From IMG/VR virus record IMGVR_UViG_3300001679_000056, positions 1 through 49,454 of that record: a stretch of 49,454 nt of DNA; one strand, 5' to 3'. Made by a program: the position numbers and the translations under genes. This DNA comes from a virus. Positions 1 through 49,454 of the stretch are shown here, in pieces (positions within the stretch are counted from its first letter, which is position 1; every line of letters starts with the position of its first letter). The notes beneath the pieces were generated by a model. That model was given only the letters and a program-made list of their open reading frames with translations, was not told where the DNA came from and did not search any database.

Positions 1-76
1 TACAAGACTGGGTGATACTAGACGAGCAACCGGTAACATGACAGACTTATTAAATATTAATGGTACAATAACATAA
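1..76 (+). CDS. C-terminal end of a tail-fibre-like protein, cut by the window edge
   Basis: An open frame whose first full codon is at base 2 encodes 24 residues ending NINGTIT before a TAA at 74-76. Nothing in this fragment identifies a function on its own. Its frame is the one needed to continue the truncated gene at 49051: that gene ends with two bases of a codon and base 1 completes it. On a circular map the joined gene would have 159 codons plus stop. The fibre-like gene at 95 follows closely, so this is probably part of the same fibre cluster. Confidence 0.55.
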   Translation, partial: TRLGDTRRATGNMTDLLNINGTIT

Positions 77-94
77 ACTAAGAGGTAATTATAC

Positions 95-1426
95 ATGGGT
101 ATTAAATTTAAAAATAACGCCTACGGAGTACTATCGGCAACGGTATCTACTACAGATACTACTATATCGTTAGATTCAGGCGAGGGTAATAGGTTCCCAG
201 TTGCTACCGGAGCTGGTGCCGATTGGTTCTTTGCAACACTGATTGATACTAGCAATAATAGAGAAATTATTTTATGTACGGCAAGAGCTAGCGGTAGTGA
301 TACTCTCACAGTACTAAGAGCTCAAGATAATACAACAGCACGAGCTTTTGCTCTAGACGATAGGTTAGAGATGAGACCTAATGCCGGTGCTATGGACACA
401 CTTAATTTCACTGATGTTATCTCTGCTGTATCTACTGCTACTAACACTATTACTATCGATAATAATGAGCATGCTGCTTTCACTAACGAAATATCTACGG
501 GGTCATCAAAAAACTATAGTCTTGTATCATCTTCAGGTTGGTATAAGATAGGAACACTGCGTTCTAGTAGTGAAGCAGATGGGTATGCGAGTATTACCAT
601 CCATAACTCTGTCGATGCTGACAAAGAGGAACCGTCTAGACTTGAGATGCAAGTAAGCCAACTGAACGGTGCTTTCTCTGGACACGCTGTTGTATTTGGT
701 GCGAGTATAGCTACTGATAATGTACATATACACGTTGTAAAGAAAACTTCTGAAACTGCACCTGCCTACACACATCTTGATGTTTATATAATGGTGCATA
801 GTAACGCTAATGCTTATATTTCGGTAAGACACTTCGGGGGTACAGTAGCTAATTGGGTTAAAGATTTACCTAGTAGTATTACTAACTTACCTACAGGCTA
901 CGATACACTTTGGGATAGTAAAGATAACTTAGCACTCACAGTATCAGCTAACGGTGATACAGCATTGAAAGGTGATTTAACTGTAACTGATGTAGCCTTG
1001 ACAGGTAATCTAACTGTAGCCGGCACTGCCCCATATATGCGGGTCTCTGCTAGCGTGAAGATGAACTCTAGTACTGTAGCAAGGCAAACGCAATATACAA
1101 AAAATGCTAAGGATGATTTCGGTCTTACCCTCGGAACTATTATGGACGTTACTTTTGAAATGAAGTGTACATCGGCTGAGTACGGTTTCGTAGTAGGAAG
1201 CGTACTACCTATGGACGGTGTAGGTTATGCTGATGACCACCAGTTCGTACGTTACTGGTCATCAGAAAGTTGTGCTCTTGCGAATGTAGCAATTACAACA
1301 GGTGATAGGTCAGAAGGTTTCAGACATATATGGAACAACCCCGTTGCAGGCCAACCATCAACGACTAATAGAGACCTAAGTTATTCTAAATGGGATATAT
1401 ACTGTAGAATTTGGTATACAAACTAA
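95..1426 (+). CDS. Tail fibre-like structural protein
   Basis: The 443-residue product has no recognised enzyme motif. Residues about 25-105 hold a domain with the signature SGEG..FP, TLID(T/S)S.N.EI and RAQDNTTARAFA, which recurs in the protein encoded at 48140, so the two are paralogous in that part. Residues about 280-330 contain alternating short LTV/LTG strands typical of fibre shafts (DLTVTDVALTGNLTVAG). The Trp- and Tyr-rich C-terminus could be a receptor-binding tip, which is inference. A GAGG ribosome site lies 10 bases before the ATG. It follows the fibre gene that crosses the window ends and precedes the likely lysis genes. Confidence 0.6.
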   Translation: MGIKFKNNAYGVLSATVSTTDTTISLDSGEGNRFPVATGAGADWFFATLIDTSNNREIILCTARASGSDTLTVLRAQDNTTARAFALDDRLEMRPNAGAMDTLNFTDVISAVSTATNTITIDNNEHAAFTNEISTGSSKNYSLVSSSGWYKIGTLRSSSEADGYASITIHNSVDADKEEPSRLEMQVSQLNGAFSGHAVVFGASIATDNVHIHVVKKTSETAPAYTHLDVYIMVHSNANAYISVRHFGGTVANWVKDLPSSITNLPTGYDTLWDSKDNLALTVSANGDTALKGDLTVTDVALTGNLTVAGTAPYMRVSASVKMNSSTVARQTQYTKNAKDDFGLTLGTIMDVTFEMKCTSAEYGFVVGSVLPMDGVGYADDHQFVRYWSSESCALANVAITTGDRSEGFRHIWNNPVAGQPSTTNRDLSYSKWDIYCRIWYTN

Positions 1427-1436
1427 GGCACAATGA

Positions 1437-1673
1437 ATGGAGTTATCAGATGTTGTATTAGCTTTAGTCAGTATCATCTCGACTGGATTGATGGCGTTTA
1501 TGAAGTCTATAGCAAAAGACCTTAAAGCAATTGAAGCTAGAATTACTACTTGTCAGATTAACTTGCATAAAGACTTTGTACACCGAGATGAATATGCTCA
1601 CCAGATTGATAAGATTGATAAGATGTTAGACCAGATTTATACGATACTACGTGAAGGTAGAGATAAGAAATGA
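1437..1673 (+). CDS. Small membrane-anchored coiled-coil protein, possible holin or spanin component
   Basis: The 78-residue product has one N-terminal hydrophobic segment (about residues 5-22, VVLALVSIISTGLMAFM) and then a charged, heptad-like helix rich in Ile, Asp and Lys. This shape fits a type II membrane protein such as a pinholin-like or i-spanin-like protein, but no family is recognised. The start at 1437 follows an AAGG. Its stop overlaps the ATG of a 21-codon frame. It opens a run of tiny membrane or exported proteins, which supports a role in lysis or the envelope by position only. Confidence 0.5.
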   Translation: MELSDVVLALVSIISTGLMAFMKSIAKDLKAIEARITTCQINLHKDFVHRDEYAHQIDKIDKMLDQIYTILREGRDKK

Positions 1674-1735
1674 TTAACGTGCCTCCATGTATCGGCGATT
1701 GTTGGGTTTTATTCCCCTATTTAATGTGTGCATGA
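1670..1735 (+). CDS. Very short possible peptide, 21 residues
   Basis: The ATG overlaps the preceding stop (ATGA), so it could be translated by coupling. The peptide is hydrophobic with three cysteines and ends WVLFPYLMCA. It ends 7 bases before the ATG of the next small gene. There is no independent ribosome site, and a frame this short can arise by chance. Listed only because it fills the gap in a tightly coupled gene run. Confidence 0.2.
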   Translation: MINVPPCIGDCWVLFPYLMCA

Positions 1736-1742
1736 GGTGCTT

Positions 1743-1862
1743 ATGAGGAAAGGTTTATTAATAAGAGGTAGAAACGGTCAGTACATTAAGGAGACTATCC
1801 TTAATAGAGTTAAGTATTTTTGTAACTTTATGCTTACCAAGATTGAGAAGTGGTTAAAGTGA
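1743..1862 (+). CDS. Small basic peptide, 39 residues
   Basis: A GAGG ribosome site sits 6 bases before the ATG, and the TGA is followed directly by the ATG of the lipoprotein gene at 1863. The product is very basic (MRKGLLIRGRNG at the start, KIEKWLK at the end) with an amphipathic central part containing Tyr, Phe and Cys. No family is recognised. The good ribosome site and end-to-start packing make it a credible gene. Its position suggests lysis or envelope work. Confidence 0.45.
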   Translation: MRKGLLIRGRNGQYIKETILNRVKYFCNFMLTKIEKWLK

Positions 1863-2249
1863 ATGAGCTTCTTTATTAGGATACTACTGTTAATCACACT
1901 GGCTATTGCCTTTATGATGGCAACGGGATGTAGTTCGCTGAAGTTTAAGAATGTAGTTAAGACAGGCGCTACTACTGCGGTAACTTATGCGATAGCTGGA
2001 CCTATTCCTGCTGTTGCTAACTTAGCTACCAGTGTAGTTGTAGATGAGGTTTTACCAGAAGAGAAGAATGTTGATGATATTGAAACTAAGGAACAAGCTG
2101 TGGCGTACGTAGCTGACTCCTTATTCATGTACGCCTTATATGGTTTTATAGCGTTCTTATTGATAACGAACGTATTGACCCCGATACTAACTAGAAAGTG
2201 GGGTTATAATGAGGCTAAGAACAAATACAGGAGAACAACGGATGAATAA
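1863..2249 (+). CDS. Predicted lipoprotein with a second membrane segment
   Basis: The 128-residue product begins with a signal sequence and a clear lipobox (MATGCSS; Cys at residue 23), so it is expected to be lipidated after export. A second hydrophobic segment lies near residues 89-107 (MYALYGFIAFLLITNVLT), followed by a charged tail (NKYRRTTDE). A lipoprotein that also spans the membrane near its end is unusual; it could bridge membranes as a spanin-like protein, but this is inference. It overlaps the next small gene by 8 bases. Confidence 0.55.
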   Translation: MSFFIRILLLITLAIAFMMATGCSSLKFKNVVKTGATTAVTYAIAGPIPAVANLATSVVVDEVLPEEKNVDDIETKEQAVAYVADSLFMYALYGFIAFLLITNVLTPILTRKWGYNEAKNKYRRTTDE

Positions 2250-2346
2250 TTTAATTGATAAGTTAAAAGAAGTAGAGAAGATTTGGTGGATTGCAGGGTT
2301 CTTCGGCATAGTAATAATAGTTAATCTACTTGGATATGGCGGTTAA
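2242..2346 (+). CDS. 34-residue single-pass membrane protein
   Basis: A GGAG lies 9 bases before the ATG, which sits inside the end of the lipoprotein gene. The peptide has a short charged head (NNLIDKLKEVEK) and one strongly hydrophobic segment with two Trp and two Phe (IWWIAGFFGIVIIVNLLGY). This looks like a small holin or other membrane peptide; no family is recognised. It overlaps the next frame at both-strand-independent ATG 2336. Confidence 0.5.
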   Translation: MNNLIDKLKEVEKIWWIAGFFGIVIIVNLLGYGG

Positions 2347-2410
2347 CTTCGGAACTGAAGATAATCCTATGTGGCGATACGTTCACCATAAGATGAAAAA
2401 TTATGAATAG
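2336..2410 (+). CDS. Very short possible peptide, 24 residues
   Basis: This frame starts within the last codons of the 34-residue gene and ends inside the first codons of the next small gene (ATG 2403). The product is polar, with Trp, two His and Met, and no hydrophobic segment. It has no independent ribosome site and would depend on coupling. It may be only a by-product of the overlap. Confidence 0.2.
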   Translation: MAVNFGTEDNPMWRYVHHKMKNYE

Positions 2411-2576
2411 AAAATGTGTATTAGTATTCTTACTAGGGGTAGCCCTTTCTACTTCAACATATGCATTCTTCCAGCAATGGATGAGCATGCCGCAGCAGAT
2501 GATGCAGGCGATGCCGCAGCCGCAACAACAACAACCTGTGGTACTTGACTGTAGGTGCGATAATGGCAGCAATTAA
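2403..2576 (+). CDS. Small exported Gln/Met-rich protein
   Basis: The 57-residue product has a typical signal peptide (MNRKCVLVFLLGVALSTSTYA, read in two parts here: basic head then hydrophobic core) with likely cleavage after Ala 21. The mature part is only about 36 residues, rich in Gln, Met and Pro, with two Cys near its end (DCRCDN). No family is recognised. A periplasmic peptide next to a lipoprotein and membrane peptides fits a lysis or envelope function. It overlaps the start of the tail gene at 2563. Confidence 0.4.
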   Translation: MNRKCVLVFLLGVALSTSTYAFFQQWMSMPQQMMQAMPQPQQQQPVVLDCRCDNGSN

Positions 2577-4908
2577 ACTACAAAAATTTCTAGGGCTAGC
2601 CCCTAAGATAGCTACAGAGTTATTACCTGATGGTGCAGCTCAGGTTGCTACCAACACCAAATTTTATTCGGGTGATTTAATACCTTATAACCTGCCTGTT
2701 GTTTACGATAATACAGAACGCACTACTAAAGTAAACGCTTTACATGCTCTGCAAGACCCAGTATCTGGCGATTTAAAATGGCTCTCATGGACAACCGATG
2801 TTGATGTTGCTTTTGCTACTCAGACTGAAGGGTCAGAGCAAAGGTTTTATTACACAGGTGATGGTGTACCTAAGGTATCTAATTATGAGTTAGCTACTTC
2901 CGGCAGTGAGCCGTTCCCTACCTTATCCTATACATTGGGATTACCGCTCCCTGATGATGTACCGACTACTACTGCAGCTTCATTCTCTGTGGTTAATACC
3001 ACGTCGTTTGAAAGAGACTCAGGTAATACTGCAAAGATTATAACAAGTTCAGACCATAATTTTAGAACAGGTAATATTATAACTATACGTGAGTTTGTGG
3101 ATGATGATAACGATACTACTCCTGACGCGTCAACCTTTAATTCTACTAATACTCGTATAACAGTCACTAGTGACACTTCATTTGAGTACTATAACCCAGG
3201 TGATAATATTTCTACTACCGCTGATACTACTGGTAGGGTAGATTTAGCAGGTAATACGCAAGAGCGCACACACCTATATACATGGATTACTCCATGGGGT
3301 GAAGAATCCATCGGTTCAATCCCATCTGATGAACTGTATATTAAGGAAGGGCAGGTAGTTACAGTTACGGGTTTACCTACAGCAGTGCCATCAGGTGGTT
3401 CATACACACGAGGGTTACGCTTATATAGAACACTTACATCAGCTTCAGGTACTGAGTACTTCAAGCTTTCAGACTTATGGTTCCCTACTGATACAACAAA
3501 GTTAAAGCGTATTAGTAATGTTGTTACTGCTACACTTGAATACCCTCATAATTTTATTGTGGATGACAGGTTTAAACTAACTGTTACAGGCACGTATAGT
3601 GCCTTCAGTATTACAGGCGGTATTGTTAAAGAGGTTATTGATGTTAATACTTTCACTTATCTACAAACCGCGGCAAATCAAGTGGAAGTTCCTGTAACAG
3701 CTGGAAAGATGTACCATGATGTAGCAGAAAATATAACAGACACTGCTCGATATTGGGGTGATAGCGGTTACTCTTTCACTGATGATTTCCTAGATACTAA
3801 TTTAGTAGACATACTAGGCTCGAGTTTTAATGATGCACCCCCTGCAAATCTAACAGGTATACGTTTATCAAATAATAATATACTCATAGGCTTTTTCGAT
3901 AACCAGCTTTGTTTCTCTGAGCCTGATAAACCACATGCATGGCCTATTAAACACCGTATTACATTTGATGCAAATATCGTTTCGGTCGAGCCCATCTCAG
4001 GTTATATTATTGTACTAACAGACTCCTACCCATATGCTGTATCCGGCAATGACCCAGCAACAATGGTTGTTTCACGTGTTGATACACGATACCCTTGTTT
4101 ATCTAAGCGTTCTACAGTTAATATGGGTTATGGTGTTGTATATGCAACACACGGCGGACTCGCAGTTTATACTCTAGCTAAAGGCTTAGAACTAGTTACT
4201 GCTTTACTCCATGACTGGGATACTTGGGATGATGATGTCACACCATCAGAGATTATAGGACACTTTTACAATGGTAAGTACTTCGGTACGCACTCAGGTA
4301 AATCATTTATATTTGAGGCAGACCCGAAGGTCGGCGGTTATTTCTCTAATATATCAGAGACATTTACAGCAGCATGGACTGACCAGGTTACTAATAAGCT
4401 GTACTTTACTAAAGATGCGACAGGTGATATCCTAGAATGGGATAATGAAGATGCACTACTGCTACCTATGGAGTGGAAGTCTAAAACAATTACACTTAAG
4501 ACATATTTAAACCTCGGTGCTGCTCGAGTAATTGCAGACTACACTACATCTGTAGATGAGATTGCTGCAGTAGCTACATATAATACCGCAGCAACAGCAA
4601 GTAATGTTGCAGCATGGACAAGTAATACTGAGCTAGGAACTTATAATCTTGATATGTATGACGAGTGTGCTACATATAATGGCGATTGTTTTACTACAAA
4701 TTCTAAAGCAGCCCTTGATACTACATGTGTTACATTTACTTTATGGGCTGATAAGAAACTTAAGTTCCAGACTGTAGTATGTTCTAATGAAATATTTAGA
4801 CTACCATCCGGATACCGCTCTGATACTTATGAGATAGGGGTATCTGGTTCAGCACGGGTTAGAGCTATTCATATCGGTGAAACTCCGTACGGATTAAGGA
4901 GCGCATAA
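2563..4908 (+). CDS. Large tail/neck structural protein
   Basis: The product is 781 residues from the ATG at 2563; a TTG 18 bases upstream is open but less likely. It begins with an LGLAPKIA....LLPDGAAQVA....FYSGDL segment, a start that occurs in tail proteins of many podovirus-like phages. The rest is beta-rich with Thr/Ser-rich strands and no enzymatic motif. By position between small virion proteins and connector-type genes it is likely a tail nozzle or tube-associated protein; the exact role is inference. It overlaps the next ATG by one base (TAATG). Confidence 0.55.
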   Translation: MAAIKLQKFLGLAPKIATELLPDGAAQVATNTKFYSGDLIPYNLPVVYDNTERTTKVNALHALQDPVSGDLKWLSWTTDVDVAFATQTEGSEQRFYYTGDGVPKVSNYELATSGSEPFPTLSYTLGLPLPDDVPTTTAASFSVVNTTSFERDSGNTAKIITSSDHNFRTGNIITIREFVDDDNDTTPDASTFNSTNTRITVTSDTSFEYYNPGDNISTTADTTGRVDLAGNTQERTHLYTWITPWGEESIGSIPSDELYIKEGQVVTVTGLPTAVPSGGSYTRGLRLYRTLTSASGTEYFKLSDLWFPTDTTKLKRISNVVTATLEYPHNFIVDDRFKLTVTGTYSAFSITGGIVKEVIDVNTFTYLQTAANQVEVPVTAGKMYHDVAENITDTARYWGDSGYSFTDDFLDTNLVDILGSSFNDAPPANLTGIRLSNNNILIGFFDNQLCFSEPDKPHAWPIKHRITFDANIVSVEPISGYIIVLTDSYPYAVSGNDPATMVVSRVDTRYPCLSKRSTVNMGYGVVYATHGGLAVYTLAKGLELVTALLHDWDTWDDDVTPSEIIGHFYNGKYFGTHSGKSFIFEADPKVGGYFSNISETFTAAWTDQVTNKLYFTKDATGDILEWDNEDALLLPMEWKSKTITLKTYLNLGAARVIADYTTSVDEIAAVATYNTAATASNVAAWTSNTELGTYNLDMYDECATYNGDCFTTNSKAALDTTCVTFTLWADKKLKFQTVVCSNEIFRLPSGYRSDTYEIGVSGSARVRAIHIGETPYGLRSA

Positions 4909-5267
4909 TGGCATTCGCAGGTATCCCAAGCATCCCAACATCTGGTTTAGCAGATTGGCAGTCACTAGTGTTCAGTGCAATTAAAGAGAATGTTGAACTA
5001 TTAACAGGGACACGTGGCGGCGCAGGTGGAAACCATGCTGCTATTATTAGGGGTAACATAACAGTATTGAATTTAAACACTCAAAATATGCGGCAAGTAA
5101 CCGCACAAGGTAAAGGATGGACAGGGTTGTCAGGTTTGCCAACAGGTGAGGGTGCAGCAGACATGGCTGATTTCCAGAAACTTGTAACCGATGTACAGTC
5201 CCTTGCGAATGACTTAGTCGAAACTAGAGACGTACTTAATGTATTATTAACACAATTGAAAGGATAA
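4908..5267 (+). CDS. Small structural protein of unknown function
   Basis: The 119-residue product starts within the stop of the preceding tail gene, so translation is coupled. It has a Gly-rich turn near residue 37 (RGGAGG), a probable beta segment, and a C-terminal helix with a heptad pattern (VTDVQSLANDLVETRDVLN). The helix suggests an oligomeric virion component. No family is recognised. The next gene follows after 10 bases. Confidence 0.5.
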   Translation: MAFAGIPSIPTSGLADWQSLVFSAIKENVELLTGTRGGAGGNHAAIIRGNITVLNLNTQNMRQVTAQGKGWTGLSGLPTGEGAADMADFQKLVTDVQSLANDLVETRDVLNVLLTQLKG

Positions 5268-5277
5268 AGGGAATATT

Positions 5278-6408
5278 ATGCCAATACCACTAGCAGTACC
5301 TGTATACGGAGGAATAGCAGCAGGAGCTGCGACACTTTGGGCTACAATAGAGACAGCTCTACAGAACGTACAAGACTTGAGAGCATTAGGTAGGCTTGAA
5401 GAAGCGGATGCTTTAGAAGCTAGAGCGAAACAGATGTATGCTCAGGCTGATAAACCTAACCTAGCAGCAAGACAGCAGCAATTAGTAGCACAACAAAACC
5501 TAGCAGCAAATACGGACACGCAAGTTCCAGGTGAAGCTAGCGAAGAATGGAGAGCACGTATGAATATTAAGAACAATGTAGAGATGGAGCGCACAGCTGA
5601 AGAAGGCTACGCACAAGGCGGATTAGTTATGGGTCAATCAAAAAGGAGACCCGCAGGTGGAACAGACTCACTTGACTTACCTGAGTCGTTATCAGCATTA
5701 TTACCTGTAGGTGTAGACTCTAGTGCATATACTCCTGTAATTGCAGGTACAGTACCAAGTAACCCTAACGCATCAGTACTGGATTTTAGACATCAGCCAA
5801 CATATGCACAAGGCGGCCAGGTTGGCCCAGGTGGTGCTCCTATGCCACAAGCTGGTGCTATGCCACAAGGTGGTGCTCCAGCAGGTCTAACTCCTCAAGG
5901 GCAACAGGGTGCACCTATGGACCCTAAGATGTTAGAGATGCAATTACAAAAGTTTATGCGTGAAAACCCACAACAAGTTGAGCAGATTAAACAAGCTGTA
6001 ATGGAAGCAATGCAGACGGGTGAACTAACACAAGAAGACCTTAACATGGCTGTACAGTTAGCTACAGTTGCTTTACAAAATCCTGATGCATACCCACAAG
6101 TTAGGCAGTTTGCTATACAGCAGGGTCTCGCTGATGAAAGTGAGTTATCCATGGAGTACGACCAAGGTTTAATCTTTGTACTATTACTAGCAGCGAAATC
6201 AGTACAGGCTGAAACAGCAGGTGCAGCACCTGGCGGTAACTATAGTCAAGGTGGCGAGATTAATAAGGGTTCTGGCCCTACAGCTGATGACGTCTCTATT
6301 AGAGTATCTAAAGGCGAGTACGTTGTCCCTGCCCATGTAGTAAAAGCTAAAGGAACAGACTTTTTTGATAAACTAATTAATCCTAAGGGAGGAGCAGGCA
6401 CAGCCTAA
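5278..6408 (+). CDS. Virion-associated protein with Gln/Gly-rich centre
   Basis: The 376-residue product has a short hydrophobic N-terminus, an Ala/Gln-rich helix, several AQGG or SQGG elements (near residues 113, 178 and 322), a Pro/Gly/Gln linker and a conserved-looking end with VSKGEYVVPAHVVKAKG. That C-terminal motif is frequent in phage internal or tail proteins of unknown function. It lies in the tail/internal protein operon and is probably structural. Confidence 0.5.
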   Translation: MPIPLAVPVYGGIAAGAATLWATIETALQNVQDLRALGRLEEADALEARAKQMYAQADKPNLAARQQQLVAQQNLAANTDTQVPGEASEEWRARMNIKNNVEMERTAEEGYAQGGLVMGQSKRRPAGGTDSLDLPESLSALLPVGVDSSAYTPVIAGTVPSNPNASVLDFRHQPTYAQGGQVGPGGAPMPQAGAMPQGGAPAGLTPQGQQGAPMDPKMLEMQLQKFMRENPQQVEQIKQAVMEAMQTGELTQEDLNMAVQLATVALQNPDAYPQVRQFAIQQGLADESELSMEYDQGLIFVLLLAAKSVQAETAGAAPGGNYSQGGEINKGSGPTADDVSIRVSKGEYVVPAHVVKAKGTDFFDKLINPKGGAGTA

Positions 6409-6415
6409 TGATTTT

Positions 6416-6883
6416 ATGGGGAAAAACAATGTGGAAATTGATGGGTACGAGCCTTTATTACTCGCGACGAAAGAACAATTTGATTTATACTGGGCACAAT
6501 GTGTGCCTCTATTAGACAAGGTTATTGACAAAGCAATGCATGGTGAATTAACAACAGACGATATATACAATAGTGCTCTCCAAGGGCAGACATATGTATT
6601 CGTCTTTAGGAATGATGATTCGGAAGTACCCGACGTTAAACTATGCCTAGCAATGGACCTTGTAAACTACCCGAAGCTTGCAGCATTAAACGTTGTAGCT
6701 ATAGGTGGTACACAGCTCGGACCTTTATTCAATAAGTTCTGGACTAAGTTATGTGGGTGGGCTTATATAAATAACATCCGTGCTATCGAGGGACTTATGT
6801 CCCCGGCTATGGCTAAAATTGTTACAAAATTTGGATTCACACAAACCTATACGCACATGCGATTTAATTTAAACGAGGATTAA
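6416..6883 (+). CDS. GNAT-like acetyltransferase-fold protein
   Basis: The 155-residue product resembles the GNAT-like proteins found among internal virion genes of T7-type phages. A strand LCLAMDLVNYPKLAALNVVAI is followed by a Gly turn (GGTQLG), a helix with FNKFWTKLCGWAY, then IRAIEG and an ending GF..TYTHMRF. The usual acetyl-CoA loop is weak, so activity is uncertain. ATG 6416 lacks a close ribosome site; a GTG at 6431 has GGGGA at good distance and could be the true start. Confidence 0.5.
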   Translation: MGKNNVEIDGYEPLLLATKEQFDLYWAQCVPLLDKVIDKAMHGELTTDDIYNSALQGQTYVFVFRNDDSEVPDVKLCLAMDLVNYPKLAALNVVAIGGTQLGPLFNKFWTKLCGWAYINNIRAIEGLMSPAMAKIVTKFGFTQTYTHMRFNLNED

Positions 6884-6885
6884 TT

Positions 6886-8121
6886 ATGACCCACCCGCTC
6901 CATATTGACTATATTCAACCTACACCTCTAGCTCTTGCAGTTAGAGAATCTATGTATCCTACCGAACATAAAGGACTTAAACAGTGGCTAGGTGTTATCG
7001 TTGCAGTTGCCATTCCGTTTGTTGCCCCGATGATATCAGGTGCTATTGCAGCAAGTGGATTTTTAGGTGCGACAGCAACAGGATTCTTCTCGACAGTAGG
7101 CGGCTCAGCTTTAGTAGGTGCAGGAATAGGCGGCTTAAGCGCAGCAGCTACGGGCGGTGACTGGAAGAAGGGCGCTCTTATGGGTGGTGTCGGTGGTTAC
7201 CTCGGTGGTGCTCCGAAGATGGGTGGCGCCGGTACTACTGCAGGTCCGCAAGGAGTAGAGGTTGTAGAGCAATCGTATACCACTGCTGCTGACGGCACTA
7301 TTACTCCAGTCGATGCAGCCGGTACCTCAACAATGATTGACCCATCGACTGGTGCTGTTATTCCCGCAACTACACCACAGAATATAGCACCAACAGCTGA
7401 CTCTGCTATGGCTAATAAGCTTGACTTCGTAGACCCACAAAATGCGAATACAAACTTTATGGGGAATACGGGAACTGGCGGAGCTGGACTGAAAACACCA
7501 GAAGCAGGTAGCTGGGAGTCCTTCAAAACGAAATTATCTGACAAATTCTCAAGCGATAAATTAATGGACAGGGCGATAGACGGCGGTATTCAGGCAGGTG
7601 TAAACGCTGCGGTAGGCAGTCAGTACTCACCTGAACAGCTAGAGTTACAAAACCAATACAAAGAAGAGATTGCTAGGTTAGAAGCACAAGGTGCAGAAGT
7701 TGACCAGATTAAACTAGCACAAGCTAAAGAGCTACTACAACAAGCAATGCAAGTAGACCCAGTATGGCTAGCACGACAGAAAGCTAATGCTGAGAAGAAC
7801 AAAGCAGCAAGAGCTACAAATAATGCAGTACGCCAAGCTAGCCTCGGATATGGTTCAGGTAGCGGTAACAGAACTGATGCTATCAGACGTAGAGGAAAAA
7901 TCCAAGGTAGTAAGGCTTCGAGTTCAGCATATGACGCTGGGTACTTAGGTGGTATAGACCAGAAGACTAAACTACAAACAGCTGGATTAAGTAACTTACC
8001 AGGTAGCACAGGATTGTCCGGCTACTACCAGCAGTTAGGCAGTATGTACCAGTCTGATGACGAGCGTAGAAAGAAAGAGATTGAAGGTTGGGGTGATATG
8101 TTTGGTAATAGTATAGCCTAG
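6886..8121 (+). CDS. Internal virion-type protein with hydrophobic Gly/Ala segments
   Basis: The 411-residue product has hydrophobic Gly/Ala-rich stretches between about residues 34 and 110 that could insert into membrane (IVAVAIPFVAPMISGAI is one). A Thr/Pro linker and a C-terminal helical half rich in Gln, Glu, Ala and Lys follow. Such a layout is common in ejected or tail-tip proteins of podoviruses. The gene starts 3 bases after the GNAT-like gene and is followed by another long structural gene with a GGAGG ribosome site. Function is inferred from position. Confidence 0.5.
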   Translation: MTHPLHIDYIQPTPLALAVRESMYPTEHKGLKQWLGVIVAVAIPFVAPMISGAIAASGFLGATATGFFSTVGGSALVGAGIGGLSAAATGGDWKKGALMGGVGGYLGGAPKMGGAGTTAGPQGVEVVEQSYTTAADGTITPVDAAGTSTMIDPSTGAVIPATTPQNIAPTADSAMANKLDFVDPQNANTNFMGNTGTGGAGLKTPEAGSWESFKTKLSDKFSSDKLMDRAIDGGIQAGVNAAVGSQYSPEQLELQNQYKEEIARLEAQGAEVDQIKLAQAKELLQQAMQVDPVWLARQKANAEKNKAARATNNAVRQASLGYGSGSGNRTDAIRRRGKIQGSKASSSAYDAGYLGGIDQKTKLQTAGLSNLPGSTGLSGYYQQLGSMYQSDDERRKKEIEGWGDMFGNSIA

Positions 8122-8129
8122 GAGGATAT

Positions 8130-10076
8130 ATGGGTGGTATGTATAGTTTTAATAAGGGATATAACCAAGGTGTTGACCGTTCTCGTAGGTATGCAGCTGA
8201 AGACCTCAATGCTTTAAACGCAGCTGAAGACCGCACTCGTAGGCTGTCAGCTGCAGACCTTGCTGCTTTAAACGCAGCTGAAGACCGCAAGTTAGCAATG
8301 CTAGAGCAGGCTAAGCTTGTTAAAGAGCGCGATAGACTAATGAATGTAGCTCAAGCTAGCCGGGACTACGCATCAAATGCATCTGTATATAGTAGTAGCC
8401 CGTTCACTGGTACAAATGTAGCAGGCGGTCCTATTACAGCAGGAGTAAATACAGGTGGTCCTATTACAGTTAATGTTGCAGAGGAGGCAGAACGCCTTGC
8501 TGCTTTTAAAGCAACTAGCGACAAGCGTGATGTAACTCATGCAGCTGACCAGATTGAACTGTTAAAACAGCAAAAGGAATTAGAAGGCCAATATGGTACA
8601 GGTATTACTAGTATCCAAGGTGCAGTGAAAGGTAGGGGTTATGAAGACTATCTACCAACATTCGAAGGTGTAGCGTCTGAGAAGTCACTAGACTATGCTC
8701 GCTCAGGATTCGAGCAAGATATGGTAGATACCCCACAGGTACAAAAGGCTCAGAGTTTTGTAAGTGGGGTAGAGAGTTTCTTAGAGCAGGGTAAAGGCAG
8801 TGCTTCCGGTACTGGTTCTAACTGGGCAAATATTGCACTCAACTATTTCGGTTTAACTGCCGGCAGTTCTGCAGACCAAAAGAAGGTACTACAAGAGAAC
8901 AGAGAGATGGAGGACTTTTTCAACACTGATGTAATCGGTAGTAGCGATGCAGAGAAGTGGTTTGCTATGTACCCCGACGAGATGGAAGAAGTATTCGGTG
9001 GTGCAACAGATAGTAAAACACAGCGCGAAAATTTGTTTGCGTACTACCAAGAAACGATTAAGCCTGCACTAGCTAGTAAAGGTGCAGATAAGCAAGTACA
9101 TACAAAAGAGGCAATCGCACAAGCGAAAGCTGATTACGCATCTCTTATAACGAATACTGATAATGCTATTGAAACTCTTAAGCAGATGACGGAAGATGCT
9201 TCGCAGCCTATGAAAGATGAGTTTGCGAAATACGAAGCGGCTATAGCTGCAGCAGAGAAAGCTAGAGCAGCTGGTAATCTGAAACGCGAACAAGAATTAT
9301 TAGAGAAAGTTAAGAAGAACCCTGTACACAACATGCTTAATGCAGAAGCATATGGGCAAGATGTAAAGCAAAAAATAACTGCTCGTGAGCGATTAGTAGA
9401 ACAGTTTAATTACGCTAGCAAAACCTTAAAAGATATGGATAAGGTAAATGAAATCCAAACTAAGATTGTACAAGCTGATATAGACTTATGGTCTGGTGTT
9501 GCATACCAAGGTGTTGCTAACTTAAAGAATGGTAAAGGTGTTGCTGTTATAGAGTCGGTACTAGGTGAGTACGAAGGAGCTACGATTAGAGTAGTATCTA
9601 GGTCTGATGGTACATATATGGTTGCAGGCAATGGCCAGTTTATGGAACCAGGTAAAGGCAAGGGTAACGTGTGGACTAAAGGTGAGTTAGAAGATTACGT
9701 ATTAGGCAAAGCAAGTGCAACATATAAAGCGAAGATGATGGAACGTTCTGATATGATGTTTAAAGCTAAGGTTAAGGGTCAGGTCACCGCACAAGATAGA
9801 TACAACAAGGTAGCTGAGTTGAACAAGATTATTGCTGAGGTGACTCTACAAAATAAGGGTAAGATGGACATAGAAGCCTTTAAGAAGCTATCAGGTGTCA
9901 CAGACGTTAAGCCATTAGGTGACGGCACTGCAACATTCACCCATGGTGGTAACCTGTTCAGCTACAATCCATTCCCTGGAACGTCTGAAATCAACGGTGT
10001 AGAGATGCCGAATAAAAAAGTTACCGAAATATACCGCGGGACTTCTATATATAATGATGCTACTGGAACTAAGTAA
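8130..10076 (+). CDS. Long helical internal virion-type protein
   Basis: The 648-residue product has a near-duplicate of about 19 residues in its N-terminus, each copy ending in ALNAAEDR, also visible in the DNA near 8210 and 8270. The remainder is mainly charged helices with a Gly/Thr-rich patch near residues 90-115. No catalytic motif is seen. The stop codon overlaps the ATG of the giant gene by one base, so both products are probably made together and act in the same internal or ejected assembly. Confidence 0.5.
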   Translation: MGGMYSFNKGYNQGVDRSRRYAAEDLNALNAAEDRTRRLSAADLAALNAAEDRKLAMLEQAKLVKERDRLMNVAQASRDYASNASVYSSSPFTGTNVAGGPITAGVNTGGPITVNVAEEAERLAAFKATSDKRDVTHAADQIELLKQQKELEGQYGTGITSIQGAVKGRGYEDYLPTFEGVASEKSLDYARSGFEQDMVDTPQVQKAQSFVSGVESFLEQGKGSASGTGSNWANIALNYFGLTAGSSADQKKVLQENREMEDFFNTDVIGSSDAEKWFAMYPDEMEEVFGGATDSKTQRENLFAYYQETIKPALASKGADKQVHTKEAIAQAKADYASLITNTDNAIETLKQMTEDASQPMKDEFAKYEAAIAAAEKARAAGNLKREQELLEKVKKNPVHNMLNAEAYGQDVKQKITARERLVEQFNYASKTLKDMDKVNEIQTKIVQADIDLWSGVAYQGVANLKNGKGVAVIESVLGEYEGATIRVVSRSDGTYMVAGNGQFMEPGKGKGNVWTKGELEDYVLGKASATYKAKMMERSDMMFKAKVKGQVTAQDRYNKVAELNKIIAEVTLQNKGKMDIEAFKKLSGVTDVKPLGDGTATFTHGGNLFSYNPFPGTSEINGVEMPNKKVTEIYRGTSIYNDATGTK

Positions 10077-13000
10077 TGGGCTACCACAATGTAGGAGTTA
10101 GCCCTTTTGCTACAGAGTTGTATCCGGAGATGCCGAGTACAACACCTGCTCACCTAACGCCTGAGTTAGACGCAGCAATGGCTGGTACTCTAGGGCAGCC
10201 TACGGTTAACCAAGCACTACAAGAGACTAACACCCGAATACCTAGTGTGTATGGAAACTCAACGACTGGACAGTTCTTCGTTAATGGATTATTGTTCGAT
10301 GCTGATGACCATACGCAGGCGTTAGAGTCTGAGAAGTATTTAGTGGAACCTGCTACTCAAACCCCACAAGGTGCAGGTTGGCAGCCTCTTGATACTGAAG
10401 GATTCCAGGGTTATATTAATAGTATTAAAGACCCAACACTTGGCACAATAGCAAGTAAGAACTTCGGCATTGGTGTAGACACTCTACAGATGCTAGGCGG
10501 TAACGCCATGCAAGCAATCGGTGATGCTACAGGTATAGACTACCTGTCCGAGACTGGTGCAAGTATCGCAGACCAACAGATTGATGACCTAAGTAAGACT
10601 GAGGTATACCGGACTGAGTTCACAGATATTGAGAACGGTAGTGATGCAGTCAACTGGTTCGTTGGTAACGCTGCACAGATGGCACCTAATGCTATCGAGT
10701 CTTTACTTACATTCTTAGGTGGTTATGTAGTCGGTGGTGGTAACCCACTAACTGGTATACCATCAGGTATAGCTGCGCTATCCGCTAAGACGATAGGTAA
10801 GAAACAACTTGCTAAAGAATTTAAAGAAGCAATGCAAGCTGCTAGGGATGCAAAGAAAGCTGGCCAAGGGTTTAAAACTTTACCTAAGATACACCAGAAA
10901 CGTTTGCGTCAAGCCACTGGTATGACAGCAGTACTCGCTAACAACTATGCGTTTGGTTTAGGTGATTTGTACGGAGAACTTAAGGATACAGACCCAGATG
11001 GTGCATTAGTTAAATCGTTCTTAGGTGCATTCCCATACGCTTTAGCTGAGTCAATGCCGGAGATGCTATTAGCTGGCAGACTAATGGGTGGTATCAGAGG
11101 TAAAGGTGGTAAGTTACGTAGACTAACTACAGGCTTAACAGTAGGTGCTGCCGCAGAAGGTAGTACTGAAGCCGCACAAGAAGCGTTACTTCTACTTAGT
11201 AATCCAGAAGTTGACCTCACATCTGAAGAAGGAATCCATAGACTTATTAACTCGTTCGCTGCTGGTGCAGGTTTCGGTGGCCCTATCGGTGGTATCGCAA
11301 ACTTAACGGGTAGGAAACGTAAGAGAGTTATTACCGATGGAGAAACTAATCTACTAGAGACATCTACAGAACCAGAGGTAGAACCATCTGATTCAACTAG
11401 CGGAACTGAAGAATCTTTCAGTGGAACTGTAGAGAATGTCAGCCAGATAGACGCTGAAATTATAGAGATTCAACAAGAGATTAAACAAGCCTCTAGTGAA
11501 GGTAATATATTTAAAATTGAATCCCTAAACCAACGACTAGAAAACCTTAAGGTCGAGCGTGCTAAATTAGGGAAAGAGGTACGTCTAACTGAGGAACAAC
11601 TCAGAGCGATGGTAATTGCCCAAGTGATGGGTGAACAGGCAGGGCCAGTTACTGTACCTACGCAAGTAGAACAAGCAGAACAAGCTGAACAGGCAGGGCC
11701 AGTTACTGTACCTACTGAAGCGCAGACATTAGAACAAGCAGACTTACAACAAGCACAGGTAGATTCTCTAGCGCAGGCACAGGTAGGAGCGCAAGAACAG
11801 ATAGACGCAAGTGCTGCTGCAGTAGAGGCTGCTGCGGTTGACCCCGATATAGCAGAGAATACAGCTAAGGCCCTAAGGTGGGAAGAGCAACAACTAAAGA
11901 TGCAGCAGATAGAGGAGGATGCAAAACAAGCTGAGTTCGATAAGGAAGAAGCAGCATACAACGCTCAGTTACAAGCTGAAGCCGAGCAAGCAGCATTAGT
12001 ACCAGAGCCAGTACAAGTTGAGAACCCTGTACAAGTTGTAGATACATATAACCGTTTTGTACAGAGAGTTAACGCTCAACTAGGTAGTGAGGGTCTAAAC
12101 TTCCCAGCATTCCATGAGTTATCAGCTGGTGCACAGGTAGAGTTCTCCAAGGTCGCAGGTGAAGTGAACGCAATGCTGGAGACAGGTGGTAATATAAATG
12201 AGATTAAAGCTCTCGTTCGCCAAGCGACATACGATGTTGACGCTGCAGATAAGAAACGAGGACTCTTATTACAGAACAAGAAACTTAAGAAGCCTAAGAA
12301 GCCTGCAAGTGGCGCGAAAGAAATAAACAAATTAAAGAAAACTGTTAAGAAACTTAAGAAAGAACAAGTGGATGCACGTGCTAAGGCACAAACGGATATA
12401 GCTAAGATAGTTGAGAAGGCAGCGAAGAAAGTAAGTTCAACAAAGAAAAAGTCAGAAGCCCGTAAAGTCGTTAACCTCAAAAAAGAGCAAAGGAAGTTAA
12501 ATAAATTACAGACCAAGTTAAAGAATAAACAAAAAGAAATTGACAAGCTTAAAACGGATGCTAAGAAGCTAGGTATTGACCAGCCTCTGTTTGATGCTAA
12601 GACACCACCGAAGAAAGCTGATATTAAAGCAGCTGAGAAACGTGCTAAAGATACTGCCAAAGCTGAGAAGGTAGAGAAGGACAAGGCTATAGCTGATGCG
12701 AAAGAAGCTAAGGCTAAACAGCAGGAACTAGACTTTAGTTCTAAAGAAGAGAAAGAAGCAAAACCTAAAGTAGTAACCCCCGCAGCGAAGCCAATAAGTA
12801 AGCCGAAGGCTGTTGCACGTTGGGTTAAGTTCAGACCTCTATGGGCTAAGACTCTTGGTATTCAGTTCGCTGATTTACCAGCTAGCGTACAGGAACTATT
12901 AAGCACACCTCAGAGGGGTAAGACGGAACTACCTACTCAGAAAGAAATATTAGCTGAATTAGAATCTGATGTAAACTGGTCTAGCATAGCTGCTGCTATG

Positions 13001-16000
13001 GAGGGTTCGACCGAAATTGAAACCTTAGTAGACCGTTTATACGATGGGCATCACAATACTAAAAGCATTATAGTAAAAGCTGTTGATGCATTAGCAGCTG
13101 GTAAGTTCCCTGCGGACACCGTTAACGCTATTAAACTTGAAGTGCTTGGGCGTATGGTAGGTGCAGGGAAATCCAAAACTCTCATAATTAGTAAGAGCAA
13201 CGGAACAACAACGCACGGTAAGTTCGTAGATATACTCGGTTTCCGCGAAGACCTTGTGCAAGATGGCTTTACTATATCTTGGTATAACCCAGAGACTAAG
13301 AAGACAGAGCACGATAGTAAAGTCATACGTAGAGAAAATGCAGCAGACGCAGCGGCGCAATTAGATATTGACCGATTAGAAGCAGCAGAGCAGGCTGAAG
13401 ATGATAGACGTAATACTCTAACTGACGACCAGCGTGACGTAGAGGATGCACTTAGTGTAAGTGGATTACTAGAAAGACTACAGAACAGAACTATTAACAT
13501 CGTGCACTTGCGTATTAAAGGTAACCCCGACATTGCTGCCATACAAGAAGCATATAAGAAACTTGGTACAGTAGGTAAGGCGTTTGTAATAGGCGACGGT
13601 AAGCTATCCGATTACTTCACAAGCGATGGTAAATTAAAACTTGATACATCCCATCCATATGAGACGGGCACAAAATTCTTTAAGCCTTCAACTGCAGTTA
13701 AGGGTGAGTACTATACAGTCGGTGTATCCAAGAATGAAAAAATTGCTGTAACAAAAGCACTGCGAGATAAGCATGCTACTCCATTGCAGCAATTAAAAGC
13801 AGAGCTCAATGGTTTAAACCAACAGATTCAAGAGTTCGATACAACCGGTGTACATAATCTTGACAAGTATGAGGAGCTAACGGGGCAAGCCTCAGATGTT
13901 GCTCTTCGTATTGAGGAATTAACAGACGCAGAGACATCGCGTAAAGGTGAAAAGTCTTCAGCTGCATTAGCCGTAGAGGGTCTCGAGCAGGAAACAACAG
14001 ACAACATACTCATAACGCAGCAAGCAGATAAACGTACTAGAGAAACTGCTACGGCAGATGTAGCTATAGCCCGTAAAGAAAAAGCTAAAGCTGACAGAGC
14101 ATTGCAGACTGCAGAGGCGGTAGCTGAAGAAGCAGAGATAGCCTACACGGATGAAAAAACTGAAGAGCTACAGGAAGCATGGGATGCTGCAGCTGAAGGA
14201 GTTAACAAAGCAGTAGCTGCTGTGACTGAAGCAGAGATTGCACTCAATGCTGCGAAAGGTATACCAACAGACCAAGATACACTAGGTGGTTTCAAACGTG
14301 CAGATAGAAAGGTCGATGCCCCTATGGGTGTTGCAAAGATTAAAGCACTAGTTAAAGCATTCATTAAGAAGGTAAAGGTTACTCCTAAAGTCCATGTGTT
14401 TAAAGATGCAGCTGACTTGAAAGAAGCTAACCCAGAGTTGTTTGCACGTGCTGCTGCGACTAGGTTACCTGGCGAGTTCGAGAACACACAGGCTATGGGT
14501 TTCTCTTTTGATAACGACATCATTATATTCTCTGACTACATCTTAGATGCTAGACAGTTAAAGCATACCATTGCCCATGAGATAATCGGACACCATGGTT
14601 TACGCTCTATCCTTTCTAAGAAGGAACTGAAAAAAGTTCTAATGGATATCTACAACAACGACGCACACGTACGCTTACTAGCTAAACGTACAGCAGACTT
14701 ACAAGATGTTTCATTACTCGAAGCTATTGAAGAAGTCATGGCTGATAAGGCAGCGGCGCTTGATATATCCATTGTTGTTAGAGTATGGAACGCAATGAAG
14801 ACCGCACTTAACAAGTTAGGTATGACCTTCGGAGATGAAGCATCTCGTTATTGGGTTGGACATTTACGCAAGTACGCTAAGACAGGCTCATCAAGTTTTG
14901 TTAATAGCGAACAAATACTTAGGAACATACGTAGCCATGAACGCTCACGCTCACGTGGTAGATTTGCTATCGGTGCCGACCATGATAATATAGTTGGTGC
15001 ATGGCATGAGTCACACGCATACAATAACACTGTAGAGAAGTACTTTGGTAGTGCAGAACCATGGCGCAGATTGATAACAGACCCTACCTTTAAGAATTAT
15101 TCCAAGGAAGTAGGGGGTATTACTAGAGTTATAGGCAAATCACTAGAGGCAGTACAGACATTAAACCATAAAGCTAATAAGAGCCCGGGGCTGTCTTTAA
15201 TCTACCACTTCTTCCAAGACACTGGTAATAAGTCTAAAGATATTATGAACCACTTGGAACAGATGTTACCTACTAAGTTCTTAACAGGTACTACTGAAGT
15301 GCAGAAGCAACGAGCATACCAAATACTAGCGGCAGTATCTATGTACCGTGGTGTAACAGTTGAATCATTAATGACAACGCATAAGAACGCAAAGGTTATT
15401 AAGGTCAACCCAGTAACTGGAAGGTTCGAGATAGACGCAAAAGTTTTAGCTGACTTAGTTGCCGTATCAGAGATGTCACTAGCTGATGTCCGCAAAGGAA
15501 TGAAGGTAGTCGTTGGTGAATTAGAAGAGAAAGGTGATGAAGCATACCAAGGTATTAATACACTACCTATCTTCGGAAGTAATCCAGAGACATCATGGAT
15601 ACACGACGAGTCTATAACCGAGCAATCACCAGAGTGGTTAATGTACCTTGAGCATCGTAAGGCTGTTGCACAGGCTGCAGCTAACGTGTTGTTAGGAGAA
15701 ACCCAAGGTGCACTAGACGAGCAGAAGACTACAATAGATGAGTTCTTAAAGATTAAAGGCACAACTGGTAGTAACTTAGATGATACTGATATTAAGTTCT
15801 TAACTAAAATATTTGAGAAGTACTTAGCTATTAAGAATGAGGGCGACTATAACCTTATCGCTCCGAAGACTGATGAAGAAGCAATAGAACTTTTAAAGAA
15901 AGCTACTGAGCAAGGGAAGAAAGCTGAAGAATTTATATCATCCGCATTACGTGGTATACACAACCCTAAGAAGATTGAAGACTTAGAAGCAGCAGTGAAT

Positions 16001-18697
16001 GGTAAAGGAGAAAACGCTAAGACTTTTGAAGGTATGAATGTTAGCGGTATTTTAGAAAGCGTTAAACGAATTAGAGATAAAGGGATTACAGAGAATCAAA
16101 CTAATGGTATCCAAAATATAATACAGAACTTATGGCTTAATGATTCAATCGTTAGAAGTCAGAAGGCTGGTATGTTACGTACGGTACTGGGTGCTTATGT
16201 TCCATTAGTTCGCGATGGTAAATTCCAAGTTAGTATTAAGGCTTATGAAGTATTAGACAACGGTGTTCTAGGCGCACCTATTAAACTTAATCCTCACACT
16301 AAGAGTATGCTTCTCTATACACAGACTGATAGTGAGACTGCTGCTAGGTCAATGATGACTAACTTTAATGAGAGCAACATAGGTACAGTTAAGTTAGCTA
16401 ATACTGAGGGCACTGTAAAGAATGTTAGACTTCAAGCTGAGTATAGTGAGACTCGTTTAGAGTCGCCACGTTCTGGCCCTGTTGGATACAACGACTTAAT
16501 ACAATCATTAACTGGTGCAGGACTTCAGATGTCACCTAACCAGAGAGAGACACTTGTTAAGAAATCAGCAGCGTTTAAAGGTAAAGCACGTAGGTCTCTA
16601 CCTCGTGCTATGTCACCAGGTTTTGAGCAGGAGAAAGGACTTAAACATGTAGCAGGATATTTAGAAACACAGGCTCATGTTGCAGCGAAGTCTGAGTACC
16701 GCCATAAAATATCTAGAGTTATGGATGATAACGACATGTGGCGTGGTTCATATAGCCTACTAAAAAGTAAAGCTAAGCTTGTTGATGACGCATATGAACA
16801 GTACCAGAAGAATCCAATTGATGCGAATGCTGCTCGTTTAGATATAGCTAAAACTAATTTTGAAAGATACGCTTACATGTATAGGCACTCAGCACCAGTG
16901 AGCGATATCCATCTTGGTAAAGACGGAAAGAAATCAACTACACTTACAATGGAAGTTGGCGGCAAAACATATAACCTCAAGTTAGAAGGTAAGGGTGAAC
17001 GCTATCGTGACGATGCTGCTAGAGTTGTAGCTTGGTACGAACAATCAAGAGATGTTGTAACTAGCACAGAGGATGCGCTATCTGGTAAGTGGGGGTCGAA
17101 GCTTAAGATGGTGACCGTACTAGGTCAGTTAGGTGGTAACTTTGCAACGGCGTTTGTTAACTTAACTTCAATCCCTATGCACACCATTCCATACCTTGCA
17201 TCATACAATGCAGACCGTGGTATTGGTGGTGGCTTTGGATTTGCTAGGTCACATATGGAAGTTGGTAGAGCAATGGCTGACCTTAAGAACCACAAGTTTG
17301 GTACAGAGCAATTCCTAGCAGACATGGTTAAAGGCTGGCCTAAGGGTAAGGAAGATAACTGGGTCAACGAGTACGGATTAAACCTAGATGAAACAGAGTG
17401 GTTACTATTCGAAACTAGATTGGGCATACTTTCCCCCGCGCAGTTCAATGCTTTAGCAGGCTCATCAAGGGGCGGCATGGAGAAGGCTACAACTATTAAA
17501 GCTGTTAAAGGCTGGATGTATATGTTCACCTATACTGAGCAATTGAACAGACGTACTACTGCCTTAGCTTCATACAGACTATACCGTGAGAAGATGCTAG
17601 CAGGTAACCCTCAAGCCACGAAGCAAGAGCTACGAGACCTAGCCTCGAAAGAAGCTAATAAAGTAGTGGATGAAACACAGGGTAACTACGACATGTACAA
17701 CAGACCACAGATGGCACGTGGTAACTTCCTACAGTATCCATTTATGTACAAGCAGTTCGTGCTTACTTCAGTGCAGATGCTTAAGTCGATGAGTGCTAGT
17801 GGTCGACTGTACTATTTAGGATTAATGTTCTTAGTTGCAGGATTTAAAGGTATACCTTTTGCTGATGACTTGATGGATATCATTGATACACTAGCGCAGT
17901 TCTTCGGTATCAAGATGAGTAGTGTTGAACTGGCTGCACATAAAATGCTTGATGAGGTTGCCCCAGGTTGGGCGCCTCAGATTATGAATGGCTTTGCTGA
18001 TAAGTTCACTGGCTCTACATTATCTACACGTCTTGGACATGGTGATTTAATACCATTGACTGGGATGTTTAAAGCAGGTGCTAGTTTTGAGCGTGAGGCT
18101 ACTAACTTATTCGGCCCAGTATATTCAATGGCTACTGGTTTAGGTGGCACTGGTGTTGGAATTACTAAATGGTTTGGAGAAGTACTAGGATTCAAGCCAG
18201 ATACTACAACGCTTAATGACATTGCTAGAGAATCCCCTATTGCTGCATTGCGCGCGATAGCAGATGGATACGCTTACCATGACGATGGTGTAATTACTAA
18301 CGCCACTGGTAAGGTTGTGTCAAAGGATATGAATACTGCTACGGTAGTAGCAAGAATACTAGGGTTCTACCCTGCCGCCGCTACTGCGGAGAATAGGATA
18401 GTTAAAATATCTAAAGGGGTTAGTGACTACACTGCTAGTATCCGTAAGGAATTTCAAGTTGCATATGTCAAGGCTAAGATAAATAAAAACCACTCTGAGA
18501 TTAGACACATCATGAAACAAGTTAGAGATTGGAATAATACTACTAGAGGTACTGAGTTCTATATTAGAAACTTTACTAAGAATGCTAACCGTGCTGCAAA
18601 AGAAGCGATGAGACCAACAGCCGAGCGTTACCTTAAGTCTTCACCTAAGAACATGCGTAAAGATACACAGTGGCTGATGGATTTATACGGACTCTAG
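10076..18697 (+). CDS. Giant internal virion protein with HExxH peptidase-like and PLxRFG-like regions
   Basis: The 2873-residue product is the largest in the window. Residues about 200-420 have hydrophobic Gly/Ala segments. About 430-700 is rich in Gln, Glu and Ala, and about 720-900 is a Lys-rich coiled coil. A zinc-peptidase motif AHEIIGHHG puts HExxH at residues 1501-1505, with a downstream Glu-rich helix (LLEAIEEVMAD) as the possible third ligand. A segment AYVPLVRDGKF near 2040-2050 resembles the PLxRFG domain of large phage proteins. A hydrophobic stretch near 2580 and a basic C-terminus follow. Proteins of this type are carried in the head and ejected with DNA; the peptidase may process virion or host proteins, which is inference. 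No transglycosylase or RNA polymerase motif was seen. Confidence 0.6.
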   Translation: MGYHNVGVSPFATELYPEMPSTTPAHLTPELDAAMAGTLGQPTVNQALQETNTRIPSVYGNSTTGQFFVNGLLFDADDHTQALESEKYLVEPATQTPQGAGWQPLDTEGFQGYINSIKDPTLGTIASKNFGIGVDTLQMLGGNAMQAIGDATGIDYLSETGASIADQQIDDLSKTEVYRTEFTDIENGSDAVNWFVGNAAQMAPNAIESLLTFLGGYVVGGGNPLTGIPSGIAALSAKTIGKKQLAKEFKEAMQAARDAKKAGQGFKTLPKIHQKRLRQATGMTAVLANNYAFGLGDLYGELKDTDPDGALVKSFLGAFPYALAESMPEMLLAGRLMGGIRGKGGKLRRLTTGLTVGAAAEGSTEAAQEALLLLSNPEVDLTSEEGIHRLINSFAAGAGFGGPIGGIANLTGRKRKRVITDGETNLLETSTEPEVEPSDSTSGTEESFSGTVENVSQIDAEIIEIQQEIKQASSEGNIFKIESLNQRLENLKVERAKLGKEVRLTEEQLRAMVIAQVMGEQAGPVTVPTQVEQAEQAEQAGPVTVPTEAQTLEQADLQQAQVDSLAQAQVGAQEQIDASAAAVEAAAVDPDIAENTAKALRWEEQQLKMQQIEEDAKQAEFDKEEAAYNAQLQAEAEQAALVPEPVQVENPVQVVDTYNRFVQRVNAQLGSEGLNFPAFHELSAGAQVEFSKVAGEVNAMLETGGNINEIKALVRQATYDVDAADKKRGLLLQNKKLKKPKKPASGAKEINKLKKTVKKLKKEQVDARAKAQTDIAKIVEKAAKKVSSTKKKSEARKVVNLKKEQRKLNKLQTKLKNKQKEIDKLKTDAKKLGIDQPLFDAKTPPKKADIKAAEKRAKDTAKAEKVEKDKAIADAKEAKAKQQELDFSSKEEKEAKPKVVTPAAKPISKPKAVARWVKFRPLWAKTLGIQFADLPASVQELLSTPQRGKTELPTQKEILAELESDVNWSSIAAAMEGSTEIETLVDRLYDGHHNTKSIIVKAVDALAAGKFPADTVNAIKLEVLGRMVGAGKSKTLIISKSNGTTTHGKFVDILGFREDLVQDGFTISWYNPETKKTEHDSKVIRRENAADAAAQLDIDRLEAAEQAEDDRRNTLTDDQRDVEDALSVSGLLERLQNRTINIVHLRIKGNPDIAAIQEAYKKLGTVGKAFVIGDGKLSDYFTSDGKLKLDTSHPYETGTKFFKPSTAVKGEYYTVGVSKNEKIAVTKALRDKHATPLQQLKAELNGLNQQIQEFDTTGVHNLDKYEELTGQASDVALRIEELTDAETSRKGEKSSAALAVEGLEQETTDNILITQQADKRTRETATADVAIARKEKAKADRALQTAEAVAEEAEIAYTDEKTEELQEAWDAAAEGVNKAVAAVTEAEIALNAAKGIPTDQDTLGGFKRADRKVDAPMGVAKIKALVKAFIKKVKVTPKVHVFKDAADLKEANPELFARAAATRLPGEFENTQAMGFSFDNDIIIFSDYILDARQLKHTIAHEIIGHHGLRSILSKKELKKVLMDIYNNDAHVRLLAKRTADLQDVSLLEAIEEVMADKAAALDISIVVRVWNAMKTALNKLGMTFGDEASRYWVGHLRKYAKTGSSSFVNSEQILRNIRSHERSRSRGRFAIGADHDNIVGAWHESHAYNNTVEKYFGSAEPWRRLITDPTFKNYSKEVGGITRVIGKSLEAVQTLNHKANKSPGLSLIYHFFQDTGNKSKDIMNHLEQMLPTKFLTGTTEVQKQRAYQILAAVSMYRGVTVESLMTTHKNAKVIKVNPVTGRFEIDAKVLADLVAVSEMSLADVRKGMKVVVGELEEKGDEAYQGINTLPIFGSNPETSWIHDESITEQSPEWLMYLEHRKAVAQAAANVLLGETQGALDEQKTTIDEFLKIKGTTGSNLDDTDIKFLTKIFEKYLAIKNEGDYNLIAPKTDEEAIELLKKATEQGKKAEEFISSALRGIHNPKKIEDLEAAVNGKGENAKTFEGMNVSGILESVKRIRDKGITENQTNGIQNIIQNLWLNDSIVRSQKAGMLRTVLGAYVPLVRDGKFQVSIKAYEVLDNGVLGAPIKLNPHTKSMLLYTQTDSETAARSMMTNFNESNIGTVKLANTEGTVKNVRLQAEYSETRLESPRSGPVGYNDLIQSLTGAGLQMSPNQRETLVKKSAAFKGKARRSLPRAMSPGFEQEKGLKHVAGYLETQAHVAAKSEYRHKISRVMDDNDMWRGSYSLLKSKAKLVDDAYEQYQKNPIDANAARLDIAKTNFERYAYMYRHSAPVSDIHLGKDGKKSTTLTMEVGGKTYNLKLEGKGERYRDDAARVVAWYEQSRDVVTSTEDALSGKWGSKLKMVTVLGQLGGNFATAFVNLTSIPMHTIPYLASYNADRGIGGGFGFARSHMEVGRAMADLKNHKFGTEQFLADMVKGWPKGKEDNWVNEYGLNLDETEWLLFETRLGILSPAQFNALAGSSRGGMEKATTIKAVKGWMYMFTYTEQLNRRTTALASYRLYREKMLAGNPQATKQELRDLASKEANKVVDETQGNYDMYNRPQMARGNFLQYPFMYKQFVLTSVQMLKSMSASGRLYYLGLMFLVAGFKGIPFADDLMDIIDTLAQFFGIKMSSVELAAHKMLDEVAPGWAPQIMNGFADKFTGSTLSTRLGHGDLIPLTGMFKAGASFEREATNLFGPVYSMATGLGGTGVGITKWFGEVLGFKPDTTTLNDIARESPIAALRAIADGYAYHDDGVITNATGKVVSKDMNTATVVARILGFYPAAATAENRIVKISKGVSDYTASIRKEFQVAYVKAKINKNHSEIRHIMKQVRDWNNTTRGTEFYIRNFTKNANRAAKEAMRPTAERYLKSSPKNMRKDTQWLMDLYGL

Positions 18698-21540
18698 TTA
18701 ACTAACTTAAGTAAGCCTTGAGTTAAATCTTCTGCGGCTACATCAGCGTCATCTAGTATGCCTTGTAGTCGTGGATGGTTTAGGTTAATACCAACTACGT
18801 ATGACTGACCTAGTTTGATAGGAGTGTTCTTACCTAGGAAACATTTCTTAGACTTAGGTGTTGCATCGACATGTTCACTCTTCAGTTCACCGCAGAATGA
18901 TTTGTAGTCATGGCCTTTCATAGACAACCACTTACGGAAGTGTGTTCTATCTAACATCAATGTACCTGTACTAAACACATCAGCCATTGAGTTACGATGT
19001 ACGTCAAACCTAACTCGTATCTCACCACGTGGTAAGCGAGCGAAGTCAACCACTGGTTTCTGCCCTGCTGTGTGCATAACAGTAACTGCTACATCAGCGA
19101 AGTCATTAAGGTACTCAGCGATGATATCGAATGAATCAACTTTACTCTCAGCAGCCACTGTACGGATAGCACCAACTTGGTCTAGTACCCATTCGGTAGC
19201 CTTGGTATAGTCGTAGTCAATCAAACCCCACTCCTTCGCTAACTTAGAACCTAAGTCTGAAAGGATAATTGCTTGCTCCCAGAACCGTTCTTCACCACTG
19301 AACTTAGCATCATACCTCTGATGGAATGAGTCTGTTGCTTCAGCAATCATAGCTCGTATACCGTCATCACCTATTTCCAGTAACTTGTTTATGAATGTAT
19401 GGCCGGCGTGACCGTAGTTATTTGTTACGAAGTTATAGATGTTTCTTCCTGCTTCACTGTTCTTAGTAAACAGTTCATGCGGTGGTACTGTAACCTCTAA
19501 CAAACGCGCCATCTGTGCATCAGTATCTAATCCAGATGCTATCAGTTTAGATTGTAGTGACTTGTTTGTTGATACCACTACAGGTGTTGCCCATGTCTTT
19601 GCTTCTTTCTCTACAGCTGCTCGGTTAAGTCTTGCTTTATCTCGACCTTGACTTACCCAATAACAGAAGTCACCAACCTCTTTGTCTTGCATCATGGTTA
19701 CTTCATCGATAGTCATCGGTAGATGAGCATACATACCTAGTCTATTAAACAAAGTATTCTGTGTGAACTTCGCTGCGAAGTGTAGTTTCTCTGGGTCACC
19801 ATAGATGGATTGTATCCAGTATTGTGCTAGTGTTTTACCACCACCAGTTGGGCCATACAGTGATACCGTTAGTCCTTTCAAGCCAGTGAAGTTGAACAGT
19901 GGTGCTGAGAATCCTACACCTAAGGCAAACATATGAGCCGGCATATGCGCTTTCTCTAGCATGTTAGTCATAGCAGTCCATGCTTGTGCATCACCCTTCG
20001 TACCGTATAACTCACAGCCTACTGCATTAGATGTAGCTGCTAGTGCAACCTTCTCTTGCTTAATTGAACCGTCATCATCTTTGTGTATGATAGTATCACC
20101 GATAACAAAACTCGTATTGTTTTCCTTCCACCCCATAGTGGAGTATAGGTTTGTCATTGTACGAATTTGTCTTAACTCTTCCATGTAAGAACGTAACATA
20201 ATTTGAAAGTACTCCGTTTGTCGTTTGTTAACTAAGACTATACCTTGGTCTGCAATAGCAGTAGGGAACTCTCTGCTACCATCCGTTAGGAATGCCTGTC
20301 TTAATTTTAACTCTTGCCACCCAACATGTGGACGCTTCCAGTGGTAGCGTACAACTTCGAAACCTAGAGAGTCATCACGTCCATAACCTACAGGGTATAT
20401 GTCAAACTTACATACGTCAATATCTGTGTCATCAATAGTCATCTTGATACCTTGACTTGTCCGCTTGAACGGTTTAGGCATAGCCACTGCATCAGCAACT
20501 TTATCTGGTGCCTCAGTAGCAATGGCTACCTCTTGATATTGCACACCTAGTCTTGCAGGTGAGCCAACTTTATCTTTGTACTTACATCCTTTACAACCAG
20601 TTGGTCTATCACTCTGGAACTTTGAACATGTAGTCGGCCCAGTAGCACACTCACTCCACTGCTGTACTTTGTATCGTGTGTCTGACTCAGAGTATCCATC
20701 ATGCCCTTCGCTCCACTTGATAGCAGTTTCTTCGGGGTCTACACAAAATGCAGCGACTCCGATAAGACTATACCATAGTGGTTCGGGTACATCATTAGAG
20801 TTCTTAATAGCCCAGTTAATCTGCTGACACTTACTCGCAACAACAGAACCGATAGCAGGTGGATACTCTTGGTTGACTGCTAGATTATTAAGCAACGTAC
20901 TCTCACGTGTTGGTCGTTTAGCAGGGGCCATAGAGTATTGCATATAGCTTTCTAATACATCTGAAAGAACTTCAGGTGTGACAGGCTCAGCATCTATTAA
21001 TAACTTTACCTCGTTACCATTCTTAGGGTTGTGTGTACCTACTGGTCTCAATACTAACGCACTGTTGGTTGTTAACCCTGCATCAATTTCAAACTGTTGC
21101 TCAGCCGCTGCTAGTTTCATAGCGTTAGCAAGAGGGAACCATTTGTGTGGCTCAAGTTCTCTAGTTAACACCCAGTAAACATGTAGTCCATTACCCGAGA
21201 AGACAATCATAGGCTTCGGCAACTGCATTGCTATTATGAATTTGTTAAGTGCTAGTAGTCCTTCTTTCCATGATGGGTATGGCTTTGTAGGGCCACAGTC
21301 AACGTCAAGTGCTATGACTTTAGTTGCTCTAACATTGTCTTGCTTCCTGCTACCTTTAGTAGAGAATGCAGATATAGCATAGTAGGTATTGTTTTTAGTT
21401 TGGTCTGACCTAATACAGACCTTTGCAAGTTCTTCTACCGTATCAAAGAAACCTTGTCTATTGCCATCTTTGTTGATGACTGTTGTGACATAAAACCCCT
21501 TTGATGGTAGAACCCGCTGAAGAAATTCCAACGTGTTCAT
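18694..21540 (-). CDS. Primase-helicase (AEP/RepB-like primase fused to a P-loop ATPase)
   Basis: The 948-residue product has an N-terminal primase-like domain of the archaeo-eukaryotic type: ALDVDCG at 77-83 (two Asp), SGNGLHVYW at 115-123 and RPVGTHN at 165-171. A Cys group (C298, C305, C316, C319) could bind zinc in a PriCT-like linker. The C-terminal half is a DUF927-like ATPase with Walker A GPTGGGKT at 563-570 and Walker B PMTIDE at 608-613. It would prime and unwind DNA for the family A polymerase encoded upstream. A GAGGAGG ribosome site precedes the ATG. It is the last gene of the minus arm, is separated from it by a terminator, and overlaps the giant plus-strand gene by 4 bases. Confidence 0.8.
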   Translation of the reverse strand: MNTLEFLQRVLPSKGFYVTTVINKDGNRQGFFDTVEELAKVCIRSDQTKNNTYYAISAFSTKGSRKQDNVRATKVIALDVDCGPTKPYPSWKEGLLALNKFIIAMQLPKPMIVFSGNGLHVYWVLTRELEPHKWFPLANAMKLAAAEQQFEIDAGLTTNSALVLRPVGTHNPKNGNEVKLLIDAEPVTPEVLSDVLESYMQYSMAPAKRPTRESTLLNNLAVNQEYPPAIGSVVASKCQQINWAIKNSNDVPEPLWYSLIGVAAFCVDPEETAIKWSEGHDGYSESDTRYKVQQWSECATGPTTCSKFQSDRPTGCKGCKYKDKVGSPARLGVQYQEVAIATEAPDKVADAVAMPKPFKRTSQGIKMTIDDTDIDVCKFDIYPVGYGRDDSLGFEVVRYHWKRPHVGWQELKLRQAFLTDGSREFPTAIADQGIVLVNKRQTEYFQIMLRSYMEELRQIRTMTNLYSTMGWKENNTSFVIGDTIIHKDDDGSIKQEKVALAATSNAVGCELYGTKGDAQAWTAMTNMLEKAHMPAHMFALGVGFSAPLFNFTGLKGLTVSLYGPTGGGKTLAQYWIQSIYGDPEKLHFAAKFTQNTLFNRLGMYAHLPMTIDEVTMMQDKEVGDFCYWVSQGRDKARLNRAAVEKEAKTWATPVVVSTNKSLQSKLIASGLDTDAQMARLLEVTVPPHELFTKNSEAGRNIYNFVTNNYGHAGHTFINKLLEIGDDGIRAMIAEATDSFHQRYDAKFSGEERFWEQAIILSDLGSKLAKEWGLIDYDYTKATEWVLDQVGAIRTVAAESKVDSFDIIAEYLNDFADVAVTVMHTAGQKPVVDFARLPRGEIRVRFDVHRNSMADVFSTGTLMLDRTHFRKWLSMKGHDYKSFCGELKSEHVDATPKSKKCFLGKNTPIKLGQSYVVGINLNHPRLQGILDDADVAAEDLTQGLLKLVN

Positions 21541-21555
21541 AATTAATCCTCCTCA

Positions 21556-21579
21556 AATAAAAACGGGGATGTCCCCGTT
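21556..21579 (-). terminator. Intrinsic terminator between the HTH gene and the primase gene
   Basis: On the minus strand a stem of ACGGGG with CCCCGT and a short ACAT-type loop is followed by TTTTTATTT. It lies just after the stop of the HTH gene and before the primase ribosome site. It would reduce read-through into the primase gene. Confidence 0.7.
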
Positions 21580-21588
21580 CCAGTTTTG

Positions 21589-21873
21589 TTAATGATACTC
21601 CGATAAATACTCCATGAGTTTCTTTTTTCTATCTGGAGGGTCGAGAGCAATGATGTCTGGTTCTGGCCAGTGCTTCTCGTTCATTATCAGTAGTAGTTTC
21701 TTAAGTGTTAGCCGTACTTTAGCATCATTGGACTGCCGTATCGGTCGTCCTTTAATCCATGAATGATAAGTCATACGTGATACATCTAGCACTGACGCAA
21801 TGTCAGTGATAGTTAGTAGCATATGCTTACGCAAGGCCTCCACTTTTTTAAAATCAAGTGGGGGTCTAGTCAT
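21589..21873 (-). CDS. Helix-turn-helix DNA-binding protein
   Basis: The 94-residue product contains a Cro/CI-like helix-turn-helix at about residues 20-45 (LTITDIASVLDVSRMTYHSW), preceded by a short basic N-terminus. It likely binds DNA and may regulate the phage arms or help replication; the target is not visible. Its ATG overlaps the end of the upstream SSB-like gene by 8 bases, and a terminator follows it directly. Confidence 0.6.
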   Translation of the reverse strand: MTRPPLDFKKVEALRKHMLLTITDIASVLDVSRMTYHSWIKGRPIRQSNDAKVRLTLKKLLLIMNEKHWPEPDIIALDPPDRKKKLMEYLSEYH

Positions 21874-22816
21874 CAGCTACCTCACCGACTAAGGCTGCAA
21901 TTTCATCAGCCAAGGAGTCAGTCTTAGTATCAACAACAGGTGCCGCTACAGGTTCTGCTTCTACCTTTCTTGCTTTAGGTTTTGCTTTTGCCTTAGGCTT
22001 CTCAACTGGTGCTGTTTTACCAAAGCCCTTTACTTCTGGTGTAGGCTCTTTAGCTTTCACGACATCTGCAAGTTGTGCCTTAGCTGTCTTAGGTACAGAT
22101 GGAATAGATAGTTCTTTCTCACCTGTGATTTCTAACACTTGGTCAGTACCAAACAACTTATCAACTGCAGTCTGTGCTGCTTCATCAATGAAGCCACCGA
22201 AACTAAATGCTAACTTCGGGTATGAAGCATCAGTATCAAACGAGATTGTTGTCTTAACAATTTCTGGTGGGATACCACGAGTCATCAACTCTTTCTGATA
22301 AGCGTTCAATCCTTTCAATGCCCCGGGTGTTACTTGTAGTAAGTATACTTTACCGTCTGCATCATCAGCGGCAACTACTGCTAATCGTTTCTGGTCTGAA
22401 CATGCTTTGATTTGCTGACCTTGTGGTGTTATCTTAGAACCCCAAGCATTCTGTGGGCATGAAGCACACAAGTCATTCTGCTTATTAGTACTGTCAGTGT
22501 GTGGACTAATTCCATCTAGTGAGAAACAGTCTGGTGCTGATGGCTCAGCATCTGGTGTCCATGCTTTCTCATACCATGTCTTAGATAATCTAGGGTTTGC
22601 ACCTACGATGATTAAATCTAACTTGGTTGAGTCAAGGACAGTTTCATTACCACCTTCCACGATACGGAAACGGCTACCCTTGATAGAGATGCGTGGGAAT
22701 CCTTCACTACCTGTCGATAGACCACCTGTTAAAGATTGTGCTAATATTGATGGCACGCCTACTTTGCCTGCAAGGTGTGCAGGAACTTGGATATTACTCG
22801 GTACGATGTTACTCAT
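21866..22816 (-). CDS. Single-stranded DNA-binding-like protein
   Basis: The 316-residue product resembles the SSB-like proteins of phage replication operons. It has a beta-rich core, four cysteines that can form a zinc site (C97, C117, C120 and C139, with LCASCPQNAWGS), a Lys/Pro/Ala linker at about 255-290 and a strongly acidic tail (EIAALVGEVADD) like those by which SSBs recruit partners. It sits between helicase and primase genes. No OB fold can be proved by eye, so the call rests on the zinc pattern, acidic tail and context. Confidence 0.6.
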   Translation of the reverse strand: MSNIVPSNIQVPAHLAGKVGVPSILAQSLTGGLSTGSEGFPRISIKGSRFRIVEGGNETVLDSTKLDLIIVGANPRLSKTWYEKAWTPDAEPSAPDCFSLDGISPHTDSTNKQNDLCASCPQNAWGSKITPQGQQIKACSDQKRLAVVAADDADGKVYLLQVTPGALKGLNAYQKELMTRGIPPEIVKTTISFDTDASYPKLAFSFGGFIDEAAQTAVDKLFGTDQVLEITGEKELSIPSVPKTAKAQLADVVKAKEPTPEVKGFGKTAPVEKPKAKAKPKARKVEAEPVAAPVVDTKTDSLADEIAALVGEVADD

Positions 22817-22831
22817 TTTACTTCTCCTATT

Positions 22832-23236
22832 TTAAACATCTATTTTTAGTGCTGGCTTACGAACATTTATATCAATCTTTGTTCCATAAGTTATTCCTGC
22901 AGGGACAGCTTTGTTAATGTCGATGTATCCACGAACTGCTGCTTTACTAACACGCCTCTCAAGTAGGTCATAGGCTTCATTGTCTTGGACAAATCCAAGC
23001 ACTGCATCCCAATCTGCTACCCTAGCATAGTCATTAGTAGTAAGAAATGCTGTACCATGATTGGTCTTGAAAGATGTTACTCCTTCAGCATCTGCTTTCT
23101 CCTTAATCCATGCCTCGAGTTTAGTCATGTTCTCTTTGATACCTTTGACTTGAGACTTTGCCTCACCTTCAATGGCTTCTTTCTTCTTACGTAGTTTCAT
23201 ATACGTTTCTATTACTTGGTCTACTGTTAGACTCAT
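22832..23236 (-). CDS. Small replication-operon protein of unknown function
   Basis: The 134-residue product has an N-terminal charged coiled coil (KLRKKKEAIEGEAK onward) and a compact C-terminal part with TSFKTNHGTAFLTT, DYARVADWDAVLGF and RRVSKAAVRGYID. This type of protein is frequent in phage replication operons, but I cannot give it a function. It lies between the helicase and SSB-like genes with good ribosome spacing. Confidence 0.55.
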   Translation of the reverse strand: MSLTVDQVIETYMKLRKKKEAIEGEAKSQVKGIKENMTKLEAWIKEKADAEGVTSFKTNHGTAFLTTNDYARVADWDAVLGFVQDNEAYDLLERRVSKAAVRGYIDINKAVPAGITYGTKIDINVRKPALKIDV

Positions 23237-23240
23237 AGTG

Positions 23241-24791
23241 TCACCTCGTTTCTTGTTGTATTAAATCAAGAAGCAAGCCTTGCAACTTTTGTTTGTTGCG
23301 TAAACGCTCATACATCTTAGCCTCTATGTCAGTGGATTCAATGTGTACAACGTTTGATACATGCTTCTTACCTATTCGTTCAATGCGACCGTTCGCTTGA
23401 ACATACTGCTCGTTACTTGTTATCGGCCCATACCATATGATAGTTGACGCTGATGTTAGGGTAAGTCCGTGAGCCATTGTTGCAGGATGTGCAATCAATA
23501 CTCGTGGGTCTTTATGGTCTTGGAAGTCTTGGAATATCTTGTTGCGTTTTGTTGCACTCACTGCACCATTGACAACAGCCACACTCCACTTCTTACTTAA
23601 CTTTTTCTCTAACATATGCAACGTTCCTGTTAATGGAACAAACAATATTACTTTCTCACCTGCTTCTTCAATCACCTCCTCTACTACACTAGTCCTTGGC
23701 GTACAGTCCAACTCAATGTTCTGTCCGTCATCATCATAGACAACACCACATGCTATCTGTACAAGTTTCTGTAACTTAACAGCCTCGTTAACAGCAGTGA
23801 TAGAGCCTTCCTCTTCCATTTCAATTACAAAATGCCTAAGCATTTCTTTATACTTATCAGATTGTTCCTTAGTTAGTGCTACTCTCCGAGTTTGGATGAT
23901 AGTATCTGGTAAGTCAAAGCACTCATCTCTTGTATACCTAACAGATGGTTGCAGTATATTCTTCACAATGTCCACTGACTCTGGTCTAGGTAGCCACTTC
24001 CATTGCCCTATCTTCATCATCACTTGGTCACGAAATGCTGTGTATGTACCAGAACAGAATGGACTATTGACTAACTTCGCTAACGCCCAAGCATCAGTTG
24101 GGTCATTAGGTGTTGGTGTTCCTGTCATCATCCATAGTCTTATATCTTTGTTACTATCCATCCACTTACGGAAAATCTTAAACCTATTAGTAGATGGGTT
24201 GCGTAGTACTGCCGCCTCGTCAACGATAACTAAATCAAACATACCTATTGCATCCTCATAAATAATATTGAAACCGTCATGGTTAATAATATAAAAGTCA
24301 GCCTTAGTCTTGAGTAACTTCTTTCTACGTGCTGCAGTTCCATGTAAAGTTATACCTGTACGGTGTATAAACCCAGTGAATATACTGTCACCCCATACTC
24401 GTTCAAGTGTAGACAGTGGTGAGATGATTAAACATTTCTTTACCACACCTATATTCATTAGGTAGTCTGCCGCCCATAGTGCTGACTGCGTCTTACCTGT
24501 ACCAATATCATTAAGCACTAACGCTTTCTTGTTCATAGTTAAGAACGCCGCTGTTAACTTCTGATGTTCATATGGTACGAACCTACCAACCCAGTCATAG
24601 TAGTGCATGATAGGTGATGGTGCTTTGATACCTAGGTTACGTAGGACTCTTACCTCATCAAGTTTATGTGGTGTAACTACTATCTCTGTACCCTTGATAG
24701 TCATTAACTTTGCAGTAGGTATAGTATCAAGCACCCTATTAGGGTTAGTGAGTTTCATTGCGATTGCTTTTGCTTGCTCTACAACTACCAC
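23241..24791 (-). CDS. SNF2-family DNA helicase/translocase
   Basis: The 516-residue product has the SF2/SNF2 motifs: motif I GTGKT at 97-101, motif II DEAA at 191-194, motif III TGTPTPND near 223-230, and motif VI ANGRIERIG near 470. It is a phage-sized SNF2 protein and probably remodels or unwinds DNA during replication or recombination. Its start overlaps the end of the VRR-NUC gene, a pairing common in phages. It lacks extra chromatin-type domains. Confidence 0.8.
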   Translation of the reverse strand: MVVVEQAKAIAMKLTNPNRVLDTIPTAKLMTIKGTEIVVTPHKLDEVRVLRNLGIKAPSPIMHYYDWVGRFVPYEHQKLTAAFLTMNKKALVLNDIGTGKTQSALWAADYLMNIGVVKKCLIISPLSTLERVWGDSIFTGFIHRTGITLHGTAARRKKLLKTKADFYIINHDGFNIIYEDAIGMFDLVIVDEAAVLRNPSTNRFKIFRKWMDSNKDIRLWMMTGTPTPNDPTDAWALAKLVNSPFCSGTYTAFRDQVMMKIGQWKWLPRPESVDIVKNILQPSVRYTRDECFDLPDTIIQTRRVALTKEQSDKYKEMLRHFVIEMEEEGSITAVNEAVKLQKLVQIACGVVYDDDGQNIELDCTPRTSVVEEVIEEAGEKVILFVPLTGTLHMLEKKLSKKWSVAVVNGAVSATKRNKIFQDFQDHKDPRVLIAHPATMAHGLTLTSASTIIWYGPITSNEQYVQANGRIERIGKKHVSNVVHIESTDIEAKMYERLRNKQKLQGLLLDLIQQETR

Positions 24792-25096
24792 TGTACCTCC
24801 TTAGATTCTAGTATGTATTCTTCTACTTCACTAATCGTGACATCATCAAAGACTACGAAACATTTACCACCTGCCATATCAATCTCCTTCATACATTTAA
24901 TTTGTAACGCAGTAGGTTTCTTGGTCTTGTCGGACTTAGCCTCAATACCTATCAGCCTACCTTGTACAACTGCTAGTCTATCTGGTACACCTGCTCTACC
25001 AAACGGCCCAGACTGTGGGCTAAAATACCATACCTTATGTTTCTTAAGCATCTTGTCTAGCCTAGCCTTAATTTTTCCTTCTGGTGTTGTAGCCAC
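24785..25096 (-). CDS. VRR-NUC nuclease
   Basis: The 103-residue product shows the VRR-NUC (PD-(D/E)XK) pattern: GVPDRLAVVQGRLIGIEAK followed by PTALQIKCM. These provide Asp, Glu and Lys of the nuclease core plus the conserved Gln. Family members are structure-selective nucleases that act on flaps or Holliday junctions. The start is GTG, two bases after the stop of a 39-codon membrane-protein gene, with no ribosome site of its own, so it is probably coupled. It overlaps the helicase start by 7 bases. Confidence 0.75.
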   Translation of the reverse strand: MATTPEGKIKARLDKMLKKHKVWYFSPQSGPFGRAGVPDRLAVVQGRLIGIEAKSDKTKKPTALQIKCMKEIDMAGGKCFVVFDDVTISEVEEYILESKEVQW

Positions 25097-25098
25097 CG

Positions 25099-25218
25099 TT
25101 ACAGAAAATACAAATTAGCAGCAACAATAAACGCTGTTACTACTGGTAACTTTACGAAACAAGTATGGCAATTACACCATTTATTACACACTTCTTTTAC
25201 ATCTATATTCTTCAACAT
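25099..25218 (-). CDS. 39-residue membrane protein with a Cys/His cluster
   Basis: A good ribosome site (AGGAG, 6 bases before ATG) and a perfect promoter just upstream support this gene. The peptide has a compact cluster CNKWCNCHTC (residues 11-20) that could bind zinc or iron, followed by a hydrophobic segment (LPVVTAFIVAANLYFL) that reaches the C-terminus. It is the first gene of the nuclease/helicase/SSB transcript. No family is recognised. Confidence 0.5.
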   Translation of the reverse strand: MLKNIDVKEVCNKWCNCHTCFVKLPVVTAFIVAANLYFL

Positions 25219-25238
25219 TTTTTCTCCTCTTACGTTAC

Positions 25239-25266
25239 ATTATACTTAAACTTACAACAGTGTCAA
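25239..25266 (-). promoter_or_regulatory. Consensus sigma70 promoter, minus strand
   Basis: On the minus strand TTGACA (25266-25261) and TATAAT (25244-25239) are both perfect, with a 16-base spacer. The -35 box abuts the stop codon of the upstream nuclease gene. The promoter would drive the 39-residue gene, VRR-NUC, helicase and SSB-like genes using host RNA polymerase. Confidence 0.75.
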
Positions 25267-25926
25267 CTAAAGTCTTGCATAGTCACACATATGTTTTGCA
25301 GGACACCAAGGACATAGCCCACTTGGTTTAGGTGGCCAGTTGTCATGCTCTGCTGACTCATATATCCTATTGATTCTAGTCATTAACTTAGCCCACATTT
25401 CATTAGACTGTTCACGCTTGTAAACTTCTGTGTCCATGTCCTTAGTCTTTAGCCATATCAGTGATGACTTAACTGTGTTCACATTAGGGTAGTGCTTGAA
25501 TACTTGTAGTGCAAACATCTCCATCTGTGTGAAGTCTGGTCTACGCTTACCCGTCTTCCAGTCCAGTACATAAGCACTATCCTCATGTACAATTAGTACA
25601 TCAAGTATAGACCTAAGCCATGCGTCTGGTGCAAACCACTCTGTTGGCATTAGGTTCTCAGTTAGTGTCATCTTCTGCTCAACTAATAGTTCACCACCTT
25701 TAGATGCCTTCTCCATTGCTACACATAACCCTTCGTACTGCTTGGTCTCATCAGTTAGTTCTGTCTTATCTCTCAACCTTATCTCTAGTGCTTCATGGAT
25801 ACGCTCACCATATCTACTTGCTTCACCACCTTCGTCTTGTACTTCTTTGTTAATACGTTGGTGCATGTACCGTTTCGGGCAGTTCTCATACATCTTTAAT
25901 GCTGAGAATGAGTGTGTTAGTTTCAT
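25267..25926 (-). CDS. PD-(D/E)XK nuclease of Cas4/RecB type with predicted Fe-S site
   Basis: The 219-residue product fits the PDDEXK_1 family: a His in RIHEALE (residue 44), Asp 109 (ILDVLIV), and D122-W-K124 in VLDWKTGK form the active site. C16 with C205, C208 and C214 in CPWCPAKHMC match the four-cysteine iron-sulphur clamp of AddB and Cas4 enzymes. It is probably a 5' exonuclease for recombination or genome processing. It overlaps its upstream neighbour by 4 bases and lies between the polymerase and helicase modules. Confidence 0.75.
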   Translation of the reverse strand: MKLTHSFSALKMYENCPKRYMHQRINKEVQDEGGEASRYGERIHEALEIRLRDKTELTDETKQYEGLCVAMEKASKGGELLVEQKMTLTENLMPTEWFAPDAWLRSILDVLIVHEDSAYVLDWKTGKRRPDFTQMEMFALQVFKHYPNVNTVKSSLIWLKTKDMDTEVYKREQSNEMWAKLMTRINRIYESAEHDNWPPKPSGLCPWCPAKHMCDYARL

Positions 25927-26231
25927 GCTTTCTTCCCCATGTTATTTAAAAGTTTCCAATGACCCAATGGGTCAAAGTACATACGCTGTTTGATTACATC
26001 TGCTACTTTATATTGATAGTCGTATTTCTTTTCGGCTTCCTTCGGTTTTGTTTTAACTGTTTTAGGTTTGAAGCGTTGCTTGTATTTATTCCTAGGCTTC
26101 TTTAGTTTTTCTAGGCTAGTAATACCTCTACTTAAACGCATAGCCATCAAGTCTTTGTCTTGCCCTAACTCCTCTACAAGTTGTGGAACTGTCACCCATC
26201 TACCACCTTCAATCTCATACTTCTTCGGCAT
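25923..26231 (-). CDS. Small basic protein, possible DNA-binding
   Basis: The 102-residue product begins with a segment like a small HTH (VTVPQLVEELGQDKDLMAMRLSRG split by helices), followed by a Lys/Arg-rich linker (KYKQRFKPKTVKTKPKEAEKK). These features favour nucleic-acid binding. It sits between polymerase and nuclease genes with an AAGGAG ribosome site. I do not recognise a named family. Confidence 0.45.
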   Translation of the reverse strand: MPKKYEIEGGRWVTVPQLVEELGQDKDLMAMRLSRGITSLEKLKKPRNKYKQRFKPKTVKTKPKEAEKKYDYQYKVADVIKQRMYFDPLGHWKLLNNMGKKA

Positions 26232-26240
26232 ATGTTCTCC

Positions 26241-28103
26241 TTATTTTGCCTCACTATAATTGTTACCGATGTCTGCTTCACAAGCCACTGGTAAATCTAA
26301 TGCCCAACTAGGTGGCTTAGACATTTCTTCCATCATAAATGCCATGGCTTCTTCAGCCTCATCTTCCTTGACCACTACGATTATCTCGTCATGAACTTGG
26401 AAGGACACATGATACCTCTGCCCTATACTCACCATCTGCTCAGCAACTACGTTACGTGCTAAGGCTTGGACAACATTCTCCACTACCTTACCACCATAGA
26501 TACGAGTCCAGTTATTACTAGCAATGGTATCACCTGCTTTAAACTTACGGTGTACACGAGAGTCTGCTAAGTATGCAAACCCTCCACTCCCTGCTCTTAA
26601 TGCAGGGTAGTGTATACGCAGTCCGTTCGGCATTAGAATACCGTTGTGGTCATAGGATAGATTCTCGTTAATCTTTCCAGTACCACCTGCTAGCATGCCT
26701 GTAAGAACCGTGCCACATCTATTCCATAATGCAACAATCTTGTGGTTCTTCTGCCTATATAAGTTTACTATTCGTTGTGCCTCAAACTCATCGACATCAA
26801 CTGATAGACCACCCATACCTAACGCTAAAGTATCTTTAAACTTAGCGTGACCCATGCCATACCCAAGACCTAGTATACATGTTTTGCCCACGAACCTCTT
26901 TACTTTATCGGTTTTCTTTACAGTTATTCCATAGACATCTGAAGCAAACTCACTATACACATCTCGCCCATCTCTGAAGGCTGTAAGTAAGTCTTGTTGC
27001 CCTGCTACATAGGCTGTCATACGAGCCTCAATCTGTGATGAGTCACAGGCTACCATCTTATAACCCTTGGGTACAGTGAGAGCCTCACGGATAGCACCGT
27101 TACGTGGTAGGTTTTGTAGGTTTAACTTATCCCCACCCGAGAACCTACCAGTATGCGCACCGTAGTACTTAATCATGATGGGTAGTAGTCCTCGTTTAGA
27201 TGTTTCGATTAACCGTTGCGTTCTTGTTTCCTCTATGGTAGACTTGATGCCAAGTCTTGCCTTAACAAGGCTACGTACACGAGAGTCAGCGTGCGTCAAT
27301 AAGTTTAGGAATGTTTTGTCAGTCTTAGCGAATGCAAATGCTACTTTACCAGTCCGTAAACTAGTCTTAGTTGGGGCTACTACACCTACTGACCCAAGTA
27401 ACTTAGCAAACATATCGTTACTCATAAGCACTTTCTTTATCTGAACCTCACTAAACTGACCCATTGATAGTCCGTTTATTAAGTCTGTCTTTGCTTGTTT
27501 AACATTGATGATGTGATGTTCCAATACATCAGTGTCAAGTACCACTGTTGGCTCGGTGTACATACGTAAGGTCTGGTCAATGATAAGTAACTCGTGTGAT
27601 GGAAACCCTTTACGTAGTTCATTGAATAGTTTATAGGTTAACTCTACGTCTTGAATACAGTAGTCTGCAAAGTCTTGCATCTCTGACTCACTGAAGTCTA
27701 TTCGTCGTTTACCTACTGTGTTCTCTACCTCTGAACCTTTCTGTCCTATACCATAGTAATCTGCTAAGGCTTTCAAAGAACTGCCCTCTGTCATCTGGTG
27801 CTTAGGCTTAGCCATACACATAGTATCAAACCAAAACCTAGGCTTAATGCCATACAACCACGACAGTATTGCACCATCGAAGTATGTGTTGTGGCAAAGG
27901 ATTGCCTTGTCCGTGAAGTCAAGGCTGTTAAGAAACCCACCTACATCTTCCCCACTATACCAATCAGTAGGGTTGTCGTTTACTTTAATACCTACACCTA
28001 TGACCTCGAAGTCTGCACTACGTACGTACGCTTCTGTTGTCATCTTAGATAGTGAGAACTTCTTATCCCAGTAGGTTTCAAAGTCGATGGTTACTATGTC
28101 CAT
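26241..28103 (-). CDS. polA: DNA polymerase, family A, with 3'-5' exonuclease
   Basis: The 620-residue product has a proofreading exonuclease domain: D7 and E9 in TIDFETYWD, N72-D76 in HNTYFD, and Y148-D152 in DYCIQD. The polymerase domain has SGRF-type T318GRF, motif A DSSQIE at 354-359, motif B from R403 to Y415-G (RFVGKTCILGLGYG) and motif C QVHDE at 569-573. There is no 5' nuclease domain, as usual for phage enzymes. Four residues after K407, where E. coli Pol I has Phe762, this enzyme has Leu411. It is the replicative polymerase and works with the primase-helicase and SNF2 helicase. A GGAGAG ribosome site precedes the ATG, which overlaps the HTH gene stop by one base. Confidence 0.9.
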   Translation of the reverse strand: MDIVTIDFETYWDKKFSLSKMTTEAYVRSADFEVIGVGIKVNDNPTDWYSGEDVGGFLNSLDFTDKAILCHNTYFDGAILSWLYGIKPRFWFDTMCMAKPKHQMTEGSSLKALADYYGIGQKGSEVENTVGKRRIDFSESEMQDFADYCIQDVELTYKLFNELRKGFPSHELLIIDQTLRMYTEPTVVLDTDVLEHHIINVKQAKTDLINGLSMGQFSEVQIKKVLMSNDMFAKLLGSVGVVAPTKTSLRTGKVAFAFAKTDKTFLNLLTHADSRVRSLVKARLGIKSTIEETRTQRLIETSKRGLLPIMIKYYGAHTGRFSGGDKLNLQNLPRNGAIREALTVPKGYKMVACDSSQIEARMTAYVAGQQDLLTAFRDGRDVYSEFASDVYGITVKKTDKVKRFVGKTCILGLGYGMGHAKFKDTLALGMGGLSVDVDEFEAQRIVNLYRQKNHKIVALWNRCGTVLTGMLAGGTGKINENLSYDHNGILMPNGLRIHYPALRAGSGGFAYLADSRVHRKFKAGDTIASNNWTRIYGGKVVENVVQALARNVVAEQMVSIGQRYHVSFQVHDEIIVVVKEDEAEEAMAFMMEEMSKPPSWALDLPVACEADIGNNYSEAK

Positions 28104-28408
28104 TATCTCTCCATTAAAGGTTTAAGTGTGCTGTATAGTTCTTGTGCTTCTTGGATACTCATAGTGAAGTACCGTTGCGATGACATCTCTAACTGGATTT
28201 TTACACTGACAGTAGCACTGTCTATATGTTTATGTACTGTCTGCTTCGGTACAAAGTCTTGAAGTTTCTGTCTATTTTTTGCAATGCACTTGCAACTATA
28301 TACATAGCCTCTTGTTACTTTGAATAGACGTGCAACTTTCTTAGGAGTTGCTGTTGGATTCTTCTTACAGTAGTCTATTATTTGTTGTTGCTTTGATAGT
28401 TTTTTCAT
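28103..28408 (-). CDS. Helix-turn-helix protein
   Basis: The 101-residue product has an N-terminal HTH at about residues 5-40 (QQQIIDYCKKNP then TPKKVARLFKVTRGYVYS) and a C-terminal half without a clear fold. A GGAGAGTAAC ribosome site supports ATG 28408, although the upstream HslV-like frame runs 44 bases into the gene. It could be a regulator of the replication genes that follow, or a DNA-binding partner of the polymerase. Confidence 0.55.
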   Translation of the reverse strand: MKKLSKQQQIIDYCKKNPTATPKKVARLFKVTRGYVYSCKCIAKNRQKLQDFVPKQTVHKHIDSATVSVKIQLEMSSQRYFTMSIQEAQELYSTLKPLMER

Positions 28409-28847
28409 TGTTACTCTCCGTTGTTATAGTGAAAACTTCCACTCCATGCCCACAGTTAACTGAGAACTTGTTAGTCGCTTCCACCGACTGCTCTGCACTA
28501 GCACCCATTGCCAATGCACCATAGGCAAAGTCTTGCCCTGTTCCAAATGCACAGGCATTGAACCCATGCTCAATAGGTATCGGCGATTGTTCGTATCGCT
28601 TTAACCCATGTTCATCTACCACTACAAACTGGCAGAAATGAGAACTCCTCTGTTCGTTAGGGAAGTCCTCTGTTTTTGCACCTCGCTTATACCATTCTCT
28701 CATCTCGAGAATAAGTTTAAGTGAACCTGCACCTGTAAGAATTGAACCTTCATGATACCATGCTTTAGTAGTTGCCCACTTCCTATGGCTATCTGTTCCT
28801 GCTTTGTCAGTAGCAAGATTAGTCCCGTCCCATACAATTACTGTCAT
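28365..28847 (-). CDS. HslV-like Ntn-hydrolase (proteasome-like peptidase)
   Basis: The 160-residue product starts MTVIVWDG, so removal of Met would expose Thr2, the position of the nucleophile in proteasome beta subunits and HslV. LTGAGS and CAFGTGQDFAYGALAMG are the typical later Ntn-hydrolase strand and turn motifs, followed by CGHGVEVF. Phages carry related stand-alone proteins whose substrates are unknown. The ATG overlaps the stop of a 31-residue membrane gene (ATGA). Confidence 0.65.
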   Translation of the reverse strand: MTVIVWDGTNLATDKAGTDSHRKWATTKAWYHEGSILTGAGSLKLILEMREWYKRGAKTEDFPNEQRSSHFCQFVVVDEHGLKRYEQSPIPIEHGFNACAFGTGQDFAYGALAMGASAEQSVEATNKFSVNCGHGVEVFTITTESNNEKTIKATTNNRLL

Positions 28848-28939
28848 TTTTTATCCTTTGGGTCATACCCTATCCACGCTAAGAATAAAAACCATGCGAG
28901 GATACTTACACCCATTATGATTTCGCCGTAGTCTATCAT
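28844..28939 (-). CDS. 31-residue single-pass membrane protein
   Basis: Both ends use ATGA overlaps: the start with the stop of the 278-residue gene, the stop with the ATG of the HslV-like gene. This argues for true coupled translation. The peptide has a short acidic head, a hydrophobic segment with two Trp and two Phe (IIMGVSILAWFLFLAWIGY) and a KDKK tail. No family is recognised. Confidence 0.5.
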   Translation of the reverse strand: MIDYGEIIMGVSILAWFLFLAWIGYDPKDKK

Positions 28940-29772
28940 TTCTCAAACACTCCGAACTGTCTACGTAGTTCAACACTGTACGTGTTACATATTCTGTTTA
29001 CAGTGTTGGATATATCTGCAGGTGATGGTCGCTCCCAAGTCCATGAATGCTCTGGTCTATATGATTTATTAATGTTAAACAATAATTCTTTAGGGAAGTT
29101 ATTATCTCTAATACTTTCAAACAGAAGTGTACTATGCTCATCATGTGACCAGTCTGGTCTGTCATAGTATCCATGACCACCTTCCTTTTGTACTATGTCT
29201 GATACACCATCGAATACATTCAATCTTGCTCTAACCTTGATGCCTTTCTTGAACTCACGCAATGCTCTTAACCACACCCTACGAACTTCTGGGATAGGTA
29301 TAAGTTTGTCGTCTGGTCTACGGTTAAGGCACTCACCTGTTGCTACGTCAAAGGTTATCCCTTGGAAGTATTCGGGTGCTTCTTTCCTTAACCATGTCCA
29401 ACAATCTGTATAGTCATGATACATATCACCTTTTGGTTTTATCGTATGGGTATCTAGTTCGGCTGTATGAGCAACTCGATACCTACCCTTAGCAATCCTA
29501 ATCATAGTGAAAGGTATTGCCCTATGTAATGCTGATACTATTGTATTAGAACTACTCCATACTTCCTCAGTCGTGGCAGTGAATACTACTGTGTTGTTAG
29601 GTTTAAACCTACACAGTTCACTGTTCCAGCACTTAACAACATAGTCCTCACCATCTTCATGTATCCTTGCCCAAGAACGTAGTGGCTTACCCTTATCGGG
29701 AAACCTTGCTCTCTTAAACTCTGCTTTTATTCCGTTGTAATCCTTTACTGTTGCTTCATTTAGCCATGCCAT
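28936..29772 (-). CDS. Early protein of unknown function
   Basis: The 278-residue product is rich in Trp, Arg and His and has no motif that I can assign. The first 100 residues have a strand-rich pattern (SWARIHEDGEDYVVKCWN). The C-terminal half has helical segments with RRVWLRALREFKKGIKVRAR. It is coupled to the membrane gene behind it. It may belong to phage protein families known only from replication operons. Confidence 0.45.
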   Translation of the reverse strand: MAWLNEATVKDYNGIKAEFKRARFPDKGKPLRSWARIHEDGEDYVVKCWNSELCRFKPNNTVVFTATTEEVWSSSNTIVSALHRAIPFTMIRIAKGRYRVAHTAELDTHTIKPKGDMYHDYTDCWTWLRKEAPEYFQGITFDVATGECLNRRPDDKLIPIPEVRRVWLRALREFKKGIKVRARLNVFDGVSDIVQKEGGHGYYDRPDWSHDEHSTLLFESIRDNNFPKELLFNINKSYRPEHSWTWERPSPADISNTVNRICNTYSVELRRQFGVFEK

Positions 29773-29786
29773 ATTAACTACTCCTC

Positions 29787-30449
29787 TTATTTAGTTAGTT
29801 TATTAAATGTTACTGTTGCTGTTAGGCTATTGACATCAAGGTCGCCTAGTTCTTTAGCCTCACCCTTCTTCCTACTAACAATTTTCATGTGTCGTTCTTG
29901 TGCTTCTTGTGGTACTAAGTCCCATAGTGCAGGGAATACTTTGAGTGCAGGTGATAGCGTAGAGTATGTATTCATTATCTGTTTGATACCATCAACGAAC
30001 TTATCTTTCTTGGCTATAACAATCCACTGTGCATCACGCCACGTCTTAAACTCTGCTTGAATAATAGCGTACTCTGGTACGTTAAGGTTCAGTGTTACGT
30101 CCCTCCAACTCTTATGAAAATCATCGAATGATGAGCCATGTGGCATACGCACTGGTGTATTAAACGTAAGTGGTATATCATCACTCAATCCCCAGTAATA
30201 CCTATCATCACCCTCGCCTACATTTCTGAACCCACCAAAATCTAAGCGTGATGTAGTGTCCATAAATTTATCAGGTAGGGCGTTCATCTTATCTCTAATA
30301 TCTTTAGAGAAGATTGTGTTGTATATATACTCAGCAGTCCATGTTACTGGTAGTTTTTCTTCCAATGCTTTCAGTTCTTTCTTGAACATCTTCTTTGCAT
30401 TATGTTCAATGTCGCTCTTTAATTTCTCACTAAATCTTACTGTTGCCAT
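29787..30449 (-). CDS. Early protein of unknown function, Nmad5-like possibility
   Basis: The 220-residue product starts with a basic amphipathic helix (SEKLKSDIEHNAKKMFKKEL) and has a mixed centre. Its general layout recalls phage proteins called Nmad5 (nucleotide-modification-associated), but I could not confirm diagnostic residues, so this remains a weak idea. It is in the middle of the early operon with an ordinary ribosome site (GGAGAG). Confidence 0.4.
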   Translation of the reverse strand: MATVRFSEKLKSDIEHNAKKMFKKELKALEEKLPVTWTAEYIYNTIFSKDIRDKMNALPDKFMDTTSRLDFGGFRNVGEGDDRYYWGLSDDIPLTFNTPVRMPHGSSFDDFHKSWRDVTLNLNVPEYAIIQAEFKTWRDAQWIVIAKKDKFVDGIKQIMNTYSTLSPALKVFPALWDLVPQEAQERHMKIVSRKKGEAKELGDLDVNSLTATVTFNKLTK

Positions 30450-30461
30450 GCTACTCTCCTA

Positions 30462-31010
30462 TTATTGATTGTCCTTGATGCTTGCTTCCACACACTCATC
30501 ACTCGTTAAATATTCATATTCTCTTTCAAGGTTTCTATACAACTGTTTCATATTCCCTCTCAATATGTCGACAGCGTCCTTAGAAAACCCACCCATTTCT
30601 TCTGCTAGTTTTTCATCATAACTTTTAATGACATGCTGATGTACTTCTGATGGTGCGTCCATCATGTCATAGAACTCATCATGCTTTATATCTATGTCTA
30701 CACTATGCTCATGGTAGTAGTGGTGTATGGCATTGTAGTCAATCATAATACCGATAGAACCTTTATCCATACCTTGTATCATCTTTATCATAGGGTACTC
30801 ATCAAGGTCTACTAACTTGCTAATGTCCTCAACCTCACCCTCGAAACAAGCACCATCACCTTGACTCCAGAAGCCACTGAACATGATGTTATCCACCCTA
30901 ACACCCTGCTCTTTCATGCTCTCTGTAAACTTCTCATGTACATGCTCATACCACTGGTCGTAGACATTTATCTCACGGTTATCATCTAACATATCTGCTG
31001 TAATATTCAT
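30462..31010 (-). CDS. Acidic early protein with an FSGFWSQGDGACF motif
   Basis: The 182-residue acidic product contains NIMFSGFWSQGDGACFEGEV at about residues 41-60, a signature common in a family of uncharacterised phage proteins, and a His-rich patch (NAIHHYYHEHSVDIDIKH). The His and acidic residues could bind metal, but no enzyme is recognised. It overlaps the VWA gene upstream by 4 bases, so it is translated with the AAA+/VWA module and may assist it. Confidence 0.5.
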   Translation of the reverse strand: MNITADMLDDNREINVYDQWYEHVHEKFTESMKEQGVRVDNIMFSGFWSQGDGACFEGEVEDISKLVDLDEYPMIKMIQGMDKGSIGIMIDYNAIHHYYHEHSVDIDIKHDEFYDMMDAPSEVHQHVIKSYDEKLAEEMGGFSKDAVDILRGNMKQLYRNLEREYEYLTSDECVEASIKDNQ

Positions 31011-32128
31011 GACATCTCCACCACTTCACCCCACGGTGCTTTGGTACTGTCTGTCGTTACCCATAGTGTAGGGTATGCAGGTTCATCACCGAAGTCATGA
31101 CACCACAGGTCTGTCAGTACAACACAGGCTACTGGCTCTATGTTATGCTTAGTTATGTACTCGAAGATGGGGCTGAACGCAGTGCCACCTCCACCATGAG
31201 GTTTGATATGCAGTTCATCATCTCTTGTGAACTTATCATAGTGTGATACTTCAGTATCAAAGTACACTACATGGATAGCACTCGGGCTACTGTCCTCTTT
31301 AATAGTTGATACCTCTGATGCAAACTGGTCTATCTCCTCTTGCCCGATAGAGCCAGAACAATCCACTGCCACAACAAGTTCACCCATGGCTTCACCACTT
31401 GCAGTAGGTAGATACATTCCTTGTGCAAGGAAGCGTCTGTTAGGTCTTGCCCATGACCGAGTATCATCTTTACACTTCTCAACAAAGCGTTGTAAGACTT
31501 CACGCCAGTTCACTTTAGGTTGTAGTAACTCACCTGCAAACCGTTCAAGCCCTGCACTCATCTTACCCATCATCTTCGCGGCTTGTACTGCTTGTGCTAC
31601 CTTGACTTTCCACTCGGCTGCTTGTTGTTCTATCTCTGCAGGTGAACCTTCACTATCAAGGCACTCATCTAGTGGGTCGCCTTGACCACCAACAGAACCT
31701 ATACCCTCACCCTTTCCATCTTCGGCAGGTAGTACGTTGTAGATACCGTCAGTAGTTCCGTTGCCTTGTTGCCATATGTCATCATCAAGCAACCCCATTG
31801 ATGGCATTCTGCCGATGTTCTCATCAACCAACAACTTGTTGATAATGTAATCACCTGCTTTATTCCACTTACGCATATCCCTATCTTGTCGTCTGAAGTT
31901 ATGCTCTAACATAGGGTGCATACACTCATGGGCTACAAGGAACTTCAACTCCTCATCACTCAACTTCTCACAGAAGTCGGGGTTAAACATCACCATCTTG
32001 CCATTAGTCGCGGCAGTTGGTACTTCATCACTCAACTTAAACGGCATGTTCAGTGCTATACTCCCAATGAATGGGTGTTCTAACACTAAGGCAGTCTTTG
32101 CTTTACTCAGTCTTTTTTCTACTTCCAC
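31007..32128 (-). CDS. Metallopeptidase-like/VWA protein (DUF2201 type, CobT-like)
   Basis: The 373-residue product has an N-terminal zinc-peptidase-like motif LVAHECMHPMLEH (HExxH at 67-71) and a C-terminal von Willebrand A domain with a complete metal site: DCSGS at 256-260, a Thr in GGGGTAF near 316, and Asp in VVLTDLW near 340. This matches the DUF2201 architecture. VWA proteins of this kind pair with MoxR/CobS-like AAA+ ATPases to load metals or remodel targets; the matching ATPase is at 33987. The start is GTG, with a GGAGG site 7 bases upstream. Confidence 0.75.
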   Translation of the reverse strand: MEVEKRLSKAKTALVLEHPFIGSIALNMPFKLSDEVPTAATNGKMVMFNPDFCEKLSDEELKFLVAHECMHPMLEHNFRRQDRDMRKWNKAGDYIINKLLVDENIGRMPSMGLLDDDIWQQGNGTTDGIYNVLPAEDGKGEGIGSVGGQGDPLDECLDSEGSPAEIEQQAAEWKVKVAQAVQAAKMMGKMSAGLERFAGELLQPKVNWREVLQRFVEKCKDDTRSWARPNRRFLAQGMYLPTASGEAMGELVVAVDCSGSIGQEEIDQFASEVSTIKEDSSPSAIHVVYFDTEVSHYDKFTRDDELHIKPHGGGGTAFSPIFEYITKHNIEPVACVVLTDLWCHDFGDEPAYPTLWVTTDSTKAPWGEVVEMS

Positions 32129-32321
32129 AGTCGTCCTCCATATTTAAAAGTTTAATCTTATGCTCAATGTTTATTAACTGAGCCATTAGTAATGACATAG
32201 GTAGATGCTTAAGTATCATGTCAACAAGTTCACCTGTTGGTAACTCATGCATCTGGTCATGCCACACACTAAGTGCAGTATTGAACTCAGTCTTTAGGCT
32301 TTCTATTTCTACGTTTGTCAT
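32103..32321 (-). CDS. Small helical protein of unknown function
   Basis: From ATG 32321 the product has 72 residues (MTNVEIESLKTEFN at the start); a longer GTG-started frame to 32360 is possible but has no ribosome site. The protein is helical with a Leu/Met-rich middle (LVDMILKHLPMSLLMAQLI) and a charged tail. It overlaps the VWA gene by 26 bases and a membrane-protein gene by 35 bases, which suggests re-initiation. Confidence 0.4.
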   Translation of the reverse strand: MTNVEIESLKTEFNTALSVWHDQMHELPTGELVDMILKHLPMSLLMAQLINIEHKIKLLNMEDDCGSRKKTE

Positions 32322-32409
32322 TTGTATACACAATGTAATAAAAAGTCCAGCCGAATACACCCGACACTACCATTTCAATCCACGTTACATTTTCCCAAAG
32401 TTCAGCCAT
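32287..32409 (-). CDS. 40-residue single-pass membrane protein
   Basis: A GGAGGG site 9 bases before the ATG supports this gene strongly. The peptide has an acidic head (MAELWENV), one hydrophobic aromatic segment (WIEMVVSGVFGWTFYYIVY) and a basic tail (DKRRNRKPKD), which predicts the C-terminus in the cytoplasm. It overlaps genes on both sides. No family is recognised. Confidence 0.5.
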   Translation of the reverse strand: MAELWENVTWIEMVVSGVFGWTFYYIVYTNDKRRNRKPKD

Positions 32410-32605
32410 CTTGTTTTCCCTCCACTATAAGTTCGTTACACATCTGTATAGCACTGTCAGATAGTGCAAAGATATGATAATCATTCTGTGCATCTTTACC
32501 TCTTGTCGCTCTACGTATCTGTTCAAGTAGTGACTTAATGCCACTTACTTTGCATCTACATTCGTCCATGGTGTGGTATCCACCAGTTTCTTTATCAATC
32601 GCCAT
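32402..32605 (-). CDS. Small early protein of unknown function
   Basis: The start is placed at ATG 32605, which has GGAG 8 bases upstream; a longer frame to 32644 lacks a site. The 67-residue product has a CRC pair and charged helices with QIRRATRGKDAQND. It overlaps the next gene's ATG and the preceding gene's end. No function can be assigned. Confidence 0.45.
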   Translation of the reverse strand: MAIDKETGGYHTMDECRCKVSGIKSLLEQIRRATRGKDAQNDYHIFALSDSAIQMCNELIVEGKQDG

Positions 32606-32792
32606 TGTATTCTCCTTCTGTAAATGGCAGGGGCATACCGTCATTGGTTACTATCTCCCTACCTAAGTGATAATCTCCACCCATTCTAGCGACTGCTTCC
32701 ATCGCTGATAACTCGTCATAGAAGTTGTGGAGTGTTAAACCCGTTGTTGAATCAATTACAAAGTACCTAACCGTTGGTGGTGTAGTACTCAT
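32595..32792 (-). CDS. Small early protein of unknown function
   Basis: The 65-residue product begins STTPPTVRYFVIDSTTG and has a single mixed domain with ELSAMEAVARMGG, which reads as a strand-helix unit. It overlaps the genes on both sides by a few bases, as expected for a coupled phage operon. No family is recognised. Confidence 0.45.
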   Translation of the reverse strand: MSTTPPTVRYFVIDSTTGLTLHNFYDELSAMEAVARMGGDYHLGREIVTNDGMPLPFTEGEYNGD

Positions 32793-32995
32793 GTTAGTTC
32801 CTCGTCAACAGTCTTCATAATCATATACACAGCATCGTCTAAGTCCTCTCTATACTCTGTATTCAATAACGCTACTACCTCAAGCCAACGTCGCTGACTA
32901 TCAGCATTATCTTTACGTCTTGTAGCACCAAGGTAGTCCTCGTATGACCAAGGTCGTGGTGTATATGCTCTCATTACTGGTGGGTTTGCCATCAT
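32789..32995 (-). CDS. Small early protein of unknown function
   Basis: The 68-residue product starts at one of two adjacent ATGs after GAGGAAAAC. It has a Tyr/Pro/Trp-rich N-terminus and an acidic C-terminal helix (DLDDAVYMIMKTVDEEL). It is the first gene after a 136-base gap with RNA hairpins. No function can be assigned. Confidence 0.45.
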   Translation of the reverse strand: MMANPPVMRAYTPRPWSYEDYLGATRRKDNADSQRRWLEVVALLNTEYREDLDDAVYMIMKTVDEELT

Positions 32996-33021
32996 GTTTT
33001 CCTCAATAGTTATAATTAGGT

Positions 33022-33046
33022 GGTTACTTCACACATGGCAGTAACC
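33022..33046 (-). promoter_or_regulatory. Hairpin in the leader of the 32995 gene
   Basis: GGTTACT (33022-33028) pairs with AGTAACC (33040-33046). An alternative pairing GGCA with TGCC (33037-33052) overlaps it, so the two folds exclude each other. It lies in the leader, about 27 bases ahead of the 32995 start. The possible role is regulation or RNA processing. Confidence 0.35.
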
Positions 33047-33067
33047 GTTGCCACTCTAATAACCTCA

Positions 33068-33100
33068 TCAGCCTATATGAAATTTCATGGGGTAGGCTGA
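33068..33100 (-). promoter_or_regulatory. Long two-part inverted repeat in the 32996-33131 gap
   Basis: TCAGCCTA (33068-33075) and TAGGCTGA (33093-33100) are 8-base perfect arms; the 17 bases between them include the 12-base palindrome ATGAAATTTCAT (33077-33088). It is not followed by a T-run on either strand, so it is not an ordinary terminator. Confidence 0.45.
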
Positions 33101-33131
33101 CAAGCAAGATGGTGTGTTCATCTTATAAGGA

Positions 33132-33977
33132 TTACCCCATGAAGGAATCCATTTTATTCATTATATCCTTTGCAACTTGAGCAGTGTCTTGTCTTAACAC
33201 TGGATTGTTTCTTAATGCATCAGGGTGTAACAACAATGAATCCTCAACTTGTTGACGTAAGCCTTCAAGGTGTGAGTCCTCAGCAAAGTTAAGCCTAGGC
33301 AGTAAAGCACACAACTCTCTCGTATTCTCTACCATAGTATCCCTAAAGATTGCCTTCGGGTCTGCTAACTTATCACTCATATGCTTCACTCTATCATACA
33401 ACCTCTGCCAGATGTCTGCCATTGCTGCAGCACTAGCCTCGGTTACTCTACGCTCAACATCTTGCTGTATACTAGCCAACTCATCGTCATCAATAGCAAC
33501 ACGGAAATCGTCTGAAGGCACTGGAAATACTGCAACTTCCATATTAAACTTCTCGTGTATACTACTGTCAGCAGGGTAGTCGTTCTCGTTATACAGCCCG
33601 TTTGGTAATAGTCTCTTGGCGTCCTCCTTCAGTCTATCATAGTTATCAAGAAAGTCTTTAACTAGCAACTGCCACTCTGCTTTCTCATTCCTAAACTCTG
33701 TCATAAACTCCAAGTAGTTGGCAGATGGTAACATCTGAGTACCCTCAATACCCCACGGTAACGTGTTGGTGTAGTACTTAGTCCTTATATATGATGCCTT
33801 CTTATGGACTCTATCAAGGTAGTCATTCATAGGCAGTAGGCTCTTGTTAAACCTCCCTGCACCCATTAATGCACCATGTTGTGTCAGTATCTCTTTAGTA
33901 ACCTTACGGTCATACTTCCTTGCTGACCATTGACTGATACTAAGTTGCACTAGCAGTGCCTTGTCTGTAAGTTTCAT
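33132..33977 (-). CDS. DUF3150-like protein of the AAA+/VWA module
   Basis: The 281-residue product starts with LSISQWSARKYDRKVTKEI, the hallmark of the DUF3150 family found beside CobS-like ATPases and VWA proteins in phages. The rest is helical and rich in Glu, Asp and Arg, with no catalytic motif. It lies directly between the AAA+ ATPase and the VWA side of the cluster, and is probably a third partner. Family assignment is from memory of the motif and should be checked. Confidence 0.6.
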   Translation of the reverse strand: MKLTDKALLVQLSISQWSARKYDRKVTKEILTQHGALMGAGRFNKSLLPMNDYLDRVHKKASYIRTKYYTNTLPWGIEGTQMLPSANYLEFMTEFRNEKAEWQLLVKDFLDNYDRLKEDAKRLLPNGLYNENDYPADSSIHEKFNMEVAVFPVPSDDFRVAIDDDELASIQQDVERRVTEASAAAMADIWQRLYDRVKHMSDKLADPKAIFRDTMVENTRELCALLPRLNFAEDSHLEGLRQQVEDSLLLHPDALRNNPVLRQDTAQVAKDIMNKMDSFMG

Positions 33978-33986
33978 ACATTCCCC

Positions 33987-34979
33987 TTAAAATAAGATGT
34001 CTTGGTGCTTAACTGCCCAATCTGTAAACGCCTTGGTTGATGCTAAGTCTGGGTTCTTCCTCGCCGCATAACTGATGCTTAACACACTGAACTCTGGTGG
34101 CATACGTTCAGCATAAGTACAAACCCTACTGAAGTTAGACTCTGTTGCCCTCTCTGCAATTGCACCACTCAAAGCATACAGTGTTGATGGGTCTGTTGGT
34201 ACGTTAGCAGTTGTCGGATTAAGTATGATGTTGTCTGGATTAGGTAGGTTACGGTAGATACGAACAAACCCTACGAACTCTGCTGCAGCACCCTCACCGA
34301 CAGCACCTTTAAAGCATTCATACTCAGCCTCTGGTGGTACAACACCCAGTACATCACTGACACCCTCCACCCAACTTCTTGGTGTAGCATTCTGTTCCCT
34401 CTGTGGGTCAAAGTCATGCAGTAAGTTAGGTCTAAACCTAATGAACGATACCACCTCTGTGGCTACCCCTCGCTCTATTGCCCATGAACTCCAGTCATCA
34501 AGATGTGTATCAAGGTCAATGACTGTTTCCCTATTCCTAAGGTGAGATAGGACACGGTTAGCACCTGCTCTATCCGACTGCCTGTTACCAGTACTGATGA
34601 CTTGCCAACCACTAGGAAGTTTATGTCCATGTAACGACCGTGCTTGACAGATGTTAGCCAACACCTTCTGTAAATCTGCACCTGCTTGGTTTCTATCATC
34701 GAACAATAGTATCCCTTTATCGGGTGCTTTACCCTCTTGTGGAAACCACTCGGGTAATCGGTAAGTTAGACTATCTGTACCGTCCTTATCGGGGTACAGT
34801 ATCCCGAAGTCCTCAACCAACATAGTTGGCATATGTAACTCTACACATGGTATGTTCAGTTCTTTAGCCACTTGGTGTACTATGGTCGTCTTACCACCAC
34901 CTGGGCTACCCTCTATACATACCGTCCTTTGTTGTTTGTTTAACGACTTCAACGTGTCTTTCAGCAATGTTGCTCTCAT
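33987..34979 (-). CDS. MoxR/CobS-like AAA+ ATPase
   Basis: The 330-residue product has Walker A GSPGGGKT at 24-31, a Walker B segment ILLFDDRNQA at about 90-99, sensor 1 STGNRQ (N132) and a sensor-2-like PRSW (R201). The usual catalytic Glu after the Walker B Asp is Asp here (DD rather than DE), which may reduce hydrolysis. The family forms rings that act with VWA-domain partners to remodel proteins or insert metals. The VWA/peptidase gene and DUF3150-like gene follow. The start overlaps a small upstream gene by 4 bases. Confidence 0.7.
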   Translation of the reverse strand: MRATLLKDTLKSLNKQQRTVCIEGSPGGGKTTIVHQVAKELNIPCVELHMPTMLVEDFGILYPDKDGTDSLTYRLPEWFPQEGKAPDKGILLFDDRNQAGADLQKVLANICQARSLHGHKLPSGWQVISTGNRQSDRAGANRVLSHLRNRETVIDLDTHLDDWSSWAIERGVATEVVSFIRFRPNLLHDFDPQREQNATPRSWVEGVSDVLGVVPPEAEYECFKGAVGEGAAAEFVGFVRIYRNLPNPDNIILNPTTANVPTDPSTLYALSGAIAERATESNFSRVCTYAERMPPEFSVLSISYAARKNPDLASTKAFTDWAVKHQDILF

Positions 34980-35164
34980 ACATCTCCTTTCACATGATTA
35001 TATTTCTTATGGTCAGTGCCATATGACACCACCATTCCCACACCTCGGTGGTCTTTAGCCACCATCTTATTGTCAAATGACAGTGGTGTACCCTCAACGG
35101 TACATACCATCTGCCCCCCTTTCCCATACCGTAAACAGTACAATCTTAAAGGCTGTTTCTGCAT
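34976..35164 (-). CDS. Small early protein of unknown function
   Basis: The 62-residue product is basic, with LYCLRYGKGGQMVC and a His/Lys-rich C-terminus. It overlaps the AAA+ start and the end of the 132-residue frame upstream. No function can be assigned. Confidence 0.4.
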   Translation of the reverse strand: MQKQPLRLYCLRYGKGGQMVCTVEGTPLSFDNKMVAKDHRGVGMVVSYGTDHKKYNHVKGDV

Positions 35165-35520
35165 AACAACCCCCTCATTATCTGATGCTTAAGCAACTCA
35201 ACTAAGCCACTCTTAGCCATCGTAACTATACAACCATGAGGCACAACTCTAATGTTACCATCGGGTCTTAACTGTGCCTTATGCTTAACAGTAGTCCTGC
35301 TATAACTATCTTCATTCTCATACCACTGTTGTGTAATGGTAGAGTAAGCATACATAGGGAAGTGTCTGCCATAACTGTATACTACATACACCTCATCTTC
35401 AGCCGAAGTAAACAACCCCCTATGACTCCATCTCCCAAACGTGTTGTTACCATCGAATGGGATACGGTTAGTAACCTCTCTCGAGGCCTCCTTGTTAGCA
35501 ACCTTAACTATTGTAGCCAT
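35146..35520 (-). CDS. Small phage protein of DUF8033-like appearance
   Basis: From ATG 35520 (AGGGGATT site) the product has 124 residues; a longer frame to 35544 is less likely. A core VVYSYGRHFPMYAYSTIT, then W, N, SYSRTTVKHKAQ and a late PHGCIVTM are spaced as in small phage proteins I associate with DUF8033. Function is unknown. The ATG overlaps the previous stop (TAATG). Confidence 0.45.
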   Translation of the reverse strand: MATIVKVANKEASREVTNRIPFDGNNTFGRWSHRGLFTSAEDEVYVVYSYGRHFPMYAYSTITQQWYENEDSYSRTTVKHKAQLRPDGNIRVVPHGCIVTMAKSGLVELLKHQIMRGLLCRNSL

Positions 35521-35849
35521 TAATAATCCCCTTGAACAAGACATTTACGAATGATGCTGTTGTGTACTGTAACATCCTCATCAAACGCAGACTGCTTACC
35601 AACAGCATCAACCCACTGCTTCATATCCACTTCAATGGGACACTTAGCAAGGAAGAATGCGTTCAGTAAATCCTCAAGTGAATGCTGTACTGTTATCACA
35701 TCAGCAGTGTTGTAGTGTAACCAATCTTCTTTAGTCATAGTACCAAGGTTCTGTATTGCCCAGTTAACGGCATCCTCAGCAGTGTAGACACCATGAATGA
35801 TGGTATGGTTAGGTGTAGTTGACGGTGTACAGTCAATAAATAAGTTCAT
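35520..35849 (-). CDS. Early protein of unknown function
   Basis: The 109-residue product has an N-terminal strand with Cys and His (LFIDCTPSTTPNHTIIHG), helices with AEDAVNWAIQNLG and LLNAFFLAKCP, and an ending IRKCLVQGDY. No motif is recognised. It is translated just before the DUF8033-like gene. Confidence 0.45.
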   Translation of the reverse strand: MNLFIDCTPSTTPNHTIIHGVYTAEDAVNWAIQNLGTMTKEDWLHYNTADVITVQHSLEDLLNAFFLAKCPIEVDMKQWVDAVGKQSAFDEDVTVHNSIIRKCLVQGDY

Positions 35850-35908
35850 AATAGTTCCCCTATATAGTTGTTAGATAAGGTGTCATACAGACCACCCTAA
35901 AGTTGTTG

Positions 35909-36208
35909 TTAACCAAGTACTGTAACAGTTGGACGTGATGCAGTAGACCCTGCTTCCTTGGCTGGTAACATTGCCATGTATGGTGAGTTACCTCTACCAC
36001 TTAGTAAGACCGGTGCTAAGTCCTTTGCATTGTTATCCGGAGTAAAGAAGTTTAATTCAGCATCATGCTTCTTAGCGTAGCCTACCATTGCAGTATGTAA
36101 GTCTGTTACATTCTCTTGGTTAAACTTACCTGCTTCATTCGCTCTTACAGTGATTTTATTCTTAGTGTTTAAGATTACCTCTACGTTACCGTTGTATATT
36201 CTAGCCAT
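35909..36208 (-). CDS. First protein of the early arm, paralogue of the 37602 gene product
   Basis: The 99-residue product starts MARIYNGNVEVILNTKN and ends with RGNSPYMAMLPAKEAG. The same elements, G.V.(V/L)..NT...I.(V/L)(R/K) and (Y/S)GNP...LLP.K..GS, recur in the 97-residue protein at 37602, so the two are paralogues. AAGGAG sits before the ATG. It is the first gene read from the control region, so it may be the first early product. Function is unknown. Confidence 0.55.
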   Translation of the reverse strand: MARIYNGNVEVILNTKNKITVRANEAGKFNQENVTDLHTAMVGYAKKHDAELNFFTPDNNAKDLAPVLLSGRGNSPYMAMLPAKEAGSTASRPTVTVLG

Positions 36209-36250
36209 GATATATTCTCCTTAAATGATGGGTATCAACCCTTAGTTGTA

Positions 36251-36269
36251 AAGTTAGTAAACCTAACTT
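36251..36269. promoter_or_regulatory. Dyad AAGTTAG-5-CTAACTT
   Basis: Seven-base perfect arms with a five-base gap lie about 40 bases upstream of the first early gene start. The left arm overlaps the 36247 motif copy. It could be an operator or a leader hairpin. Confidence 0.4.
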
Positions 36270-36309
36270 CTTAAATGAAATTAAAGAGCCGAAGCCCTTA
36301 ACCTCGAAA

Positions 36310-36329
36310 TCAGTCTGCCACACGACTGA
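36310..36329. promoter_or_regulatory. Small hairpin in the early leader
   Basis: TCAGTC (36310-36315) pairs with GACTGA (36324-36329) around an eight-base loop. It lies in the more GC-rich part of the control region, about 100 bases from the first early gene. Confidence 0.3.
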
Positions 36330-36449
36330 CGAAAACGCAAACGCCGAGCAGTACATAGAGGAAGCGATGGGTTTAAATGTAACGTTTAATGGTTACTTTA
36401 CATCGTGCGCGCGAAATTTAAATGAGGAAATCGGTGTAAAGTTATGGAA

Positions 36450-36872
36450 ATAATCTACTTTTTATGTAAGGTTAGGTGAATAATCTATGTAACGTTAGCG
36501 ATTTAGATTAAAAAGTGCCTCGCTAGAGCCATTGGTATGACTGGGTTTACCAGAAATAATCTATAAAATCTACTTTATTTTTAGTAAAGAGACGCTAAAG
36601 AGTTGTAATGTAAAAGTTTACGTCAAGTTAATAATATTGATAAAAAAGTAAAAAAGTAGTGATTGTTGTATAAATAGTATAGATTATATAGATTATATAG
36701 ATTATTTATATATACAGAATTATATATTAACCTTATGGATTTCCTTTCGTAGCAATACTTGTATGGTATATGTAAAGTTTTAATAGTGTAAAGTTAGTAC
36801 AGTTATGAGGGTCTAAAAAAGGCAGAAAACAGGTGTATTATGGCAAGTGTCAAGTTAGATTATGTAGATTAT
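36450..36872. repeat. TAGATTAT iteron-like array in two orientations
   Basis: Eight exact copies of TAGATTAT occur. Three are reversed (36450, 36480, 36556) and five forward (36680, 36689, 36698, 36856, 36865). The three at 36679-36705 are in perfect 9-base tandem (ATAGATTAT). Reversed copies lie to the left and forward copies to the right of an AT-rich centre, which is an origin-like arrangement. Confidence 0.55.
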
Positions 36873-36975
36873 TTCTTGTAAGTCCTTGATTTATAACGAC
36901 TTTATAGGTGATTGTACAGTATGGTGTAACCTACTTAATACTTAACATCTATACTGCCTTGGTACTGAGGTATAA

Positions 36976-37002
36976 CCCCCCGAGCAATGGGGATTAGTTT
37001 TT
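36976..37002 (+). terminator. Possible plus-strand terminator
   Basis: CCCC at 36978-36981 can pair with GGGG at 36989-36992 around a seven-base loop, followed by ATTAGTTTTT. The stem is short, so this is weak. It would stop transcripts running right from the control region. Confidence 0.3.
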
Positions 37003-37010
37003 AAAAGAAA

Positions 37011-37044
37011 AAATAAACAAAAGAAAAACCCTGGTTTCCCAGGG
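37011..37044 (-). terminator. Strong intrinsic terminator of the small minus-strand operon
   Basis: On the minus strand CCCTGG (37044-37039) pairs with CCAGGG (37034-37029) around a GAAA loop, followed by a long T-rich run (TTTTTCTTTTGTTTATTTTTT). It ends the 37602-37056 operon before the origin-like region. Confidence 0.75.
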
Positions 37045-37055
37045 CTCTTAGTTAT

Positions 37056-37142
37056 TTAGTTAAACAATGTGAAGGCTGTGTATGCATATAAGACTATCAC
37101 TATGGCTGCGAATGTTATCGCTATGTTGACTATTGTATTCAT
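37056..37142 (-). CDS. 28-residue hydrophobic membrane peptide
   Basis: GGGAG lies 7 bases before the ATG. The peptide is nearly all hydrophobic (IVNIAITFAAIVIVLYAYTAF) and ends FN. It follows another tiny membrane gene with one base between stop and start, and ends just before a strong terminator. It looks like a real membrane peptide of unknown role. Confidence 0.55.
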   Translation of the reverse strand: MNTIVNIAITFAAIVIVLYAYTAFTLFN

Positions 37143-37143
37143 G

Positions 37144-37248
37144 TTATGCTCCCATTAGTAGTGCTAAGAATCCAAGTCCGAACAGCATAAATATAAATAG
37201 TACTTCCAATATGCGTTCGATTATTATCTCTTTTTGTTGCTTTGTCAT
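37144..37248 (-). CDS. 34-residue single-pass membrane protein
   Basis: GGAGAG before the ATG and coupling to the next small gene support this one. The peptide has a charged head (TKQQKEIIIER) and a hydrophobic segment (ILEVLFIFMLFGLGFLALLM) ending GA. It is transcribed after the 97-residue paralogue protein. No family is recognised. Confidence 0.55.
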   Translation of the reverse strand: MTKQQKEIIIERILEVLFIFMLFGLGFLALLMGA

Positions 37249-37308
37249 ATTACTCTCCATGTTATTGTTAGTAGGGCATTTCACCCTATACTTTGTTTTT
37301 TGTTGTTG

Positions 37309-37602
37309 TTAGTCTAGGACTTCAATCTTGCTAGTCTTAGAGCCTTGGGCTTTTGGAGGCAAGAGTGTTAGTCTTGGGTTTCCGTATCTATCAGCCATTA
37401 GGACTGCATCGACACCTCCATCTACCACGAAGAGAGACCATTTGTGCAAGGGAGCATTCATTGTTTTTGACAACTCCTGCATTCTCTCGTACAATGCAAC
37501 TGCCATAGTTGCGTCCCACTTACCGTCTACATCACGTTTTAATGCGATTTCGCCGTTGGTATTTTTTACTAGGCTTACCTTGCCTTCGAACGTTCTACTC
37601 AT
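37309..37602 (-). CDS. 97-residue protein, paralogue of the 36208 gene product
   Basis: The start is ATG 37602, with GGAG 6 bases upstream; a longer frame to 37632 runs through a leader hairpin and is unlikely. The protein (MSRTFEGKVSLVKNTNGEI at the start) shares the N-terminal strand pattern and the C-terminal YGNPRLTLLPPK element with the protein at 36208. It leads a short operon with two membrane peptides and a strong terminator. It is probably an early protein of unknown function. Confidence 0.55.
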   Translation of the reverse strand: MSRTFEGKVSLVKNTNGEIALKRDVDGKWDATMAVALYERMQELSKTMNAPLHKWSLFVVDGGVDAVLMADRYGNPRLTLLPPKAQGSKTSKIEVLD

Positions 37603-37625
37603 AATATCTCCTATTGAGTGGTTAT

Positions 37626-37650
37626 GAGCCACGAACCTATTCCGTGGCTC
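37626..37650 (-). promoter_or_regulatory. Hairpin in the leader of the 37602 gene
   Basis: GAGCCACG (37626-37633) pairs perfectly with CGTGGCTC (37643-37650). It is 8 base pairs with a nine-base loop, lying about 10 bases from the ribosome site of the 37602 gene. There is no T-run, so stability or regulation is likelier than termination. Confidence 0.45.
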
Positions 37651-37758
37651 GTTTATCTAGAAGCGAATGCTTTTTCGATGGTTAAAGACTGCCATACTTT
37701 TTTAAAAAACACAAACGGACTGCTATATCAAGGCTTTCACGCGTACATGGACACGGCA

Positions 37759-37794
37759 CGGGGGGGCACATGGACTAGATGTTTCGACCCCCCG
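37759..37794. other. GC-rich hairpin before the terminase genes, possible cos/pac element
   Basis: CGGGGGG (37759-37765) and CCCCCCG (37788-37794) form a perfect all-GC stem; the loop contains an inner ACAT/ATGT pair and CTAG. G7 and C6 runs stand out in this AT-rich genome. A packaging-start site next to terminase is one possibility; terminator-like insulation is another. Confidence 0.4.
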
Positions 37795-37890
37795 CCCCTT
37801 AATAAGTAAACCTCTCGTTACAAGACCCCAAAAAAGTAAAACTTTACACTGTCAAGTTAGCTAAAAAATTTCCCCCTATAAAAAAATTCC

Positions 37891-37899
37891 TGTTATAGT
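37891..37899 (+). promoter_or_regulatory. Extended -10 promoter at the terminase start
   Basis: TGTTATAGT reads as an extended -10 element (TGnTATAGT). The terminase ATG begins 7 bases after it, which is where a transcript would start, and no ribosome site or clear -35 box precedes that ATG. A leaderless message is possible. Confidence 0.4.
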
Positions 37900-37905
37900 A
37901 CGTTC

Positions 37906-38439
37906 ATGGATACATTACCGTTAAGACATACCAAGTGGTCGAATAGACTAGCCTTTGATATTGCACTGCTCTTAGAGAAAAGTGGCGAGACACTAGACGA
38001 AGTACTAGAACGCCATACTATTACTGCTAGTGAGATGTTGGTATTTAACGCAGACCCTATCTTCCGCATGAAAGTTGACGACTATCGAGAAGAAGTTAGG
38101 GAGAAAGGAATCACGTTCCGACTTAAGGCGCGTGCGCAGGCTGAAGAACTTTTAACTACATCATGGCAGTTAATACATTCCCCAGAAGTTTCGCCGGCGG
38201 TTAAGGCAGATTTAATTAAGTCAACGGTTAAATGGGGTAACCTTGAGCCTAAGAACAATGTTGCTGAAGTGGATACAAGTGGTGGTGTTAAGATTACGAT
38301 TAACCTTGGAAACAATAGCACGCCGCATGAAGCAACTGTTATCGAACATGACGATACAGGAGAATTAGCCGATGGACGAGACGGACGAGATGGAGTGTCA
38401 GACGCAGAATTTGCCGACACTGGAGCAGCTGCTCCGTAG
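37906..38439 (+). CDS. Terminase small subunit (TerS)-like
   Basis: The 177-residue product lies two genes before TerL. Helical segments TLDEVLERHTITASEM and GITFRLKARAQAEELL resemble the helix-turn-helix and oligomer core of small terminases, and an acidic/Gly-rich tail follows. It would recognise the packaging start and load TerL. No ribosome site precedes the ATG, see the promoter next to it. It shares its core with the next gene product and is thus one of a tandem pair. Confidence 0.65.
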   Translation: MDTLPLRHTKWSNRLAFDIALLLEKSGETLDEVLERHTITASEMLVFNADPIFRMKVDDYREEVREKGITFRLKARAQAEELLTTSWQLIHSPEVSPAVKADLIKSTVKWGNLEPKNNVAEVDTSGGVKITINLGNNSTPHEATVIEHDDTGELADGRDGRDGVSDAEFADTGAAAP

Positions 38440-38815
38440 ATTTAATACGACACATGATGAAATGCCGGCGGCGAAGTTTTTTTCGACGGCAGCGTATCAG
38501 GAGTTTGCAAGCGACTTAGTAGATTACGGGGTTTCGTTCCGTGTTAAACTATTGAAAAAGAAGAGGAGGCGTGATAGAGCACAGATAGTTGTGCTGTTAT
38601 TACAAGTTATTGATATGAGCCATGAGCACAGTGCAGAGACGGTAAACGCAGAAGAGGACATTGAGGACTACTTCCATCCGGATGAAGAGGTGGTGGATAT
38701 AATTGGTATGTGTCCGAGCTGTGGTGTGCTGATGGGGAATCATGAGTGGTGCAAACAATGTGGTGAGTCTACGCGCACACTGTATGACGGAGCGTATGAT
38801 GTCACACGACATTAA
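38372..38815 (+). CDS. TerS-like paralogue with a C-terminal zinc knuckle
   Basis: The 147-residue product aligns with the preceding TerS: TLEQLLRRFNTTHDEM against TLDEVLERHTITASEM, then G(I/V)(T/S)FR(L/V)K after a two-residue gap. A basic patch KKKRRRDR follows. The C-terminus has CPSCG and CKQCG, a four-cysteine zinc ribbon. It may be a second small terminase or a partner of TerL. GGAG lies 9 bases before the ATG. It overlaps TerS by 68 bases and TerL by 17. Confidence 0.6.
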   Translation: MDETDEMECQTQNLPTLEQLLRRFNTTHDEMPAAKFFSTAAYQEFASDLVDYGVSFRVKLLKKKRRRDRAQIVVLLLQVIDMSHEHSAETVNAEEDIEDYFHPDEEVVDIIGMCPSCGVLMGNHEWCKQCGESTRTLYDGAYDVTRH

Positions 38816-40184
38816 CTATACACCCCATAAAACGGGTAGAGACTTTATGATGAGTGATGCCAAGATGCGCACACTCATGGGACCTGTTGGTAGTGGCAAA
38901 TCGGTGACGTGCTGTTTTGAGATTGTCCGCAGGGCGACGATGCAGGAGCCCAACGAGCACGGGATACGTAAGACGCGTGCAGCTGTGGTGCGTGAGACTG
39001 CAAGGCAATTAGCGGATACAACGATTAAGACATTCCTCGACTGGTTCCCGGCGGGAGTGTGCGGGCGGTACATGCGCACGACCAAGACATATTTCCTGAA
39101 GCTAGGAGACGTGGAGTGTGAGGTGATGTTCCGAGCGCTGGACGACGCGGACGATGTTGCTAACCTTAACTCACTGGAGCTGACGTTCGCGTGGTTTAAT
39201 GAGTGCCGTGACATCCACCCTGACATTGTCGATGCGATGTCTAAACGTGTGGGGCGTTTCCCGAGTGCTAAAGATGGTGGGCCGAGCTGGCATGGAATGT
39301 GGGGTGATACGAACCCGCCGACTATGGATACGTGGTGGTATTACCAGATGGAGAAGATTGACCCGAAAGACGGGGTCAGTATAAACGACAATGGTTGGGA
39401 TGTATTCAGGCAGCCGAGCGGTCGTGAGGAAGGTGCGGAGAATATTGAGAACTTACCAGATGGATATTACAGCATACAGGGTAGGTCTGAAGAATATATA
39501 CGGGTGTATATCGATGGAGAGTATGGACTAAGTTCTGCTGGACAGCCAGTGTACAAGTACTTCCGCACCGACTATCACATGGCGAAGAAAAAGTTAGAGC
39601 AGATTTCTAATAGCGCAAGGCCTATCGTTATTGGTATGGACTTAGGGTTGACACCTGCTGCAGTCATCGGGCAGGTTGACCCAAGAGGCCGTGTGCTTAT
39701 ACTTGACGAAGCTGTCAGCTTTGACATGGGCATACAACGGTTCGTGCGTACAGTACTCAAGCCACTATTATATGAAAGATTTCCGGGTAGCTCCATAATG
39801 GTCATAGTAGACCCGGCGGGTGTCCAGCGGGCGCAGACCGATGAGCGCTCGGCGGTGGACATCATTAAGGCAGAAGGGATGAAGGTTAAACCTGCGAAGA
39901 CTAATAATATCTCAGCACGCCTTAACTCAGTGGATGAGTATTTGATGCGTCATGTTGACGGTGATACGGCATTCCTTGTTGACCCGAGGTGCACGCAGCT
40001 CAAGTCGGCAATGATGGGAGGTTATAGGTATCATAAGAAGAACGGTTCGATTGATAAGAACAAACATTCACATGTGGCAGAAGCGTTACAGTACCTGATG
40101 TTACACATCGGAAGTCAATCTGATGGTCAAATGTTGAACATGAAAAGAGCAGTAAAAAGAGTTGCTGCAGGCGGCTGGACCTGA
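38799..40184 (+). CDS. Terminase large subunit (TerL)
   Basis: From ATG 38799 (GGAG 6 bases upstream) the product is 461 residues; upstream ATGs at 38742 and 38784 are open but less likely. Walker A GPVGSGKS is at 28-35 and the Walker B/catalytic element WFNE at 132-135. The RNase H-like nuclease has D281 (VIGMDLGLT), D338 (VIVDPAG) and a late HSHVAEALQ. It would pump DNA and cut it with TerS. The DNA from about 38380 to 39580 looks richer in G+C than the rest of the genome. Confidence 0.85.
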   Translation: MSHDINYTPHKTGRDFMMSDAKMRTLMGPVGSGKSVTCCFEIVRRATMQEPNEHGIRKTRAAVVRETARQLADTTIKTFLDWFPAGVCGRYMRTTKTYFLKLGDVECEVMFRALDDADDVANLNSLELTFAWFNECRDIHPDIVDAMSKRVGRFPSAKDGGPSWHGMWGDTNPPTMDTWWYYQMEKIDPKDGVSINDNGWDVFRQPSGREEGAENIENLPDGYYSIQGRSEEYIRVYIDGEYGLSSAGQPVYKYFRTDYHMAKKKLEQISNSARPIVIGMDLGLTPAAVIGQVDPRGRVLILDEAVSFDMGIQRFVRTVLKPLLYERFPGSSIMVIVDPAGVQRAQTDERSAVDIIKAEGMKVKPAKTNNISARLNSVDEYLMRHVDGDTAFLVDPRCTQLKSAMMGGYRYHKKNGSIDKNKHSHVAEALQYLMLHIGSQSDGQMLNMKRAVKRVAAGGWT

Positions 40185-40190
40185 TATGAT

Positions 40191-40277
40191 ATGGGCGGGT
40201 GCGGTGTTACTCTCCTCTTCCACATTGTAGTTACGTGCCCACCTCCCCTAGTTGAGTCACCTCCTAGGGGACCTTAA
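40191..40277 (+). CDS. Very short possible peptide, 28 residues
   Basis: This frame fills most of the first half of the TerL-portal gap. It encodes a short hydrophobic stretch (VTLLFHIVVTC) then PPPLVESPPRGP. No clear ribosome site is present, and the same bases form a strong hairpin, so coding is uncertain. Confidence 0.2.
   Translation: MGGCGVTLLFHIVVTCPPPLVESPPRGP
40244..40271 (+). promoter_or_regulatory. Strong hairpin between TerL and portal genes
   Basis: TCCCCTAG (40244-40251) pairs perfectly with CTAGGGGA (40264-40271) around a twelve-base loop. It is followed by CCTTAATTAC, with no good T-run, so it may attenuate or protect RNA ends rather than fully stop transcription. Confidence 0.45.
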
Positions 40278-40310
40278 TTACTAAAAATATTACATATGCT
40301 AAATAAATCG

Positions 40311-40340
40311 TGTAAAAAGAAAACTATACAACCTTATAAT
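40311..40340 (+). promoter_or_regulatory. Possible promoter of the portal operon
   Basis: A perfect TATAAT is at 40335-40340, with a poor -35 (TGTAAA, 18-base spacer). It lies 14 bases before the portal ATG, and GGGGA supports that start. Weak evidence overall. Confidence 0.35.
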
Positions 40341-40353
40341 GGGGAAAATATAA

Positions 40354-42402
40354 ATGATTGACCAAGGCGTATTGCGAGTTGTCGACAATGCTACACTTGT
40401 ACAACAAGAGACTGAAGCTGCAGAAAGAGATTTTGAGGCTCGCCAGAATGAGCCGCTATTCATAGGCTTAACTGCTCACTTACGCCTATGCTGGGATGCA
40501 GCAAAACAAGCAAAAAGACCTATCGAGAATATTATGCTCGATGCGATGAAGCAGCGCAACGGTGAATATACTGCTGAAAAACTACAACAGATACAATCAC
40601 AAGGCGGCTCAACTATCTTCATGGGTATTACTGAAGTTAAGTGTCGAGCAGGTGAAAGCTGGCTACGAGATATATTATTAGACTCAGGTACTCCACCATG
40701 GGACTTAGGTCCAACACCTATCCCTGACCTATCCCCAACACAAACAGCAGAAATTGAAGAAGCATTTACTGCTAACGTATTAAAGATTATCGAAGAGACA
40801 GGACAAGCTCCAGGTCCAGGTGAGATGTTAGAACTAAAGGAGATGGTCACGCAGGACTATCGCTTTAAGATACTACAATCCGCACAGAATCGTGCCGATA
40901 AGATGAAGGTTCGTATTACTGACCAGTTTGCTCAAGGCGGCTGGGCTGAGGCGTTCAATGAATTTATCACTGACTTAGTTACATTCCCATGTGCATTCAT
41001 CAAGGGTCCTGTCGTACGACGTCAACGCCGTTTAGAGTGGACAAAAGGTGAGAACGGTGAGACAATAGCTAAAGCTGGCGAAGAGTTAGCACCTGAGTAC
41101 GAACGCGTAGACCCATTTAAGATTTATCCTGAACCAGGTATTACGAACATCGCCGATGGGTATATGTTCGAACATCATCCTTTAACACGTATGGAGTTGT
41201 CGGACCTTATCGGGGTCCCTAGCTACGATGAAGAAGCTATACGTAAACTATTGCAGACAGGTAATAGTACCAGCTGGGTTAATGAAGAGATTAAAGTTCA
41301 GAAAGAAGAGGCTGAACGTAAGCCTTATTCTGCTCAGAGTCCAACTGAAATATACGATGCTTTAGAATTTCACGGTAAGGTAAGCGGTAAGATGCTACGT
41401 GAATGGGGTTTAGATAAGGAAGAAATCCCTGATGAAGCACGTGAGTACGAAGCATGTGTCTGGATATGTGGCGATTATGTTATTAAAGCTGTATTAAACT
41501 ACGACCCGTTAGGCGAGAAGCCATATACTAAGACATCACTAATTAAATCCCCAGGTGCATTCTGGGGTAGAGGTATCCCCGAGATTATCAAGGATGTGCA
41601 GAATATCTGTAATGCATCTGCCCGTGCTCTTGTGAACAACATGGGGATTTCCTCGGGGCCACAAGTTGAAGTTAACTTAGAACGTATCCCACCTAATGAG
41701 GATATAACTCAGTTACACCCTTGGAAGATTTGGCAGGTTACAAATGACCCTATGGGTTCTAGTGCACCTGCTGTTAGATTTACACAACCAGATGATAACG
41801 CTAGTACGTTGATGTCTGTATATGAGAAGTTCAGCTCTTTAGCTGACGACCACTCAGGTATACCATCATATGTATCGGGTGACCTTAATGTACATGGAGC
41901 AGGACGCACAGCGTCAGGCTTATCCATGCTCATGGGTTCAGCTGGTAAAGGAATTAGACAAGTTGTTATGCATATTGATAATGATGTAATCAAACAGATT
42001 GTACATAGACAGTTTGTTTACAATATGCGTTACGACCCAGATGAAAGTATTAAGGGCGATGTTGAGATTATCGCTCGTGGCGCTATTAACTTAGCAGTTA
42101 AAGAAACTGTTAACGTACGCCGAATTGAATTTCTTAATGCAACCGCCAACGAAATCGATATGGAAATCGTTGGTAAAGAAGGCCGAGCCGCGATTCTTCG
42201 CGAAGTGGCTAAAGGGTTGCAAATGCCTGTGGATGATATCATTCCATCTCGGGAGAAGTCTGCGTTTGTTGAACGTAGTAGCGCCAAACTAGCTGCACAA
42301 CAGCAGCCAGAGGGCGGAACTCCAACACAACCAGACGGAACTCCCAAGGGTGGAATGGAAGGAAACACAGTGAGCAATCGCGTAACAGGAGGTGCAGGTT
42401 GA
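40354..42402 (+). CDS. Portal protein
   Basis: The 682-residue product fits phage portals in size, position after TerL and its many helical segments (for example RADKMKVRITDQFAQGGWAE near 190), with a DPF.IYPEPG element near residue 250 and a Gln/Pro/Gly-rich C-terminus. The portal ring would connect head and tail and serve as the channel for packaging and ejection. A GGGGAAAATATAA site supports the start. The gene overlaps the next one by four bases. Confidence 0.75.
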   Translation: MIDQGVLRVVDNATLVQQETEAAERDFEARQNEPLFIGLTAHLRLCWDAAKQAKRPIENIMLDAMKQRNGEYTAEKLQQIQSQGGSTIFMGITEVKCRAGESWLRDILLDSGTPPWDLGPTPIPDLSPTQTAEIEEAFTANVLKIIEETGQAPGPGEMLELKEMVTQDYRFKILQSAQNRADKMKVRITDQFAQGGWAEAFNEFITDLVTFPCAFIKGPVVRRQRRLEWTKGENGETIAKAGEELAPEYERVDPFKIYPEPGITNIADGYMFEHHPLTRMELSDLIGVPSYDEEAIRKLLQTGNSTSWVNEEIKVQKEEAERKPYSAQSPTEIYDALEFHGKVSGKMLREWGLDKEEIPDEAREYEACVWICGDYVIKAVLNYDPLGEKPYTKTSLIKSPGAFWGRGIPEIIKDVQNICNASARALVNNMGISSGPQVEVNLERIPPNEDITQLHPWKIWQVTNDPMGSSAPAVRFTQPDDNASTLMSVYEKFSSLADDHSGIPSYVSGDLNVHGAGRTASGLSMLMGSAGKGIRQVVMHIDNDVIKQIVHRQFVYNMRYDPDESIKGDVEIIARGAINLAVKETVNVRRIEFLNATANEIDMEIVGKEGRAAILREVAKGLQMPVDDIIPSREKSAFVERSSAKLAAQQQPEGGTPTQPDGTPKGGMEGNTVSNRVTGGAG

Positions 42403-42617
42403 TTAAACCTTCACCAGAGGTTGTTAAAGCTTTAGGTGCGACTGTTAGCCAACATCCAGTTTTATTAGAATGGATACAAGGCTGGCGAGACCATGAACTA
42501 AAGCAGCTACCAAGTGTTGCAAATAACGTGGCAATAGCGCAGGGGCGTTGTCAAGTTTTAGGTGAGCTGAGTAAGCTTGCCACCGAAGCCCCGGAACTAG
42601 CAGCAAAGTCTAGATGA
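42399..42617 (+). CDS. Small helical protein between portal and scaffold
   Basis: The start is TTG, overlapping the portal stop, with AGGAGG 7 bases upstream, so the rare start codon is well supported. The 72-residue product is helical (LLEWIQGWRDHELKQL and VLGELSKLATEAPELA). It may help portal or head assembly; no function can be assigned. Confidence 0.55.
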   Translation: MIKPSPEVVKALGATVSQHPVLLEWIQGWRDHELKQLPSVANNVAIAQGRCQVLGELSKLATEAPELAAKSR

Positions 42618-42655
42618 GACAGCTGTATTATTACGCATACCAATAGGAGCGAACA

Positions 42656-43657
42656 ATGGCAATACCAGAGCAAGTTAAGAAACAGTCAGAGGCTGTACAA
42701 CAATTATATAGTGACCTTAATACAGAGGAGGGCGTTGAAGCCCAGCCTACTGGAAAGTTATCTATAGTTGAGGATGTACAAGCCGACCGTGTTAAAGAAC
42801 AAGCAATCCAGTCTGCACCAGAAGAGCAAGAGGAAGCAGGCACCCAGAATGACAAGACAATAGAACAGAAGTATAAGACCTTACAGGGTATGTACAATGC
42901 AGAAGTACCTCGTTTGCACGCAGATAAACGAGACTTAGAAGATAGAATTGGTAGTTTAGAACAACTACTTGGCTCCGTTGCGAATCAACCAACACCTACA
43001 GCTGAACAGCAAACATCTAAATCTGTTAATTTAATTACAGACCAGGATATAGAGGACTACGGTGATTCAATCGACGTTATGCGACGAGTGAGCAAAGAAG
43101 AATCTAATACATCTAATCAACGCATTGCCCAGCTTGAACAAGTTATTCAGCAGCTGCAGTCGAATGTCCTACCTAAAGTAGACATGGTGGCTAACCAGCA
43201 GGCACAGAATAATGAACAAGCATTTTGGTCAGACCTTTCGTATATAGTCCCAGAGTGGCAGGACATTAATAATAACCCAGATTTTCAAACTTGGTTATTA
43301 TCTACTGACCCACTCACGGGAATTAGTCGCCAGACGTATTTAGAAGATGCACAAAGTAACTTCGATTCACATAGGGTAGCTAACTTCTTTTCAAGTTGGG
43401 CGGACGTAAATGGTACACCACAAGCTCAGACAACAGCATCTCCCGCATCTCAGTTAGAGAAGCAAGTGTCGCCAGGTAAAGGAAAAAATACTGGCACTTT
43501 TGCAGGAACTAATGACCAGACGTATACCCCTGATGATATTAAAGTGTTCTTTGAACAAGTCAGACTGGGACATTACAAAGGTAATGATAGTGAGAGAGCT
43601 AAAATAGAACGCGACATTTTTGCTGCACAGCAAGATGGGCGCATAATAAATGCATAA
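42656..43657 (+). CDS. Scaffolding protein
   Basis: The 333-residue product lies between portal and coat genes and is highly charged and Gln/Glu-rich with long coiled-coil stretches (EVPRLHADKRDLEDRIGSLE). The Pro/Thr/Gln-rich middle and a helical C-terminal end with FFEQVRLGHYKG fit phage scaffolds, which bind coat protein through their C-terminus. The assignment is from position and composition. Confidence 0.65.
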   Translation: MAIPEQVKKQSEAVQQLYSDLNTEEGVEAQPTGKLSIVEDVQADRVKEQAIQSAPEEQEEAGTQNDKTIEQKYKTLQGMYNAEVPRLHADKRDLEDRIGSLEQLLGSVANQPTPTAEQQTSKSVNLITDQDIEDYGDSIDVMRRVSKEESNTSNQRIAQLEQVIQQLQSNVLPKVDMVANQQAQNNEQAFWSDLSYIVPEWQDINNNPDFQTWLLSTDPLTGISRQTYLEDAQSNFDSHRVANFFSSWADVNGTPQAQTTASPASQLEKQVSPGKGKNTGTFAGTNDQTYTPDDIKVFFEQVRLGHYKGNDSERAKIERDIFAAQQDGRIINA

Positions 43658-43676
43658 ATAATATAGGAGTCCAATT

Positions 43677-44594
43677 ATGGCTTTTCCAAAGGCGTCGGGT
43701 CACCCGGCATATACAGATAACTTCATCCCTGAGATTTGGTCAGGGAAAATTGTAGAGAATTTCTACGACGCGACAGTGTTGTCAGCAATTTCTAATACAG
43801 ACTATGAAGGTGAAATTAAAAAGTTCGGTGATGTTGTTAATATCCGTACAACACCTTCAATTACACTTAGGGACTATAAGAAGGGTGATACTTTAACCAT
43901 CGAAAACCCTGATTCAGCTAAAATCCAGTTACTTATCGATAAAGGTGAGTACTTCGCTGCGATTGAAGATGATGTTGATAAAGTTCAGGCAGATTTAAAT
44001 CTAATGAACATGTGGACTAAAGATGCTTCTGAGCGCATGAAAGTTAAGATTGACTCTCGTGTATTGACTGATGTACTAGGTGATGTTCATGCATCTAACA
44101 AAGGTATTACAGCCGGCGCTATCTCAGGTAATATTAACCTAGGTATTACAGGTGCGAGTAAAGCAATTGCGTTAACTACAGGTAATGTAATTGACCATAT
44201 CATCGCTATGGGTCAAGTACTTGACGAAGCTAATGCTCCTGAGAGTGACCGTTTCTTAGTTATCCCTGCATTTATGGCAGCGTTACTTAAGAGGTCAGAC
44301 CTTAAAGATGCGTCAATCACAGGTGACAGTCAGTCTCCTATGAGAAACGGTCGTTTAGGTATGATTGATAGATTTACTCTATACACGAGCCACAACCTTA
44401 AGAAAGATGCAGCTGACGATAAAGGCACGCATCTTCTTGCAGGTAACAAAATGGGTCTTACGTTTGCATCACAGATGACAAACATGGAGACTCTACGCTC
44501 AACAACTACGTTTGGTGATATCATCCGTGGTCTACAAGTGTACGGCTACAAAGTAACTAAGGGCGAAGCTCTAGTAACTTCAGTAGTTAAGTAA
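43677..44594 (+). CDS. Major capsid protein
   Basis: The 305-residue product follows the scaffold and has features of P22-like or related HK97-fold coat proteins: IPEIWSGKIVENFYDATVL at the start, then VVNIRTTPSITLRDYKKGDT and a late RFLVIPAFMAALLKRSDL. The size suits a coat of this kind. A strong UUCG hairpin after its stop would adjust the amount of message for later genes. AGGAG precedes the ATG. Confidence 0.75.
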   Translation: MAFPKASGHPAYTDNFIPEIWSGKIVENFYDATVLSAISNTDYEGEIKKFGDVVNIRTTPSITLRDYKKGDTLTIENPDSAKIQLLIDKGEYFAAIEDDVDKVQADLNLMNMWTKDASERMKVKIDSRVLTDVLGDVHASNKGITAGAISGNINLGITGASKAIALTTGNVIDHIIAMGQVLDEANAPESDRFLVIPAFMAALLKRSDLKDASITGDSQSPMRNGRLGMIDRFTLYTSHNLKKDAADDKGTHLLAGNKMGLTFASQMTNMETLRSTTTFGDIIRGLQVYGYKVTKGEALVTSVVK

Positions 44595-44600
44595 ACCTTT

Positions 44601-44626
44601 AGGGGGCTTCGGCCCCCTTCCCTATT
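44601..44626 (+). terminator. Hairpin terminator after the capsid gene
   Basis: AGGGGGC pairs with GCCCCCT around a TTCG tetraloop (44601-44618) and is followed by TCCCTATT. The T-tract is poor, so partial termination is likely, as often seen after coat genes. Confidence 0.65.
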
Positions 44627-44636
44627 AGGAGATACT

Positions 44637-44882
44637 ATGTCAAACACAAGATACTTAAGACATAAGAATGATGGAACAATTTACGAGTGGGATAAATATC
44701 TCGGAGAGAATGACTTGTTTGTAGATGTAACAGAAGAGCAAGCTTTCCCTGAAAAATTTATGCCTAAGAAACAAGCAAAACGCAAAGCTAAAATAAGCCT
44801 AGCGACTAAAAAAATACCTGAGCAACCTGCCGAAGTTAATGTAGAATTAGCATCGGAAGTGGCAAAAGGTTGGCCTAAATGA
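44637..44882 (+). CDS. Small head/neck protein of unknown function
   Basis: The 81-residue product has an N-terminal strand-rich part (YLRHKNDGTIYEWDKYL) and a basic C-terminus (KKQAKRKAKISLATKK). It lies between the coat and the head-tail adaptor genes and overlaps the latter by 4 bases. A minor head or neck protein is likely, by position only. Confidence 0.5.
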   Translation: MSNTRYLRHKNDGTIYEWDKYLGENDLFVDVTEEQAFPEKFMPKKQAKRKAKISLATKKIPEQPAEVNVELASEVAKGWPK

Positions 44883-45523
44883 AATTAGAAGACGTAATAA
44901 CTGAAGTTAGACGAATAACTCAGGACGAGAACACTCCTTATAGGTATAGTGACGAAGTCCTTTTGGGTTACGCTAATCAATCACTGAAAAGGATTGCAGT
45001 ATTACGCCCTGATTTATTTGCTATTGAAGCTTTGATTCCGTGCTTAACAGATTCAGTTATCCAATCTGCACCTAGTGATTCATTTAGACTTATTGAGATT
45101 TACTCTGTATTAGGCGGCGACGGTGTACTAGAAACTACTCGAGAAGTACTAGACCAAGCTATGCCAACATGGATGAACGATACAGCAGCACCAGCTACAA
45201 ACTGGATGCGGCACGTACGTAACCCAAATAAATTTTTCATATACCCTAAAGCACCAGCTGGCCAAATCTTAAAAGGTGAGTACACACAAACTCCACCTAA
45301 CTATACAAGCACATTTACAGTTGGATTACTATCTGATGTATACTTCCCAGTTGTAGTAGATGCTACTGTATTTATAGTTGAGTCAATTGATAACGAGCAT
45401 GTTAATTCTAACAGAGCTAAGTTATTCCAAGATTCATTTGTCCAAGCTTTAGGTGTATCAGTATCATCTAAAACTGTAACAGATGATGAAAGACCGGCAC
45501 AGAACTCAGGAGGTAATAGCTAA
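44879..45523 (+). CDS. Head-tail adaptor protein
   Basis: The 214-residue product resembles phage adaptor proteins of DUF6682 type: an N-terminal helix LEDVITEVRRITQDE, the element YRYSDEVLLGYANQSLKRI, then DSFRLIEIYSV and FFIYPKAPAG. It is located just after the coat gene and would sit under the portal. It overlaps the next gene by one base. Confidence 0.65.
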   Translation: MKLEDVITEVRRITQDENTPYRYSDEVLLGYANQSLKRIAVLRPDLFAIEALIPCLTDSVIQSAPSDSFRLIEIYSVLGGDGVLETTREVLDQAMPTWMNDTAAPATNWMRHVRNPNKFFIYPKAPAGQILKGEYTQTPPNYTSTFTVGLLSDVYFPVVVDATVFIVESIDNEHVNSNRAKLFQDSFVQALGVSVSSKTVTDDERPAQNSGGNS

Positions 45524-46179
45524 TGGCGTCAACCCGTAATTTTAGTTCTATTGTTACTCGATTAGCCCCAAGTGTACCTGGTTGTCCGACACCTATTATC
45601 GAGCAATATGTTCGCGATGCTGCTATTGAAGCATGTGAACGAACTTTAGCTTGGCGTTATGAACAACCTAAGTTACGCTTAACACCCGGAGTATATGATT
45701 ATTCATATAGTGCTCCATCAAATGCAGAAGTCCATGCGGTCTTGACAGCTACTGTTAACGGAAGACGTTTAACTCCATTAACTCTTGAGCATTTACATGA
45801 TACATTACCTAAATGGCCTGAGGCTGCGAAAGAAGAACGCGCAGAACCTAGGTATCTTACTCAATTAGACCCGAGTACTTTCTATATAGCACCTGTTCCT
45901 AATGATGCAGTAGCATATGACCTTAAGATGATTGTTGTTGTAAAGCCTATTAGGACAGCAACTAAGATGGATAAAGCGATATTAGATGAACTAGAAAATG
46001 TAATCATGCACGGGGCACTACAGCATCTTCTTGTACTACCAGGGAAAGACTGGAGTGATAGAGAGCTAGCTACTTACCACGCAAAACAATTCTCGTATCA
46101 ACTTACAGAACGTAGAGCAAGAGCAAATATTGGTGCTGCTCGTGCTACTATGACTGTTGAGATGCGACCACTAGCTTGA
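45523..46179 (+). CDS. Head-tail connector or tail-tube-like protein
   Basis: The 218-residue product begins with a conserved-looking helix (VTRLAPSVPGCPTPIIEQY, then AAIEACERTLAWRYE), a pattern common in connector proteins next to the adaptor in podovirus genomes. C-terminal helices contain ALQHLLVLPGKDW. Function is inferred from pattern and position. Confidence 0.55.
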   Translation: MASTRNFSSIVTRLAPSVPGCPTPIIEQYVRDAAIEACERTLAWRYEQPKLRLTPGVYDYSYSAPSNAEVHAVLTATVNGRRLTPLTLEHLHDTLPKWPEAAKEERAEPRYLTQLDPSTFYIAPVPNDAVAYDLKMIVVVKPIRTATKMDKAILDELENVIMHGALQHLLVLPGKDWSDRELATYHAKQFSYQLTERRARANIGAARATMTVEMRPLA

Positions 46180-46186
46180 GGATATT

Positions 46187-46519
46187 ATGGCCGATGTAAT
46201 TAAATTAGTCCAAGGTGATGAGAAGCCTTCAATCTTATTAACACTAACTAATGATGTTGATAGTTTACCTATAGACTTATCAGCATCTACAACAGTAGTT
46301 AGGATTAAGTTTAGAGAAGCAGGGACGACAGCATTATTATCAACAATCACGTGTACAAAAATAGGGACAGGTGCAACCGGCGAAGTTACATTCAATTTTA
46401 CCGGTGGTATATTAGATGTAGACCCTGGAGCTTACGAAGGCGAAATTATCGTAGACTACAATAGTGATGTACAAACATTATATGACGTATTAAGGTTTAG
46501 GGTGCGCGAAAACTTCTAA
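46187..46519 (+). CDS. Small beta-rich structural protein
   Basis: The 110-residue product is a run of beta strands ending in DVLRFRVRENF and starting with IKLVQGDEKPSILLTLT. It recalls the N-terminal beta domain of phage baseplate or fibre-attachment proteins (BppU-like), but evidence is limited. It overlaps the repeat protein by one base. Confidence 0.45.
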   Translation: MADVIKLVQGDEKPSILLTLTNDVDSLPIDLSASTTVVRIKFREAGTTALLSTITCTKIGTGATGEVTFNFTGGILDVDPGAYEGEIIVDYNSDVQTLYDVLRFRVRENF

Positions 46520-47472
46520 TGAACATTAAGTACACAGTTGCAGTAGTATCAATAATTACTGCGGTATCTGTAGTAGATACTCCTGTTGCACAGGCGTCAT
46601 CTACAGTTACTGTATTTGCTCCTCCTGTTGTATCCACATATAGCGGTTTAACCTATATGATACCTGGGTACTATGTACCCACATCTACATTTTATGCTAC
46701 AGAAGTTATTGACCGTAAGGATGTAACTAAAGTACTAGCAGACACTGCTGACGCAACTGATTCAGATTCAAAATCTATAGCGAAAGTACTTACAGATACA
46801 GCTACTGCTACTGACACAATTATTAGCGAAGACGAAACTCAAGTTATTGTCCCTGATGATGTTGTTACCGTTACTGACACAACTGCTAAGAGTGTTACAA
46901 CTACGTTAGTTACAGACACTGCTACTGCTACTGATTCAGATTCGAAGAGTGTTACAACTACGTTAGTTACAGACACTGCTGACGCAACTGATAGCATTGA
47001 TAGCAAAGCAGTAGCGAAAGTACTTACAGACACCGCTACTGCTACTGACACAATTATTAGCGAAGATGAAACTCAGGTTATAACTCCTGCAGATATTGTT
47101 ACTGCTACTGACACAACTGCTAAGAGTGTTACAACTACGTTAGTTACAGACACCGCTACTGCTACTGACTCAACTGCTAAGAGTATTACAACTACGTTAG
47201 TTACAGACACTGCTACTGTTACTGACTCAATTATTAGCGAAGATGAAACTCAGGTTATAACTCCTGTAGATACTGTTACTGTAACTGATAGCTTTAGTCC
47301 GATGGCTATATCGAAAGCACTTACAGACACCGCTACTGCTACTGACACAACTGCTAAGAGTATTACAACTACGTTAGTTACAGACACCGCTACTGTTACT
47401 GACACAATTATTAGCGAAGATGAAACTCAGGTTATAACTCCTGTAGATACTGTTACTGCAACTGATAGTTAG
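46519..47472 (+). CDS. Thr/Asp-rich tandem-repeat protein with signal-like N-terminus, frameshifted
   Basis: The 317-residue product begins with a signal-like hydrophobic stretch ending AQA at residues 24-26, then repeats of about 19 residues with the pattern TTLVTDTATATD, interrupted by a 21-residue block (ISEDETQVITP). Repeat DNA is nearly identical between copies, so they arose recently. The frame ends with TAG at 47470-47472 in the middle of a repeat, and the reading continues in another frame to 47665. This could be a fibre or surface protein. A true end, a mutation, a programmed shift and an assembly error are all possible. Confidence 0.55.
   Translation: MNIKYTVAVVSIITAVSVVDTPVAQASSTVTVFAPPVVSTYSGLTYMIPGYYVPTSTFYATEVIDRKDVTKVLADTADATDSDSKSIAKVLTDTATATDTIISEDETQVIVPDDVVTVTDTTAKSVTTTLVTDTATATDSDSKSVTTTLVTDTADATDSIDSKAVAKVLTDTATATDTIISEDETQVITPADIVTATDTTAKSVTTTLVTDTATATDSTAKSITTTLVTDTATVTDSIISEDETQVITPVDTVTVTDSFSPMAISKALTDTATATDTTAKSITTTLVTDTATVTDTIISEDETQVITPVDTVTATDS
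46730..47470 (+). repeat. Coding tandem repeats of TTLVTDTATATD type
   Basis: Units of 57 bases (19 codons) and blocks of 63 bases (21 codons) recur with near-identical DNA; GTTACAACTACGTTAGTTAC appears several times. Such a repeat can expand or contract by slippage. Confidence 0.75.
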
Positions 47473-47665
47473 CGAAGATGAAACACAGCTTATAACCCCT
47501 ATTGATACTGTTGCAGTGGATGACACTATCGATAGTAAAGATATAGCTAAGACAGTAGCTACAGATACTGTTACAATAACCGACAATACTATAACAATAG
47601 TGCTTGATACTGGAGAAAGTAGAGTACTAGCGGAGTACATGGTCAATACACGAACTCTCAATTAA
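47471..47665 (+). pseudogene. Out-of-frame C-terminal part of the repeat protein
   Basis: The +1 frame from 47471 reads SEDETQLITPIDTVAVDD and continues for 64 codons to TAA at 47663-47665, ending VLAEYMVNTRTLN. It has the same repeat type as the gene upstream and no start codon or ribosome site of its own. The upstream copy of the block suggests that ATTAT or equivalent bases were lost near 47469. Confidence 0.6.
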
Positions 47666-47674
47666 AGGAGAAAT

Positions 47675-48133
47675 ATGATGAAAGATAACATCAAAGCAAC
47701 CGGTAAGGTTAAACTTGTTTTAACTGGACCAGATGGTAAAGTAAAGCAGAAAGTAGAAGTTAATAATTTAGTAGTAGAGGACGGCCTGGAGTATATTACT
47801 TCACGTATGAAACTTACAACCCCTACGATTATGTCACACATGGCAGTAGGTACAGGCACAGCTACCCCAGTATCTGGTAATGCTGTACTCGGTACTGAAG
47901 TATTACGTAGTGCCCTTACGTCAACTACAGTTTCAGGTAGTCAGATAACCTATGTAGCTGCATTTGGAGTACACGCAGGTAGTACAACACATGCATTGCG
48001 AGAAGCAGGTGTACTTAATAATGCTACTGCAGGCTCCGGTGTTTTATTATGCCGAACTCTGTATGACCAGATTAGTAAGGCGCCAGCTGATACAGTTACA
48101 ATCACATGGACTGTTGACCTAGCAGACACGTAA
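47675..48133 (+). CDS. Tail-associated structural protein
   Basis: The 152-residue product begins IKATGKVKLVLTGPDGKVK and holds strand-rich segments with MAVGTGTATP and a late TVTITWTVDLADT. It resembles small phage tail or fibre-associated proteins of unknown function. GGAG is 6 bases before the ATG. It lies between the repeat protein and the fibre gene at 48140. Confidence 0.5.
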   Translation: MMKDNIKATGKVKLVLTGPDGKVKQKVEVNNLVVEDGLEYITSRMKLTTPTIMSHMAVGTGTATPVSGNAVLGTEVLRSALTSTTVSGSQITYVAAFGVHAGSTTHALREAGVLNNATAGSGVLLCRTLYDQISKAPADTVTITWTVDLADT

Positions 48134-48139
48134 TTAGTT

Positions 48140-49051
48140 ATGGCTGTCTTAGTTACCAATAATGCAGCGGCATCAATGCCATCTGGCATTACTATCTCTG
48201 CTACAACTTTAACTGTAGGTAGTGGAGAGGGCGCGCTATTCCCTGCTACGTCATCATCAGATGACCACTATTTCTATGTAACTTTAATTGATAGTAGTGG
48301 TAATCTTGAGATTGTTAAATGTGCATCACGGTCTAGTGACAATTTATCAATAGTAAGAGCCCAAGATAATACAACGGCAAGAGCATTCGCTAATGGTGAC
48401 GCAGTAGAACTTCGTCTTACTGCAGCTGTCATGGAAGAGATTGCTGCTGGGCCACAAGTTGCCTCACTAGATAAATTTAGGTTTACAGCAACAGCAGGCC
48501 AGACTGTATTTTCAGGTGGTGATGATGACAGTAATACTTTAGCACTCGATGTAGGCGGAGAGCTTGTTACACTAAACGGCGTCATCTTGGAACACGCAGC
48601 AGATTATACTGTTACAGCTTCAACTGTTACATTATTGTCTGGGGCAGCGTTAAGCGGAGAGCTTAATGTCTATGCCTTCGGGATGATTAGCAATGTAGAT
48701 ATAGTAAGTAAAACAGGGCGATACGGTTCAGCTATATTACCTAGTGGTACTACAGCTCAAAGAGATGGTAGTTTAGGTGCAAGTAACGCAGGCTATTTAA
48801 GATTTAACACTGATGATGTTTCAGCAGAAGTATGGGATGGTTCAGCTTGGACAGCAGTAGGCGGCGGTAGTACACTGGCGTTCCCATTCTACAAAGCAGA
48901 CGCTTCACCAGATGATATAGAGGTGAACAGCGGACAGTTTCCATTCTACAAGGCCAATGGTTTTGAGTCACCAATCATAACAGCAATAGCCAGTAAACAG
49001 TTTCCGTTCTATAAAACAACTGGAACACAAGACAACATAGGAGTTTCATAA
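48140..49051 (+). CDS. Tail fibre-like protein with triple FPFYK repeats
   Basis: The 303-residue product shares an N-terminal domain (residues about 20-95, with SGEG..FP, TLIDSS.N.EI and RAQDNTTARAFA) with the gene at 95. Its middle has STVTLLSGAALSGELNVYAF. Near the end FPFYKADA, FPFYKANG and FPFYKTTG recur at 23- to 26-residue intervals. These repeats may be a trimeric stem or receptor-binding part. The stop overlaps the ATG of the next gene by one base. Confidence 0.6.
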   Translation: MAVLVTNNAAASMPSGITISATTLTVGSGEGALFPATSSSDDHYFYVTLIDSSGNLEIVKCASRSSDNLSIVRAQDNTTARAFANGDAVELRLTAAVMEEIAAGPQVASLDKFRFTATAGQTVFSGGDDDSNTLALDVGGELVTLNGVILEHAADYTVTASTVTLLSGAALSGELNVYAFGMISNVDIVSKTGRYGSAILPSGTTAQRDGSLGASNAGYLRFNTDDVSAEVWDGSAWTAVGGGSTLAFPFYKADASPDDIEVNSGQFPFYKANGFESPIITAIASKQFPFYKTTGTQDNIGVS

Positions 49052-49454
49052 TGGCAAACCAAATCCCAGTAAAGGCAAAATATACCGGTTCAGACGTAAC
49101 CTCATTAGGAGAGTACACCTCAACTGACAAAATAGCATCCTCTTTCTTAAACACTGGCACAGGTTCTACTGATGTTGCAGTAGGTAATCATACTCACTCG
49201 GGGTATGAGACAGCAGATTCTGCTATTGTTAAGACGGATGAAACGAGTACCTACACAGCTACTCAAACATTCAAAGGAATCACAGAAACAGAAGCTACTA
49301 ATAGCACTGCAACATACACAGTTAACTTAGCTAACGGTACTATCTTTGATTTAACTTCAGCAACAGCAGTGGCTATTACTATGCCTGCTGAAGTAGCTGG
49401 TAAGTCATTCACAATTATTGCTAAGACAGCACCGACTAGCTGGACTAGTACACC
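49051..49454 (+). CDS. Tail fibre-like protein, cut by the window edge
   Basis: A good AGGAG site precedes the ATG. The first 134 codons encode a fibre-like domain, including GNHTHSGYETADSAIV, a typical phage fibre linker, and TATYTVNLANGTIFDLT with AVAITMPAEVAGKSFTI. The frame stays open to the last base and leaves two bases of a codon. Joined to the start of the window it would continue for 25 codons to a stop at base 76. Confidence 0.65.
   Translation, partial: MANQIPVKAKYTGSDVTSLGEYTSTDKIASSFLNTGTGSTDVAVGNHTHSGYETADSAIVKTDETSTYTATQTFKGITETEATNSTATYTVNLANGTIFDLTSATAVAITMPAEVAGKSFTIIAKTAPTSWTST

Follow-up and report, generated by a model that had tools for sequence, protein, structure and literature searches.

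An AAA+ ATPase, a DUF3150-like protein and a HExxH/VWA protein as a conserved gene trio of phages and conjugative plasmids

The cooperation of an AAA+ ring with a VWA/MIDAS partner is known from NorQ–NorD, CobS–CobT and Midasin, whose clients are nitric oxide reductase, a cobalt-insertion substrate and the pre-60S ribosome, respectively, and which work without a known DUF3150. For NorQD, cryo-EM has led to a finger-in-pore model in which the MIDAS-bound client is twisted (PMC13036017). A two-gene form is already published for phages, namely gp24/gp25 of Escherichia phage N4 and the MoxR and metallopeptidase-vWA pair of jumbo phages, and a role in virion assembly has been proposed. In N4 the two are middle genes (PMC4193335).

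The window, i.e. the whole analysed stretch of 49,454 nt, is the IMG/VR record IMGVR_UViG_3300001679_000056, positions 1 to 49,454. The three ORFs which a first-pass annotation had described as adjacent genes for an ATPase, a DUF3150-like and an HExxH/VWA (DUF2201) protein were all found where it had placed them:

33987..34979, minus strand: AAA+ ATPase, MoxR/CobS/Midasin-like, 330 aa (phrog_1297 match 3.3e-74, Pfam, motif alignment)
33132..33977, minus strand: DUF3150-like third component, 281 aa, orphan fold (profile and predicted fold)
32789..32995, minus strand: small variable gene between the partners, 68 aa (matches only in the closest relatives)
32595..32792, minus strand: small variable gene, 65 aa (matches only in the closest relatives)
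32402..32644, minus strand: small variable gene of at most 80 aa with an uncertain start (matches only in the closest relatives)
32287..32409, minus strand: putative membrane peptide, 40 aa, doubtful gene (match only in the nearest relative, L007/L055)
32103..32360, minus strand: small gene of at most 85 aa that overlaps the DUF2201 gene start (matches only in the closest relatives)
31007..32128, minus strand: DUF2201 protein, 373 aa, zincin-like N-terminal domain and C-terminal VWA (Pfam, motif alignment, structure model)
30462..31010, minus strand: phrog_5162 protein, 182 aa, overlapping the DUF2201 stop (PHROG match)

Strict adjacency holds for the ATPase and DUF3150-like genes, which are 9 nt apart, but not for the DUF3150-like and DUF2201 genes, between which lies a gap of ca. 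1 kb. This gap is a variable insertion spot, ranging from 17 to 1099 nt across loci, and the tiny genes and the membrane peptide, although present there as previously noticed, lie outside the conserved module; their restriction to the closest relatives and the variable length of the spot rule them out as its parts. The trio is embedded in a series of replication genes on the strand opposite to the terminase, portal and head genes, and the expression “early operon” would be a reading of this position. Two further proteins kept in the phage clade, p220 (weak Nmad5) and p278, are missing from every plasmid or genome locus tested and therefore reflect phage synteny. An HslV-like peptidase gene is conserved within the same gene series; as a partner of the ring it was rejected, its tree matching the module least (0.35–0.55). 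The phrog_5162 protein, which turns up again close to the module in 12 bacterial loci, is associated with it and not obligatory.

The motifs of the ATPase, Walker A (GSPGGGKTT), Walker B (ILLFDD), sensor-1 N132 and the arginine finger candidate R150, support its assignment as a putative AAA+ protein of the MoxR/CobS/Midasin type; R201 is a candidate for sensor 2, and G27, K30, N132, R150 and R201 are invariant among the aligned relatives. The protein passes the Pfam cut-off for AAA (PF00004, E 9.8e-6) and remains below those for AAA_5 (21.4 vs 22.0 bits) and AAA_3 (14.5 vs 27); its closest solved relative in a profile search is Midasin (E 1.4e-34). The DD following Walker B, flagged earlier as atypical, is real and a trait of the lineage, in which the second acid of Walker B is a D (DD in 146 of 149), so that no defect is implied. 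PADLOC models gave only weak P-loop matches to the ATPase.

Both domains of the DUF2201 protein scored above the Pfam cut-offs, DUF2201_N (PF13203) with 7.8e-48 and 163.9 bits and the VWA-like DUF2201 (PF09967) with 1.3e-28 and 100 bits. The HExxH motif occupies residues 67–71 and is present in all 167 phage-clade DUF2201 proteins; the invariant H76 and the near-invariant D93 are candidate third zinc ligands. In the C-terminal VWA domain the MIDAS signature (DxSxS, T, D) is formed by D256, S258, S260, T316 and D340. HExxH, MIDAS and Walker motifs are kept across about 150 relatives, and the predicted structure of the DUF2201 protein resembles VWA/MIDAS folds and a selecase-like metallopeptidase. 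Among 14 aligned proteins from genomes, three have lost HExxH, and proteolysis is therefore not always needed. The Pfam scan revealed no HNH domain, which casts doubt on the widely copied annotation as “HNH endonuclease” (PHROG 1314).

The middle component matches Pfam DUF3150 (PF11348) marginally (E 0.019, 14.7 vs a gathering cut-off of 24.9 bits), is tied to it by profile-profile comparison (prob 93.5, E 2.4e-7) and fold-matches, as a model, a phage protein annotated as DUF3150 (E 4.7e-20, TM 0.86). Its surrounding gene order equals that around PF11348 members. Given homology by profile and fold with a score below the cut-off, we term it DUF3150-like and not a strict PF11348 member; a search of viral contigs with the pCAR1 protein retrieved no true PF11348 DUF3150. 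The model (pLDDT 87.6) consists of long helices and a small N-terminal sheet and found no match in the PDB at E <= 0.001. Altogether, Pfam, profile, fold and motif evidence uphold the three family assignments and speak in favour of a remodelling module of the MoxR-VWA kind. As to the anticipated profiles, both DUF2201 domains and, by profile-profile comparison, DUF3150 were recovered, but DUF3150 and AAA_5 fell short of the Pfam cut-offs.

The order of the three genes is nearly constant. In viral loci the ATPase gene lies upstream of the DUF3150-like gene in 110 of 111 cases and DUF2201 downstream of it in 117 of 117; a DUF3150-like gene also precedes DUF2201 in all 54 loci collected without reference to DUF3150. 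In bacterial loci the arrangement is kept between the DUF3150-like and AAA genes in 41/48, the other seven being reordered to DUF3150-AAA-DUF2201, and between the DUF3150-like and DUF2201 genes in 40/42. The phage module genes evolve more slowly than those flanking them, and the AAA and DUF3150 trees agree best (0.88). Within one phage clade, synteny alone is to be expected even of three unrelated neighbours in a single operon. Burkholderiales plasmids, Rhizobiales prophages and bacterial genomes, however, carry the same trio, and in the bacterial loci the three proteins recur while other proteins of the window hardly do. This recurrence without flanking phage genes contradicts chance neighbourhood, which we regard as most improbable. 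Single bacterial genomes may hold several copies of the module.

The Burkholderiales plasmid trio (ATP-binding protein, hypothetical and VWA-like protein; e.g. loci L004–L006) shares families, order and DD with the phage trio at 30–40% identity and differs in sitting on conjugative or mobilizable plasmids, with T4SS genes adjoining in the case of L005 and L006; of the phage genes flanking the trio that were tested, none was found there. A parallel trio, in which the DUF3150 is a true PF11348 member, exists on conjugative plasmids, among them pCAR1 and IncC. The three classes of this trio (AAA/CobS-like, DUF3150, VWA; ORF101–103 in pCAR1) are those of the phage trio, with profile matches of prob 97.6 for the ATPase and 93.5 for DUF3150. 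It differs by a longer, CobT/NorD-like VWA protein and a longer DUF3150 with a C-terminal extension; in IncC the AAA gene is split off upstream. The plasmid VWA proteins also carry an invariant HExxH (H57, E58, H61). By profile, the two HExxH-VWA families are weakly linked (prob 26). PF11348 DUF3150 genes occur on over a thousand plasmid records, mostly conjugative and many enterobacterial; the matches of an E. coli search were plasmids except for one chromosomal place. Deletions of SXT s067, s068 and s070, which only possibly correspond to trio genes, reduce transfer at most 10-fold (PMC2791158).

CobT and NorD are matched by the profile of the plasmid VWA proteins, and the AAA and VWA classes are homologous to CobS/CobT/NorD, which might point to a chelatase-like chaperone inserting metal into a metalloenzyme of the element or its host, as NorQD and CobST do. 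We consider this improbable, as no metallo-cofactor client gene travels with the trio in the phages and plasmids examined and most of the proteins keep the HExxH peptidase signature.

A chaperone of virion assembly or maturation, in which the ring and the peptidase-VWA protein fold and trim virion proteins, corresponds to the proposal for group 2.2 jumbo phages, which cites the tail MoxR-vWA of the archaeal virus ATV (PMC7824862). Moreover, the ATPase of cyanophage S-TIM54 adjoins a virion structural gene and Hsp20, and N4-like roseophages have extra virion genes near their gp24/gp25 homologues (PMC4193335). Such a role appears distinctly unlikely because the present trio is located opposite to the head genes and conjugative plasmids have a parallel trio although they build no virions; sharing with plasmids weakens a purely phage-structural role, and the job is probably a common one, not virion building alone. 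This sharing would be expected for entry-phase counter-measures, i.e. a machine which on entry unfolds or cuts a host protein of defence or DNA processing. In the polyvalent proteins of phages and plasmids, zincin peptidases form a pervasive shared theme (PMC5512222), and the presence of several copies in one bacterial genome suggests turnover of the conflict type. Typical arms-race genes, on the other hand, do not evolve more slowly than their neighbours as the module genes do. The lack of PADLOC matches for DUF3150 and DUF2201 proteins is a weak point against this anti-defence role, as PADLOC covers defence and not anti-defence, and we rate such a role as unlikely, if still a serious candidate.

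As the three genes are conserved, run in one direction, have intact motifs and stay together in phages, plasmids and prophages, we tentatively propose, at somewhat less than an even chance, a three-component protein-remodelling machine which acts early on a client near the element DNA and not in virion assembly. In analogy to solved relatives, the ATPase would form a hexameric ring onto which the DUF2201 protein docks with its VWA domain; the MIDAS metal would grip an acidic residue of the client, and ATP turnover would twist or unfold it. The client, or a segment pulled out of it, might then be cut by the HExxH domain which the DUF2201 polypeptide also carries. DUF3150 may serve as an adaptor or scaffold that this variant requires, perhaps for choosing the client. 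The client is, with less certainty, presumed to reside on or near incoming or replicating element DNA, because the pCAR1/IncC-type trio usually lies beside RecT/Bet and a lambda-type exonuclease and the phage trio among replication genes. It could belong to the element's own replication or recombination complex or be a host factor blocking it, and the machine would, again less certainly, operate early. Together with the sharing with plasmids, which lack virions, this context speaks for remodelling or cleavage of a protein with an effect on how invading DNA establishes itself, replicates or recombines. Against the proposal stand the virion-gene neighbours in S-TIM54 and roseophages, the mild effect of the SXT deletions, the DUF3150 undetected near the genes of N4, EcP1, phage G and others, the HExxH losses in genome proteins and the weak profile link between the HExxH-VWA families. 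That the trio is a hitherto undescribed ATP-driven, protease-coupled device with an orphan-fold DUF3150 component which phages and conjugative plasmids use at DNA entry or replication for stripping or cutting protein off DNA-bound complexes is possible, though on balance doubtful.

Literature searches yielded no paper naming DUF3150, no demonstrated function for the plasmid DUF3150 genes or the two-gene phage pair and nothing direct on N4 gp24/gp25, which the available part of the CRISPRi-ART paper does not cover. The ternary MoxR-vWA conflict systems of the VMAP type (PMC7159879) likewise combine MoxR, vWA and a third protein, which is VMAP, iSTAND or others; DUF3150 is not named there, and the Pfam scan found no effector domain on the DUF2201 VWA protein, for which reasons we do not assign the trio to them. 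The jumbo-phage proteins (Iyer et al. 2021) share the two-protein architecture by description and are presented, in the accessible part of the paper, as a pair with no mention of DUF3150 or a plasmid link (PMC7824862). With AAA and DUF2201 homologues in one gene cluster, the phage locus contains a pair of the gp24/gp25 type, which is found in about 730 phage records. In N4 (Schitoviridae) the homologous ATPase and HExxH-VWA protein are encoded upstream of replication genes; after Walker B its ATPase has DE where the present one has DD, and a profile search of the fetched N4-like regions detected no DUF3150-like gene. Once the phage and plasmid trios are linked, the phage-only guess of virion assembly gives way to a function which invading DNA elements would share and which can be tested, with phage N4 and pCAR1 as model systems that laboratories already have.

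The virus record (49,454 bases, classed as linear) carries terminase, portal, head and tail genes on the plus strand and DNA polymerase, primase-helicase, helicase and exonuclease genes on the minus strand. The three genes of interest lie upstream within the minus-strand series that holds the replication genes, with open reading frames present where the first-pass annotation had placed them:

33987-34979, minus strand: AAA+ ATPase (PF00004 AAA and phrog_1297)
33132-33977, minus strand: DUF3150-like gene (Pfam DUF3150 match, below cut-off only)
31007-32128, minus strand: DUF2201 protein (both Pfam DUF2201 domains, far above cut-off)

These matches bear out the proposed AAA and DUF2201 assignments. 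The ATPase and DUF3150-like genes are 9 nt apart, and about 1 kb with small genes inside separates the latter from the DUF2201 gene. The DUF2201 stop codon is overlapped by the gene of a phrog_5162 protein (30462-31010, minus strand) with a FSGFWSQGDGACF motif, which recurs in the vicinity of the trio at 12 bacterial loci (including L135, L136, L163, L171 and L180) and is a possible, optional fourth partner. The same gene series encodes a 160-aa HslV-family-like protein (28365-28847, minus strand; phrog_1040, 1.8e-25; 89 ORF matches among fetched loci), whose N-terminus, M-[ST]-V-[IV]-V-W-D-G, suggests an N-terminal-nucleophile peptidase. The product of 29787-30449 (minus strand), p220, matches the nucleotide-modification-associated domain Nmad5 weakly (E 7e-4, below cut-off) and shares with p278 a conservation confined to the phage clade. 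Elsewhere, a strong stem-loop at 37024-37049, terminator-scoring on both strands, lies between the divergent gene blocks, and the 2873-aa product of 10076-18697 (plus strand) matches, through its C-terminal 500 residues, the end of phrog_11358 (6.1e-37), a phage family of 3431 positions and unknown function.

The earlier DUF3150 assignment survived in qualified form: the single sequence misses the Pfam threshold, but profile-profile and fold matches connect it with the family, hence the name DUF3150-like. An alignment of 55 relatives matched that of seven plasmid DUF3150 proteins with a probability of 93.5 (E 2.4e-7), and the pCAR1 member of the latter matches PF11348 at 8.3e-92. The predicted structure (pLDDT 87.6, pTM 0.79) has its best viral fold match in a phage protein annotated DUF3150 (E 4.7e-20, TM 0.86); a PDB fold search gave no match at E ≤0.001, and the modelled fold is thus one without a solved counterpart. 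A weak structural match to S5YZA3 of Mycobacterium phage Dylan (E 8e-4, prob 1.0, TM only 0.37) may indicate a wider DUF3150-like family.

Where the flank of a viral locus was long enough, AAA was upstream of DUF3150 in 110 of 111 cases and DUF2201 downstream in 117 of 117, and DUF3150 lies upstream in all 54 loci fetched via DUF2201 alone; these counts are not all independent, because overlapping fetches of some contigs are included. The non-phage loci are stronger evidence that the association exceeds chance. In bacterial genome loci the trio recurs (41/48 and 40/42 by locus count) and other window proteins hardly at all. The seven remaining loci of the 48, from Rhizobiales, have the order DUF3150, AAA, DUF2201, and the only one checked (L139) adjoins a phage terminase. 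Burkholderiales plasmids carry this trio as adjoining genes or, in L004, within one gene series, and T4SS genes lie beside it in L005 and L006; in Dechloromonas (L133) its surroundings hold RecT, a primase-like protein and RadC. All three module gene trees recover the phage clade as monophyletic, their distances correlate at 0.72-0.87, and median distances within this clade are 0.54-0.75 for module genes versus 1.6-2.4 for flanking genes. Some alphaproteobacterial MAGs contain up to seven DUF3150-like loci (L141, L153, L166, L167, L174, L188 and L190 in one MAG; L183 and L192 share one chromosome), some of them near HATPase, PAPS-reductase or integrase genes, a possible mobile or conflict-type expansion. 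NZ_CP110465.1, a 75-kb Acinetobacter baumannii 'plasmid', and Acinetobacter phage vB_IME_Ab2712 (74.6 kb) have an identical DUF2201 match (query 2-367, 32.3%); the former may be a phage genome misfiled among the plasmids.

A parallel trio occurs on conjugative plasmids. In pCAR1, AAA, DUF3150 and VWA are encoded consecutively; the original description of the plasmid calls ORF101 MoxR-like and ORF103 VWA, and reports conservation of genes within ORF100-103 in R478, Rts1, SXT and R391 (PMC2642839). The pCAR1 DUF3150 protein matches 1118 plasmid records, 969 of them typed conjugative. RecT, lambda-type exonuclease, AAA, DUF3150 and VWA follow in series in four of the six plasmid regions read, and in the remaining two, an IncC and a Vibrio plasmid, an AAA gene sits upstream of bet-exo instead. 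The phage and plasmid ATPases match at profile level (prob 97.6), and direct profile similarity between the VWA families is weak. Since the plasmid VWA proteins have an invariant HExxH (H57, E58, H61) and a MIDAS, the combination of a peptidase signature and a VWA domain is common to both trios.

All 167 phage-clade DUF2201 proteins have HExxH, as do those of the two-gene phages, which encode the AAA-DUF2201 pair, but 3 of the 14 genome copies in the alignment have lost it; the five MIDAS residues are all retained wherever aligned. The 'HNH endonuclease' label of PHROG 1314 and of many phage records, N4 gp25 among them, looks wrong for this metallopeptidase-VWA protein, because no HNH domain was found in the window protein. 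The ATPase retains Walker A, sensor-1 N132, R150 and R201. Its DD after Walker B, where most have DE, was noted correctly: the second acid is D in the ATPases of the phage clade (146/149) and of Burkholderiales plasmids (3/3), versus E in those of the two-gene phages (7/7) and of most genome loci (52/57). DD is therefore a lineage feature, and a slower ATPase is a plausible consequence.

The three proteins very probably form one AAA-VWA remodelling machine. Midasin is the best solved relative of the ATPase profile (E 1.4e-34), the plasmid VWA profile matched CobT and NorD, and the DUF2201 model (pLDDT 84.3, pTM 0.58) matches VWA/MIDAS domains and also, within a short segment, selecase, a small metallopeptidase. 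The Midasin, CobT and NorD matches uphold the first-pass idea of a remodelling module. Cryo-EM of NorQ-NorD revealed a finger of the VWA protein inserted into the ring pore, and the MIDAS was suggested to hold the client, with a linker twisted through ATP turnover (PMC13036017). In analogy, the ring would move the DUF2201 protein, which would grip the client and, with its attached zincin domain, may also cleave it.

Because replication and recombination are common to the contexts seen, our best guess, held at somewhat less than even confidence, is a client protein, own or host-derived, on replicating or recombining invading DNA. We count against it that the ATPase of S-TIM54 adjoins virion genes, that roseophage virion genes lie close to gp24/gp25 homologues (PMC4193335), and that deletion of SXT s067, s068 or s070, not necessarily trio genes, caused a mild transfer defect (PMC2791158). 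The S-TIM54 arrangement would favour virion assembly, the role that Iyer et al. (PMC7824862) proposed for the two-gene form that jumbo phages carry. As a general function this is doubtful, mainly because a counterpart trio resides on conjugative plasmids, which make no virions.

Neither the DUF3150-containing trio nor the phage-plasmid link was found in the literature searched (open-licence papers only), which does not prove their absence; the AAA-VWA chaperone kind and the two-gene phage pair are already known. DUF3150 is probably an adaptor or scaffold required in the three-gene variant; it was not found in N4 and the other phages with the two-gene form.
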